The notes beneath the pieces were generated by a model, which made no database searches, was not told the DNA's origin, and worked only from the letters and a program-made list of their open reading frames with translations. A DNA stretch of 64,000 bases from positions 150,360 through 214,359 of the forward strand of contig AZLU01000057.1 of the NCBI GenBank assembly GCA_002224055.1, written 5' to 3'. The translations under genes and the position numbers were made by a program. How positions within the stretch are numbered: the stretch's first letter is position 1; each line of letters starts with the position of its first letter. Of the stretch, positions 1 through 64,000 are shown one piece after another. This DNA is from Pezizomycotina sp. ARF18. Taxonomy: Eukaryota > Ascomycota.

Positions 1-1268
1 ACGTGAGCTTCGACCCGACGGTCAAATTTCGGCTGCTGTTAGAATTGAAAATCAACCTCCCTCCTTCCATATCCTTCGACGCCCCAGTATCCTCCAATTC
101 AATGTTATTCCCCCTGGGGTTTGCGTTTCGAGTGACCACAGATTCCGGATCCGCGTTCCTCCTCTTCGCCTGCCGCAGAAATAACCTGAACGCGGGCATG
201 CAGGCCGTTATAAGCGCCCACACGTTCTCCATCTCCATGATCATACAAGAATCGAGTATCGTAAATGCGGGTGTGAGGTTTGCGGCCATTTGGGTTACGG
301 CGAAGGCGAAGCATATGAAGCCACAGCCGAACGTTGAGGCAGCGTAGATTTCTGGCGAAGCGATATCTTTTGGAGTTTTAGGAGGACAGGGACGGGGATG
401 AAGTAGACCATTACGTCGGTAAGGATGTGTAGCCCGAAGTACAGTCCGAAGACCCACGGTATCGCCATCGGGAGCAGTCGTCGAAATCATCCGTCGTCCG
501 CCCGTGCCTTATCGGGCATATTAACGCGCTAATAGCGTCGTGAATAACCAGCAGAAGATGACGAATATCGATACGTAGTTTAGTAGCTTCCGCATCTTCG
601 TCATGTTCGTTCCCTTCGGTATCAACGCCACCCGGTATAGGAGGAGGAAGTGTAATTTTATCAGGTACATGGGTGTAACATATAGGAATTCTCCGATGCA
701 GCAGGCTTTCAACAGCTTAACGTAGACCATATCGCCGCTGTTTCTAACTTGCGTGAGGTTGACGGCACGCCGGTCATCTTGTGGTCCTGCGTCGTGGAGT
801 ACAGCATTAGCAGCCACGTCGCGACGACAAGGGCTTCTAGCGTGATCCGGGTCCATAGCGGTGGTGTGTTGTGTATATCGGTCGTCGGATTTGGACGTAT
901 AGGCGCATAACAATTAGGAGGAAGGTGAAGGCTGTGCAGCCTATGTTTATAGCCTAGAGGAAAAGAACAATCCAATATAGCATGTTAGAGTGAACGACCT
1001 GGCAAATAGACCGCTAAAGGAAGTGGAATTGGGTTTTACTTACCTCCCATTGCTGCGCCGTTATAGGCATTGTCCCATTTGCATTGACTCCAAGATATTT
1101 GAAATAAATACGGTAGTCTGCTCTTGCAGAATGGCGCTCCCGAAGATTAAATACCTCTGTAACATCATCAGGGATGGATGGCCCACCAGCTACATCTTCT
1201 CTGCACCAAGAAAGGTGCCCGGGGGGGGGGGGGGAAAGCCACCGCTTTAGGACCGACCTCGTGTTCAT
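1..1268 (-). CDS. Fungal rhodopsin-domain (Pth11-like) integral membrane protein, 3' end cut by window edge
   Basis: Likely a seven-helix plasma-membrane protein of the fungal rhodopsin-domain family (Pfam PF20684), which includes Pth11-like receptors. Visible in order: an N-terminal exon ending ITAQQWE, a donor GTAAGT at 1043, an acceptor at 954, then GCTAFTFLLIVMRLYVQIRR (helix 1), LEALVVATWLLMLYS (helix 2), a helix around ACCIGEFLYVTPMYLIKLHF, a helix ending VIFCWLF, then LHILTDVMVYFIPVPVLLKL with the family's D-x-x-x-x-x-I-P-x-P-x-L-x-K pattern, a further helix in FGCGFICFAFAVTQMA and the final helix NVWALITACMPAFRLFL. At least four single-base frame changes (near 865, 765, 480 and 340) separate these pieces. 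The hydrophilic tail runs off the left edge. The start is uncertain because a run of 14 G at 1221-1234 lies in the first exon. Family assignment is firm; ligand and function are unknown. Confidence 0.75.
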
Positions 1269-2813
1269 CGACGCTTTTAGCCGGTTAATGCAATAAACAA
1301 CGACCTCTAAATATCTCCTGGAACAACTTCCTTGTTTACTTTAGCCTTAGGCCGTTGCAGATCCTTTTTTGCCCACGATTTCCGTAGAGTTCATGAAGCC
1401 ATGCTCTGTTTGGTTTAGGCAAGCGAATACGAAGGCGCCGCAACGTCATATAGCAACAGTAATTTTACTAGCAAATACGGGCTCCAAGCTTCCTCTGCAT
1501 TTTCTCCACATGAATGTTCAAGAGTTCTGATTTGAACTGACAAGGTTTATACGGCATCGAGGATGCCCCGTTTATTCGTTGTATAAGACGACCGGGTGTG
1601 GCTCGCGGAGGAGCGGCCGCTAAGACATTGGCATTCGATTCCTTGGTATTGACGACACGGGCTTGCTGTACTACAGATACTGGTATGCACCGCAAAATAT
1701 GATAAATTAACGAAAACTTTTTCGAAAAAGAAAAGAAAAATATTGTTAGGGGATTAGCTTAGATGCGGATGAAGCTTAGCTCGAGTGGAACCTCTACTTG
1801 ATTACCAAGACAGTGATCTTCAGACACAAACTGTTTAAAATGAAGATATAGGGACACCGGCCCTGAAAAGAATAAAGGTGTCACCTTCTTTTCACCAGTA
1901 TTGTTCCCGAGAGAATATTTCTAGATTCAGACGCTGTGCTGGAGACTTTTTATAACGTCTAAATAGAGCCGGCACCAGGCTGGTGCACGCCTGATACTAT
2001 ATCCGAGGGAGGAGGCCAGTATACTCACCCGCAGCGGCAGGAGCACAAGCTATTACGATTTCCCTCAATGTCTATCCTGAGTCTTCTAAAGCTTATTTAA
2101 TGACCAGGTTACATTATAAACGAAAAAGCATCTCCATTGCCCTTGGCCTTCGTGTATTGCGCAGTGGACCGGCAGGAGGAAAGCAGGCCGCCGGCTGAGA
2201 CTGAGTAAAATTTTACTTTGTTATATCATCATACTTTCACCTTTACCTCGAGTTGTAGGCTCGATATTACGATCACTACATCTCTAAGGAGAAGACAAGG
2301 AGTGGCTTGTCCGGCTACCTCAGTGAGACGTGCAATGTTTCTTGTGTAAGGTGCCGCGGCTTCAGGAGATGAATGAAAGCCTCAAAGGTACAAGCGTCAT
2401 GGCCAACTTGGAATCGCAGGAAATTTTACCGCATTTACGTGATAACGTTATATTCCCGACCGAGACGCATGTTGTAGTACGTTATCAACACAGAGACTGA
2501 TTTTATGGACTCTCCTCTGGTGGCTGCTCGCCATTTTTAATGGTCCAATTTGAACCAGTATTGCTGCATGATCCGCATGCACGAGAAACTTGCGGCATTG
2601 GGCTGTCAGGCTTACATCGTCGGTTCTCAGTCAGTTATCTACAATTACATTTCTCCAGAGGACAAATGAGCGAAGGGTCGACCTACTAGCTGCGAAAGTT
2701 TATCTATGCCTTATTTATATTTCAAATCCTCCATTGCTCCTGAAGTAGTTTGTTGAATTTCATTCCAAAAAAAACTACGACGATATTGGCAATCTTGTGC
2801 GAGCAGGAGCAAA
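1269..2813. other. Intergenic, no gene recognised
   Basis: About 1.5 kb between two divergent genes. I see only short open frames without family resemblance, signal peptide or splice pattern. It should hold the promoters of the rhodopsin-domain gene (left) and the F-box gene (right). No transposon ends or tRNA were recognised. Confidence 0.4.
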
Positions 2814-4532
2814 ATGTCGGAGCAGTTACCACCTCTTCTTCGCCTCCCAACGGAGCTCTTGTCTCGATAATACACAATGCGTTCCCCGCTCACAGCTACT
2901 GGCGTCTTGCCCCCTCTCGCTCGTCTGCCGCAGGTTCCGCTCGATAGTTTGTCGACATATCTACGCGCTCATTAACGTTTCGCAGTCGTTCTCTCGTGAC
3001 GATGATAACTGCAAAGACTGGTTGCGCAGAAAGGAAACCTTGCTCCGACGATCTTTAGCGTCGAGTCCATCGCTCGCGGCTTGCGTTAGGATCTGGGAGG
3101 AGGATAAATCGGAGGAGGACCAACAACGTTGTAATTTGAGCGAGCGCAGCCGTTATTGTTCGTGAAGGATCTGACGGGGGCTGAGAGGCGCGAAACTATC
3201 TCAGCACAGCTCGTTTACAGAGGGACTTTCGACCAATATTGAAAGCTTTGTTATCTCCGGGAACTCAAGATATTCGTGTTGGCGGAGACGTTGAACTGCT
3301 GGCGGACGGATTTTAGGCTCGAATCACTGGAAGAATTAACGGTGGAGATTCAATTGGTTGCGCTGGCGCCGGAGCCGATTGAGGTTCGGCAAAATCGCGC
3401 AGCATACTGGGGCGGAACATACTCAGCGCATTGCATGACTTATAGCGAGGATTTCACGGAGGAGGACCCTAGCGAGGGGTACGGGGATGATCCCGCCCGG
3501 AACGATGGCTAAACGAAAGGGAATGGGCGCCGAGGGCACCTGTAACCTCAGAAGCCAGGAATTCTGTGCGGACACGCGACCGAGCGGCGTTTTATCAAAG
3601 CTAGACATGCACGTTTGAGCAAATTCGTCTCAGATCTCTGTATTCAATCGAGTATTAGATCATTTACTTGGGATCTATCAACTTCCTCGGACAAAACGAC
3701 GCAGGATATGGTGCGAGACGGATCACTGATCCCCCGACACCGCTATGGCATCTTTAACTTTCATGGGGGATGAGCTCGAACCGGACCTCAAGATTTGTTG
3801 GAATATGTATTCAAAAGCCACTCGACGCTGGATGCCTGGAATTGCGCGCCAACTTCTCTTTTCTCAATACATACTCAGCAATCATGGTAACATGGGTACG
3901 GTAGCCCGCTAGAACGGCTTCGCGTGCTGGAGTTGCAAACAAAGCTCCAGGAGATCCAAGGCTTGCTTACGCCGGAAGCTTCAGGGTAGTCAGCTTTAAC
4001 GATCACCAAGCCTATCCAAGAACAGCTTCTACCATCCTTCCGGAGGTTCGCGCTCAGCCTGTCCACATCGATTGAAGATCTCAGCCTAGAGCTTCGTTCC
4101 TTCGACCAAGCCGTAAGGGACGTGCACGAATTCCGCCGCCATTTCTTCAAAGCACCAGTCGAGGGATTCTTCGAGCTTCCGGCGTGACGTCGCCCAACGC
4201 GAAACTACATCACGGGGAAGAGTTCGACGAAATGGTTTTTCGCCGTGGCAGCGATCACGGAGGGAAGGTGATGAATGCGCTGTGGCTTACGCAGCCATCG
4301 GGCTACCAGCATAGGTTCATCAAGGAGAGGGACTTTGTGTCGTTGAAGCGCAAGTCTGATAGCAGACAGAGAACGAACGAGCAATGACGGTACTTAAGGG
4401 CAAGGACGCTACGGAATGGTGGTATCCGAGAGGGAGTGGGAATTCATGCACTTTTCTTGCAATGAGCCTAATATATCGGAGACGGTTGGGAAGTATTTTG
4501 ACGGTCGGTATAGTGTATTACCGAGGACATGA
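2814..4532 (+). CDS. F-box domain protein (paralogue A)
   Basis: Probable substrate-recognition subunit of an SCF ubiquitin ligase. The N-terminus carries an F-box: LPPLLRLPTELLSRII, then SYWRLAPLSLVCRRFRSIV and CRHIYALI (residues about 5-50), which fits L-P-x-E-L-x-x-x-I and the L-x-x-V-C-R-x-F half. The start ATG at 2814 sits directly before this motif (MSEQLPPLL). Downstream pieces include SLEELTVEIQLVAL and SPLERLRVLELQTKL, which look like degenerate leucine-rich strands, and a C-terminal part with HRFIKERDFVSLK and EWWYPREREWEFMHFSC. That WWYP segment matches the end of the F-box gene at 8245-10431, so the two are paralogues. Frame changes are needed near 2868, 2925, 3165, 3900-4000 and 4425. 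Orientation and limits are good; the internal exon structure is not resolved. A decayed gene copy is possible. Confidence 0.65.
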
Positions 4533-5015
4533 TACGCTGGAAGGTAATTGTACAAATTAGAACCTCCAGTTATAGATCATTAGATCCATCTTAGAATCAT
4601 GAGCTACGATATAAGCATTTTGATGTACTTACAAATGCTCCAAAAAGCGTGGAGTACCACTAGTTACTGCAAGTTCTACAGAAATATAATCAAACTACAA
4701 GATATACCCCCCCAAAGCTTATAACACTAGGAGGAGTATATCAATACAAGGGTATAAGGAGTCGAATAGGCTCGCAGCTTATCTTATATATTTGAGTAAT
4801 TACGGCTGAGTAAGGAGTATAGTAAGGCACAAGAGAGCTTGAAGGTCGAAAATTGAAACCGCAAGTATCAACTCTTGACAGCGATCGAACAAACTTACTA
4901 GGAGGATACGATTGAAACCTAGACAGCAATTAGACTAGGACTCTCTAAGTTCTTATTATAGACATGAAGAATAGGAACATGAAGCTAAAAAACAAATTGC
5001 GGTCGTCGACGTGCT
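4533..5015. other. Intergenic between convergent genes
   Basis: A convergent spacer of about 480 bp, AT-rich, between the stop of the F-box gene and the stop of the MFS gene. It should contain both 3' ends. No coding sequence is recognised. Confidence 0.4.
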
Positions 5016-6963
5016 TCAGACCCGCTCATCAATGCCATTAGACAACCCCGCATCTTCGCTCCCTTCGGCGCTGCGGTCATGTTCATTAGGGTTCTTATAG
5101 TCATCTTTCGAGGGTATATGAGACCCCATAAGGAACCACTGCAAGATTATAATGGGCAATATTAGCTTATAGACCTCAGACCCGTATAATCTGGCGGATG
5201 GTGTACCAAGGTGAGACTTACGGTAACTACAGCAGCAAACACACAGACAACGCTGACGACAATGTCATGACCGTCCAGCCTTGCCTATGCACTAAGTATC
5301 CGGACATGAACGGGCCTACGAAGGAACCGGCGGAGTAAGCCACGCTCCATGCGCCGTACTATAGCCTAGTATTAGCATTCTATCACAAGAGCCTGTCTCA
5401 ATTGGAAAGGACGACTCACGGCTTGCGCATAGGCTCCATTCTTTCCGAACCGTCCCGGCCTCTCTTCCTCCATATCAACCACAATAAAAGTGACCTCCGC
5501 ATCACGGGCGTCATTACGAAAGCCAGTCCGACTCCTATAACTGCTAACGTAGCGTACATAATCCACTTATCCGCCGTCGTATCGTGTCGCACCAAGCCTA
5601 ACGACGCTGTGAATCCGCACAGGATGAAACCAATCGTAACCAACGGTCGCGCTCCGTAGCGATCGCACAGCCGTCCGATCCACGGTGAGAACAGCGATCC
5701 GGATACGACGATGAGGAATATTAATCCGGCGCCCGCGGATCCGAAGCCGAATGTCTGCTTGACATATAGCGATAATGTCGTTTCGAATGTTGTCGCGATC
5801 AGCGCTTCGTTGAAGGAGCAAAATAGGGCTGTTAGGATACGAGGATTTTGATGAGTATTAGTAGCGGGAATGAGCTCTCGACCGTAAGTCCTCCTCGACG
5901 TGCGGCAGAGGACTGGCGTTCGACTGCACACGGTGACCCGCTAGTAAGCTCGCATTCTCCGTCGCTGTCGTCGGTAACGTCGCGTATTACTTTCGATCTT
6001 CTGCGCGTCTTTCCGCTCAATAATCAGTAACCGGAAAACGATGTCGATCCCCACCGTTGCGGCCGCATACGCGAACACCATGTCGTATCCGCCAGATTGG
6101 TACAGAAAGCCACCGATGGGGGGAGATGAGGTATCCGATGCTCATGGCGGGGGAAATGAGACCCATCGCGACCGCGACGCCGGATTCGCCGACGGTGTCG
6201 ACAACGAGAGCCATGCCGACGCTGTAGACGGCGGAGGAGGCGAGGCCCTGGAGGAGGCGCGCGATGACGAGGATGAAGATGGAGCGGCCGAGCCAGAGCA
6301 TTAGCGTTGAAAAGAGGAGGCATAGGAGGCCGAGAGTAGGGGCATGCGGCGGGCGTTCGTGTTATCTGCGCGGTTGGGTTAGTTGTATTGATGAGAGTGT
6401 TGAAAGGGCCTAACTTACCGGCGATCCATCCGAAGAATGCTATATTTTTGTTTGTTAGTCTCTGCGACGCAATGGGAGAAAAAGCTAAAGCGGCGAGGTT
6501 TACTTACGCGCACCAATAAACCCGCCGATACCGAAACACGCGAGAAGCTTCGCGATCCATGGTTGCACTATCGAATGAATGGTTTACGTCAATATGATAC
6601 AAAGACGCGAAATTAGCGAACGAAGGCGGCTTTTTATACCTTGGTCTTTGTCTAAACCTACACGATCCTCTAAGGAGAATGGAAACACAGGAACGATGAT
6701 ACTATTGGATCACAAGGTTAGCGATGAAAGAACTTGAAGGTTGTACGAGATTTAAGGGATGATAAAGATAACGTTTACCCATATAGTATCACGTCCTAGA
6801 TTGAGAAAGGCGGTCAGCTTCAATTTTCGCCTCCATTAAAGATTACAGTTCCTTGAATACTTACTGTGAACATCGCAACCGCGACCGCCCATATTATAAA
6901 GCTAGTGCTCGACCGCAGCTTGAATAGGAGCGGCTTGCTTTCGCCATTGCGCCGTAAAAACAT
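5016..6963 (-). CDS. MFS transporter, DHA1-type (12-helix drug:H+ antiporter family)
   Basis: Membrane transporter of the major facilitator superfamily; substrate not predictable. The start ATG at 6963 begins MFLRRNGESKPLLFKLRSS. Seven introns can be placed: 6796-6864, 6702-6778, 6568-6639, 6440-6507, 6366-6418, 5359-5419 and 5139-5221. Spliced, exons 1-3 read MFTDVILYGIIVPVFPFSLE and DRVGLDKDQ, the standard first helix and loop of fungal DHA1 carriers. Exons 4-6 give FGIGGFIGAPFFGWIADNTN (motif A region), ARLLQGLASSAVYSVGMAL and GLISPAMSIGYLIS. The second half gives NPRILTALFCSFNEALIATT, GPFMSGYLVHRQGW and a soluble tail ending IDERV. Single-base frame changes are needed near 6325, 6120 (a C run one base off), 6005, 5850, 5515 and 5240. 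All splice sites are intact, so sequence error is likelier than decay. Confidence 0.88.
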
Positions 6964-8244
6964 TATTAAAAGTAACTTGCTTAGGCTACCAGTGAATCGA
7001 ATAACTGAAGACCCCTCGTACCGTACAATTGAGCGAGAGAAAATTATAGTGAAAGATGGTGTGAAGAAAAAAGGACAACTGACAACAGAGCAAAAATTCC
7101 CCGACGGCCTCCAAATCCTTTATAAATGGTCTCATTAAAAAAGACCCCTCGCTTTGTATCCTTTCTGTCAGCCTAGACCGCTCCCAGTGCCCGGTTTTCC
7201 TACAACCCTAGGGTATTCCTGGTTTGAGCTTTCGCGTATCAATTGCCTCGTTCTGACCCTAGTCGATGCAGCTAGCTGTTGGCAAATCCGGTATCCCTTT
7301 ACAATTTCGCAGTTTGATTAGTCTTTGTCCTGACGCCATCTCCTTTTTTTGGCCATTAGGAGCCTCGCTTTCATGCGAGGGTAGGGCGTGGGGAATTGGT
7401 CTCCGATCGTGGAAATTTGGTGCGAGGATTGGTAGTAAAAAAAATTCGCCGACGCACAGGAAGGAAGGGGAAGAAAAATCTCACGTCGGCACAGAAGATT
7501 CGATAGGTCACAGCCGCACTAGAGGAAAGGAACCATGTCTTGCATGTACTACATTTAAGGGTTCTGTTTCTATTTCCCGCTATAGCGATATCGATAAATA
7601 GATATAGTAAAAGAGCTTGACTTGTGTAAGAAACACTGCATGTGATCTGCGGACTAGATCTCGGACTCGCGTAGCCTCTATACGATCGCTACATCCGAGA
7701 CTATGCAGGGACGAAAGATAGCGCTGTAACACTATCGGTAACGAGCATTCGGAAAACGAATGATGCCTTGAAATAAATTTTTGTCAATAAATATAGCCGA
7801 TAGGAAAGATTAAAGATACCAAGGGGTTGGAATGGGTTTCTATTGGGTACTTTACTGACTAATATATCACGATATACGTGCGAAGTATTCTGGACTGACC
7901 GCACCGAAGTCTGTTTATCGTTTATCGTGCTCATAAGGCGGCAAACACCACTGCACTCTGAGCAATCTAGCTGACTGACTTGGTCACTCCAAGATTGATC
8001 AGCCCTGAATCTTGGGAATAAATATAAGTTGATTATACTACGAGATATCGCTCATGTGTGGACGTGGGGAATTACGTCACGCGTCCTAGAAATTAATTTT
8101 AATTCCACGGTCGTGCCTCTCCCGGTGATAAGGGGATGCCCTATCCACGCCGAACTCTTTCACGATCTTAGGATTCTATAAGTTTATTTTGTTTCTCAGC
8201 GTAAACCTATAGTCTTTAGGGTCCATCCAAAACCTAGGATCACC
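6964..8244. other. Intergenic, divergent promoters
   Basis: About 1.3 kb between the starts of the MFS gene (-) and the second F-box gene (+). Several short open frames occur, but none shows a domain, signal peptide or splice structure. No mobile element was recognised. Confidence 0.4.
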
Positions 8245-10431
8245 ATGCTAGCGACACGTAGATACAGAACAAGGTCAACAACTCGCGGACTCCTCCGCCG
8301 TTTGCCGGTCGAGATTCTTCGGAACATTATCTTTACCACTTACCATCCCAACGAATACTGGAACCTGGCGACCCTCGCGCGTGTATGTAAGGAATTTTAC
8401 AATATTATCATTCCGCATATATACTCGCATTTCACGATGATGGGATGGGAAGCCTTGAAGGACAACGAAGTGTACGCACGCGTGAATCCTGATCATCCGG
8501 CGTGGAAAATCATGCGCGATGAGAAATACAAACAGTGGCGTTCGTAAAGTAAATAAAAGCAAACTCGCGTCTTCCCTACGATATCGAATCTGAGGTAGCG
8601 ATCTGACTTGGGCAAATAGGCGGAAGTATAAACCTTTACGGCATACCCTGCTTAAGAATCCGACCCTGGCCGGGCATGTGCGCCATTGGGAAGAGGAAGC
8701 TGCGCCGAAAGATCCGGAAGATCCGATGATGCACCCTGTTGACCCTACGGTATTCACGGTGGAGGACTGCGTTAACAGTTTGTTCTTCGCGAACCTCAAG
8801 AATCTTAGGAAAGTCGTGTTTCCGACGTACAGCTTGCCGCAAAGGTGCTAGTCACAACATGCTGGATTACTCCTCCTTGACTGAAGTGAAGGTCCGGATT
8901 GCGGTTGTGTCTGATCTGAACGAATGGGCTACGGACATGCGTTTGCCCAATGTAGAGGTACTTGATTTGCAGTTGAAGTTCCATGTCATGAAGTGGTGGT
9001 CGAAGAGGAGGACTGGGAACGTATGGGAGAAGGCAAGGTCGGTGGCGACTTGTTTCCCGACTGCAGCCAGCTGGACGGGAAGCGCCCGGAGGCACGGAGG
9101 CAGATGAGCGTCGAAGGAATCATCAACTTATTCTTGATCTCTTGTCCAAGATTAAGAAAGCTTCATCTCAAAGGAGACTACGAAATAGTGCGGTGGAACA
9201 AGAAACGGCGGAATAAGGTACTGAAGATTATACAGTTGTTGCTGTCGAGGCGCGACGTTCCGGAGTCTGAGCCGGTTTCGTCGCCTTACTTGGAGCATTT
9301 GGGGCTTGTGGACCTGGAGAACTTCATATTCTGCGAGGCCTCGAATCTGAGGCGACCTACGCGCAGGAATAGTAGGGAAGTCCGCATTCAGCAGGTCCGG
9401 GAGTTCATTCGGAAGCTCGTGGAAAACTCGCCGAAGTTTCGCGGGCTTACCTGGGACGTATTCAATTTTCCGGTATGGATTTATCACGGACAGAGACCGA
9501 AAAAAGCTTTTTGAAGAGCCACAGATTTTCGAAGCAGCAGCGATGATGCCCCCGGTTCCGGCGGACGGCTTGCGCTCTTTAAGCCTTGTTGAGCTGCCAA
9601 TGCTTGCTTCCGCGGCAGGACAAGGGCAAAAGAACCTTATTCGATATTTAACGACGTGCCATCCGCGTCTGGAGTCACTCGAACTCTCAGAAGACGGTCA
9701 CCTGCTCGAGGAGGTCGTCAATTTGGAAGGGCTGCTAAGGCTTGACTGTTTGAGGAGTCTCAAGCTCGAAATACACGGTGACTCCTCATCGGAATGGATT
9801 ATGGACTACCAGACCGAATACTGGCAAAGAGTAGGACTCTCCGGCGACCTTGACCTCGAAGAGGCATCCAAGTTCTTATGGCAGTTTCTATCTAAGCTAC
9901 CCGGTCCTAGAAACGCTAGAACTGGTCCTCGAGATGACGGACGAAAGCCTTCCCGAGTTAGCGACGTGGAATGGAATACCTCAGCAAAACGGCTTCGAGA
10001 AGTTTTTCGACGAATGGCCGGAGGAAATGTTCGCCGGGTTTCAGTCTATGCGGTCCTTCGATTTGGAACTCTGGACAGGCGATGATGTATCCGATTATGA
10101 TTCTGTGATTGATTGGGATCGGGATCGGGATGACAAGGAAGGTAGAAGTTTGGTCTATCCTCGTAACCAGCTCGTTTGCCGCCGTCTCGAGAGTCCTTAC
10201 GAGGGCATGAAGAACCTCAGCAGCTGGTGGCTGAGGCGGTGCCCCGGTGGTTATGACCACAGATACATTCATAAAAGAAAACTGTGTCCTCTGAAAACCG
10301 GCGAGGGAACGGCCTTCCGCGGCCTGGACGCCAAAGACTGGTGGTACCCGCAACGCGAGGGGGAGATCATACACTTTATTTGCAAAGGATGTTCTTACCA
10401 GGAGGAGGCTCAGCGGTATCTGAGGCCATGA
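8245..10431 (+). CDS. F-box/LRR-like protein (paralogue B)
   Basis: Probable SCF adaptor. The start ATG at 8245 (context caccATG) gives MLATRRYRTRSTTRGLLRRL, and the F-box follows (LLRRLPVEILRNIIF, then NLATLARVCKEFYNIIIPHI). An intron at 8544-8619 (GTAAAG to TAG, CTGAC branch site) leads to a long second part with leucine-rich strands: LKNLRKVVFPTYSLP, LPNVEVLDLQLKFHV, CPRLRKLHLKGDYEI, SPYLEHLGLVDLENF, LRSLSLVELPML, RLESLELSEDGHLL, CLRSLKLEIHGDSS and LETLELVLEMTDESLPEL. The spacing suits a leucine-rich substrate-binding face. The C-terminus has HRYIHKRKLCPLKTGEG and DWWYPQREGEIIHFICKGC, shared with the gene at 2814-4532. Frame changes are needed near 8850, 9000, 9510 and 9900. Total length after repair is about 690 residues. 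Confidence 0.75.
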
Positions 10432-10918
10432 TATTATTACAGGCTAATATGCTTCTTGGACTTCTCAAGGGAGTTTGCGGCGCGTTTGATTGCAAGAGTA
10501 CCATCTCGTTTCTAAGCGGTTCTAAAAAATATTTCTTTATATGCATATAATATTCGTAAATACACAATTTGTTTTTATGGCATCGGGATATCCTATTTGT
10601 CTACCGATAGTTTCTGATGACGCTATCGTAGATAATAGAGCGGCACTAGAATTCAGGGTTTTTTAGAAGCCAATTAGGATCCAAAATCCATAAACATGAT
10701 ATAACTATAGTCCTATGCTATGACAGGAAGATTAACCCTATTACTCGAGCCAGGAGACCTCTAGACAGCGAATCTCTCGACAACAAACCTCTAGACAGAA
10801 AGCTCAGTTAATCCTCCATTTACTACTCTGCTCTAATTAAACTCAAGAAACAACTACCGCGTTCCACCTGAGCAGCTGGACTACATACTGTAGACATGAC
10901 TTCACCCCATCATTAACC

Positions 10919-11030
10919 TTCGACGTGCTGGACTTGCGGCTGAAATCCCAGGTGTTACACGACGATCGGAATGGAAGAAAGTGGGAAACTTGCCACTATT
11001 GGCCATCACGAGATGGCAGAGGGAATAAGT
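10919..11030 (+). pseudogene. Short relic of the F-box/LRR gene family
   Basis: The translation here, FDVLDLRLKSQVLHDDRNG followed by RKWETCHYWPSRDG, lines up with VEVLDLQLKFHVMKWWSKRR and TGNVWEKARSV inside the F-box gene about 2 kb upstream (near 8950-9040). The nucleotide match is also visible (gacgtgctggacttgcggct versus gaggtacttgatttgcagtt). No F-box, start codon or C-terminal WWYP segment is near it, so it looks like a remnant of a third copy. The match is short and could be partly chance. Confidence 0.4.
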
Positions 11031-11404
11031 AAGCCAAGACATTTGTCTACTGACAGCGGCAAACCCGGATTCTAAATATTTCCTGATAAGACAACTGAGT
11101 TATCCCGTAATCAGCATAAGGGGTACCCTTATGGAGAGTTAGCTAGACTCCATTATTCAGCTCTATTACAAGCCGAAAAACTGAGTATTAGAAGACGTCA
11201 AAGATGGCGCCGCCTACGTGTTTACCTTTCCTTAAAGTGGGTGTCAATGTGTTGAGGAGCGAATGGCTATAAGTACAGTGCATCTCAAGGGTACAATTCA
11301 TCAAGTTAACCCTCCGACAAAGACTCGCTCGCTTACGAGTCATTTTATCACTTCCACCTCTTCATATAGAACAAGCTCGGAAAATTGCCAAAAAAAAATA
11401 AAAA

Positions 11405-11418
11405 GGGGGGGGGGGGGG
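11405..11418 (+). repeat. Poly-G run (14 G) just upstream of the HPt start
   Basis: Fourteen consecutive G, ending ten bases before the ATG at 11429. A run of the same length lies at 1221-1234. Such runs are prone to slippage in vivo and to length errors in sequencing. Confidence 0.8.
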
Positions 11419-11428
11419 ACAAGCAATA

Positions 11429-11798
11429 ATGTCAGTCAACAAAGAGATTGACGAGAGCGTTATGGAGCCTGACAGGTTCAATCATATCCTCGAAATGGAC
11501 GATGATGATGACCATGGGCAATATTGAGACGGCGCTCGTGGAGTCCGACCTGGACATCCTCTCTTCGCTAGCTAACTTCCTTAAAGGCTCGAGCGAGGCT
11601 ATAGGCCTGTACAAAATCAAGGACAAGTGCGCGCAGCTGCAATTCCTGGCCGTAAGCAGAATCCCGACGGGCAGGATAGCCGAGGATGAAGCGCTCGAGC
11701 TTGCCAAGGAGGCGTTCGCGGAGTTGCAGGAGCTGATGGACGAGGCGAAAGCGTTTTTCATCCATTCTTTCAACGAAGAGGGCGATGAGAAGGGCTAG
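11429..11798 (+). CDS. Ypd1-like histidine phosphotransfer (HPt) protein with Asn at the phospho-acceptor site
   Basis: HPt proteins carry phosphate between hybrid histidine kinases and response regulators through one His in the motif H-F-L-K-G-S-S. The N-terminus here, PDRFNHILEMDDDDDH, is the typical Ypd1 lead-in, and the later part TALVESDLDILSSLANFLKG continues SSEAIGLYKIKDKCAQLQ with the Ypd1 four-helix pattern. The acceptor His is Asn (codon AAC at 11574-11576, one base from CAC), while FLKGSS is kept. About 19 residues of the usual helix between the acidic stretch and the acceptor helix are missing, with a one-base frame change at about 11511. The protein ends EEGDEKG at 11798. As read it should not accept phosphate. 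It may be a dead paralogue or a binding-only decoy; the main Ypd1 gene should lie elsewhere. Confidence 0.75.
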
Positions 11799-12699
11799 GA
11801 GCCACGGCGCTGGACCAGCCTTTCCGTATTCTCGACGCTAAAGATCGGTGGACTCTGCGATGTGGGACTCTCCGATGTGGGGCTTAAAATCGTGCACCCT
11901 ATCTGGCAAAATAGATTCCTTCTATCTGGGGATAGACACAGACCTAAGGATGTGGAAGCTCGGAGCGCTTACATAGATTAACATTGATGCCTTCGCTTTC
12001 GACTTTTCCGGGGCCTGTAAATGTTAGTATATTAGTATTATAGTTAGAATATTATCTATTCACTTCTAAGTGGAGTTTTTATTAAGAATAGCTATTGCCG
12101 GTATTAAGGCTACTTGAGGTAGATAAACATTGACTACGAAACTGCCGAGTTAACAAATTCGGACTTGCAGGAAGTTCAAGTGTGGTTCGGTAAGGGACTC
12201 TGGCGACGTCTAGCCTATTGTCCACGCCGGCAGTTTCATAAAGATATTTACTGCCGCGGTTTCATCCTGGCGCTATCGATTGGTGATTGTTCATGTTAAC
12301 AGAGTGGGGTTTACGCGACTCAGCTTCAGCTGTCAAAATGCACGGCAGCAACTTGAAAACTAATCTCCGTAGAGCATTAATTAGGTTCCCATTTTCAGGA
12401 AGCCTTGTAGGGTTCCTTGGGGCATATATGGATGTTGATACGAGGATTATACTAGTATAAGGTTTTCTTTCTCGAAAGTTCATATAATTAAGCTCGAAGC
12501 TTCCTGAATCCACATGCCGATGAACCATGATAAACTTTGTAATTTACTTTCTATACTATCCTCGTACCATTTCTTTTCTTTTCTTTCTTTTGTCTTCAAT
12601 CAGTCATTAACAGTAATTTCGACCTAATCAAGCGCGAGGAGTCAAAACCTGCGCGTCGCGTTTAGTCGAGAACCCCGTGCGTTAACCTGATTTACAATA
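11799..12699. other. Intergenic, nothing recognised
   Basis: About 900 bp with no supported gene on either strand. A pyrimidine-rich tract (ttcttttcttttctttcttt, near 12570-12590) precedes the next gene and may belong to its promoter. Confidence 0.35.
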
Positions 12700-13145
12700 T
12701 TGTTACCAAAATCCGTCAACTTACGTAATGAAGGCCGCCTCTCCTCACAGGACTACGAAGACCACACCGAACTCGCCGAAGAGTCCATCACGAGCAACCA
12801 CTCCACATGCTTCATCCAACCCATCCCCGGCGAACCGTTCCATATCGTTCTCGACGTGCGCCTCCTCCCGCACAATACGCGATATGCGTCTGGCTCGACG
12901 GGAAATTCATCTCCAAGGAGTGCGTGACGCTGCGTCATTCGGCTACTTCGATCGGATTTAAGAACAGTTTGAAGGAGTATGATAAGGTGATGAGCATTCA
13001 GTCGGATAAATTGATGTTCGATGAGGGGCAGGATGGGGCAGCGGTGACAGTGCAGGTTGCGTTGATGCTGGATGCGATGGAGGATATTGAATGGGGATTG
13101 AAGATTCCGATGGAGTTGAGGGCGGAGGTGGCGGACCGATACTAG
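12700..13145 (+). CDS. Uncharacterised fungal protein, possibly DUF7918-like
   Basis: Not firmly recognised. Two frames join near 12885 into one product: NEGRLSSQDYEDHTELAEES, then CFIQPIPGEPFHIVLDVRLL, then YAICVWLDGKFISKECVTLR. The last part is a soluble alpha/beta-looking stretch ending MELRAEVADRY with a stop at 13143-13145. The order (a disordered acidic lead, a Phe-x-Ile-x-x-x-Val strand, then Val-x-Leu-Asp-Gly-Lys) resembles fungal DUF7918 proteins, but I cannot confirm it. The true start is unclear: no ATG opens this frame, and the nearby ATG at 12728 is in another frame, so a frame change or a small upstream exon is needed. No signal peptide or membrane segment is seen. Confidence 0.5.
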
Positions 13146-13649
13146 CGACTTTGCGTTTAACTACTTAATATGATCTTGAGCCGGTTACTGGCGTATAATG
13201 TCAAAGAAGGCAACCGTAGTTATTGTAGAAGGCAGCCCAATACCCTTTGATCGAAGAAGTCGCAATCACCAAAGGCGCCTTGAGTCTAACTCTGCTGCTC
13301 CGGCAAAACAGTTACGAATAAGACTAAAGCACACATATTACGAAAATGCGATGGAGTAACGTCATCACTTTAACTGATTGATGGAGAGTTGAATACCGTC
13401 TTCTTCCGTTATCGCCCCTCCATATTTAGCTTTACAAGAGGGCGGCGCAACGGGGTTTGTGCAGTACGAGAAAATCTTACAACGATCTTGTTTAGCTATA
13501 TAATTAGATAGATATGTAACTCCGGAACGACATGAAGAATAAAAACGATCATCATAAGCATCCCAACTACTCTACTTCAGCCCCTTCAATGATGAACAGC
13601 CCGGTCCTGGATTCCACTCCTTTCACTTAGTACCGAGAGTCAGCTTCCC
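13146..13649. other. Intergenic between convergent genes
   Basis: About 500 bp holding the 3' ends of the flanking genes. No coding or RNA feature is recognised. Confidence 0.35.
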
Positions 13650-13945
13650 TCACATGTTGTTCTCACAGATGCAGTTCTTTGTGCACTGCGACGAGTTCGT
13701 GATGTCGTTGACGACGCACACCGGCCTGAGACGCACCGTCGTACAGTAGCAGTACTTGTTGCAGGCCGAGTCCGGGCAGTCGAGGTAACGGGGAGGTCGC
13801 GGGGCGACGGCGTCCTGGAAGTTATGTCAATACTATATTTTACGTAGCACACGAAAGGACTGGATAAACAAAGGACCATACGTACCGCAGGTGCAGCTAC
13901 GGCGCTAGCAAAGAGGGCTAGGAATGTGATGATGGTGGACTTCAT
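13650..13945 (-). CDS. Small secreted cysteine-rich protein (74 aa, 8 Cys in the mature part)
   Basis: Complete two-exon gene with no frame change. Exon 1 (13945-13886) encodes the signal peptide MKSTIITFLALFASAVAAPA. The intron is 13815-13885 (GTACGT to CCAG). Exon 2 encodes a 54-residue mature part beginning DAVAPRPPRYLDC and ending KNCICENNM, with the stop at 13652-13650. The eight cysteines are spaced C-x4-C-x3-C-x-C-x8-C-x10-C-x3-C-x-C, so a C-x3-C-x-C pattern appears twice. Size, signal peptide and even cysteine number fit a disulfide-stabilised extracellular mini-protein (effector-like or antimicrobial). I do not recognise a named family. A TATA element lies about 70 bp upstream. Confidence 0.82.
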
Positions 13946-14854
13946 GGTGTTTTGATGGGGAAAATTGAGCACTGCTTCGAGTGTTGGAGGGAGGAGGTTG
14001 CTGAGTTGAGGATATATAGAGATAAGTTACGGGACTTGGAAGGCTATTTACATGATAAAGGATCCTGCTAAGTTCTCCTTACACTCATGGTGATATAACT
14101 AACTTGCAATAATAATAATTGTATGTACACTCCAGTAATGTGATGCTCTACTATATTATGGAATGTCGTTCCGCTTTCTAGCCGAAAAGCCCACCCTGGC
14201 CGGATCCAAATCGTATAACTTTTCTCCACGTTGTGGGGCTGTCACTATCACGATATATTAGGAAGGTCAGCCACGTCCTTCATCTTGCAATAACGTGGTT
14301 TGCTCGTTTTTCTCTCTAACCCCTCGCATACGTCAAGGATTAAACGGTCCGTCGCCGAATGCAATAGCAGAGATGTCATTGGAGATGCTTAATTTGAGAC
14401 TGGTCTAGGATCAAGTATAATGGATGGCGACGATCCGAATCTGCCGTCGAGGCTAAACTCGACTGATAGCACAGTCGAATCCATGAATTTGAAGTAATAC
14501 CTCTTAAAATATCCTGTAGATTTCTACTTTTTTTTTTTGTCAAAGACCATTTCGAGGGACCTGAAGAATACAAAGTCATATACTCCACTGTAGTCGGCGA
14601 CACGGGTCGGTCTTGAGCCCTGGCTGAACTGTATTGCAAATGAAGCCCGGGTATCCCGAACTAGCTGCTATATTACAAACAAACTATATACGGCGCTAAG
14701 AAAAAGCGTTCGTGTAGTAAGTTATACTAATAATTACATTAAAAGGAATCGCTAAAAGCAAGCGTCAACTTCATCGAAAGCATCACTCTTTGCTAATAGC
14801 AACCATCTTCGGCCGTGTACCACAGCCGGAGTCCGGTTGCAAGGTAAGAACATT
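13946..14854. other. Intergenic, promoter side of the mini-protein gene
   Basis: Contains the TATA element at 14011-14020 and otherwise no supported gene. A short open frame on the minus strand at 14376-14639 lacks any domain or convincing start. Confidence 0.35.
14011..14020 (-). promoter_or_regulatory. Candidate TATA box of the 74-aa secreted protein gene
   Basis: TCTATATATC on the minus strand, about 65-75 bp before the start codon at 13945, a normal position for a TATA element in a strongly expressed fungal secreted-protein gene. Confidence 0.5.
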
Positions 14855-16488
14855 TTACGACCGACTTTTACAACTCTCCACATCCGTCTCAAGATCTCGA
14901 CTAGGCCCCATCTCTATCACCTCGGTGTCTTTGGAAACACTTGATTGTATGGCGGAAGTCGAAGTTTCCCCGTTCCCGGGTCGCCGCGGATACACCGGAG
15001 GATTTGCGTTTTCATCGGACGGCCGTCGCGGACCGCTCTGCGCTTTAAGCCATGACCGTGAGGAGAATAGTGATGCAAGGGGCGTTGACGAACACGACAG
15101 CGACAAACTATGAGAATAGTTTACAATCGGTAATTTGTTTTGATAATGTTAAGGGTAGTAAGGGTTAATCATATTGCACCTACATTTGCCCTAATGGTGT
15201 ATTCCGTAAATATCCTCTTGTCTTTCACGCCTAGGCCGTCGATCTGTTGTAGCCCGACGACGATGCGTAAGATTGTTATGGCAGTTAGGATAAAGATACA
15301 GTATGCTTTCAATTTATTAACAAATTCTGCGAACTTCACAGAATTTACAACCCTCTCCCACCAAAATAATAAAATTTCGTAGAATTTACAAATACTTCGC
15401 AGAAATTACTCGACCTTATTATAGTAAAATCTGCGGATTCCGTAGATTTTGTTATTTTGTAAATTTTATAAAATTCGCAGAATATGCATCGACAAATTCT
15501 GTGAAATTCGCAGATTTTGCAACCTCAGGATTTCGCAGAATTTGAACAAGTCATAGTGATACCGGAGCAAAGGAGGACAGTGATGATTAATTTCCTGTTG
15601 TGCGCAATGATTAAGAAGTGGTTCTAGGCGTGAAGCTCCCCAAGGGGAGGGATTATTTACCCCTTAATAGGGACTCGGAGCCGGGCGCGATAAAGAAGTG
15701 GTAGGGTTATACAGAGGATGACACAATCGGCCCCATCATTGGATGCTAGACAACGATGAAACCTAGTTGACAGAGGCCAGAAAAACAATTTCGGACAACT
15801 TACAGGAAATTCAGTATCCTGATCTCGTAGAAATTGACCAAACTCGAAGCGCACAATTCCCTGGATTCGGAACAAGCTGCCACAGTTTCCGCGGCGGCGG
15901 ACAGTGCGTGTACAGCTTTATAATGCAGATACAGAAGCTTATACCGCATATCCATCCCGCCACTTTTACCAGCCGATACTGTGGTAGTCCTGTCGTAAGG
16001 CGCCGGTAGAAGAACAGCATACCCCTTTAGTGACCAGATGTAGATGACGTACATCGTCCACATTATGAGGTTGTATTTGAACGATAGCAATAGGTCATGT
16101 AGCTGCTTTGCGGAGGGGGAGGGGGAGAAGTGAATTGCCGATCCGGCATCTAGGAGGCGTTAGTCTGTTAAAGAACGGATAGTAGACGGGGAAGCGTACA
16201 AAGTTTGGGATAGCAAACCGCTTGGCCGATGTAGCAGGCCTGGGAAGTGTTGTTAGATGACGAAGGTCTATCTTTAATATGGGGAGTTAGGAGAGTATAC
16301 CGGCACGACGAAGATGGGGTAGTCATCCCTCCCCACCTCCGGAAACCGACGACCTTCGTCCGCGCAAAGACGCGCAGAGCGATTATGCCGCATGAGAAGC
16401 CGATCTCAGCGTTGGCTTCCATGAGCCAGCTATAGCCCATTGATATTGAGGTCGCAAAGGACTGCAAGGACGAATACCGAATTTCCAA
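14855..16488 (-). CDS. Fungal rhodopsin-domain (Pth11-like) membrane protein with a repeat-bearing intron
   Basis: Second member of the PF20684 family in this window. Visible pieces in order: EIGFSCGIIALRVFARTKVV with FRRWG-DD (helix 1 and the family's W-D-D-Y region), YNLIMWTMYVIYIWSLKGYA, LFFYRRLTTGLPQYRLVKVA then GWICGISFCICIIKLYTHCP, NDGADCVILCITLPLLYRAR with the D-x-x-x-x-x-I-x-L-P-L-L pattern, KLIITVLLCS joined to AYCIFILTAITILRIVVGLQ, and YTIRANFVAVVFVNAPCI before a soluble tail ending VESCKSRS (stop 14857-14855). Introns fit between these pieces; the one at 15306-15562 is 257 bp and holds the palindromic repeat array. Frame changes are needed near 16335, 16000, 15850 and 15065. The start is uncertain (an ATG near 16457 or near 16422). 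Likely a plasma-membrane receptor-like protein, ligand unknown. Confidence 0.72.
15322..15544 (+). repeat. Array of palindromic TTCGCAGAATTT motifs inside an intron
   Basis: At least eight degenerate copies of TTCGCAGAATTT or its reverse complement AAATTCTGCGAA in about 220 bp: 15322-15333 and 15335-15346 (inverted pair), 15374-15386, 15394-15407, 15426-15450 (an inverted pair meeting tail to tail), 15470-15483, 15493-15517 (another pair) and 15529-15544. The array lies entirely within an intron of the rhodopsin-domain gene, which is three to four times longer than the other introns here. Confidence 0.8.
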
Positions 16489-17565
16489 CGATAAATGGTG
16501 AAGATTAGAGAGAGGTAAGAGGTTTTTCCGATATCATGGGCCGACAAATCGGTGGCGTCGCGGGTAAACAGAGCTATCCGCAATTGACCTTCCCAATGTT
16601 TCCGTAGTCCACCGCTAGTAGCGGTATAGCCTGGCGATATGGGGAAACGTTAAAATCAAAGAACTAATGCCCATCGTTCCTTCCAAACATTTCAGGAAAG
16701 GAATTGGTGTATCACGATGTCGGCAGTTGAAACCTCCGATTTGATAGGTTTCGAGGATCGGCCTAGTGAGGGGACATCGGCCCGAATGAATTGACGTTCG
16801 GAGAAAGTTTACTCTGCGTGACGGGGGAACAGAACTGGGTATCAAAACAACAGGTCGAGGAGGATCATAACCTCAGTTAGTAAGTATCAAGGGCGAACAA
16901 TTTGGAATGAGTAATAAGCTGAGCTTCTAGTAGACAGTTCAAATTTTGCTAAGGCGAAACCAGCTACTATCTTGAAGCCTTAAGACCTGTAATATTAGTG
17001 GAAACCTTCCCTCTATACAAAGCGATACTATTTTTGTCCATCTCACTAGGACGGGGACCGGCAGACGCCAAAGTAGCCACCACCAAGATTTCACCCGAAA
17101 GGTATCGCCGACATTCAATCATACCGGTATTAACGCGAGCAAGCTCGCCAATTTGGCCGAGAGAAAAACAAGTTGAAGTTGTCCGCATTCGGGACCGCTA
17201 GACTAGCTAGTCTTCAAACTGCTCGTGTTTACCTTGAGCCTTGAAGCCATGAGTTGCGCTGAAAGTCTAATACCTGATGAGAGTTGCAAAACTGAAATTT
17301 GCAGACATTAAGTTACAGTGAAAAAATGAGACATTTATAGTTACTGATGTCTGTGAGTACGATGATTGGCTTCTGCTTGATTTTCCCGAGCATGTTTTTC
17401 TTATAAATATCATTGTTTTGGATCGATGTTCTTTGATCGCTCTAGACTCGTCATGTCAATAACCAATCGCCGTATTTACAATTCATCTCCCGCAGCTTCA
17501 TGCGTGTAAAACAACGAGAGGAAACACCAAAGTACCCGGTTCTCAGTAAACGGTAGCAGCGAACC
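16489..17565. other. Intergenic, divergent promoters
   Basis: About 1.1 kb between the 5' ends of the rhodopsin-domain gene and the membrane-protein gene at 17566. Overlapping short open frames at about 16967-17201 on both strands look unsupported. The N-terminal exon of the rhodopsin-domain gene may extend into the left part. Confidence 0.35.
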
Positions 17566-18106
17566 ATGGCTCATCCATACGGTGCAATTCCAACGCTCAT
17601 CGCCGTCTCACCAAACGGTACCGTGAGCTTCCCTTACGAAGACGTCGAAGACATTGAACGTTCTAGCGTAGATAGTTCAGACGAGCATTCAACCCTAGAC
17701 AGTTCTCAAGTTCAAATCTCGAGGAGCGCGCTGATTGCTCGCGTCCTCAGCCCCCACCCATCGCCTATCTCAGAATCAACTGAAGGTGCCCCTTTGGCAA
17801 TTTCACAGAACACATTTTCATGGAGTAATACAACGGAGTCTCGGAAAATATGCGTGTGCGTCGGCCTTCTTCTATGGATACTCTTTGGGGTGGCAATGTT
17901 GGTTATTTGTGGAATGCAGCTGCGTAAGAACGGAGCGACGGACCCGGACATTATCGCACTGTGGAAGGGAGGTATTGCGTCGATAGGAGGGCATACTGTA
18001 CGATGCGGATGAAGGAGAAATAGACTTGGTCCTCTTTGACGACTCGCTCTCCTTCCCGGTTCAATTACCATATTCCAGGCTACCTTACGAGACCTGCAAC
18101 GTCTAA
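17566..18106 (+). CDS. Single-pass membrane protein, uncharacterised
   Basis: Start ATG at 17566 in a strong context (gaaccATGG). Residues about 1-90 are polar and rich in Ser, Glu and Asp (DIERSSVDSSDEHSTLD). A clear transmembrane helix follows (ICVCVGLLLWILFGVAMLVI, residues about 94-115), then a short exposed segment. A one-base frame change at about 17990 restores an acidic, hydrophobic C-terminus: EGILYDADEGEIDLVLFDDS through LPYETCNV with the stop at 18104-18106. Length is about 180 residues. No signal peptide is visible, so a type II or tail-proximal anchor is likely. The family is not recognised. Confidence 0.6.
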
Positions 18107-18587
18107 CGTGCCGGACAATATTTACGATTCCGTCTCGAGCAGCAGTTTTGAAGCTCCGGGCCTTAAGCCTTCCTATCTAGGTACTTATTCAGCGTTCTTT
18201 TCAGCGAGTCTGGACTCGTCAAGCTCACACATCTGTCGACAGCCTTCAACCAAATATTGCAAATATACTTTAGCCTAAAGGTTGTGATCGAACCTCAGGC
18301 TGTCATTTCTTTCAGATAGCCTTATCAAGTTATCCTAACCATAGGATCATGAAGCTTATGCTACGAGATCAACCACTCTTGATAGATGGTGGAAAAAATA
18401 AAACAATGTTACAATTTCATTCTTTAGTAATTAACCAAAAATCACGAAGATTTGGATATTTTCCCTCTATGTAAAGTTAAAAAAAAAGGCTAGCAATGGA
18501 AGCGAATGGTTTAGAGGGAATAACTCTTTACCATTATTCACAATCATAGATATAGCAAATTTCCTTGTCACTCGTCGTTCCATTGCC
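18107..18587. other. Intergenic between convergent genes
   Basis: About 480 bp, AT-rich, with a run of A at about 18480-18487. It should hold both 3' untranslated regions. No coding feature is recognised. Confidence 0.35.
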
Positions 18588-19782
18588 CTAATGATTTCGA
18601 ACGCCAAACCACCCATTCTTCGCATCGAAAGCGATGTCGTGCCCCTCCCTATCGGGCTTCAAGAAATGCCTACCGGTATTAACAAACGGCGGATGAACCG
18701 AGGGCGACTGATACATCGTATAAGAACCCTGCGTTCCGTCGGATTTCCCGCCCCCTGCGTAAACTTCCACTTCCCAGCACCGCCCATATCCATATTAAAC
18801 ACGCATCCCTGCTCGAGTTCTGCGAAGTCGCACCCTTGTTACTAATGTTCTCCACGGCGTGCGTCTTGACGCCGTAGCCCGTGGGAAGGGTGAGGTACAT
18901 CTGCGGGATCCCCGTGTCGACGAGCAGGTTACCCTCGACAAAGAGGTTCTGAGACTTGGCCTCGCCGACGGGGTTTTGCACCATGACACTCATGGTGGCC
19001 ATGGACCAGTCCATGGGTAACTCGGAGCGCTTTTGGAGTTTTTGCCAGTTGAAACCGGCGGTGTTGTCGCCGTCGAGGCCGATGTGGATGCCGTTCGAGT
19101 CGACGATGTAGCCCGGGTTGTGGCGGAGCGGTCGACGTCTTCGTCATTGATCTTGATCATGTTCAACAGGAGGTTCTTATCGGGCATGGACTGCTCCATG
19201 CCGTCGCCCTCGCGGCCGAATCCGACGCCGAGGTAGCGTATCCCCTTCGGGAAGTCGACGATGTTTATGGCGGATCCCTCGGGACAACGATTTTCTTTTT
19301 CGCTGAACTCAGGGCAGATACTTTGCCTCGTGATCGCCAGTACCTTGAAACGGCTCCGGGTAAGTCCGGGCGTATCGACTAAATCGACGTCCATGGGTAC
19401 CCATATTCCCTCCTTGAGTAATTTGCTGGAACTCAAAAAATAGCGACCCTTTTTGGTCCTCTGGACATCTTCGGGGCGCTCGACGCGTGGCAGGTCCCTA
19501 TACCACTGCTTCATGTCGGCGTAGGAGAGCGTGAAGCCGCAGGAGCCGGTATCCATGTCAACCGCAATCGGTTGTGGTAGGCCTGGCAACGTGATGCGGA
19601 TCTGAGGTGTACGGCTGTCCATGCCTTCGCTTCCACGGACGAAGGGACATAGATACCCTTCTGCGCGTCTCGGAGAGAGGGGTGAACTTGTTGGCTCTGG
19701 TACCGTCGTCATAATTTTGAGAGCCGAGAGCGGCCGCGATACCGGCAGCGGCGGAGAGGAGAGTGGTTTGGGTCAACAGCAT
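18588..19782 (-). CDS. Secreted aspartic-protease-like protein with two DTG motifs
   Basis: Start ATG at 19782 gives a signal peptide (MLLTQTTLLSAAAGIAAALG). After a one-base frame change near 19690 the mature part runs MDSRTPQIRITLPGLPQPIA, then VDMDTGSCGFTLSYADMKQW (first DTG codons at 19553-19545), then GIWVPMDVDLVDTPGLTRSR, YLGVGFGREGDGM, GYIVDSNGIHIGLDGDNTAG and VEGNLLVDTGIPQMYLTLPT (second DTG codons at 18918-18910). The end is DIAFDAKNGWFGVRNH, stop 18590-18588. The two DTG motifs are about 212 residues apart, as in bilobal pepsin-fold proteases (family A1). Overall it reads as a divergent extracellular member; activity is unproven because I cannot find a clear flap Tyr. Further frame changes are needed near 19125, 18825 and 18765. 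Confidence 0.7.
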
Positions 19783-20818
19783 TGTGAGTCTCGCTTTTGA
19801 TATTATTGCGTCTGCTTGGCTTTTCCGAGATGGTCGGAACTTCATTAAAAGAAAATGGATAGCCCTCACCTAAGAGCGTATCGGGTGACTTATATAACTT
19901 ACCTCCTCCTGGCGACAATGACATCATTACGGACGCGAGGGAGTTTAGTGTCTACATCTAGAATCATTCAAGCTGCATGAGTTTATCGTTAGTATCCTAG
20001 TTTACTCTCGTGTCGTGTGCTTTCGTGATACATGAGAGATTGTGTGATGTTCTAGACATCTGGCGAGAAATGTTAACGTTAAATGTTAAGCCTGAGCCCG
20101 TCTCCACCGGGATTCGTAGTTACATCGATATATCTACTCCGTATGCGGCTTGAAAAGTTACCACTCTCTTTAACGATCGCTATAGCGTCAACCAAACGTT
20201 ATTAGTGTAGTGTAGCGGGTTCATTTGGTTTGTCGAAAGAGTTCAGGTATCACGATGACGCTGGTTGCGGGTTAAGTTCGGATCATTGCTCTCGACCAGG
20301 CCAAGCAGCGAAGTTTTTCTTACAAGCTAGATTGATTTTTACGAACAGTGCCATCCCCGACATTCAAATATCTGTTCCTAACTGTGCCCAGATGGCTTAC
20401 GACCGCAAGGACCGAGCGAATCATAGAATCTGGTAGGGTAGACCGTGGCTTTTGTTTCACAATAACGTGAACGGCACGATTTATTCTAGTCAAAATCGAC
20501 GACAGAACATAGATCGTGAATGATGGGATAAAATGACGGGAATTCATTTCACAGATTCGGAGTCCAATATACAGCTTGGAAATGATAATTACTTGCGTAA
20601 TTGACTATTCTAATTAAGAAGTTTACTCAATTAAAGATACAGGGTTCATTCTTGAAAACGAAGCCGGAATTAACTTTTGCTATTTTACAAACGATCTCCG
20701 CTGTTTTGTCATACCATGCGGGCGTACTATTTTTTCCCCTTTCATCTATCTAGTGAAGATAATGCCTAGAGGAATTTCCCATTACCTATTCCCTTGAATA
20801 CTAGGAAGTGTCGAGTAT
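19783..20818. other. Intergenic, nothing further recognised
   Basis: Contains the TATA element of the protease-like gene at its left end and the 3' end region of the next gene at its right. Short open frames are unsupported. Confidence 0.35.
19890..19897 (-). promoter_or_regulatory. Candidate TATA box of the aspartic-protease-like gene
   Basis: TTATATAA on either strand, about 110 bp before the start codon at 19782. Confidence 0.45.
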
Positions 20819-21383
20819 CTACTGAGTCTTCGGGCACTCGTTAAGAGGATCCTGGAACCATCTGATCCGCAAGCGCCAGCCTTCACGCACTTCGTAATCT
20901 GAGTCCTCCAGCCCTCGGAGCAGTGCTCCTCCAACCCGTACAGGTTGCACGGGTGGTTGGGGTTGCTGCAGTCGTTGTCCTTGACGTTGCAGATGTTCTG
21001 CGGGTTCTGGAACCATCTGACGCCGCAGGCGCCGAGTTTCTGGCACTCGTTCAGCTCGGAGACCCACTTCGACGTGCACGTGTGGTGGGTGTTATAGGTG
21101 TTGCATGGGTGCTTGGGGTCGGAGCAGGAAGGGGTCGGGGAGCGGGACTCGACGTGCTGGTTCTGGCAGGCGGCGACGGGGTCCTGGATCCAGCGGATGC
21201 CGCAGGCGCCAGCGGCGACACAGGCTTTGAGGTCCTTGACGTAGGCGTCGCCACAGACGGGCTTGTGCTTGGAGTAGGTGTTGCAGGGGTGCTTGGGTCA
21301 TTGCAGGAGACCGTGGAGGTCGAGGGAGCGGCGAGGGCCGCGGTGGCTGCGGAGAGGGTGATGAGGACGGAAGTCAGCTGCAT
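20819..21383 (-). CDS. Secreted cysteine-rich protein built of three tandem repeats
   Basis: Start ATG at 21383 gives the signal peptide MQLTSVLITLSAATAALAAP. A missing base near 21293 (a C run) and another near 20868 must be allowed for; between them the frame is open. The mature protein is three repeats of about 50-58 residues. Each begins C-x-(D/N)-P-(K/N)-H-P-C-N-x-Y, has two middle cysteines, then G-A-C-G-(I/V)-R-W-(F/I)-Q-(D/N)-P and a last cysteine. Examples are GACGIRWIQDPVAAC, GACGVRWFQNPQNIC and GACGIRWFQDPLNEC. There are six cysteines per unit, enough for three disulfides. The protein ends NECPKTQ, stop 20821-20819, about 185 residues. I do not recognise the repeat family. Extracellular, effector-like or structural. 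Confidence 0.78.
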
Positions 21384-21524
21384 TTTGAAAGAAGGTTGGA
21401 GCGTATTTTTTGACAGAAAACGGTTTCTTAGGTATGAGGTTGGAAGATGTTATCCGGGTATGATTGAATGAACGAGTGGATTATGATGAGGATGAGAACA
21501 GTCTTGATCGTTCAAAACGTCCCC

Positions 21525-21532
21525 TTTTTATA
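21525..21532 (-). promoter_or_regulatory. Candidate TATA box of the three-repeat secreted protein gene
   Basis: TATAAAAA on the minus strand about 145 bp before the start codon at 21383, within a plausible core-promoter distance. Confidence 0.45.
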
Positions 21533-23264
21533 AACGGCCCTGAACAGCTATTCAAGTTTTCAACTGATTCAATCAATCCGATTCATCCTGTCGCTTTTTC
21601 TTGCCAAGCGAGACGATAAAAATAAATTATAATAGTATAACCGGATCATAGCAGGTGGTATGCATGGGTAAGTTGGTCGAGGGCTCGAGCTCCCGGACAA
21701 AGAATGAAAGGGATCAGAGATTCAACGAATCCTTCGGGGGCCAAGACTACCTCCATACTCATTTGTCTCGCTTTGGGTGGAGGCGATGAAGACAAAAAGG
21801 AAAGGTCCTGGGTATGTACATGCGGAATGGTATAAGCATTCGGTCCGCTGTGGAAGATTGTTAAGCCTTCTAAGGCAGGGCGAACATATCGATGGGAATC
21901 CGGAGCCAAGCAAAAAAAAAAAAAAAAGGAAAACCGCACATGGGGTCTTTTACTTATGATAATCGGACAAAGGATGGGTGCTTCTAAACATGGATCAGGG
22001 GCTATGGCTGCTCTTGAGTATTACCTACACGTTTGCTGACGGTCCTTGAAGCAGACAACCGAAATTTCGGCCTTGGCTACATTTCCGTGAGAAATATCTG
22101 CCAGTTGGTTCACGCTCCATCGTGGGACCAAAGAAGCTCAATAACGATGTTCTACGTCTAAGCCACCGTGTTATACAGAAATGGCTGTTCTAGAAGTTCT
22201 TATTCGCTGGACGTTACTGGTTACATTGGACAGAAACGTTTAACTATGATTTCATGACTGACGGAACGCGATGATAGCTGGGATCTATTCTACTGAAAGG
22301 CGTTTACTGCTGATGGATAATCTTCTAACATAGGTGTAGGTATTGATAGAGCTGTGGAACCGCCACGATAAAGTCTGGAATAGGATACCTAATAGCGTTG
22401 AAGAAACTGAACTCATGCAGAAGCAGACCACAAACCTTCGATTTGAATACGGAGATCGCAGGGCTGAATTACAGAAAACTAAGTATATCGTCTTAAACCG
22501 GCGTGGCGAACTAAGTTTAATTTTTTTTTCGCTGCTGGCTTTCTTATGAGTATACTATTTTGCTAATACTTGCTGTCTTAAGCAGGTCAAAGTCGTGAAT
22601 ACGCTTTCGAAACACGATCCCAAGAAATTCATTTCGAACAACAAAGAATAGGCTATCCCGGCGCCCGGCGGCGGCGAAGCTTAGACCTCCATGAAGAAAA
22701 CGATCTCCACTTAGTACCCCGAAGATTAGCAAAAGGTTATAATAAATCCTGACGCATAAATACTTCGTTCGCGCTGTTATCCGGAGATCGTCGAGATAGT
22801 TAGGTGAGATCGATCCATCAACTTGACTTTATCGTTACAACTGGAGCTTCTCGAACGGTTCTAGGGAAGGAACGCCTAACACAAGTCGGAATGGAACTTT
22901 GAATTCGCCAAAAATAAGCATGAGAAGGCAGAGCTCAGGGCATAGACGCAGCATCAACGGGCATTGTCTCTCCTCGGGCTTAGCGTCGCAGATGTTCATA
23001 GGATTCACAAATCGCTGGAAATGTTCTTCCGGATTTTGGATTCAATCTACACGTTCCCGACCCACGTCCGCCACGTTCTCACTTGATCATGATATGATAC
23101 TTCTATGACTCTTCCTAGTATTTGTCTCCGATTGATATGGAAGCGGATGGATATTACTACCTCATTTTCTACTCACTGACCTTCTTATTGAAAAAAAAAT
23201 TACCAAGTTTCCGACTTGTTTATCGCCAAGATGGTTAGAACTAGGGGTTTATGAAATTTCCCAG

Positions 23265-23287
23265 TTTTTTTTTTTTTTTTTTTTTTT
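23265..23287 (+). repeat. Poly-T run (23 T)
   Basis: Uninterrupted T tract in noncoding sequence. No target-site duplication or element body was recognised beside it. Confidence 0.8.
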
Positions 23288-24408
23288 GACCTCGTCATTC
23301 GCAAATTCTATTCGAAGGGCAAAAATACCCATGTATTTTCTCGCCAACCCGGTTTTGCCGTGAGAAATAAGTACTATTCCTCTGTCCAATCCCTTTACGC
23401 GTTTCCCTGTGAGTTGTGAGCATGCATTTTTTGTTTATATAACGGATTACCAAGCGAGAGGACTGCAACCGTGGGAGCTGGGTTCGCGGTAATTTGTAAC
23501 TCGGAACGCATCGCGGAACGAAATCATCAAGTTTTTTTTTCCCAAGCAGCAGTATAGTTTTCATACTTTTTGCCGATGGTTGCCGTAAGCTGCGACCGCG
23601 TAACGGTCGACGGAGATATAAAATAGTTTCCCTTGAAGTCAGAGAGATTTGTAGTCTTCGCGCCGGCGCGCTTTTCATGACATAAGATGACATTTTTCAC
23701 CGTCCTGAAGTTCCGCGGTCTTGGAAACGCGATCAACTTCCGTTGAGATATTCATTGCGACGCGACATCGCGGTGTTATCGAATCAAATGAACGAGGAAG
23801 AATTGCATTCGACCGCAGCCAGATTTTCAGTCTACGTCCCTTCATTCGTTACTTCGAACTCTAGTTAAAATGAGGGGAAAGAAAGTTTTGTAGGGTCTAG
23901 TTCTTGAGCATATTCAGTAGGTCTGGTCTTACGGTTCATACTTTTGGTAAAGTATAAGAATAGTTAATGGACTTTCCAAGATCTGGATCTGGCTCCGGCA
24001 TACCGCGGAGGACACGTAACAAGTAATAGAGAAAATACGTTAGAAGCCAATCTCGAGGATGTGAGTATCATACTTGCGTCGAGGGACCGCTATAAGGAAG
24101 CCCCATAGAGATATAACATTCTCAAAAAATACAGTACTGACATGACGGCGTTTCATAGTACATGAGCTTCTAATATCTCTCGATGGAACACTCGTAATTC
24201 AGCTGAGGATATGATCACAGGGGAAGGAGCAGTGTGTAAAACATAGAAGAAATCTCGATAGCGTATGAAAGTGCTAGAGTGTTAATATTCAGACGTAATT
24301 ACAAAGAGAATACAACGCAAAAATTAAAGTCAAAAGACACTCCATTTGCTCTACAAGCAATACCCGAACTCTACCACAACAACCATTACATTATTTTGTT
24401 CTTAGCGC

Positions 24409-24998
24409 TTACGGCGCATTGGCATAAACCGTCGCGGTCGGTGCGTAAACCGTCACCGTCGAGGCCGTCTTCGTTACCGTAACGTACTCAATCTTGTACG
24501 CATCGCAGAGCGCCAAATCGCCGACGTCGATGTCCAAGTTATCGGGGTCAGCCCTCTTCGCCTTTATGTCAGGATCTCCCGAGCGCGGCAAGTGGCCAAC
24601 TTGGACATCAACATCGTTTTCATCGTTCCTCTTCTCATTTACCCTTCGAATTACTCCCTTAACACCCTCTAGTTTAGTTCGCTCCGTGACACTACGTTTC
24701 TTCTTGCCGACGTTCTGAATCGGTGCGCGATCGGTGATGAACTCGCGCCGGGTCCACTCCTCGGGATCGTTTCCCTTGGGGTTGTTAAAGTGGTTGCCGT
24801 TCTCTTCGGCAATCCGCTCGATGTTCATGTAGGTGTCGCCCCCGATCCACTCGTTGTGGTGATTATCGTCAAACTTGCGCGGGGAGTCGAAGCGGCCGTC
24901 GTAGGCGTAGTTGCGCGGACGCCAGGGGGTTGAGGAGGATGGCACTGCGAGGAGGAAGACAATGGTGGAGATGAGGACGGTTGGGACTTCATCGTCAT
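24409..24998 (-). CDS. Secreted protein with Kex2-type dibasic sites
   Basis: An ATG at 24998 (or 24992) followed by a one-base frame change near 24984 gives a signal peptide core VLISTIVFLLAVPSSS. The mature part is hydrophilic: TPWRPRNYAYDGRFDSPRKF, NEWIGGDTYMNIERIAEENG, then a basic stretch GKKKRSVTERTKLEGVK. Dibasic Kex2-like sites occur at KKKR-S, NEKR-N and KAKR-A. Between and after the last two sites are two related acidic segments, NDVDVQVGHL and NLDIDVGDL. The C-terminus KIEYVTVTKTASTVTVYAP is Thr/Val-rich and ends YANAP, stop 24411-24409. About 195 residues. The family is not recognised; it could be a processed precursor. Confidence 0.65.
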
Positions 24999-25452
24999 GG
25001 GATAAATGTGGACTTGGGGAGTTGGAAGTTGGTGTTCAGGTGGATGATGGGTGTTGGGGAAATGTACGGGTGGGGAGTATTTATTCAGGAAATGGAGTTT
25101 GAGATTGCGCGATTTTGACAGTGAATGGCAATACGTGGGCTGGACACGTTTTTAGCTCTCTAGGATACTCTTACCCATATCATGTACCGGCCAGTCTTGA
25201 CCGATCTCTACTGGACGCATGATCCCGCGATCGTCGAACCTTGGTGGCTTTTGAGTTTCGTTTCTCCGCCATTGAGACCGGTGTATGCGGGCATAGGTCG
25301 TCCACAAGCTTCGAGTGGATCAAAGTTTATATCAATAAAACACTATTACACGAGGGGTGACGTTGAGAATTACACTTGGATTTAGAAATATATGCGCTAA
25401 CAACGTTTTCTAAACGCGACTACTAGTATACAACAGCAAGCGAGGGCGATAT
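24999..25452. other. Intergenic, nothing recognised
   Basis: About 450 bp between the 5' end of one minus-strand gene and the 3' end of the next. No feature is supported. Confidence 0.35.
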
Positions 25453-26114
25453 TTACGGATGACCGCCGCCATGACCACCGTCGTGGCCCCCATCATGACC
25501 GCCGTCGTGACCGCCATCATGGCCTCCGCTACCATGGTCCCCCGCTACCATGGTCGCCACTTCCGTGATCACCGCCCCCGAACCTCCGCCATGAGTCCCC
25601 ATCATCCGGGCATCTCCAATCATGGAACCCTGGAGTATGACAGCACCTAACATCCCACAGATCCCTCCACCGCACTTCGGCGGGCACCTCGATCGACCCA
25701 GCCATCGTGGCTCCTATCATAACAGCACCGCTGATCCCACCTATCATTTCTGCCGCATTTCGGCGGGCACCGATTATCGAACCCGCGGTTGCTCCAACCC
25801 GGCGTATCGCAGCAGCGTGAATCCCACGGCGCGCCGTTGTAGCATTTTGGCGGGCAGCGGTGTCGGCCCACGTATGGTCTGGGGTATCGCAGCAGCGGGG
25901 GTCCCAGGGGTCGCGCGGGGAGCATTTGGGGCGGCAGTATGGTCGTTGGGTATAGCGGCAGCAGTCCGAGTCCCAGTGGCCGTGGTGGTCGCATTGGAGG
26001 TTGTGCTGTGGACCTCCGCCCCTACCGCCATCGTTACCGGGCTAGCGAGGGAGTGGCTGCTGCGAAGCCGACGATAGCTGCGGATGCAGCGATTAGGGAA
26101 AGTGAGAACTTCAT
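25453..26114 (-). CDS. Secreted cysteine-rich repeat protein (WDxRCC repeats) with a Gly/His tail
   Basis: Start ATG at 26114 gives the signal peptide MKFSLSLIAASAAIVGFAAA. After a frame change near 26037 the mature part begins PGNDGGRGGGPQHNLQC and then runs through about five units built on C-(P/R)-P-K-C-x4/6-W-D-x-R-C-C. Examples are CPPKCYNGAPWDSRCCDTPG, CPPKCGRNDRWDQRCCYDRS and CRPKCSPRDPWDPRCCDTP. The last unit reads IWDVRCCHTPGFHDWRCP. The C-terminus is a low-complexity tail of repeated G-G-H-D ending GGGHP, stop 25455-25453, about 215 residues. Further frame changes are needed near 25885, 25680 and 25545. Many Cys, Asp and His suggest disulfide cross-links and possible metal binding. 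The repeat is not a family I know. Confidence 0.75.
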
Positions 26115-27669
26115 GATATTGGTAAAATGAATGAAAATGGTGGGTAAAGAATTAATAGTGATGTTGTCGAGTGCCGTAAAGGTGGAGAGACTGCAGAATG
26201 AATGTTGAGTTGAACGAACACTGGACGGCGGGCGAACAGAATTAAATACTAGTTTGACATGAACTGTGAATAATAGCACTCCTCTGAAGGCACTAAGCAC
26301 TCCCGACAGACTGTCCGCACATCAAGAATCCTCTAGAACTCGATGCAGAGCCTCAAGATAGATAGTCTGGCAAAATCCGCGGAGGTAATCTCCACCATTT
26401 GCACGTAAGTTACCAATCCGAAGAGGCCTCGATGCGTCGTCCTGATCGTACCTATCGCATCCATAAAACTCGCTTTCCCGGTCGGGAGTAGGAAAAAGCT
26501 CACTGATGGCAGCTGCACATTTGTTTCGTTTCCGGTCCTCAAATATTCAGCCTTTATCAACTGCCTTCGGTAGCTTGGCGCATTTCTCATATTCGCGATA
26601 GTTTGGGTTGGCGTTGTTCCGAGTGGAGCAAGCGGTAGAAGCCACAACTGGTAGACGGCCAATCAGGTCTCGTCCGTGACCAACTTCCCCAAAAGGATTC
26701 TCCGAGATTGAACTGTGACAGCTGCGTGTATCGCTATTGGCGACGGAAAAAAATCGGTGATTGTAGCACTTTGGTCATGAAAGAAGCCTCGGGTTGTCCG
26801 AATGGCTAGGAGCCTAGGACTGGGAGAAAGAACGAGCTACAGATTGAGAGGTCTAGAACTATGGTTCTCTCAAGTATTCACATGCCAGTCTTCCTTCAGT
26901 CCCTGCGGAGGAGACTTTCCTATTCACGACGAATAATTTTGAACGTGAGCTGAATACATATTGTAAAGGCGCTATATATCTCAGCGCCGAAGCTGGAGGA
27001 TATTGAAGTGCCTTGAGTTACACAGATGTTTAGAAAATAAAATTAGATCTCCTCGCCACAGGATCGAATATGGACCAGTGCAATCCCGTTTATTGCTGGT
27101 TATATCACGTTTCTGAGACAAAAACATCCGAGAGTTGTGCAAGAGACGTAATAGCTTTCGAACCCGTCATGTTATTGCAGAAGGTGGTCTGCTAATTACG
27201 ATGTTACACAGATGAAAACTGATATCAAGTCAAAAAGAAGTTTTCGAAGGCCAATGAGGACTTAAAAGTCCACAAGGGTGTCCTGTCCTATTAGGCTGCT
27301 GAGCTGATATTTTATATCTACGTGCGTATAGCCTGAGGTAACGAACTATTTGCATAAAAAGGCACTCTTCTTTTCAGTATTTCAATTGGTTTCCTCTTCC
27401 CCGGTGATAATTTTCGTCTCTCATGTTGCGCTCGGACATTTCGTCGAATCGAGAGCCAACATACGGAAACCGTCTCTGTGGTACAAGGATCAAGGCAAGC
27501 TGCTCATATCTATGTATATATTTCACCGGCGTCCTGTATTTACAAGCCCCTCTCTTCTTTCCCCGCATTCTATCCATAGTGGAGTTATTGCATATATATC
27601 ACTTGTCCTTCTTCTTAGCAGTCCACATAACTTTCTCCTTATTTCTCATCCACGGTTATATCAGCCAAA
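26115..27669. other. Intergenic, no gene supported
   Basis: About 1.5 kb. A minus-strand open frame at 26333-26662 has protein-like composition but no ATG start, signal peptide or known domain, so it is not called. A TATATAT element at 27591-27599 lies about 75 bp before the next gene. Confidence 0.35.
27591..27599 (+). promoter_or_regulatory. Candidate TATA box of the gene at 27670
   Basis: CATATATAT, about 75 bp before the ATG at 27670. Confidence 0.4.
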
Positions 27670-28184
27670 ATGAAGTCCACACTCGTTTCCCTCACACTCT
27701 TCTCTGCAGCGGCGCTAGCTCAGGTTCCCTTCTGTCCCGCCGGTATCAATTTCCGACTGCGTACTGTTGCGCTCGAATATACCACTCGATCCTAAGAATC
27801 CTAACCAGGACGGTGTCTTCTACTACAACTGTAAAACCTTCCCTTTCCATATTACCCTACTCTCTAAGGCGAGTCTTAACGTATTGATACATAGGCTATC
27901 AACGAAACCACTTCGGATGTTTTGGCCGCTACGCGCCATGGGATGTTTGCTGCGATAGGTTGCAACCGGTACATCTAAGTTTCCTCCAATATTTTATTAC
28001 TTTTGCAAACATAATTATTGAGAGAGAGGAAATACTAACGGGACATCGGAGTTTAGGTGAACCGACGGATACGGTTACCATACCAAACGTTCCAAGCTCG
28101 CAGAAGATCATTAACATCGCTGTCAGGTGTACGTTGGGTAATAAGGCGCCGAGGTTGGCTCGGGATGTGCAGGACATGGAGTAG
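27670..28184 (+). CDS. Small secreted cysteine-containing protein
   Basis: Start ATG at 27670 gives a clear signal peptide (MKSTLVSLTLFSAAALAQVP). After FCPAG a one-base frame change near 27745 gives SDCVLLRSNIPLDPKNPNQD and GVFYYNC. A probable intron runs from 27831 (GTAAAA) to 27891 (ACATAG, with CTTAAC as branch site). The next exon opens YQRNHFGCFGRYAPWDVCCD and stays open to the stop at 28182-28184, ending LARDVQDME. A second intron (near 27969-28056, with an ACTAACG branch site) is possible and would change the C-terminus. At least six cysteines, including a CC pair, suit a small extracellular disulfide protein. A hydrophobin-like pattern was considered, but the spacing does not fit well. 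Confidence 0.5.
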
Positions 28185-28794
28185 AGTTGACGTTATATTT
28201 GCTTCTAAGACGGATCATAGTAGAATGAGCCTGGATGGATAATCTCATTTTTTCCTGTAGTTCACGTATATAACCTATTGAAAATAGGTATTGCATAAAC
28301 GCGTAAATATACCAAATCCCCGGAAAGCGGTTCGCTTTCCGGATATTCCTTGGCGTAATAACCCCTAAGGAATTATCTCATGCATGAGAAGAAAAAAGAG
28401 CAGGTTCAATGTTCGGGTCTAGGAGATCACCAATCTTATCAACCTGAAAACCTAATAATACTTAGCACTAGTCTTATCTAGTTTCAGGTTATTATAGTCA
28501 CTAGCGTTCCAGAATTGCTCTCTCGATTCTTCAGATTCTTTGTAACCCTAAAGACCATGACGATATATCGCGAGTGCTCAATGACCAAATCCTTCTCCGC
28601 ATTATCAATAAATGCTAATCAGCTACACCACGAAGTTCATGCAAAATAAAACGACTCATCCGATGATAAGATATATAGACCACGAGAATCCGCTAGTTAG
28701 CATCGTTACAGGGGATCGTCGTCTAAAACCCTCGAAGTTAGTTTTATATCTCTGACAAAGCCCACAAATTGCAACCGGGATTCCTATAACCGGG
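28185..28794. other. Intergenic with three consecutive hairpins
   Basis: About 600 bp. The left part holds the three inverted repeats listed at 28273-28373. A TATA-like ATATATA at 28671-28677 precedes the next gene by about 120 bp. Confidence 0.4.
28273..28373 (+). repeat. Three adjacent inverted repeats (hairpin cluster)
   Basis: (1) ACCTATT-GAA-AATAGGT at 28273-28289, a 7-bp stem. (2) CCGGAAAGCG-GTT-CGCTTTCCGG at 28320-28342, a perfect 10-bp stem with a 3-base loop. (3) ATTCCTT at 28345-28351 with AAGGAAT at 28367-28373, a 7-bp stem. They sit 90-190 bp after the stop of the gene at 27670. Confidence 0.75.
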
Positions 28795-29258
28795 ATGAAG
28801 TTCTCATTCCTCTCAATTGCTTTCCTTCTCCCATTCACCTTCGCGGCTCCCATGCCGCTCAACACCCGCGGGACAGGGCGCGATATCCTCGCCGCCGACT
28901 TCGCAAGGGTCCAAGCGCCAAAAGACCATATACTCCACCACTCCTCCCTTTCCGAAAATGTCAACAAGCGAGCCGTCCAGCGATCCCATCCCTCCGCATT
29001 AAGGGCCCGTCCCACCACATGAGTGGTTTCGCTGGAAAATTTAGACTTTTCGGAGGCAGCAAACAACAGAAGGGGAACACGTTGTTCAAGATGAGCAGGA
29101 ATAAGAACGTGGTGAAGGATGGAAGCAAGGGCGCGCACGGGAGAAATTTCAGGATGAACCAGGTGAAGGGTAGTAACAGGAGGGGCAGGATATTGAGTCC
29201 GGATGTTAAGATTGTAATCAATAGGGAAGTTAATACTATACCGGCCAGCTTCATTTAG
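28795..29258 (+). CDS. Secreted, strongly basic protein
   Basis: Start ATG at 28795 gives the signal peptide MKFSFLSIAFLLPFTFAAPM. A pro-like region follows (DILAADFARVQAPKDHILHH) with a Kex2-type site NKR before AVQRS. A one-base frame change near 29015 joins this to the second half: SGFAGKFRLFGGSKQQKGNT, NKNVVKDGSKGAHGRNFRMN, then GSNRRGRILSPDVKIVINRE and the end NTIPASFI (stop 29256-29258). The second half is rich in Lys, Arg, Gly and Asn and has no acidic cluster. About 150 residues. It could bind a polyanion (wall polymer, nucleic acid) or be an antimicrobial peptide precursor; the family is not recognised. The stop codon lies inside an inverted repeat. Confidence 0.65.
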
Positions 29259-29369
29259 TGATAATTTTATTTTAGCGTTATCCACAGTACATTCCTTACA
29301 TAGAAAATGCCGCCTTATAACACGTGCTCGCTCGATCCCACTAAAGAAAAATCATCACTAAATGAAGCT
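29247..29369 (+). repeat. Inverted repeat, arms of about 22 bp, spacer 78 bp
   Basis: AGCTTCATTTAGTGATAATT at 29247-29266 is matched in reverse complement by AATCATCACTAAATGAAGCT at 29350-29369, with one mismatch in 20. The left arm contains the stop codon of the basic secreted protein. Confidence 0.75.
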
Positions 29370-30455
29370 CGCCGCATAGTAGAGAAAGGGGAGATATGAT
29401 AGCAGACTGCAATATAGGGGGATCAGTGAGGTCCTTGCTTGGGCTTAGATTCTATTAGATTAAATACTCGAACAAAGAAGGATAATAATAATAGTGATCT
29501 CTTCTAATTTCCAAATTCCTCAAAAGGGCTCACTGCGGCCCCCGGGAGCCTGATCCGATGAGAACAATCGATTGTGATAGATTGGTCATTTTGGCGAAGT
29601 GATCTGATTGGCCGTGGTGAACTTCAATGCAATATAGGACGAAAAATGTTACGATCAAAATTACCCCTCCATCCAAATGGATGCAAATATGAACCAAGCC
29701 TACGAGATGATATATACAAAAAATCTGATAATAAGGGAAGAGACATCTCACGGCTATTAAATCGAAATTTAAAAACCTCATCAGACTTAGAGGTATATAG
29801 CATGGAAGGCGTCGCGATACTGTTTGTATCTATCCGAACCCCTACCCCACTTAGCAACGCGACATCGCGACATCGCGACGAAATATCGCCAGAATACGAG
29901 GACTTCTTACAACTATACCTACTTTCACGGGGGATTTGTACTCTTCTCATTGGCCGACATCACTTCTAATAAGCCTCGCGAAGATGCAGGCACTAATTCA
30001 GACTGAAATATGGCGAGCGCGAGTGGCGCTTTGAGTTTTCTCCACGTTCTTTGAACCTTAAGGCGTTTGCTAGTATGGAGAAAGAAGGTTTACAACGGCT
30101 GCCCAAGGCCTCTCGGCCCTGCAGATCGTTATCCGCGCCGCCATGAAAAAAATAAACATTTGCACGAACTTGTCCATCGTGATACCTTGAGAGTTATACG
30201 GGACGCGTCCAGGGCGTTCTGCTTGCAACGCATTATGGGAGAGAGGGTTCTACGGAAAGCGACTGCCTGTGCGGATGCTGCGGATGCGCTTACTAAAAAG
30301 CTATGGCTATAATGAACAAAAAGGTGGACGTATCCTATGAGAGAAAAATAAAGAAACCACCGAGGATTATCCATCAATGCATCAATATCCATCAGGGATT
30401 GAATCAAAATTATAGTATATTTTGTCTCCATCGCCGGATGCGAAATACGCCGAAC
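29259..30455. other. Intergenic, upstream of the giant gene
   Basis: About 1.2 kb. It holds the right arm of the inverted repeat and a short direct repeat (cgacatcg repeated at 29862-29880). Open frames at 29574-29969 and 30067-30312 have no recognised domain. It presumably contains the promoter of the giant gene. Confidence 0.35.
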
Positions 30456-33400
30456 ATGATGGCGGACTTCACTTTACCCCGGCGGTGGGTCGAGTTTTTA
30501 GTTGTGCTATTACAACTCACTAATCCATTAGAAGCACTAAAGCTATCGCGGCGGGGCGCGGTTTACGGCTCGCCGACGTATCGCGAATCGCAAATCGAAA
30601 ACATACCGACGTCGCCTTCAGAACACGGCTACGCCCACGGTGCCGTCGCGTGGCCGACGAATCAGACTACGGAACATGACGGCGATGTAGTGTACTCAAC
30701 GCGTTTCTTGCGACCGACGAGAGATGCTCACGGAGTTCACGTCGCATACTTCGTCTGATTTTGCCAGCGGGGAGGACATACACACTGCACTGGCCGATGT
30801 GGGACCGCAAGCGCAGATATCGGGTAGGTTTCGCGACGGCGGCGCGAAGGGAAAATTGGAACTACACCCCGCAGTACATTGGGATACAGACACAAGCGAT
30901 TTTAAACATCTACACCCAAGAAAAGAGGTTGCAATGCACTATGCGAGGTCGGTGGAAGAAAGGGGGTTGCATACGAGTTAGTACAATGAAAAGTTCATAC
31001 TGCGTTAGATCCTTTTTCAGCTGGGCTATTAACTGATGGGATGACAATGATATAGAGCATATGATGTCCCACGTATCGTCCGAATATCGTTACCCGGCCA
31101 TCGTTCTCGAGCATTCAAATTCGTCTCCTCTTATACTTGTTCGAACCCGAATGGACATACGGTCTTACGCGTCAACTTCAACAATACCAGGCATACTTAG
31201 AAGCGAAAAAACACTGGCCGAAGCAGGTGCAGCAAAATGGAAATATGTCTTCGTGGGGGATTCTAGCGCAACTGGGACAGCTGCGTCGGCGTCAATCCAG
31301 CGAGCAGAAGATTTGGTTCTGTAAGATAACGTCTATCTATAGACTCTCATATTGGAAGAATATGCTTTATACTCACTGAGATTATTTCAATCTAGGCTCA
31401 TGATTTTCATTTTCCTCCTACGCCGAGCACGTTGGCCATGTGTACACCGCCGATATACAATGTCAACCTGTTCCCTATGAGGATATTTGCGCCAAAGCGA
31501 CGATGAAATGGGCCACGAGATCGGCCAACGCCCGCGTCCGCCGCAGATACACCATCCTCCTGACCCGAAGTATCCACCACCTCCGGAGGGGCCTCTGTGT
31601 GTCATAGGAATTGCCGGACCCCCGTTCCCCGTGTACGACCCGGGAACAGATGATGGAGGCGGGGGCGGAGGTCAAATAATTACGACCAGCAGTAGTATGG
31701 GGGTGATGTTTACACCTACACGGTGATTAACGGAACAACGTATGAAATCACCTCAACGAGTACAGGCCAACACCATGTCGTTACTACTGTTGTGACTGGG
31801 ACGGACGGAAGCGTGATCACAGAGATCTTGACGGAGCCGGATACGCCCTCATCAACAAGAAGCTTTTACATCGTCACAACGGTTGTTACTGGAACAGACG
31901 GGAACTTGATAACGGAAGTTCTGACGGAGCCGGAGACTCCTTCCATAACGTCACCGCCGCCTCCCAGTACTGCCATTACGACAAAAGGGCTTTCCCACCT
32001 TGGCTTTCCATCTCGAGTTCCTCCTACCTAGGAGTTGACGGGCAATTTACGACGGCTTATTTCACTGTTACGGTACCAACTGCGACAGCGACGGGCAATG
32101 CAGGCGGTGTATACGTCTCTACTAGTGTTTATACTGGCGTGAATGGCAGGCCGACGACAGTATACTATACCTTGATGAGCACGCTTCCTCCGACTTCGAC
32201 TGGAACTGGAGGTTCTGGAGGTTCTGGCGGCGTTTACGTCTCCACTAGCGTTTATACCGGCGTCGATGGTAAGCCGACAACCGTTTATTACACCTTAACG
32301 GGTACTCCGCCGATCACCGCAACTCGGACTTCGATTAGATCCTCTAGTTCCTCATATGGAGGTTTTTATGTCCCTACGAGCGTTTACACGGCGTTGATGG
32401 TAAGCCCACGACCGTCTATTACGCAATAACGGGCACCAGACCTGGTTCTATCACTCGTACCTCAACTTCGTCCGGATCTTCGGTTTCAGTTAGCGGGAGC
32501 GGCTTTTACGTTACATCTGGTCTTTACACCGGTGTAGATGGCAAACCGACCACTGTTTATTATACGTTGACAAGCTCGCCTCGGGCCTCAACTACCTTTC
32601 CTTCTCGAAAAAACAGCGCGCAGCGGCAAATTTCGGCTACGGTCACGTCTACGCGGTCTAGCGCGTCTAGGACTACGTCATCGGGTTCTACTACTAAGAC
32701 CCTAATTCGAAGTCCTTCGGTCTCCCTACAGCCCGTTCCTATAACGTCGGGCGATGCAATAGGCGGAGATGGTAACGGCTGCGGACCTAAGAATTTCGAC
32801 CTTTGCTTAGATGACAATCTCGGTTATTTAGACCCCGAAAGCCTAGAGTTCTACTCTCAGTACTATCAGAACCAAGTCAACCAGAACTCGAAACGCAGAA
32901 GGGTCGGGTTTGTAAAAGGCAGCCTGGAATAAGTAACAGCAAAGCTATATACCTCGCGTCGAAGGTTTTGAAGAACCTGTCGCCGGTAGTCTCGAATGCT
33001 GTTAGCAGTCCGAACACTAATTTGGCGGCGTACAACGCGTCTACCTGTAAGCACCAATCTTGCTTTCCCTTTTTTCAGTTTGCTAATGTTTACTTGTTAT
33101 ATTTCTGGTACTCTGACGTTTCCTGACACTCCTAGCTTTCGTCACGAGCGGTATCGTCATCTCGGACTCCAACGCAAACATTGGTGACACGAACTACGGC
33201 GTTAACAGCCATCTAAGGGTTTCCTTACCCTATATTGATGGAACCTTCCCCAGGTCGGGCGCGTATAAGCAGTCCCTCACTTCGTCCGGAGACAACGCAG
33301 TGCTCATGTACTACGATGCTGACGCGAACGGAAACACTGTCGGCGTTTACGAGACACCGTTTAACTTCAATGCGGATATCGGTCTCACGGGTGAGCTCCA

Positions 33401-36400
33401 GTTTGCATTCTTGCCAACATTCACGACGACTTACGCGAAGCTTAACCTCGCCGGCCCAATGGCAATCACACACGGCGTTCTCCATATCGCCGACATGCCG
33501 ACGAACTTCACCATCGTTACCAACCTGTTAGAGTACCAGTTTCAGCAAGTCGGTATAACCGGGCCTCATGGAGATCGGAACGGACATCGCTATCGACGTC
33601 GGATACGACATGAGCGTCGCCTCGGAGAACGCCGCGATGATACAGTCCTACGGTGCAAACTGGAGTAACTTCAGCGTAGACCTCAACCTCATCGATTCGT
33701 CGCAGTCCAATTACCAGAGGGCTATGCGGACAGTATCTCCGGTAACAATTCGCTGTCCGGTCCAGTTGCAGTTTCCGCGCAGAGCTACGTGGAGGTTAGG
33801 TTCAACTTGGTAGTGAGGTCCTCTCGCGGTACAATTTCACCGTCGACACGTTCGCCGTTAAGGTCGGAGGCGGGCTGAGCGCGGTGGACTTTAACGAAAC
33901 CGACATCGGCGGGGAAAAGGCCAAGGTCAAACGTGAGTTGTTGAAGAGGGACGATACGTCCGCGAGCCGAGTTGCGAACGGGTCTCGGCGGCCGCGTACA
34001 GCTACGCTCATGTTCTCGCGAACGGTACCAGCATCGTCGTCAGCACGAGTCAAGGTGATACGAGCTGCGGTTCGTTCCCGTATACCTCCGATAGCGCGAC
34101 GAGTATCGCTTCCACGGGTGTCAGCGGTACGGCTTCGGCTAGCATCACGAGCCGGTCCGGCACCGCATCGGTCACTTCTGGGCTCACCGGCTCAGTATCG
34201 AAGACGTCCAGCAGCGCTCAGGGCAGTATTGAGATCACTGTCATTGATGGGATTACATCGACGATCATCGGGACGGGTACTAGCAGCTCTGGGTCTCAAT
34301 CTCCATTACAAGGACAGATAGCACAACATCAACAAGGAGCGATGAGATCACGGTCATTCGTGGGTCTACTTATACCCTAACTGCTAGTTCTAGTGACCAA
34401 ATTACTGCCATTAGCGAAACAACGTATACCCCCTCTACCACTAGCAGCGATATTACAGTTATAAGTGGGACCACGTATACTTTATCCAGGTCCAGCCCCG
34501 CCAGTACTGAAGTTATCACGACTTCCGCGAGTAACGAAATCACAGTCATCAGCGGAACCACGTACACGTTGTCCCCATCCACCAGTGGTCGAACTGCGTC
34601 TAGTACTAATGGAATCACAGCAAGCGACGAGTCACTGTCATTAGCGGATCTACTTATACGCTTTCACGTTCTGCCAGTTCGAGCAGCGGCGTTCCGGCGA
34701 CGACCACTGATGACATTACCGTCATTAGCGGCTCTACTTACAGGCTTACCCACCCTAGCTCTGACGTCAGTACTACTACCGCGTCGGGCAGCGAAAGTAT
34801 CATAGCGACTAGCAGCGATGAGATTACTGTCATTAGCGGGTCGACTTATACACTTTCTCGTTCTCATAGTTCTAGCGGCGGCATTCCGGCGACGACGGCA
34901 AGCGAGAGTGATGAAGTTACGGTCATTAGTGGGTCTACGTACACCATGACAAGATCTCCTACGAGCAGCAACAGCCTCACAACGTCGGCAAGCCACGACA
35001 TTACCGTTATTAGTGGATCTACGTTCACTATACCTCACTCCACTACGAGAAGCATATCAACAAGTGACGAAATCACGGTCGTTAGCGGAACTACGTACAC
35101 GCTTACCGATACTACTCGGATTTCTGGGACGAGTTCGGCTATATCTTCGGACATGGAAACATCATCAAGCATGGGGACACCTTATCCTACAGAGAGCGCG
35201 ATGTCGTACACGTCATTCTCGAGCAGTTCGGCAGGCGCGGAACCTCAGAGTAGCAGCGATACTGCAGGCTCGGTTTCGTCCGTTCCGTCGACCGAAAGCT
35301 CTACGGAAGGACCGATTTCCTCCGGTATTTTCAGCGTTACTTTCAGTGGAGTTTCGTCTTTCCCAAGCGAGACTCTAACCGCTATAATTTCCGATACATC
35401 GACCGAGACCGCTCGTCCCACCACTTCCGGCCAAGCAACCGATACCACGGGTTCATCGCATTATGATATTCCAAGTGACACGACCTTTAATACGATGCGA
35501 ACCAGTTACGGCGTTGTGAGCTCGTCAGCTTCAGAATCATCGCTGGCGCCGGCGTCGTCCTCACTAGGATCAACCTCGATCGGTGAAAGCACAATCATGT
35601 TTAGCGAGGGCGAGGAAAGTACTACTTTGCCGTTGTCTGGTTCGATAAGCGAGTCATCGGTGGCTTCCTCTCGGGCATCAAGTGAACCTACGACAAGCGA
35701 GCCTGGTATGAGTTCCACTGTTAGCACCGTGCTCACAAGGTCACAGGAGCAAAGCAGCACTGCAATCCCGTACTCTGCTGGGGAGAGCATTACCTCATCA
35801 GGTGGCAGCGTCAAGATCCGTTCTCTACTGGCATGCCTTCCTCTACTGCCGAAGGTGCGACGCCTACGTCCACTGAAAGCATCAGCTCATCAATGGTTGA
35901 GACCGAAGTTTCGTCCTCTTCTCGGGAACGCATCGATTCCTCCAGTAGCGAGACCGAAACGCCGTCTTCGAATAGCGAAGCAATCAACTCTTCCAATAGT
36001 GGTATGCCGTCGCCATTGAGTAGCACGGCAGGGGCTTCCACAAGTGACCACAACGTTACACCGGCTTCTTCTGTAATTTCAAGCGGTTACTCTGACCTCC
36101 GGGGTGTGTCTTCAATTATACCAAGCTCGGAGGCCGGAGGGTCTTTCGAAATATCCTCCGGTTCGAGTAGCAGGGCGGTCGAGTCCTCTTCTTCTACGGA
36201 AAGTCCAGGAGAATCAGGTTCGTCGGGCTTCCAGTCAACGCAGTCTCCTTTAGACAGTTCTGAGCCCACCGGCTCTGCGAGCGATTCGTCGGGAACGCCA
36301 GTAGATACCGAGGCCTCTACTACATCTGAAATTCCGAAAAGCACGGCTTATGAGCCGACGGAGAATTCCCTTGCTTCTCCATACCGCTCTTCGACGTTAA

Positions 36401-39400
36401 CCACAGATTCCTCGTCAGCAACTCCAGGGAGCACGCCTTCTACGGCACCGATTACTACTACTGCGGCAGTTCCTTCTGAAACGCCTACGCCCAGTGCTGG
36501 TGGAACTTCAAGCGAGACAGAGAGTTCTTCTCAGGCAAGCGAAGTTGAGAGCTCTACCCAGGGCGAAACGGTGTCCGAGTCTATGTCGAGCATTGGAACC
36601 ACGAGTTCAGCGGCTATTGTTGAAACTACAACGAGGTCGACAACTCCTGAGCCGAGCGAGGGTAGTAGTTCAGAAATCTCTGTGCATCTACCGGCCGTAG
36701 CTCTTCCGAGATGCTTTAACAAGTAGCGCTGCATTTACGTCGGAGGAGTCGTCATCGGCCGGAACTACGTCAGAAGTCGAACCTATGCCCACGACGAGGA
36801 GTGATAGTATTTACAGCATTAGGGAAAGCTCCGAGGCCCTGAATCGAGTAGCGTTCCTGAAATCCCTGCCACGAGCAGTGTCGTTGAGATATCGTCATCG
36901 ATCACGCCTGGGTCAACCACTGGCGGAGAAGTTCCTGGTACTAGTAGCGGCGTCGATGTATCGTTATCGGCCGCGAGTACCGCTAGGTTCACTACATCAG
37001 ATTCGGAACCGTCGACCGGTGCTGCTACTAATAGCGAAATGAGCGCGGTTGTTACAAGCTCTGGCGCTAGCGGGTCCTCGAAGGAGGCTTTATCGACAAG
37101 CAATGTTAGGATTGGGAGTACAGACAGCTCGACGACGACTTTGTCCATGGAAAGCTCCGGCGCGGCTACACCATCTGTACCAAGACCTACATCGACCGGT
37201 GCTGCTACTAGCAGCGAAGCCAGCTCTTCCATCATTGTTGGAAGCTCGACTACTTTCGTTGGTACGAATTTTGTCTCCGGGCCTGGATCTTCCGCTTCTA
37301 TGATCGGCGAGGCCTCAGAAGAACCGGCTTCGACCAACAGCGATATCGCCTTGGAGACTTCTGTATTATCGAGCGGGGCGTTGAGCCAAATGTCTAGAAC
37401 GACGGTTGGGAGCGAAACGGTAAGCCAAGCGAGTCTTCCGTTGGAACTTCAACAGAAGGGTCACGCTTCAGCAGCGGGAACGCGAAACTTCGTCCGTAGC
37501 TGCTACGAGCGTCCCTCCCAGTGATGCTGTTAGCACCAATGTGGGGATTTCGACTGAAGGGCCCGTTACGTCATCAGAAGAGCCTGGCATTTCCTCTACG
37601 GAAAGACCTGGGACATCCTCTACAGACGGGCCCGGTGCTTTCTCTACAGAGAGACCTGGTGTTACGTCTCAATCTACACAGGGACCGGTTACTTCTACCA
37701 AAGGGCCAGATATTTCCCGACAGAGGAACTGAGCGTTCATTCTACAGAAGGACCGGAATCCAGCGCCGTCTCACAGTCTTTTTCGACTAACGTGGGACCG
37801 GAGACGAAGCTTCCTCTGAGGGACCAAGCTCTACTGTATCTTACGGCGGAAGCTCAACTGGGACGAGTGAACTGATGGCTTCTACGGCGGAGGAATCCGT
37901 GCGCAGTACGTCTGAAGGTTCTAGACCGAGTAGCTCCGGTTCAGCAGGCCAAATGCCCTCGACGTCCGGCGAATCATCAACGGAAAGCGAGGTTCCGACG
38001 ACTACACAAAGCGGTTCGGAACCCATAGGCAGTCCGGCACCTTCGACTTCTGGTCCAGACAATTTGCCATCTCAAACGGCCAGCACAGTCGCTTCTACGG
38101 AATCGTATGCTAACACTTCCGAAATGGAGACTTCTAGGTTAACTTCAACGCTAGATACACTAGCTCTGGGATGGCAGCCAGTTCTTCACAGATACCGAAT
38201 GGACTATGAGTAATACACCCAGCACTAGCGCGAGCAAGTCTGAGTCCGGTGTTGAAAGCTCCGGGACACAAGTTCCTGTTCCCACTTCGACTGCATCGGC
38301 AGGCAGCCCTGAGATAGTATCCAGTTTCTCAGAGACGGCATCGAGTTCCTCAGAAGGAGCAATGTCCGGTGGCCCCGAGGTTTCCAGCTCTAGTTCACCA
38401 GAGAGCACGACCGCAGGAGAAGCAATGCTAACCTCCTCATCTACTAAGCCAGTTATCGTAGGCGTAGACACTACGACAGGTAGGGAATCCAGTACGGCGA
38501 GCGAATTTGCTCGCAGTACGTCGACACTGGCGACACTGGCGCCACTGGCGCCAATGGAAAGTTCCCCAGCCCCTGAGACTTCTACCCAGCCTTCGGAAAC
38601 AACTAGTGATCAAGAGCACGCGGATACGTCAACCGAGTTATCATCAAGTTCCCCTAGCCAGGTCGCTCATCGTCAGCCGAGCAGTCAAGCACGGCAGCTG
38701 GTACTGAGGCGCCAGCCTCTGAATCATCAGGAATGACAACGGGAGAGCCCGTAACGACGTCTTCTTCTGCCGAGTCGAGTAGCGTGATAGTTGCAGATAC
38801 CACGACTGGCGTCGAAAGCGACCTGCCGCGCAGCGCCTCGACATTCGCCCCCACCGAAAGCGCTCTGGCTGCTACATTTTCCCGAGAAGGCTCAACGACA
38901 GTTGGGGCAGAGATTACAAGCTCCGTAGGGAGTCATCAGGTGTTACAAGTGAGCCTATTACATCCTTAACTGGAGAATCAAGCACATTGATTGGCCTGAA
39001 GGTTCAAGTACTGGTCCGATCGGAAGCGCGACGGCATTGGAGCCAACTAGTGAATTCGGAGTAATCAGTACAACTCATACTACAGAAGCGAGTAATTTGG
39101 CCGGTCCTGAGTTTTCAAGCTCGGGTTTGATTGAAAGTACTGAGCCTGCAACAACATCTAAGGCAGAGTCAAGTAGTGAAGTCGTGAGAGATTCCACAAC
39201 GAGCCCTGAAACGAGTAGCAAAGGGGCATCTACCGCCGCTCCAACGGAACCTATTCGAACTTCGCTAAGTCCTAAATTAAGTTTCACGTCAGATAGCTCT
39301 AAAACTCAGGCGAGTTCTGGTTCAATAGGAAGTACGACCGCGAACCCACTGTCGACTTCTTCATTCGAGTCAAGTGTTGAATATCCAGATACAAAACGGG

Positions 39401-42400
39401 TCCGGAAACGAGTAGTACGGATACCGAGCTACCCCACAGTACGTCGTCAGCGGCTCCGATTGAGAGAACCCCGGCCTCGACCTCGCTATCTGCCGAGATC
39501 CCATCTACAGCTGGTAATGGGGGTTTACAAGCGCGTCAAGCGAGGCGTCTTCTACCTTCGCCAGCGCATCGGAGCCCACGACACCAATGGAGTCTTCGAG
39601 CACGATGCCGATGAAGTCTGAGATTAGCAGCACTGAGACGGACCTACCCCGTAGCACATCCACAGCTAGTCCGATGGAAACTGTGTCTGCTTCTACAACT
39701 TCGCCTGTAGAAACCTCACGTGAAATCTCATCAACGATTGGCGATGAACAGGCCACGACCTCACCAAGCGTGCCATTGAGCTTTGCGAGCGAGATTAGGG
39801 GCGTATCAAGCGAGCCGGCTTCGAGCATTGCTAGCGAGGCTATCCCATCCTCAACGCAAGGTTTGAGCACTATAACGGAGACGCAGTCATCAGGCTTAGA
39901 AGGAGAACCGAGTGCGACAAGCACTGAAGGTGCGTTTACTAGCAGCATGTCACCATCGGAAAGCTCTGCCATGTCTTCAGCTCCTGGTGCATCTTCCTCA
40001 TCTATCGGATCTCAACCTATCGCGACAACTACTCTTCCGGAGACTTCGGCATCATCTTCAGAGTTACAAGAAGCTGGCACGACAAGCAGCTATGCGGCCA
40101 CGCAATCGTCAAATGAGGAAGCCAGGCGAGCGAGACTAGCACGGAAGGGCGGGTTACACCAGCAGCTCGTCGCTTTCATCGATCGAAAGTTCTGCCATGT
40201 CCACAGCTCCCGGTGAATATTCCTCAGCTATTGGGCTGCAAGAGTCTATTACAACTACACCTTTTGAGTCTTCAGCATCAGCAACAGAGTCACAGGAGGC
40301 CATCACAACAACTACCTCCATGGCATGCAATCGTCAAGCGAGACAGAGGAACCGATTTCGACTAGCACATACATTGAAGGTGATTTTACCAGTAGCATTT
40401 CGATGCCTCCATCAATGGAAAGTTTCACAAATCTCGAGGGCCTTTTCTCGTCGAGTGGGCTTGAGGATGTTACAACGACTCATTCCGCTGGGCTTCAACA
40501 TCATCGGCTGGCCACAGGAGGCTGTCACGACTAGCTTTATGGGCATACAATCATCAAGCGAGGAAGGGAACCGGTTTTGACTAGCATGGACATTCGTGAT
40601 TTTACCAGTAGCTTTTCAACGCCGCCAGCGGTTGAAAGTTCTGCTCTTTCTACAACAGGCGAGAGACTCTCCTCCTCGTTTGAAGGCTCTTCCTCATCGC
40701 TGGAGTCTGGTGAACGTTCGACATCGTCAGCTCGGCGGAGGAAACGATAACCAATCCTGCTGGGCCTTCAACATCAAGTGCCTCCCGAGGTGAAAGCACA
40801 GCCGGTGGCTCATCTTTCCCAACTGAAGCGACGTCTAGGCTTAATGAATCTAGGTCGACCTAGAATTTGGCGAACCCAGCTCCACAACAAGCTTCAAATA
40901 CCAAGCGCGAGCGGTGAGGATGAGCGGACGTCAATTAGTACGCAAGGCAGGTTTACTAGCACCGGTTCAGACCCGGAAAGCTCTGCTATGTCGACAAGCG
41001 TGGGTATGCCTCGCCAGCCGAGCCTCACGAGGCTAGCACGACGAGGGGTTCTGCCGAGCCTTCGTCAAGTGAGTTGAAGAAGAGGGTACGACAAGTGGTC
41101 CATCTATGCTTACTGAAGCGACTTATACATCCGAAGAGCCAATCTCATCATCGGAAATCGTCCACGCGTCACGCGGAGTAGCGAGATCGAGCCGACCTCG
41201 ACGAACATTGATGATTTCACTAGGAGCGCTTCGACTCAAGCACCGGTGGAATCCTCCCCGCGCCTACCGCTACCGATCAGTCGCCCGCGACGACGTCAGA
41301 AGCCGAACCCTCTACAACCATGGCACAGAAATCTTCAATGATGACTGGGGCCGAGAGTACAAGGGTATCGAGCTCTGATGTTGAGATCAGTTCATCTGAG
41401 CCAACTTCAGGAGCCCAAACATCAAGCCAAGCGATGAAGCCAGACCGACATCAACTAGCGTTGAAGGTGACTCTACTAGCAGCGTTTCAACTCCGCTGCC
41501 AATGGAAACGTCCCTATCGTCTCCAGCTATCGATCAGTCGTTTCCAAGTCCTGCAACAACCACGCAGGCCGAAGGCAGTTCAAGCATGGTTGGTACCACC
41601 GAGATGCCTTCGACAACGACAGGACCTGAAGGAACAAGCGATCGGGTCGAAACCAGTCCGTCCGTGATGGCCTCATCAGAGGGCCTGGAAACCACCGTAT
41701 CGGCAACCAGCGAAGCGAATGAGCCGATATCTAGCAGCATTGAGGGTGGCTTTACAACTCGCGTTTCAAGCCAATCACAGATGGAGTCCTCCAAGCATCT
41801 TCGGCAATCGAGTCTGCTGCAACCACAACTGGGATTGAGCCTGAGTCTAGTACCGTTACAGGTGGAAGTCTGGTAACCTCCGAACGCCTGTCTCATCCAC
41901 AGTTAGTGCGCCAAAGAGCAGCGAGAGCCAACCAATTTCAACTTCTGCTACTGAGGGCCCAGAGATGGCTACTTCGGATATAGTGCCTTCCAAATACGCT
42001 ACCACTTCCATATACCCGAGTCGACTCAGCCGGGAGCAGACTAACTCCACCCTCGACGCCCCAAGGAGAGCCTGGAAGCAGTACCGCTGCATATGAAAGC
42101 CAGGTAACCTCTGAAATGTCTGTGTCGTCCACAGGTGGCGAGCCAATGAGCAGCGAGAGCCTACCGATCTCAACTTCTGCTTCTGAGGGCTCGGGAACGA
42201 CTTCGGAAATAGGGGCTCCTAAATACTCTACTACTGACATGTCCAAGTCCATTCGACACCGGCACACACTAGTACGCTACAACAGACAACCTCCGAAGGC
42301 CAGGTTGAGAGTATTACATCTGGACTGGCGGCAGAATCCACATCTAGTGAGCCAGTAAGGAGTGAGAATCCGCCAATCTCGACGTCTGCCGCCGAAAGTT

Positions 42401-45400
42401 CCATCGCGACTACGGATATGGAGCCTCTGAATACACCAGCTCTAGCATGGCCCAGTCTACCTCGGCGCCCGCTGTGAGTACTACACTCCAGCACACAGCA
42501 TCCGAAGGCGAGTCTGAGAGGAGTACAGGCACATACGAAAGCTGTATTACATCAGAACCGCTCACAGAATCGACTTCTAGCCAGCTGGTAAGTAGCGTGG
42601 ATCAACAGCTCCACGTCTGTATCGAGGGCCCAATGACGACCACTCAGGCCTAGAGTTGAAACTTCTACTGGCAACATGGCTGCGTCAACTTAGTGCCCGT
42701 CCAGACTAGCCTAGAGACGGTCACATCTCAACGAGGGCGGCAGTAGCACAGATGAAAGTCCGACGACAACCACGCCCGATGTGTCGACTCCAAACAGCTT
42801 TCAATGGTAACAGTCACAAGTAGTGGACTCGAGACAATGCCGACTACTATGTCAATAACGAAGCCTTCATCAGGTACTACTGAACTGCTGTTCGTAGCGC
42901 GTCGAGCTTCGAGTCGGGGGCATCTGAGGTACCACGACTCCAAAATACGAGAGCACTAAAAGCTCCAGGAGACTACAATTGGTTCGCAAGAGACGACAAG
43001 TATTTCTGATCAGGCCGCAGTTCCTCCATCGGGGCCGCCATCTGAGCAAGCATCGTCTTCGACGTATCAGATCACCACAAGTAACTCCAAGAGCCAGCTA
43101 TTACAACCATGGCGACACCTCCGAGTCTGAGGAATCTGTGCCACCCAAGTATCCCCGACCAGTTCGCAAGAGATCGCGAGTACCACAGATCAAGGTCCAG
43201 AGGGTTCATCAACCTCAAGTTGCGCCTAACAGCTCCAGCCAAGAGGCTTCAGTATCTACTTCAATTTCGTTCTATAATCCACCGAGTACGTTTTCAGTCA
43301 TTACAAGACCAAGGTCGTCCGTCTCAGAGACAGCGTCCCTTCAAACGTACAGTCTTCATCATTGCCCACGGATACTTCTGTGCTACCCAGGATATATCAA
43401 GCTCGGAGCCACCTCATGAAACTTCTTCGGTAACCGATATGTCAAGCACCGTCGCGACGTCCTCGATTGGTGAAAGCAGCACTAAAGCTCCGGATGAAGC
43501 TACTTCAAGTGTGGATCTGCTTCTAGTACGTCAGCGATTCCGGCGAGTCTGAGGTTTCGCAGCCTCCGAAATACCCGGCGAGCAGTACGCAAAAGCCTGT
43601 CAGTGCTTCGGACCTGGAATCCATGGTAACATCTTCGGACATCGCTGTCCCCGAGCAGACGAGCAGCTCGGGCGAGTCGCCGGAGCCCTGGAATTTCAAG
43701 CATTGCCGTAGAATCTTCTGTGGGCAGTTCAACCATCGAATCGCCGAGCGATACCTCTAGCACTCTAGGCAATTATCCGTCAGTAACAACTACTTCGTCC
43801 ATCGACCAATCTCCAGAGGAGACTCCCACACACTGGCCCTCAACTACCTCTGATGTTACAACCGCACAGGAAACTACGAGTTGGGAGTATTATCGGAAAC
43901 ATCGAGCGTTGGAGCATCGTCGGTTCAAGAATCGGCTGCTACACATCAATCGCTGAGTCTTCAGTTGGCATCACGTCCAACGCGCCGGATAATGAACCTG
44001 GACGAACTATCTCGTCCAGTCTCGCCCAGACGAAGCTTCAACAGCTGAGCCCTCGATGATGACCTCTTGGGAATTTCCGCTCCAGAAGGTACCACAAACC
44101 CAGAGGCATCCCAAGAAATTCGGCCTCAGAGGCGACCGAGCCGTCTACTGCTTCCGTACAGCCTTCAAGAGTCATTCCAAGTGATACTACATCGACATGG
44201 AGTCAACAGTGGCTATTGTATCAACCGTCGAAGGTCTGATTCAAACGTCTTCAAGTATCCAGTTGCGAGTCAGCTGAAACGACTGTGTCCTTCTCCACTC
44301 TTGGATCTCCAGATGAAACTTCTACGCAGGCAAATGATCTTACGACGGAGACGGTCGTCCCAAGTGATATTACGTCCGAAATGGAGCCGTCAGTTAGAAC
44401 TACTACCGGAGTCTCCAGCACTGAAGGACCTGCTCCAATCACGTCAAGACTTCCTGTCGACCAGCCATCTAGGCCTAGTTCGACCGCTTTCCCGGGTGAA
44501 ACTTCCACCTAGAGTCCTCAGTTATCTCGTCTGAACAACCTATTACCAGTTCGCAAGAGGCTGCCATTGCCACCTCGGCGGCGTCATCTGATGAACCGGT
44601 GCCCCCGAAGTATCCTGCCCACCAGCTCCCAAGAAGCTTCGAGCTTACAGTCCCCAGCCGAAACATCGATTTCCAGTGCCGAACCATCGACGATCTCTCC
44701 CGAAGCAACAACTACCGGCGAAGGGTCATCCATGGCATCGGATATTTCGAGCGCTGAGGCACCAGGGGAGATTTCGAGCACTGAGGTACCAATGGATCAA
44801 ACATCTAGTAGCATGACTCAGCCCGGCCTGAACCTACGTCAAGCAGTGCCGCACCGATTACATCAACAGATAGTCAAATCCCCGGTATCGGCTAGTTCGA
44901 GCGTTGGATCACCAAGAGGAAGTCTCGACTACTCAAATTGAACCCTTCCCTCGGGCACTTCTCTCGCTGGCGCTCCCAATCAAGAATCTAGCATCAGCAC
45001 GGCCACCAGTTGAGACAACGTCCGTGTCCGAATCCGAAATACCCTCCCGTACGTCTAGTACACCAGGTGGCGCAACGATTTCGACGGCGCAGCAAATTGA
45101 AGCAAGTTCGACCCAGCCCTGGCGTCAGTACTTTGAACGAAGTATCATCTAGTATACACCGGCAGAGCCGATCAAGACTTTATCAAGCGTGGGACCTGAA
45201 AGCACACACCCTGCATCCAGCACTGATAACGTTCAAGAAAGCTCATCTACAGTGGCTGCTATTGAGTCATGCCTATCATATCAAGCGCCGAAACCTCTGT
45301 AGATACTACGTCAGTGTAGAGCCTAATTGTTGCGCAGTCGGTATCTAGTACAAAGAGATCATCTCAAGTTCGATTATCTTCAAGAAACGTCGATCAGCAG

Positions 45401-48400
45401 CGGTATCGAGGCGCCGGACTACTAGGACCGATATTGAATCTCGTTATTGGCCGGTGTCAAGCACTGAGGCACCAGTTGAGCCTACCTTAGCGCGGAACCT
45501 GATACGCTTCAGTCCACATCAAGGCAACGGCTAGCGGTTCCTGACGAAACCGTCATCTATTGAACCTTCCATCGTGGCCCAATCAAGCAACGGAATCACC
45601 AATCCAGTCTCCCTCTATCACTGGACCCGAGTCGACGTCCTTCATCTCAAGTTTGCCAGTAGAACAGACCACAGTTCGACGGATGGCATCAGCGACAAGC
45701 ATTAGCCCGAGGAATCAACGTCACAGGCGCGACACATTAGAATCTAAACGCAACCATCTCAGGCACCTTCTGAAGCAGCTTCTACGGTATCCGTCGTAGC
45801 TAGTAGGCGAAGGTGAAATACGACAAGCTCGGCGATGCCGGAGAGACGACTAACTGGCGCTCCGGAGCTGTGCCGGCTGTTTCTACGACGGAGATTTACA
45901 CCCAAACGCCCAGTCGTCAATTGAGACGCAATCGAGCGTGAAACCTGAGCTACAGACATCGAGTGGTGAGCCAGAAGCACCAGCCTCAACGTCCCTCCGT
46001 GGTTGGATCGCGGTCAAGTGCTCCCGCGCAGGAGAGACGAGTAGAGACGGAGTTGAATCGTCAAGCTCATCGGAGAACAATCCATCTCAACAAATTCCGG
46101 CGAGTACGTCAATCGTTGAATCGAAGGTCAAATTTTACGAGCGAGCCTGAGCAATCAGCGACTACATCTCCCATCGTAAGTACGAGCTACGGCGGAGACG
46201 ACTCGTGCCCAAGCCGGAGTAGGATCATCAAGCTCGCTTTTTGAGGAACAATCTCGCTCTCAAAATTCCGCACTAGGCAATGGTTGAATCTCAAGTCCAG
46301 ACGTTACAAACGAGCCTGAGCAAGCAGCGCTACGTCTTCCGGGATCGAAAGCTGAAAGCTCAAGCGTACCAGGAGCCGAGACCAGTACTCAGATCGGAAT
46401 CGAATCGTCAATCTCTGCAGGAGGACAGTCGACTATTTTCAGTCGCCGTCGCCTAGTGGAGCCTGAACAGCCATCATCAACCCCTCTATGCTGGACAACA
46501 GCCAGAAAGCACAACACACCAGAGAGAGGACTACCGAAGGTGGTAATGCCAACAAGCTCCGTCGAAGGATCAACTAGTACCTCGCATTGCCCACGACGTC
46601 CATTGTTGAACCTGAACCCCAAACGTCGACCAGTGAACCGGAACAGGCCCAATAATCTCCTCTATGGCCGAACAGCAATCAAGTTCGATCATGGCAGGAC
46701 AAAGCAGTACCGAGGCAGGGATTGCATCGACAAGTTCCGTCGACCAACAACCTGCTACGTGGGAATCGCCGCTAGTACCTCCATTGGCTCAACAGTTTGA
46801 ATCTCGGCTGACATCTTCTGGTGGGCCTGAACAGGCATCGTTTACTTCAAGTTTAGACGAACAGCCATCAGTTACACTCGTAGCTGGACAGCCACCGTCC
46901 GTCTCTTCGATAGCTGAAGCGTCAGAAAACTAAACGCGCCAGCTGAAACGAGTACTCAAGACGAAAATGTACCATCGAGTATCGAAGCAGCAGCTAGTAG
47001 CACATCCCAATCACCTGGTGAGACTACTTCGGCTCCCGAACCTCAATCTCAAACACCCGCCAGAGGCGTCGAGCAACAGCCAGGGCCTACTTCGTCACTT
47101 GAGGAACAAGGAAGCTCGACTATCCAGCGGTGACCAGTGCCCGGGATCAAGCAAATTGAGGAACCACCCACGACCGTTCAATCAGCTGTTAAAACTACTT
47201 TTGTTAGTGAATCCGAAACTCAGACATCTACAGCTGGCCCTAGACCGGCATCCACACTTCAACCGCGAGTCGCACCGTCCTGCCCGAACTGGGGTCGGCG
47301 TCCAACCGCTGAGGCCCCCACAGTCGCATCTACCGCTGGTCGAGCAACAGCCCACAAGTTCAACGCCCCAGTGGAAGAGCCGCACGCAAGTTATCCACCA
47401 ACACCGATCAGCCGTGTTTCGACTAGCGAATCGCCGGCCGAGATTATTTCCACAGTCGAACTCATCCTCGGCATCATCCGTTAGACCAGAGTCTGCTTCT
47501 AAAATCGTTGAACAGAGGTCATCGGATATTGCTTCCACCAGCGAATCACCAGTCGAAACGAGCACTGCAAGCATTCCCATAGCACGAAGCGAAAGAGTAG
47601 TGCCTAGTTCAAGTGTAGCAGCGTCGAAGAGACACCGTCGAGCAGTCAGCAAAGCTCGACTTTCGCCACGATGAAGCTCGAACGAGCGGCTGGCATTTCA
47701 ACGGCTCCGGCAACTACTCAAAACGAATCGATGCAATCTTCCTCTAGTCTGGGACTATCTAGCAGCTCTGTCGCCGCTTGGAATGCGCTATCGAGTTTCC
47801 GAGTCACAGGGGAGTCTAGCACGGTGCAGCTAGTCGGTACACGTCAAACGTTGAACCGGAAATCGCTTCGACATCGAGCATTGCCGTCCAGTTGAATCTT
47901 CTATCGACTCTACGTCGAGTGTTGCCGGTCCAGTCGAATCTTCTATTGCCCTACATCGAGCGTTGCGGTCAGTCGAATCATCCGCCACTTCCACGTCCAT
48001 CATCGGAGTTTCAAGCACCGGTGCCCGCTTCACGGAATCGACCTCAGTGCGAAGCTCAAATAACATCACAATGGCCAGTGACGCGACAAGCTCGGAGCCT
48101 ATTACGAGCAGTAAAGAGCCCACTAGTAGAGCAGCGAGGGCCCGCTACGACGAGTCAACCGCGTCAGTACATATACGTCACAAGAGTCCGAGCACGAATC
48201 AAGCTCCGTTTCTCACCGCGAGCGCCCAGCAGGCTATCAGCACGAATTGCTGCCCAGAGTAGCAGCGCCGTCGCGCCTCCTCAGTACCAGTAGCGGGGAG
48301 CCTATTGCCCCTCCGCATCGCTGGAATTTGAGTAGAGGAGCCGAAACATCCTCGGTGACGCCTGAGGATGCGACAACATCAGAGCCGGCTACGGCAGCGA

Positions 48401-51400
48401 AGTCCGCTAGTATTACAGTTGACCACTTCTGCACCATCCACGTCGCAGGGTCTGTCTGGAGTATTTCTGCGCCCGCCAGAGAAATCTCCACTTCTGCCGG
48501 CCCCACGTTCAATCGACGAGTGTAGAGGAGCGATTACTACTTCGTTGTCCGCGCGAGTATCGAGTGGCGAGGAGGCTATAGTCTTCTACATCAGCCGGAA
48601 TCTCGAGCATGAAAGCTGAAGCATCATGCAGCTACGAGTAGCGAAGGCTCAAGACTACTCAATCGAAGAGTCGAGCCGGAATCTTCTTCTACTGGAGGCG
48701 CCCAGGGGGCTTCGTCAACTGCCCAAGTATCAGCGTGAGTCCATCACTCCACGTCGCTGGAATCTCGAGCGGAGTTGAAATGTCGGCAGGTACGACAACA
48801 GCGGAGATACCACGAGTGGTTCCGAAATCCCAGTTTCCACAAGCGTTGCTCCTCGTGGCATCGACATCAGGAAAACGCCCAAGACTCCAGCAGAGCGAGG
48901 AATCTATTGCCTCCTCTGCGTCCGCTGGAGTTTCAGCGGTCAGGTCGAAACATCGATCATGTACCGGAAGCTACGTCAACTTCGGAATCGCCAGCGGAAA
49001 TGCCTACGAGTAGCGTTGAAATCCCAGCTTCGACAGCATTCCTCCCTCATCATCACAAAAACCGCGCCCGAGTCAACTCTTCCCGATGGCGAAGTCTCCA
49101 TTCCATCGCCGGTGTTCGATCGACTAGCGTGGAGGAACCGATCACCACTTCGTCGCCTCTCCATCCACTAGGATCCCAAGTGAAACCGAAACATCGTCTC
49201 AAGAATCCGCTCGATCAAGCTCCACGCCCGGCGATTTCTACGTCCATTGCCGGCACTCACACACAAGCGGGGAAGGGGCACTTCGGTACAACGTTGTCTC
49301 TGGAGAATAGCAGCGTCGGCGCGCCACCTCACGTATCGAGCAGTGAGGAAGCTATCGCTTCTACATACCTCCGTTGGAATCTCGAGTGGCGTCGAACTTC
49401 CTCCATGAACCCGGAGGATGCGACGACATCGCAGCCACAAGCGGAGATCCTGAGTAGCAGCGCCGAAATCCCAGCTTCCACAAGCATCCCTCCATCGGTA
49501 ACCATCATCGTCATCTCGAGAAATCCCGTCCGAATCAACTCTTCACCTGTCGATGATTTTTCCACGGGTAGTGTCGAAATCCCGGCATCCACACCCAGGT
49601 AAGTGCGCCGGAGTCAACTTCTTTACCTACCGATGAAGTTTCTATTTCATTGCCAATACTCAATCGACGAGCGTGAAAGAGGCAATCAGCACCACGTTGC
49701 TCCGGATAGTAGCCGCATCCCCGTGCCGCCTCAAGTATCGACTAGTAAAGAGCCAATTACTCCCCCACAGCTGAAATTTCAAGCGGTGAAGATCAAAAAC
49801 GCAGTTATGCCAGAAGGGACGGGCTCGGAGTCGCAGCGGAGGTATCTTCGACTAGTGCCCATATCCTACGTTCACAAGTATTCCTCCTTGGTACATCATC
49901 ATCTCAAGAAATCATCCGAGTCAGGCTCTTTACTATCAGCACCGGTTCGTCTCCAGAGAGTAGCAGCATCCCGCGCCATCCAAGTATCGACTAGGAGGAA
50001 CCTATCGTGTCGACGTCCGCTGGGATCTCGAGTGAAATCGAAACATCGTCAGCGATCCAGGAGGATACGATTACATCGCAGGCGCCAGCGAGATCCCGAC
50101 TAGCAATGCCGAAATACACCTTCCACAAGCGCTCCTGCCTCTCTTGCATCGACGTCACAGGAAAAGGCGCCCGAAATCAAGCTCCTTGCCCGGCGAAGTT
50201 CCACTTCCATGAACGATATCCAATCGACGACTCGGAGCATGGAGGAACGAATCAGTACCACGTCGTCTCCGAAGAGTAGTAGCATTGCGCACCCCGCAAG
50301 TATCAACTAGCGAAGAGGGTACCACGAGCGTTGCCCCGTCGGTGCCATCATCGACATCTCAAGAAAGCGCGCCCGAGTCAAGCCCTGTCCCCCGAAATTT
50401 CTACTTCAATTCCCGACGTTAAGCCAACGAGCGTGGAGGAGGCAATAAGCGCTCCTCCCCCGGGAGTAGCAGCGTTGGAGTATCGACAACTGAGCAGCCT
50501 ATCGCCACCCCGTCAACTGAAATGTCGAGCGGAAATTGAAACATCCTCTGCTATTCCAGCAGGGACAAGCTCAGAGATACCAGCAGAGATTTCCACAAGC
50601 AGCAGCGAAGCATCCCAAAACGTCCCCGCAGCGACGACGGGATCGCCAGCGTCGACCTTCGTTTCTCCGGGGAAAGTTCTAATTTCGCTGCCGGTAGTAT
50701 TCCTACTACCACGAGCATGGGAGAGGAGCCGATAACATCGTCTACTGATGGTAACAGTCCCGCTACCACGACTCAATCGCCCGCTGGCAGCTCATCTGCC
50801 CGGAAGCAGCAGCCAGGAGCCTATCGCCTCCTCGTCGCTGGAATTTCAGTAGCGAACCTCAAGAAGGTACGACGAGCAGCGTCGCAGGTACCCACCCGTC
50901 CCCACAACGATTAAATCGCCCGCGACAACCTCCGTATCTCCAGAGCAAAGTTCTACTTCCGCTCCAGGTGGTACTCCCTGCTACGACCAACGTGAGCGAG
51001 GAACCAATCACTTCTTCGTCAAGTGAGGAGAGCGGTCCTGAAACCACGACACCGAACGCCGCCGGCGGGAGCAGCACCTGGGAAATGCCAGCGGCGAGTT
51101 CTACCGACGGACCTTCCTCCACTGCCGGGGGTATCGATGCAGTTACTACCTCTTCAATGGCCTAAACGCGGCGTCATCATCGGTGGCCGGGCAAGCAGCA
51201 GCGTACCGTTACTATCCCGAAGCACCTGCCCTCAGCTCCTCGACCGGTCAGGAGGCGATTTCTACGTCTGGAACCAATGAGCAAAGCAGCAGCGCCGCGT
51301 CATCTTCTAACCGCGTTTCTACTGGGTACCACTCGTCACGTAACGAGCGTTGTCAAAGTAACCCCGTCCTCTTCTGGCCCCGTTGAAGCAGAAACCACGG

Positions 51401-53270
51401 CCTCAGCCGGGAGACAGTCTCTAGGTCGGTTGGAATGAGGGAAGCAGCATGCTGTCATCTTCTGAAATACCCGCGGCCAGTTCTGATCAGATCTCTGCTG
51501 AAACCGCGCCGGCTTCCAGCTCCGTTGAGGCCGGCACTACGGTCTCGAGTGGTCAACAGCCAATGCCGACATCCGTAGCCGGCGAGGAAAGCAGCGGCGC
51601 GGCTTCATCTACTGAGATACCGGCGGCGGGCTCCACGACGATGAAAGGCGCGTCGAGTAGTGTTGAACCGATGATCACTACGTCCGCTGGTGAAAGCGGC
51701 GCTCCGTCTTCCACCAAAGAGTCAGATGCCCCGTCCACGGAGGCTGCCATTAGGAGCTCGTCCGAATCGCCAGCCGTCCAAGTTCTTCAGCCAGCCAAAG
51801 GGAAAGGGAAAGCAGCAGCGTTGCGCCAGAGTCCTCACGCTCTTCGTCAATCGCTCCAGAGACTCCCACACATCGTCCGTCGAGGAGATTAAACCTAAGT
51901 CCTCCTCGAAGCGCCAATGACCACAGAATCCGCTTCGGAAGAGCCGAGTGTTAGCACCAGCAGCGAAGCAGTCTCATCTACGGCGGATCCGGACCCTACC
52001 GGCGAAGCGGTACCGCGACTACCTGCGTAAATTTAAAGACTTCAAGCGCCACGGTCTATACCTGGGTAAGCGCGACTTAGACTCCGAACAAGAGAACAAA
52101 GTACAACCCCGCGCGGTAAACGACTCCCCCTTCACATTCTTCAACTTCACCGGTTTCTCCGTCGGCAACCAATCCTTCTCCTCCACATCCGCCTCCTCAA
52201 ATAATCAGGCCGCCCTCATCGCCAACATCCAAAGCGGCCTCACCTCTGGAAACTTCAGTAATAAAGGCGCCAAGAATTTCGGCAACAGGTGTTCCGGACA
52301 GGAGAATACGGACAGGGCGAATTGCGAGATCAGGCCGCTGCAGAATGATACGGCGGTGTTCGTGTTTAGTAACGTGCCTGCGACGGCCGTTCAGGGGGGT
52401 TCGAATAGCGGTGGTGGCACTGTCAGTACCGTTTCTGTCGGCGGGCAGAGCGATGTTTCTGTTACGGTTACGGCGAGTACGGCGGCGAGTACGACGGCGA
52501 CTTCGACCACCGGTACCATTACAAGTACCGGAACGCGCACGGGTAGCTACACTAGCCCGCAAACCGAGCGCACGGCATCCAACACCGTCACCAACGCGCC
52601 CACAGCCCCGCAAACAACAAACCCGGCACACCCTCCCCGCATCTACCGCAACCGACAACCCACCGGACGCCATAGAAACCGCCTACGTCCCCATCATCCC
52701 GCCGACGGCAACAGCACCTTCGGCCTCTTCTCCGGCTGCGACGGCAACGTATACCTCGACGACCCGCGAACTTCCTCTCCTACCTCGAAAACCCGCGGGC
52801 CGGAAACTGCCAATCCTACACGCCGACTCGTCGTCAAGTTTCAAACCCTGGAGCATATGGGAGACATCGACGGTACCACGATCGCGAACTACTACGAGGA
52901 GTACTTTTGCGTCTACGAAGACGAGTTAACCGCCTACAATGTCAGTAGGATACGCACGCATCCACTGAGGAAATGCCGAGCACGGCTGTTGCGGCGTATT
53001 TAGTGCCGATTAATTTTAATAATTACGCGTACGGCGGGACGCTTACGGTTGTTACCGTTAGTGAGAGCTTTCCGTTTTGGCGCTGGCGGCGTGTAAGAGG
53101 ACCGGTGGCATCACGAAGGTATTTGCGGTGGCGGACCTGACGGGTTGGACAAGCTGAAGAATGACGGTTTGGTGGGCGGTACCGTTACTGGTGGGAACGT
53201 GGAGAAGTGTGAGCTTGTGGCGATGGCGAACGGGTATACGGGTTACAGCGCCGACCCTATGAGCGGGTAG
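30456..53270 (+). CDS. Giant secreted mucin-like adhesin/cell-surface protein
   Basis: About 22.8 kb, roughly 7,500 codons. The ATG at 30456 opens MMADFTLPRRWVEFLVVLLQ with a signal-peptide-like core, and HVAYFVLPAGRTYTLHWPMW follows. An intron lies at 31321-31395. Then come a Pro/Gly linker (PDPKYPPPPEGPLCVIG, near 31560), beta-type repeats (31777-32592), a soluble domain (32740-34080) containing NFDLCLDDNLGYLDPESLEF, an intron at 33046-33135, SFVTSGIVISDSNANIGDTN, LNLAGPMAITHGVLHIADMP and a Kex2-like KRELLKRDD. Next are the ITVISG cassettes (34222-35125), a Ser/Thr/Glu/Pro stalk (to about 51990) and a C-terminal domain (GFSVGNQSFSSTSASSNNQA through ANYYEEYFCVYEDELTAYN) ending GYTGYSADPMSG, stop 53268-53270. 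No terminal hydrophobic GPI signal is visible. Dozens of one-base frame changes occur. The first exon could be a separate gene; it is included because no other signal peptide is found. O-glycosylated stalk expected. Confidence 0.72.
31777..32592 (+). repeat. Protein-level repeats in the giant gene: TGTDG and YTGVDGKPTTVYYTL units
   Basis: Seven tandem units in the coding frame. Two read VVTTVVTGTDG(S/N)-(V/L)-I-T-E-(I/V)-L-T-E-P (from 31777 and 31866). One is a diverged unit (GVDGQFTTAYFTVTV, from about 32035). Four read (V/F)-Y-V-x-(T/S)-x-(V/L)-Y-T-G-V-(D/N)-G-(K/R)-P-T-T-V-Y-Y (from about 32109, 32232, 32364 and 32505), separated by Ser/Thr/Gly linkers of different length. Alternating beta-branched residues around a central DG turn suggest repeated beta-hairpins. 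Confidence 0.8.
34222..35125 (+). repeat. About eleven tandem EITVISG-S/T-TYTL cassettes in the giant gene
   Basis: Consensus (D/N/H)-(E)-(I/V)-T-V-I-S-G-(S/T)-T-Y-T-L, spaced 50-100 bp by Ser/Thr linkers. Copies start near 34228 (ITVIDGITST, diverged), 34338, 34398 (diverged), 34447, 34535, 34625, 34712, 34813, 34910, 34996 and 35062. They cross at least two frame changes, yet the motif resumes in the other frame each time. Confidence 0.85.
39907..40800 (+). repeat. Imperfect tandem repeat of about 215 bp within the stalk
   Basis: Units begin with a form of 'ctagcac...gaaggt...tttaccagtagc' (near 39921, 40134, 40366 and 40578) and close with 'caatcatcaagcgaggaag'-like sequence. Spacing is roughly 212-232 bp (about 72 residues). 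Each codes for S-T-x-x-G-x-F-T-S-S-x-S followed by a Ser/Thr tail. Confidence 0.6.
41930..42450 (+). repeat. Second imperfect tandem repeat in the stalk (period about 215-230 bp)
   Basis: Units recur near 41930, 42161 and 42376 with the core 'ccaatctcaacttctgctnctgag', followed by 'actncggatat' and 'cctnnnaatacnc'. In protein the core is P-I-S-T-S-A-x-E, then T-S-(D/E)-(I/M). Confidence 0.55.
47836..48003 (+). repeat. Short-period minisatellite in the stalk (about 42-48 bp)
   Basis: Four adjacent units with the core 'tcgaatcttctatcgactctacgtcgagtgttgccggtccagt'-like sequence (47875-48000), coding V-E-S-S-I-x-S-T-S-S-V-A-(G)-P. Units differ by substitutions and one-base indels. Confidence 0.6.
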
Positions 53271-53557
53271 AGGTTTTCCCATATGTAAAGACTACTTACT
53301 GTCTTTCTCTGACCGTACTCTTTGTGAAAACTCTCTCCAACCCAGAGTCCCCTTGCTTCCTATAGGCCTACTACTTTATCCTGTGTCGGTACATCTTTAA
53401 ACTGAGAATATCTTTCTCTTCTTCTGCTTTTTGATTCTCGTTTCTTTGGAGTTTAGATCTTTCTATTATCTTTTTGTGTGTGATCGATCATCGATGTAAA
53501 ACAAAAAGGAGAAAAATGTATACGTTGTTCGTAGTTCATCATAATCCATATTAAAAT

Positions 53558-53608
53558 GAAAAAGAAAAAGAAAAAGAAAAAGAAAAAGAAAAAGAAAAGA
53601 AAAAGAAG
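53558..53608 (+). repeat. (GAAAAA)n microsatellite
   Basis: About eight near-perfect copies of GAAAAA in the 3' flank of the giant gene. Confidence 0.9.
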
Positions 53609-54817
53609 GGAAAGAAATAAAGCATTATACGTTATATAGGAGGTTTAAAAGATAACGGTAGTGTTGTTATGTATTAAGATTTATTCCTCTGAAAGATTGA
53701 ATCGAGAACCGCACCAAATGTCGTCCCCACAGCTGACCGAGAAAACCCAAAACGCGTTAAGTGAAGGTGAGGCAACCAGACCAACCAGACCCGCGGCGCC
53801 GGCGAACATCGACGCCAGCGCTAACAAGCGCCTCTACGTCCCTTCTCTCTCGTTTCCCTTTCCCGGGTCACGATATATTTTTCCTGAACAAGCGCCACAA
53901 TTGCACAAGCGCTAAATAAACGCAACAATGCCGCTACCGCTTTGTGTCCCGTCTGTAGGCAAGCAGAATTTGTTCCAACACTCATCTTACATCAATGCCA
54001 ATATGTATTACACCACTCTTAGGTCTATCCCTATTCCTCCTCTCTTTCTAGGGCTATGGAGGCCTTTTTTTTTCTCATAGGGTCTCGAATTGCAATGTTG
54101 CCTCGACTGCACCAGCCTAGCAGTACTTCATTTTCATCTCTTGGTCGATATAAAAATCGTGCCGTAAACCTTCCTATACGTAATTCTCAAGTGTGCCGTA
54201 ACAAAACGATGCATGCAAAGGAAGCGGGAAAGAACTTTGACCAGACAAGACAGTTAGGTTTTTATTTCGCAGGCAATCTCGGCTTTCCTCGGGACATTTT
54301 ACTACATGTACCGGGTCTAAACGTATAATCCTTCTAGAAGCCTGAAGGTGTTAAGACGTTACAATTCCTATGAAACAAGCTTGCCTTGCTGTTACTTTTG
54401 TTTCAAGCTACCTGAGCTTTTGGGATATTTTAAGGTTTGTGCGCTTAACGAAATCTAGGTATTCGAGTTCCGATTCGGGTTCGGACCGAGCTACGAATTC
54501 CACTTAGCGGGTGCCATTCCAACTTTACGTCTAGATTCTTCTAGAAAGATATCGTCATTACGGACTTGGATCCTCGGACGGAGGACGAGCGGGATGATGG
54601 GGGGGGGGATCGGGGTAGGTGGACCGATGTGCGACATCCGAGTTAATTCTTTCAAACAACTTAAACGGAAACAAAAAAAAAATTTGATAAACAGTTTCAC
54701 TCACCTCCAAGCTCTAGCGCTACTATAGTTGGAGATGTCGTTATTTAATGGTCCAATGATGAGAATCATGTGGTTCACCGTCGGATCGAGGCTATTCTGC
54801 AAGGTCGTCTTCAGTAG

Positions 54818-54824
54818 TATATAA
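54818..54824 (+). promoter_or_regulatory. Candidate TATA box of the secreted coiled-coil gene
   Basis: TATATAA about 135 bp before the ATG at 54956, followed by a T/C-rich tract (54925-54940) typical of fungal core promoters. Confidence 0.5.
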
Positions 54825-54955
54825 GCAGCTCCGTCCTGTCGTCAGGGTCACACGACACTTTGAACCATTTACAAAGTGAATGTCATTCACGAGCGTTCAC
54901 TGCGTATAGGGAGATTACATAAGGTTTTTTTTTTTCTTTCCGTTTTGAAGGTACA

Positions 54956-57900
54956 ATGCGTCAATTAAGCTGCAGAGGGGCCGCGCTGGTCCTCCTCTCA
55001 GCATCCGTCAGCCGAGCGGAGTTCCTGCGGTTCGTAGGCAGCGATCAAGCGACCGTATACCGTAAGTTCCAATCTTATTGACCCTATACCGCACACCTGC
55101 CCATGAAATACTAACTTTGAACAAGTGATCGGCAGCGACAGCTCCGCCGACGTCAAGACCGTCCGCACCGCCAACCCGTCGGAGCTCGGCGATGCGGGCG
55201 TCTGGCGCCGCGAAGGTATTGAAGCTTCCGGAAACAGTAACGGTCCGCATTACTGGACCACGGGCACCGGGAGCTACGGTATTGCGTTCAGGCAGGACCC
55301 GACGGTTCCGGACGAGCAGGCGAAGGTATTAGTGATGAGGAAGAAGGCCGCGTCCGGGTTTTCGAACTGGTCGTTGCCGAAGGTGGATTTCGCTATGTAA
55401 GTGTTTTTTCCTTCTTCCTGTCATGTTGGTTATTCTTTGGGCTATGGATGGGTTATCCATCCCGTGTGATATGAGATCGGTCGAGAGAGTAACTCGCTAA
55501 CAAAATGTGCTTTATAGTTTCACCTGCCCTGCCGGTGCCGCCGGCGATGTAGTTAAAGAAGAGCTGTTCGAGGGGCCGTTCTGGCGTAAGTTTTGTCTCT
55601 ACTACTCATTGATGTTCAGCCGTTGTGATCCGAATATAGATTCTAACTTACTTTTCACATAGTCTGCCCGTCTCCGGCGAGTCCCTTGAGTACCAGATCC
55701 GCGTGTCGAGACCAGCCTCGCAGAAAGCGGATGCGACAAGGGCATCCTCGAGAGCGTCAAGTCTCCCGCTCCCGAAGTCAAACCATTCCCGTCTATTGGC
55801 GGCCGCTTGGGAAAGAAGGTCCCGTCTTCCGCGGAAGAAACTCGTTTACAGGAAGGGAAACGACTTCTTGCCTCCGGGCCAGATTCAGGCTTCGACCGAA
55901 CCGGGTCTCCCGCCCGTGCAAGAAGAAACCGTCCCCGATTTCATCGCGATTAAAAACGCACCTGTTCTCCGAAAGGATGATACCGGGTATGGTTACCATT
56001 ACTTGCCCAAGGGTGAAAAAGAAGAGCAAAAGAAGGAGAACGAGAAGAAGGACCGGAAGATCGCCGCGGAGGAGCAGAGGAGCGAATGGAGGCAGAGGAT
56101 GGAAGCGTTCGGCGGCCCAACCTCAATAACCTGGAGGGGCTAGAAGAACCTCTTGGCTGCTACGAACGTCCTTATAGCCGATCAGATGCGCGAAGATCCG
56201 GAGGGGGAATCGGAGGAGCTTACGAATTTGCAGGACTTCGCGGCCGAGCTCCTCAGAGTCATCGGGGACTTGAAGCAGGCGAGGCCCGCGAAGAACAAGC
56301 CGAAGCCGGCCGCGGTCCCTCAAACTAAGAAGCAGGCACCCGTTGAGGTTAAACCCCAGGGCGGCGACCAGGCGCAGCTCTGGCGGGAGGTCCAGTGGTT
56401 CGAGCGCGCCGTGGAGCAAAATCTCGTTCGCAGCCGGACCGCCTCGCGAAGCTGTACCAGCTCCTCCTCGCGCGGATTGAGCATGTCACCAAGAATGGCC
56501 CCGCAGAGGAATTGGAGACTTTGCAAACTTTACAGGCTTCCATTCAGTCGATGCCCGAGCTGCGAGCAAGCGCGAGGAGGTCGAACAGATCAGGATCGAG
56601 CCGGAAGCTGAAGAAACCATTGCTCCTCAGGAAGATAAAAAGCTGCCACCTAACCCGGCGAAACCCGTGAGGTTTGCCGCGACCGCAACGCTAATGTCTT
56701 GACCGAGGAGCAAGGGAAGGCGTTAGATCGCACCGCGAGTACATGGCAGCCAAACGGCAGAAAGAAAACGAGAAGAGGCCGAGAGGAAAGCCGAGAAGAA
56801 AAGAGAGGAGGTTCCCCGAAGCCTGAGGAAAAGATCGAGAGGCTCCTCGGGCCGAGGTGCAGCAGCAGGAGGAGAACGCGCTTCTCCAACAACTTCCCAG
56901 GCTGTTCTTCAGGGACGCGCCGATCAGGAATATTGAATGGGGCACCGATGCCAACGAAGTGAAGAAGGCAAAGACCGCCTTCAAAAAGAAAGCCGACGAC
57001 GAGTTCGATGAGTTCAGCGAGCGTGTCAAGAAGGGCGGCAGCCATTCACGCGCCGCGAGGTCGCAGATCTGAAGGACCTCAGGGAGCGGCTCCATGTCAT
57101 CACTAAAGGACTCTACGACAGGGCCGCCGCGCTCAAACGGCCGTCCCCGGCGATGCCATCGACGTGATTACGAAGTACAACGAGAAATCCGGAGAGCTAC
57201 AGCTGCTATCGAGGCGGCCGACCAAACCATTACCCCGGAGAGCATCTCGAAGGAGACGGCCGAGTTCGTCGCCAAAGCCAAGAGCCGGGCATCTACGCCG
57301 CCGAAGAGTACACTGAAACCTCCGAGGAGCTGAAGGCGCGCATCAACGAGCTCCTCGTCCGCTGAGGAAGGAGAAGAAGACTAAAAGAAAACACGGAGCA
57401 GATCGCCAGCCTTGAAGGCGCGCTCGCGAGCATCGATGAGATTACGGCCCGAGCGGAGTCTGCTGCTGTCCTCGAAGGATTAAGAAGTCTGTGAAAGAAG
57501 TTACGGACCAGACCGACGAAGGAGCCCTCAAGGCGCTGAAGGAGCGTATCGTTAAAGAAATCGCCCAGCGAAGAGCCTCAAGAGTAAATCGGAGAAGGAT
57601 AATATCGACGCGCTCGAAGACATGAAGGCTGCGATCGAGAAGCGGATCGCGTCGTAACTTTCAGCAACGACTTTCGAGGCCTGCACGCTCAGGTCGAGGA
57701 GTACAGGGCCTCGCCCGCGAGAACGTCGAAAGCGAAGAGGTCGCGCTCTAAAAACGACCCTTCTGGCAGAGCACGACAGCTGCAGCACAGGCTACCGGAG
57801 CTACCCACGGATGTCGCAGTACCTACCTGGCCCTGCTTACCCAGGATAAGGCTTCGCTCCGGGCTTTGGAGCAGAAAGCCGCGAAGTCCAACGCCGATGC

Positions 57901-59748
57901 CACTTCGGTGCCCGCTGACAAGCCGGCCAAGAAACCCAAAACGACGTAAGAAGGAGAAAAAGAAGCTGGAGAAAGAGCTGAAGGAGGCCGAGGAGGCCGA
58001 GAAGAGAACGGCCGCGGCGCTGGCGGACAAAGATGCGTATTGGAACAGGCAGAACGGCAAGGCTGCAAAGGAGCATAGCATAAACACCGATGATCGGAAC
58101 CCGGCCGTAGACGCCCTTATCGAGAACCTGGGCATGAGCCAAGATGCGAAATCCTGGCCCAACACGATGAAGCGGTACTCATTCGACATCGGCGCCCTCG
58201 TGGAGCAGGCACGGGGCATCGAAGCATGAGGAAGTGATGGCCATCAAGGATCCCAGGTTGGCGCTGGTGAAGACTGGATACGCCGCGACCTCGAGTTGAA
58301 GAAGGCCAAGCAGGCGCAGCGAACGCCGCGTACAGGGCAGAAAAGCTGAAGCCGCCGGTGATCTGGTCCGAGGAGCACAAGGCGGAGAGGGGGGAGTTCC
58401 TGGAGAGAACGAGCCACTACGACCCGAAGTTCCTTCCGGAGTTTGAGAGAGAATTAAAGAGCGGGGTTCCCAGCCGATGCTCCGCGCAGCCAGATCGAAG
58501 ACCTGCAAAGGACTCTGGATATCGTCTCGGGGCGGCATCCCAACATAACTCCAGACGAGAAGAGGGTAGAGCAGCAGGAAAAGTTCGGATGCTTTTGGAC
58601 AAAATATACGAAATCGGCACCGCGGAGCGCCCGGACGACTTCGCCAAGTGGGCGTTCAAAGTGCTGGGAGAACTGGTTTCAAGGAGGAGAAAGAACTTGA
58701 GGCCATCGACAAGAAACACAAGGCCGCGTTCATGAGCAAGCGGCGCGCGGAAGAGGAGCTTAAAGATGCCGATCCGACGCTTACGGTCAAACGCATCATC
58801 TCTGGCTGTCGGCTATTGCTGACCGCAATAGAGCAGGAACTCGAAGCGGGTGCCGGCTTCGAACTAAGGACCAGGAGGACGAGGGGATAATTCGGCGGCC
58901 GGACCTCCTGCGCGCAGCTGCAGACTTTTGAAGGGCGAGAGGACGGAGGAAGGAACCCTAAGGTCGCCCGAAATTGCGCCTGCTGGCGCCTCGCTGTTCC
59001 TCGCTCGTAATCTGAGGCAGCGGTGTGAGGGTACCGAGATCGAAAGACCGGGCGTTAGGTCGATGGCCAGAGATACGTCCCGTCATCAAGCACATGTTGG
59101 AAAAGAAAGATGTACTGCTGAAGCACGAAGGGGCCGCAGGGCCTTAGCGACAAAGAGAAGGACCTGCTAGAAGGAATAAAACAGGCGCTCGCGCCTCCGC
59201 CGATCGAGGGGCAGATAGCGGAGGTGCCGAGGGTCAAGGCCAGGGATTGTCAAAGGTCAGAAGAAGAACTTAAAGAACAAGAAGAAGAAGCAGGCCGCGG
59301 CAGCAGAATTCCGTATCGCGAACATCCCGGCCGTCCAGCCTAGTGCGCCTGCGTCGAAGCCCCTGAAGCTCTCGACAAGCTCTCGATGTACTCAAGCAAG
59401 GCCGAGTACCGAGAGGGCTTGAAAAAGTCAAGAAAGACGCGCAGCGCCTTACGGTACAAAGTCAGAGCTCGACTTCAGTAGAACAGATAACCGACGCTCG
59501 CAACAGGCTTATTGACCGCTAACGAAAGCCGACTCGGATATTTACTGCCGAAGACTACTACCTCGCCAACAGGACTCACGAAAGCTCAGGTAAAGGCAAA
59601 TCAGTGATTTTGGGGATGTCCCGCCAAGCTTGGGATCCCATACGCCGAGTCGGAAAGAGGAATAATTATCCATACGGCGTGTCGGAAAGAGGAATATATT
59701 CCGCCGGCGGAGGATCGCAAGGACGAGGATTCTGAGGGTGAAAAGTAA
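54956..59748 (+). CDS. Secreted protein with N-terminal beta-type domain and long coiled coil
   Basis: Start ATG at 54956 gives a signal peptide (MRQLSCRGAALVLLSASVSR). Three introns are clear: 55062-55125, 55397-55517 and 55586-55662, each with a CTAAC branch site. The N-terminal domain reads AEFLRFVGSDQATVYLIGSD, GVWRREGIEASGNSNGPHYW, GSYGIAFRQDPTVPDEQAKV, VDFAIFTCPAGAAGDVVKEE and LPVSGESLEYQIRV. From about 55690 on the product is highly charged and helical, with heptad-like stretches: KEEQKKENEKKDRKIAAEEQ, TEEQGKALDRTASTW, VKKAKTAFKKKADDEFDEFS, KKEKKKLEKELKEAEEAEKR and ALADKDAYWNRQNGKAAKEH. It ends PPAEDRKDEDSEGEK, stop 59746-59748. About 1,500 residues. Frame changes are frequent (every 150-300 bp). 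An extracellular coiled coil of this length is unusual. The family is not recognised. Confidence 0.7.
59639..59696 (+). repeat. Tandem duplication of a 26-bp segment (period 32 bp) in the coding end
   Basis: catacgccgagtcggaaaga (59639 on) recurs as catacggcgtgtcggaaaga (59671 on), each followed by ggaata. It lies just before the C-terminus of the coiled-coil gene, so the unit count could alter the frame. Confidence 0.75.
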
Positions 59749-60429
59749 TCAAATTGCAATAAGAAGTATATCTTTGGTTCCGCGATGTTTTCCTTCCCAG
59801 TCTTGTCTATTGAGGGGCATTTTCCTGTTCATGAACGATCTCTTTCCCCTCCTCCTCTTTGTTTATTAGTAGTTGATATGATGCGAAAGGTGCGATGAAG
59901 AAAAGTTTTGTTTGTTAGACGAAAGATGCAGATATAGTATCATTCAAGTAAAATACTACTCCAAGTTTACTTAGAGAGCCGCGTCTCGTCATCAAGGCCT
60001 CTCTTCATGTCCCATGCCTCTCCGAGTCTCCTGCGGCAGACTGCCGTGAAGTGCTTCATTGACCTGTTATGCCCGCCCGGTTCGTGCCCGGCAGTCGGAA
60101 TGAGAAAGCAGGTAAGGAAAGGCCCTTAATATACCCTGTTTCGGTAAATAATCACGTTTCACAGGCGAGCCAATTGTTATTTCCTTATTCGGGCTTATAA
60201 GCAGCGTAAATGACCCTTTCCTGGAAATAAATTTGGAGAATTGGCTGGCCTTAGGACCTCACCCAAGACGTGCCATTTATTCAATGGGGAACGTTTGATG
60301 GAAACGTTCCCAAACTCTAATACGTTCGTCCGTTAATCAGTACTACGAACGCAAAAGGAATCTTCACCCTATAGATGCAGCTATGTCTTTCGATTTTCCC
60401 ATTATACTCTAATCAGCCCCAGAAGTCGC
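59749..60429. other. Intergenic, nothing recognised
   Basis: About 680 bp between two same-strand genes. No RNA gene or repeat is recognised. Confidence 0.35.
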
Positions 60430-60911
60430 ATGGAAGGAACCTTTACTCCTACAGAACCGCCAATAGCGCGCCGGAAGCCAACGCAGAGCATCGTTCGGAA
60501 GGAAATGGACGAACATAAGAGAAGATTATCGAGCTCTATGGCCAGCACGGTTTATCCGAGCTGATGCGGATTATGAGAAAGATGAAGGATTCTCCGCGAG
60601 TAAGAGTTACGACGCTTATATATCCTTTTGACAAATCCGTTCTTCTAATGTCATCTACGGAAAGCCTCTCGCAATATCGAAGACATCTAAACACTTGGAG
60701 GAAACGAAAGTATAAGTCCTTTACGAAGGAGCTCAGCTGCATGCTCCAAGTTATATACAAGAGAATGGAAGCGGGGAAGCAGAAGACGGCTTTTAGGCTC
60801 AACGGCGAAAGGGTGCCTTCGAGGGCGCTTGAGAGGAACTTGCTGCGGAATCTGAAAGCAAAGGCCGGGGATATTATATTGTCCCAGGTAGAACCTCGAG
60901 CGCAACAATAG
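60430..60911 (+). CDS. Clr5-domain protein (short)
   Basis: The ATG at 60430 gives MEGTFTPTEPPIARRKPTQS. Then EKIIELYGQHGLSELMRIMR and EGFSAS, interrupted by a probable intron (donor GTAAGA near 60600, acceptor near 60660), continue as SQYRRHLNTWRKRKYK. This matches the Clr5 domain (PF14420) pattern I-x-x-L-Y with L-x-E-(V/L)-M-x-I-M and Q-Y-(K/R)-x-x-L-x-x-W, a DNA-binding-like module found at the N-terminus of many fungal proteins of unknown role. The rest is basic and helical (SFTKELSCMLQVIYKRMEAG, RALERNLLRNLKAKAGDIIL) and ends VEPRAQQ at 60911. One or two frame changes near 60525 and 60585 are needed. It may be the start of a longer gene reaching about 62254. Confidence 0.6.
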
Positions 60912-63321
60912 CCTAGGCAAACTAGTAAGTATAATAATGTATTAAAATACATACTAGTCCTGTTTTCTTTATTTTTAATCCGAAAAGCAAAGACTCTGTA
61001 CTTGTATATCGTGATCATAAATAATGCATTAGTACTGCGAAAAGATATCCGTAAAAGCCGTTGACTCTCAATCCATCTGCCCGTCTATCTAACTCGAACC
61101 GTTCTTCAGGAATCCCCTCCAACAGGCTTCGTATACGAATATCACGATAATTAGCCCGGCTTCGAACCTGAGGTCCCGCGGGATCGTGGCTTCAGCCCCA
61201 AAACACCGGGCAGCGCCCTCCTCTACGAGAGAGTGCGAAGCAGGTGGAGCTTGCGTAAGATAACAGATCGCCTTGCCGCTGTCTTAGAAATCATGGTAGC
61301 CGCATTAAAAACTTGAATTTGTGCTAACGGGACTCATTGTAAAGGAGGAAGAAGCGCAACTCTGAGAAAGATCCCGGTCCAGCCCATTGATCCTGAACAG
61401 TCTAGACGTCCTGAACAGTTTGATTGGTCCGTATTCTTCGCTGGCCCTTCTTTTAAACGATCTCGATTTATTTTTTTTCAGTCATAAAAGTGTGACTGAC
61501 GCGGAAATAATGTTGTGAGGATCCAAGCAGATTTGTCTATTGTTGGGCTTGTTCATGAGATAATTTGGAAGACACCGAGCAGCTACCATCTCATTTGAAC
61601 CCATAGTAGGCGTACCACAATGGTACAATATAAGTAACAAATGCAACGATCACGCTCTCTAGAGGATGGCTTCCGACTAAGGCTCCGATCAAGAGGTGCC
61701 CTTGGAGCGGTCCGATCCGCATATCTCAACGAAGTGGAAGACGCCAGCAGCGCTCCGCGCGAATATCGCCTTTGAAGGCCGACTTTGACATGTTTCACGA
61801 CCAACACGCTAACGTACCTGCGGATTAAAGAGCGCTCGGGCAGAAATTAAAGCACAGGTTCCCATACGGGGATGTTTTCTGTATAGTGCTCACCCAGACC
61901 GCGCTCGCTCCGGAAAGTCGGATAATATGCGTGGATTGCGAAGACTACCGCTTCCAAGAGATAGTGTCCCTGACGTTCGCACGCGCACGGTATCTGCCTG
62001 TCCGTGACGGCAGCTAGAGGAACTGCTGGGTCGGTTTGAAAAGGAGCACGTCTGGACCCCAGCCGCATCAGAAAAATGTTCTGTCGAGGATTGTCGATCG
62101 ACGAAGACCGGCGACAAGCTTGAAACAGAAGGAACCGATTGATTCCGGGACCAAGGATATGTCTTTGCACGACTTGCTAGTGTCCACCGATCTTGAACAT
62201 GAACTTGACTTTCTGTGCACGACTCCGAAGGATGCGTTAGACCCGGCCCGCTGAGACTGCCACGACTAGCGTAACGCTACTTGAATTTCCGGATCTTGAA
62301 ACGAGGAATCCGTTCGAGCTCCCGGCATCCCACTTTTGGCCTACGTACACAGAATCATTGGCCATGAGGACTAATATATCGCTCAGATGCGGGAATGTTC
62401 CAACAAGACAAGTGAGAAAGAGAAAGACAAGTTAGAGGGGAAGGAGGGGGAAAACACAGGATCTCGGGAATGATGATCGAAATATTTGAATTTGTTCATT
62501 AGTGATAATGTATCTTTTTGTAATATCCTTTGAATATAAACTTCTCAACAGTTGAAGTAGAAGGTCTTTAATATGCTTTCCACTAATGCTTAGTGATGCC
62601 GAACGCTCTAAATTAGGCAACGGAAATTTTTATGGATATTATCCGCCGCAGTAACTCTTACTGGAGAATTGGAAACACTACATCCCCAGATGATGTATCA
62701 ATGACACTGACGTCCTTGATATCGGCCAGCGTTTATGTATACTGCAAGCGTCAGGGGCTTTGCGTCTACCTACAGCCCCCAGGTCATGCATGACAACTCA
62801 GCGCAGGGGCTGCTTTTCCCCGCGTATATGATGCGGGGCGACGCCCGTCCAATATGACGCGTGCGGGAACCCCTGCGCAATTCGCACTAAAAGGCCCGCA
62901 CGCCTTCCCGTCGTACACTTTTGTTCTCTCAAATTCGAGACTCTTTTTCCTCTACGAGAGACTACTACGAATTGTATTAGAAGAGACAATTGCACGATAA
63001 AGTCCGAGGTATAAGTATGCGTGCGCCTGAAAGCCATCGATATATACAAATCCTGATAGTGCGGGTTTAAGAAAAAAAAAAAAAAAAAAAAAAAAAAAGA
63101 AGTAAAAGAAATCGAAAGGTTTCCTATCCTCCTTTACAGTCCTTCCACCCGTCACCTTACAGTGCGTCCTCCAACATACGGCCTGGAATGTCATCCTCCA
63201 GTCCCCGTCTCACCAGGCCACATCGAATGAAACAACACTTTATCCACGTCATCGTACATGTGCACAAACAATCATCCTTCTTGCAATATCCCAGAGATCA
63301 CTATACCCTCCTTTCTTCTTA
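60912..63321. other. Region without a supported gene
   Basis: Open frames from an ATG at 61641 and at 62036-62254 (ending DLEHELDFLCTTPKDALDPA) are protein-like and on the same strand as the Clr5 gene, so they may be its decayed or frame-shifted 3' part; no domain is recognised. A 27-A run lies at 63072-63098. No tRNA is supported. Confidence 0.35.
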
Positions 63322-64000
63322 TCAAATACATACTGATCCCATCCAGTAAGGTGCCAGAATAACCTGGTTGCATCTATCCGGATGCTGCATTTCCTGCTTG
63401 AAGATTTTCTCGCCCTTGTTCCATTGGTATCCCCGCCGCAGGTGCATGGGTAACCGGTGTCCTTGTCCGTTGTATGAACCGATTATACTGTTGTCTTCGG
63501 AGCGCAGATGGGAATCGTGAAATGTTCCCGGGGGGAAGTGGAGCTCGAACCGCGTTAGAGTCGAGTTTGTGGCCAGAATTTGTTCGACTATAGTGGTGTC
63601 GTTCTGGTAGACGTAGCTGTTTCCGGCGAGCTTATATGCTTCGACGGAGGATCGCATGACATCCTGCTCACACTCGTTAGTTTTCTTCTTCTTGGAAATC
63701 TACTACGATGAGATTTAATGGTAACTACCCTGAATACTAACCCAGCTGCGGCAGCTGATCCACCCATTAAGCGTCGAAAATATCTCTCTGGCTCCCGGTA
63801 GCCCTGTAGTAGTAAACCTTCGAGTTATCCCCAGGTCGCAATACTTGAGATCCGGCGAGTAACGATTATCCGAGTTACAGTTGCCGCCTGCGCGGGTACC
63901 TGGCGATGAGTTACGGTCGAGCATGTATTAGCTCATGATGACTTTCGCGTTGAGTAGGGTCTGGTAGTACTTCCTGAGTCCCTCGCCCTGCCGGTTGCCA
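63322..64000 (-). CDS. Uncharacterised protein, 3' part only (5' end beyond window)
   Basis: Two exons are visible. The upstream one enters from the right edge (RQGEGLRKYYQTLLNAKVIM) and, with a frame change near 63830, gives GGNCNSDNRYSPDLKYCDLG and DNSKVYYYRATGSQRDIFDA. An intron at 63664-63741 (GTTAGT to GCAG, AACTAAC branch site) leads to DVMRSSVEAYKLAGNSYVYQ, NDTTIVEQILATNSTLTRFE and the end ILAPYWMGSVCI (stop 63324-63322). The sequence has several Asn-x-Ser/Thr sites and few cysteines, as expected for an extracellular protein. The C-terminal half of a chitinase-like or other secreted enzyme is possible, but I cannot assign it. Confidence 0.5.

What the first reader, a model, noticed from the sequence alone, without database searches (positions are those of the whole stretch)
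30456..53270. A 22.8-kb mucin-like gene with ordered domain architecture
One coding unit seems to span a third of the window: signal peptide, beta-repeat block, globular domain, ITVISG cassettes, a stalk of about 5,600 residues, and a Cys-containing end domain. A secreted protein of roughly 7,500 residues would be among the largest fungal surface proteins. The layered layout (ligand-type domain, self-association repeats, rigid glycosylated stalk) is that of an adhesin or coat polymer, but I recognise none of its globular domains.
Basis: partly seen in the sequence, partly recalled or inferred. Interest (0 to 1): 0.85.

Follow-up and report, generated by a model that had tools for sequence, protein, structure and literature searches.

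The report
Giant mucin-like fungal surface protein gene
A fungal genome carries what looks like one very large gene for a secreted, sugar-coated, mucin-like protein of about 7,500 residues with two unfamiliar end domains; its reading frame probably looks broken only because the genome assembly is full of small insertion and deletion errors.

Summary
The ordered layout is real. On the + strand, 31.6-52.7 kb, Ser/Thr-rich coding runs without a weak stretch over 100 bp, far above shuffles and the other strand. No single reading frame exists: a frame-following path makes 139 one-base jumps over 30.4-53.6 kb. Such jumps are not special to this gene: RPB2, another Rpb2-like gene and six CCT loci of the same assembly need as many frame switches per kb (3.6 against 3.0, introns included), so assembly indels are the likely cause. 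Three N-terminal repeat sets and three old stalk repeat families mismatch most often at the third codon position of the predicted frame, so the protein was selected for long. The domain pieces tested have no Pfam, NCBIfam or PDB match above cut-off and no clear second copy in the genome. I read it as one secreted, probably not GPI-anchored, giant mucin-type glycoprotein whose Ile/Val/Thr-rich cassettes may self-associate; dibasic sites stand at both stalk ends. It is an unusually large new member of a known kind, fungal Ser/Thr-rich surface glycoproteins. A single transcript, the function and the species remain unproven.

The parts
30456..30545 (+). start codon and leader-like N-terminus (hydrophobic run after two arginines)
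   Evidence: best 9-residue mean hydropathy 2.49; sequence. No SignalP run.
31321..31395 (+). intron candidate 1 (GTAAGA...CTAG)
   Evidence: By eye; not listed by the scan, whose pattern does not allow GTAAGA.
31780..31962 (+). two VTTVVTGTDG...TEP units
   Evidence: mismatch by codon position 0.15/0.08/0.62 between the two.
32109..32593 (+). four VYVSTSVYTGVDGKPTTVYYTL-like units
   Evidence: mismatch by codon position 0.12/0.04/0.64; matches in the own genome lie only in this gene.
32740..33985 (+). non-mucin, Cys-containing domain region of unknown family, interrupted by an intron candidate
   Evidence: Open pieces; pieces tested show no Pfam match above cut-off, no NCBIfam match above cut-off, no PDB match (142-residue piece) and no paralogue (same piece).
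33047..33135 (+). intron candidate 2
   Evidence: Consensus scan; two other candidates of that scan (30485-30531, 38105-38154) were not adopted because in my judgement the coding frame runs on through them.
33929..33949 (+). two Lys-Arg dibasic sites between domain and cassettes
34341..35101 (+). ten ITVISG(S/T)TYT-like cassettes
   Evidence: mismatch by codon position 0.13/0.08/0.58, 207 synonymous against 94 non-synonymous codon differences over all pairs; matches in the own genome lie only in this gene.
35180..51950 (+). mucin-like stalk, about 5,590 codons
   Evidence: three old repeat families at 40.1-41.5, 41.9-42.4 and 49.0-49.5 kb with highest mismatch at the third position of the predicted frame.
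52005..52073 (+). three Lys-Arg dibasic sites at the stalk/end-domain boundary
   Evidence: open frame 51921-53000.
51970..53270 (+). Cys-containing end region, last frame stops at 53268-53270; no GPI-type hydrophobic tail seen
   Evidence: no Pfam or NCBIfam match above cut-off and no credible PDB match; one weak match elsewhere in the genome (C101, E 0.0098, 33% identity, in the Ser/Thr-rich part of the query).

Best explanation
One gene of an ascomycete fungus encodes a secreted giant mucin-type glycoprotein of about 7,500 residues. The leader sends it into the secretory pathway (inferred). The Ser/Thr-rich stalk, more than 5,500 codons, would be densely O-mannosylated there and so become an extended, hydrated brush (inferred from composition and from how fungal Ser/Thr-rich secreted proteins are known to be glycosylated). 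The beta-type units and the Ile/Val/Thr-rich ITVISG cassettes around the N-terminal domain would let molecules stick side by side. The N-terminal domain would bind a partner, and the Cys-containing end domain would hold the molecule in the wall or outer matrix, since no GPI tail is seen. Together it would work as an adhesive or coating polymer of the cell surface. The broken reading frame is an assembly artefact. Shown: coding, order, long-term selection on the protein sequence, frame errors in other genes of the assembly. Inferred: single transcript, glycosylation, self-association, surface role.
For: Coding signal 0.295 per codon against 0.004 +/- 0.010 in shuffles. Weak Ser/Thr at 4.5% of positions, longest weak run 100 bp, against 40-58.5% and 400-700 bp in seven control tracks. 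In pieces lying within 34-52 kb, 4,595 of 5,880 codons fall in 20-residue windows with at least 40% Ser/Thr. Highest mismatch at the third position of the predicted frame in 3 of 3 N-terminal repeat sets and 3 of 3 stalk repeat families reported. Fewest frame switches 3.0/kb here against 58 in 15,941 bp (3.6/kb) in eight housekeeping loci; consecutive RPB2 profile segments lie in different, adjoining or overlapping frames, and CCT and the second Rpb2-like gene show the same. Ile/Val/Thr/aromatic fraction 0.41-0.44 in cassette pieces, 0.24-0.29 in three stalk pieces; the amyloid cores of Als and Flo adhesins are rich in Ile, Val and Thr (PMC6023273, passage).
Against: No transcript or peptide data. 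Frame switches are denser at 40-46 kb (4.5/kb) than at 34-40 kb (1.8/kb), so real decay of the distal stalk is not excluded. The housekeeping counts include introns, so their indel density is overstated; in the six CCT loci the sense values (3.2-4.8/kb) are not far below antisense (3.8-6.6/kb), and in one (C53) they are equal, so the two Rpb2-type loci (3.3 and 2.8 against 6.3 and 5.9) carry most of the weight. Structure models of both domain pieces had mean pLDDT 33 and 40 and say nothing reliable. No homologue of either domain piece was found. Jumps are hardly more often near homopolymers of 4 or more (14 of 139, 10%, against 7.4% at random places), so a typical homopolymer error is not shown.
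Confidence: 0.62

Rival explanations
1. A decayed pseudogene: a once functional giant gene whose frame is now really broken.
For: 139 frame jumps over 30.4-53.6 kb; switch density higher at 40-46 kb than at 34-40 kb.
Against: Housekeeping loci are broken at a similar density. Repeats keep their third-position pattern, though that mostly records the past. No weak stretch over 100 bp, as a large insertion would leave, interrupts the Ser/Thr signal.
Confidence: 0.12
2. Several adjacent genes: for example a separate secreted gene at 30.4-34 kb and one or more mucin-like genes behind it.
For: No transcript data; frames change throughout, so a true stop plus start could hide among the jumps.
Against: Ser/Thr-rich coding has no weak stretch over 100 bp between 31.6 and 52.7 kb, while the seven control tracks have longest weak runs of 400-700 bp.
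Confidence: 0.18
3. The length of the stalk is an assembly product (misjoined or wrongly expanded repeats).
For: The assembly is error-rich; old repeat families exist in the stalk.
Against: Tandem Repeats Finder reports only five short rows in 35-52 kb; repeat copies are 62-83% alike to their reference copy, too different to be collapsed or expanded by an assembler.
Confidence: 0.06

Closest known systems
GPI-anchored Saccharomycotina adhesins (Als, Flo families; PMC9306254 abstract, PMC6023273 passages)
   Same: Leader, N-terminal domain, Ile/Val/Thr-rich beta-prone segments and Ser/Thr-rich stalk in a similar order.
   Different: About three times the upper end of the usual length range, no Als, PA14, GLEYA or Flo11 family (names recalled) among the Pfam matches of the pieces, no GPI-type tail seen, stalk without strong tandem repeats.
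Bad-1 type secreted adhesins (PMC6023273 passages)
   Same: Leader without a GPI signal, and a C-terminal domain that could hold the protein on the wall.
   Different: Bad-1 has Cys/Trp-rich 24-residue repeats and an EGF-like chitin-binding end; neither is among the repeats or Pfam matches found here.
Yeast Muc1 and other Ser/Thr-rich secreted fungal proteins (PMC3579731, one section and passages)
   Same: Long Ser/Thr-rich, probably hyper-O-glycosylated region.
   Different: The longest Ser/Thr-rich region in that eight-genome survey was 1,429 residues; here the stalk spans about 5,590 codons at about 37% Ser+Thr over the noisy frame path.
Mad1 adhesin and mucin-family genes of nematode-trapping fungi (PMC6023273 and PMC3828140, passages)
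   Same: Secreted proteins of filamentous ascomycetes that mediate, or are discussed for, adhesion.
   Different: Mad1 has a GPI signal; Pfam Mucin (PF01456) only reached 11.4 bits against a cut-off of 34.7 on an end-region piece.

Membership tests
Typical fungal GPI adhesin (features of PMC6023273) | N-terminal secretion signal | tested here: inconclusive
   Hydropathy only, 2.49 over 9 residues; no SignalP available.
Typical fungal GPI adhesin (features of PMC6023273) | Ser/Thr-rich internal repeats and stalk | tested here: met
Typical fungal GPI adhesin (features of PMC6023273) | C-terminal GPI addition signal | tested here: not met
   Best 15-residue mean hydropathy in any of the three frames of 52.95-53.34 kb is 1.34; frame errors leave some doubt.
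Typical fungal GPI adhesin (features of PMC6023273) | Segments with high beta-aggregation potential | not testable with these tools
   No TANGO; composition only, Ile/Val/Thr/aromatic 0.41-0.44 in cassette pieces.
Typical fungal GPI adhesin (features of PMC6023273) | N-glycosylation sites | not tested
   Not counted.
Typical fungal GPI adhesin (features of PMC6023273) | Dibasic motifs | tested here: met
   KR only was counted: two at 33929 and 33944, three at 52005-52068, none in six clean cassette/stalk pieces (1,412 codons). The noisier path shows one more at 32914 and three in 40-52 kb.
Als family | N-terminal Ig-like/invasin domain | tested here: not met
   Pfam on the N-terminal pieces lists no such family; the pieces are broken and some (30.7-31.7 kb, 33.75-34.3 kb) were not scanned, so sensitivity is reduced.
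Flo/PA14, GLEYA or Flo11 family | Named N-terminal lectin-type or Flo11 domain | tested here: not met
   None listed for the pieces scanned; same limits.
Pfam Mucin-like glycoprotein PF01456 | Score above the curated cut-off | tested here: not met
   11.4 bits against 34.7 on 52293-52628.
Kex2-processed repeat proteins (definition from the PMC9769878 abstract start in the listing) | Multiple peptide cores each flanked by Kex2 sites | tested here: not met
   No KR in the six clean cassette and stalk pieces tested.

The most novel reading that the evidence does not exclude
A secreted giant mucin built in three separable modules: kexin cuts at dibasic sites at both ends of the stalk, freeing two orphan domains, while the ten ITVISG cassettes left on the stalk zip molecules together by cross-beta contacts into an extracellular gel. 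That would be a fungal counterpart of an animal gel-forming mucin, with a different assembly chemistry.
Probability: 0.1. Interest if true: 0.65.

Novelty: new member of a known kind. Interest (0 to 1): 0.4.

Why it matters
If one transcript, it would be several times longer than most adhesins that fungal cell-adhesion models rest on, with two domains that the libraries searched do not name and probably without a GPI anchor. It gives a concrete case for an open question put in a review (what dibasic sites in adhesins are for; PMC6023273 passage). It also shows how giant mucin-type genes can drop out of annotation because error-rich assemblies break them into pieces.

Tried and rejected
Considered and rejected: satellite or low-complexity DNA without coding (speak against it); Pfam look-alikes below cut-off (DUF7209, Phage_attach, Mucin, DUF2567 and others; DprA), taken as chance or composition artefacts because none reaches its cut-off; antibody heavy chains as PDB matches of the end domain (E 0.055 or worse) and an RRM chimera for the beta-type units (E 0.48), taken as chance. 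Led nowhere: single-sequence structure prediction of the two domain pieces (mean pLDDT 33 and 40), so no fold search was made; homologue searches with the same two pieces (8 candidates, none at E <= 1; 6,696 candidates, none at E <= 1), limited because only proteins of 0.55-1.75 times the piece length are compared. A control with an RPB2 piece of the same genome found 707 of 798 candidates at E <= 1e-10 (120 listed, best identity among them 75%, one named as a yeast), so the database holds fungal proteins, but it did not name a close species. Egh16-like genes (three matches at two loci) gave no support for a nematode-trapping fungus, which I had considered. The frame path takes frame 0 at 52006-52077, 52120-52293 and 52630-52917, where a 360-codon frame (51921-53003) is open and in my judgement more protein-like, at least up to 52.6 kb and from 52.74 kb; that frame was used for the end region instead. 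A paper search for giant filamentous-fungus glycoproteins listed two papers, neither relevant by title; PMC9548116 passages were not used.
Full report
Setting. The window is the last 64 kb of contig C57 of a 46.36-Mb, 408-contig genome. An RPB2 piece of this genome matches yeast-type Rpb2 chains best. I take it as an ascomycete fungus; that narrower label rests on recalled sequence features. The species was not identified; the rRNA request did not complete.

Is it there? A codon-path test over 37-52 kb gives 0.295 per codon on the + strand, 0.023 on the - strand, and 0.004 +/- 0.010 in 10 dinucleotide shuffles. Composition over that path is 24% Ser, 13% Thr, 9% Ala, 9% Glu, 8% Pro. Weak Ser/Thr positions make up 4.5% of those scanned in 31.6-52.7 kb, with a longest run of 100 bp, against 40-58.5% and 400-700 bp in the seven control tracks (its other strand, and both strands of three flanking regions). 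In pieces lying within 34-52 kb, 4,595 of 5,880 codons fall in 20-residue windows with at least 40% Ser/Thr, a rule like that of PMC3579731, where the longest such region in eight fungi was 1,429 residues. Here the longest run inside one unbroken piece is 393 residues; that the pieces form one protein is my inference, so the comparison is approximate.

Why is the frame broken? The path makes 139 one-base jumps over 30.4-53.6 kb, 88 of the missing-base and 51 of the extra-base type; a few cross intron candidates or lie past the stop. Simulation shows that such counts saturate above about 8 indels per kb, so dense parts are undercounted. The same happens in essential genes of this assembly: consecutive segments of the Rpb2 profiles lie in different, overlapping open frames of C82, and CCT and another Rpb2-like gene show the same. 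Counting the fewest frame switches for a stop-free path gives 3.0/kb for 31.7-52.7 kb and 58 switches in 15,941 bp, 3.6/kb, for eight housekeeping loci. Those eight are six of the eight CCT loci and two Rpb2-type loci (C82, C15); C236 and the two other CCT loci were not counted, and C257 was fetched but left out as foreign-looking. Their introns are included, which raises the figure. Antisense values are 6.9/kb for the gene and 5.6/kb for the eight; the six CCT loci show only a small sense/antisense difference, and one none, so the two Rpb2-type loci (3.3 and 2.8/kb against 6.3 and 5.9) are the better yardstick. Within the gene the density is uneven, 1.8/kb at 34-40 kb, 4.5/kb at 40-46 kb and 3.2/kb at 46-52 kb, which I cannot explain. 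Jumps lie near homopolymers only slightly more often than random places (14 of 139 against 7.4%).

Is the protein under selection? The ten cassette cores mismatch at 13%, 8% and 58% of first, second and third codon positions, with 207 synonymous and 94 non-synonymous codon differences over all pairs; read one or two bases off, the synonymous share collapses to 14 of 303 and 13 of 306. The four VYT units show 12%, 4% and 64%, the two TGTDG units 15%, 8% and 62%. In the stalk, the three repeat families found show their highest mismatch at the third position of the Ser/Thr-rich frame: 51% against 34% and 30%, 45% against 24% and 24%, 50% against 17% and 21%. These six tests agree with the predicted frames and speak for long protein-level constraint, in the distal stalk too. 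They are comparisons inside one gene, over non-independent pairs, and mostly of modest size.

What is it? Fourteen pieces (nine, five) of the N-terminal part, cassettes and end region have no Pfam match above cut-off; some stretches (30.7-31.7 kb, 33.75-34.3 kb) and most of the stalk were not scanned. Six pieces have no NCBIfam match above cut-off. Three pieces, from the domain, the beta-type units and the end region, have no credible PDB sequence match. Four pieces show no clear second copy in the genome (one search shows one weak match, E 0.0098, in the Ser/Thr-rich part of the query). Homologue searches with two pieces were empty while the RPB2 control was rich, but the length rule hides long relatives. 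Structure models were of no use.

How might it work? The order leader, beta-type units, domain, Ile/Val/Thr-rich cassettes, Ser/Thr-rich stalk and Cys-containing end resembles that of fungal adhesins as reviewed in PMC6023273 (passages) and, for Als5, PMC9306254 (abstract). I see no GPI-type tail in any frame near the end, so wall retention would have to go through the end domain or through self-association; secreted adhesins that rebind the wall are known (Bad-1, PMC6023273 passage). Dibasic Lys-Arg sites sit at both ends of the stalk and not in the six clean cassette and stalk pieces, which suggests but does not show kexin trimming. The noisier path shows one more before the domain (32914) and three in 40-52 kb.

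Verdict. A real, very large, mucin-like secreted protein gene, probably single and probably intact in the organism; a new member of a known kind. Function as adhesive or coating polymer is the best guess. The claim of one continuous transcript and the species both remain open.

Noticed in passing
L027 (contig C257, 56.5 kb; L027:933-3569): The 6-kb stretch fetched is AT-rich (GC 33.5%) with long unbroken ORFs, one of 879 codons matching Rpb2 domain 6 above cut-off and domain 7 below it. It looks foreign to the fungal genome, perhaps a virus or plasmid; observed only.
   Followed up: partly
window 25456-26321, - strand: Leader-like start followed by repeated CPPKC...WD.RCC motifs in changing frames: a Cys-rich repeat protein, probably secreted, no Pfam match above cut-off.
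   Followed up: no
window 55640-59170, + strand: Purine-rich, Lys/Glu-rich coding pieces in changing frames, AT skew up to 0.37, no Pfam match in the four pieces scanned: probably a second long, frame-broken gene of coiled-coil type.
   Followed up: no
window 5419-5940, - strand: Fragment of a Major Facilitator transporter (Pfam MFS_1, E 8.9e-12).
   Followed up: no
P0001: Best-scoring RPB2 match by bits is a protein filed under the bat Myotis brandtii (55% identity); possibly a contaminant in that assembly.
   Followed up: no
window 40147-42399: Diverged repeat units with starts 209-615 bp apart inside the stalk: remains of old duplications that built the stalk.
   Followed up: yes
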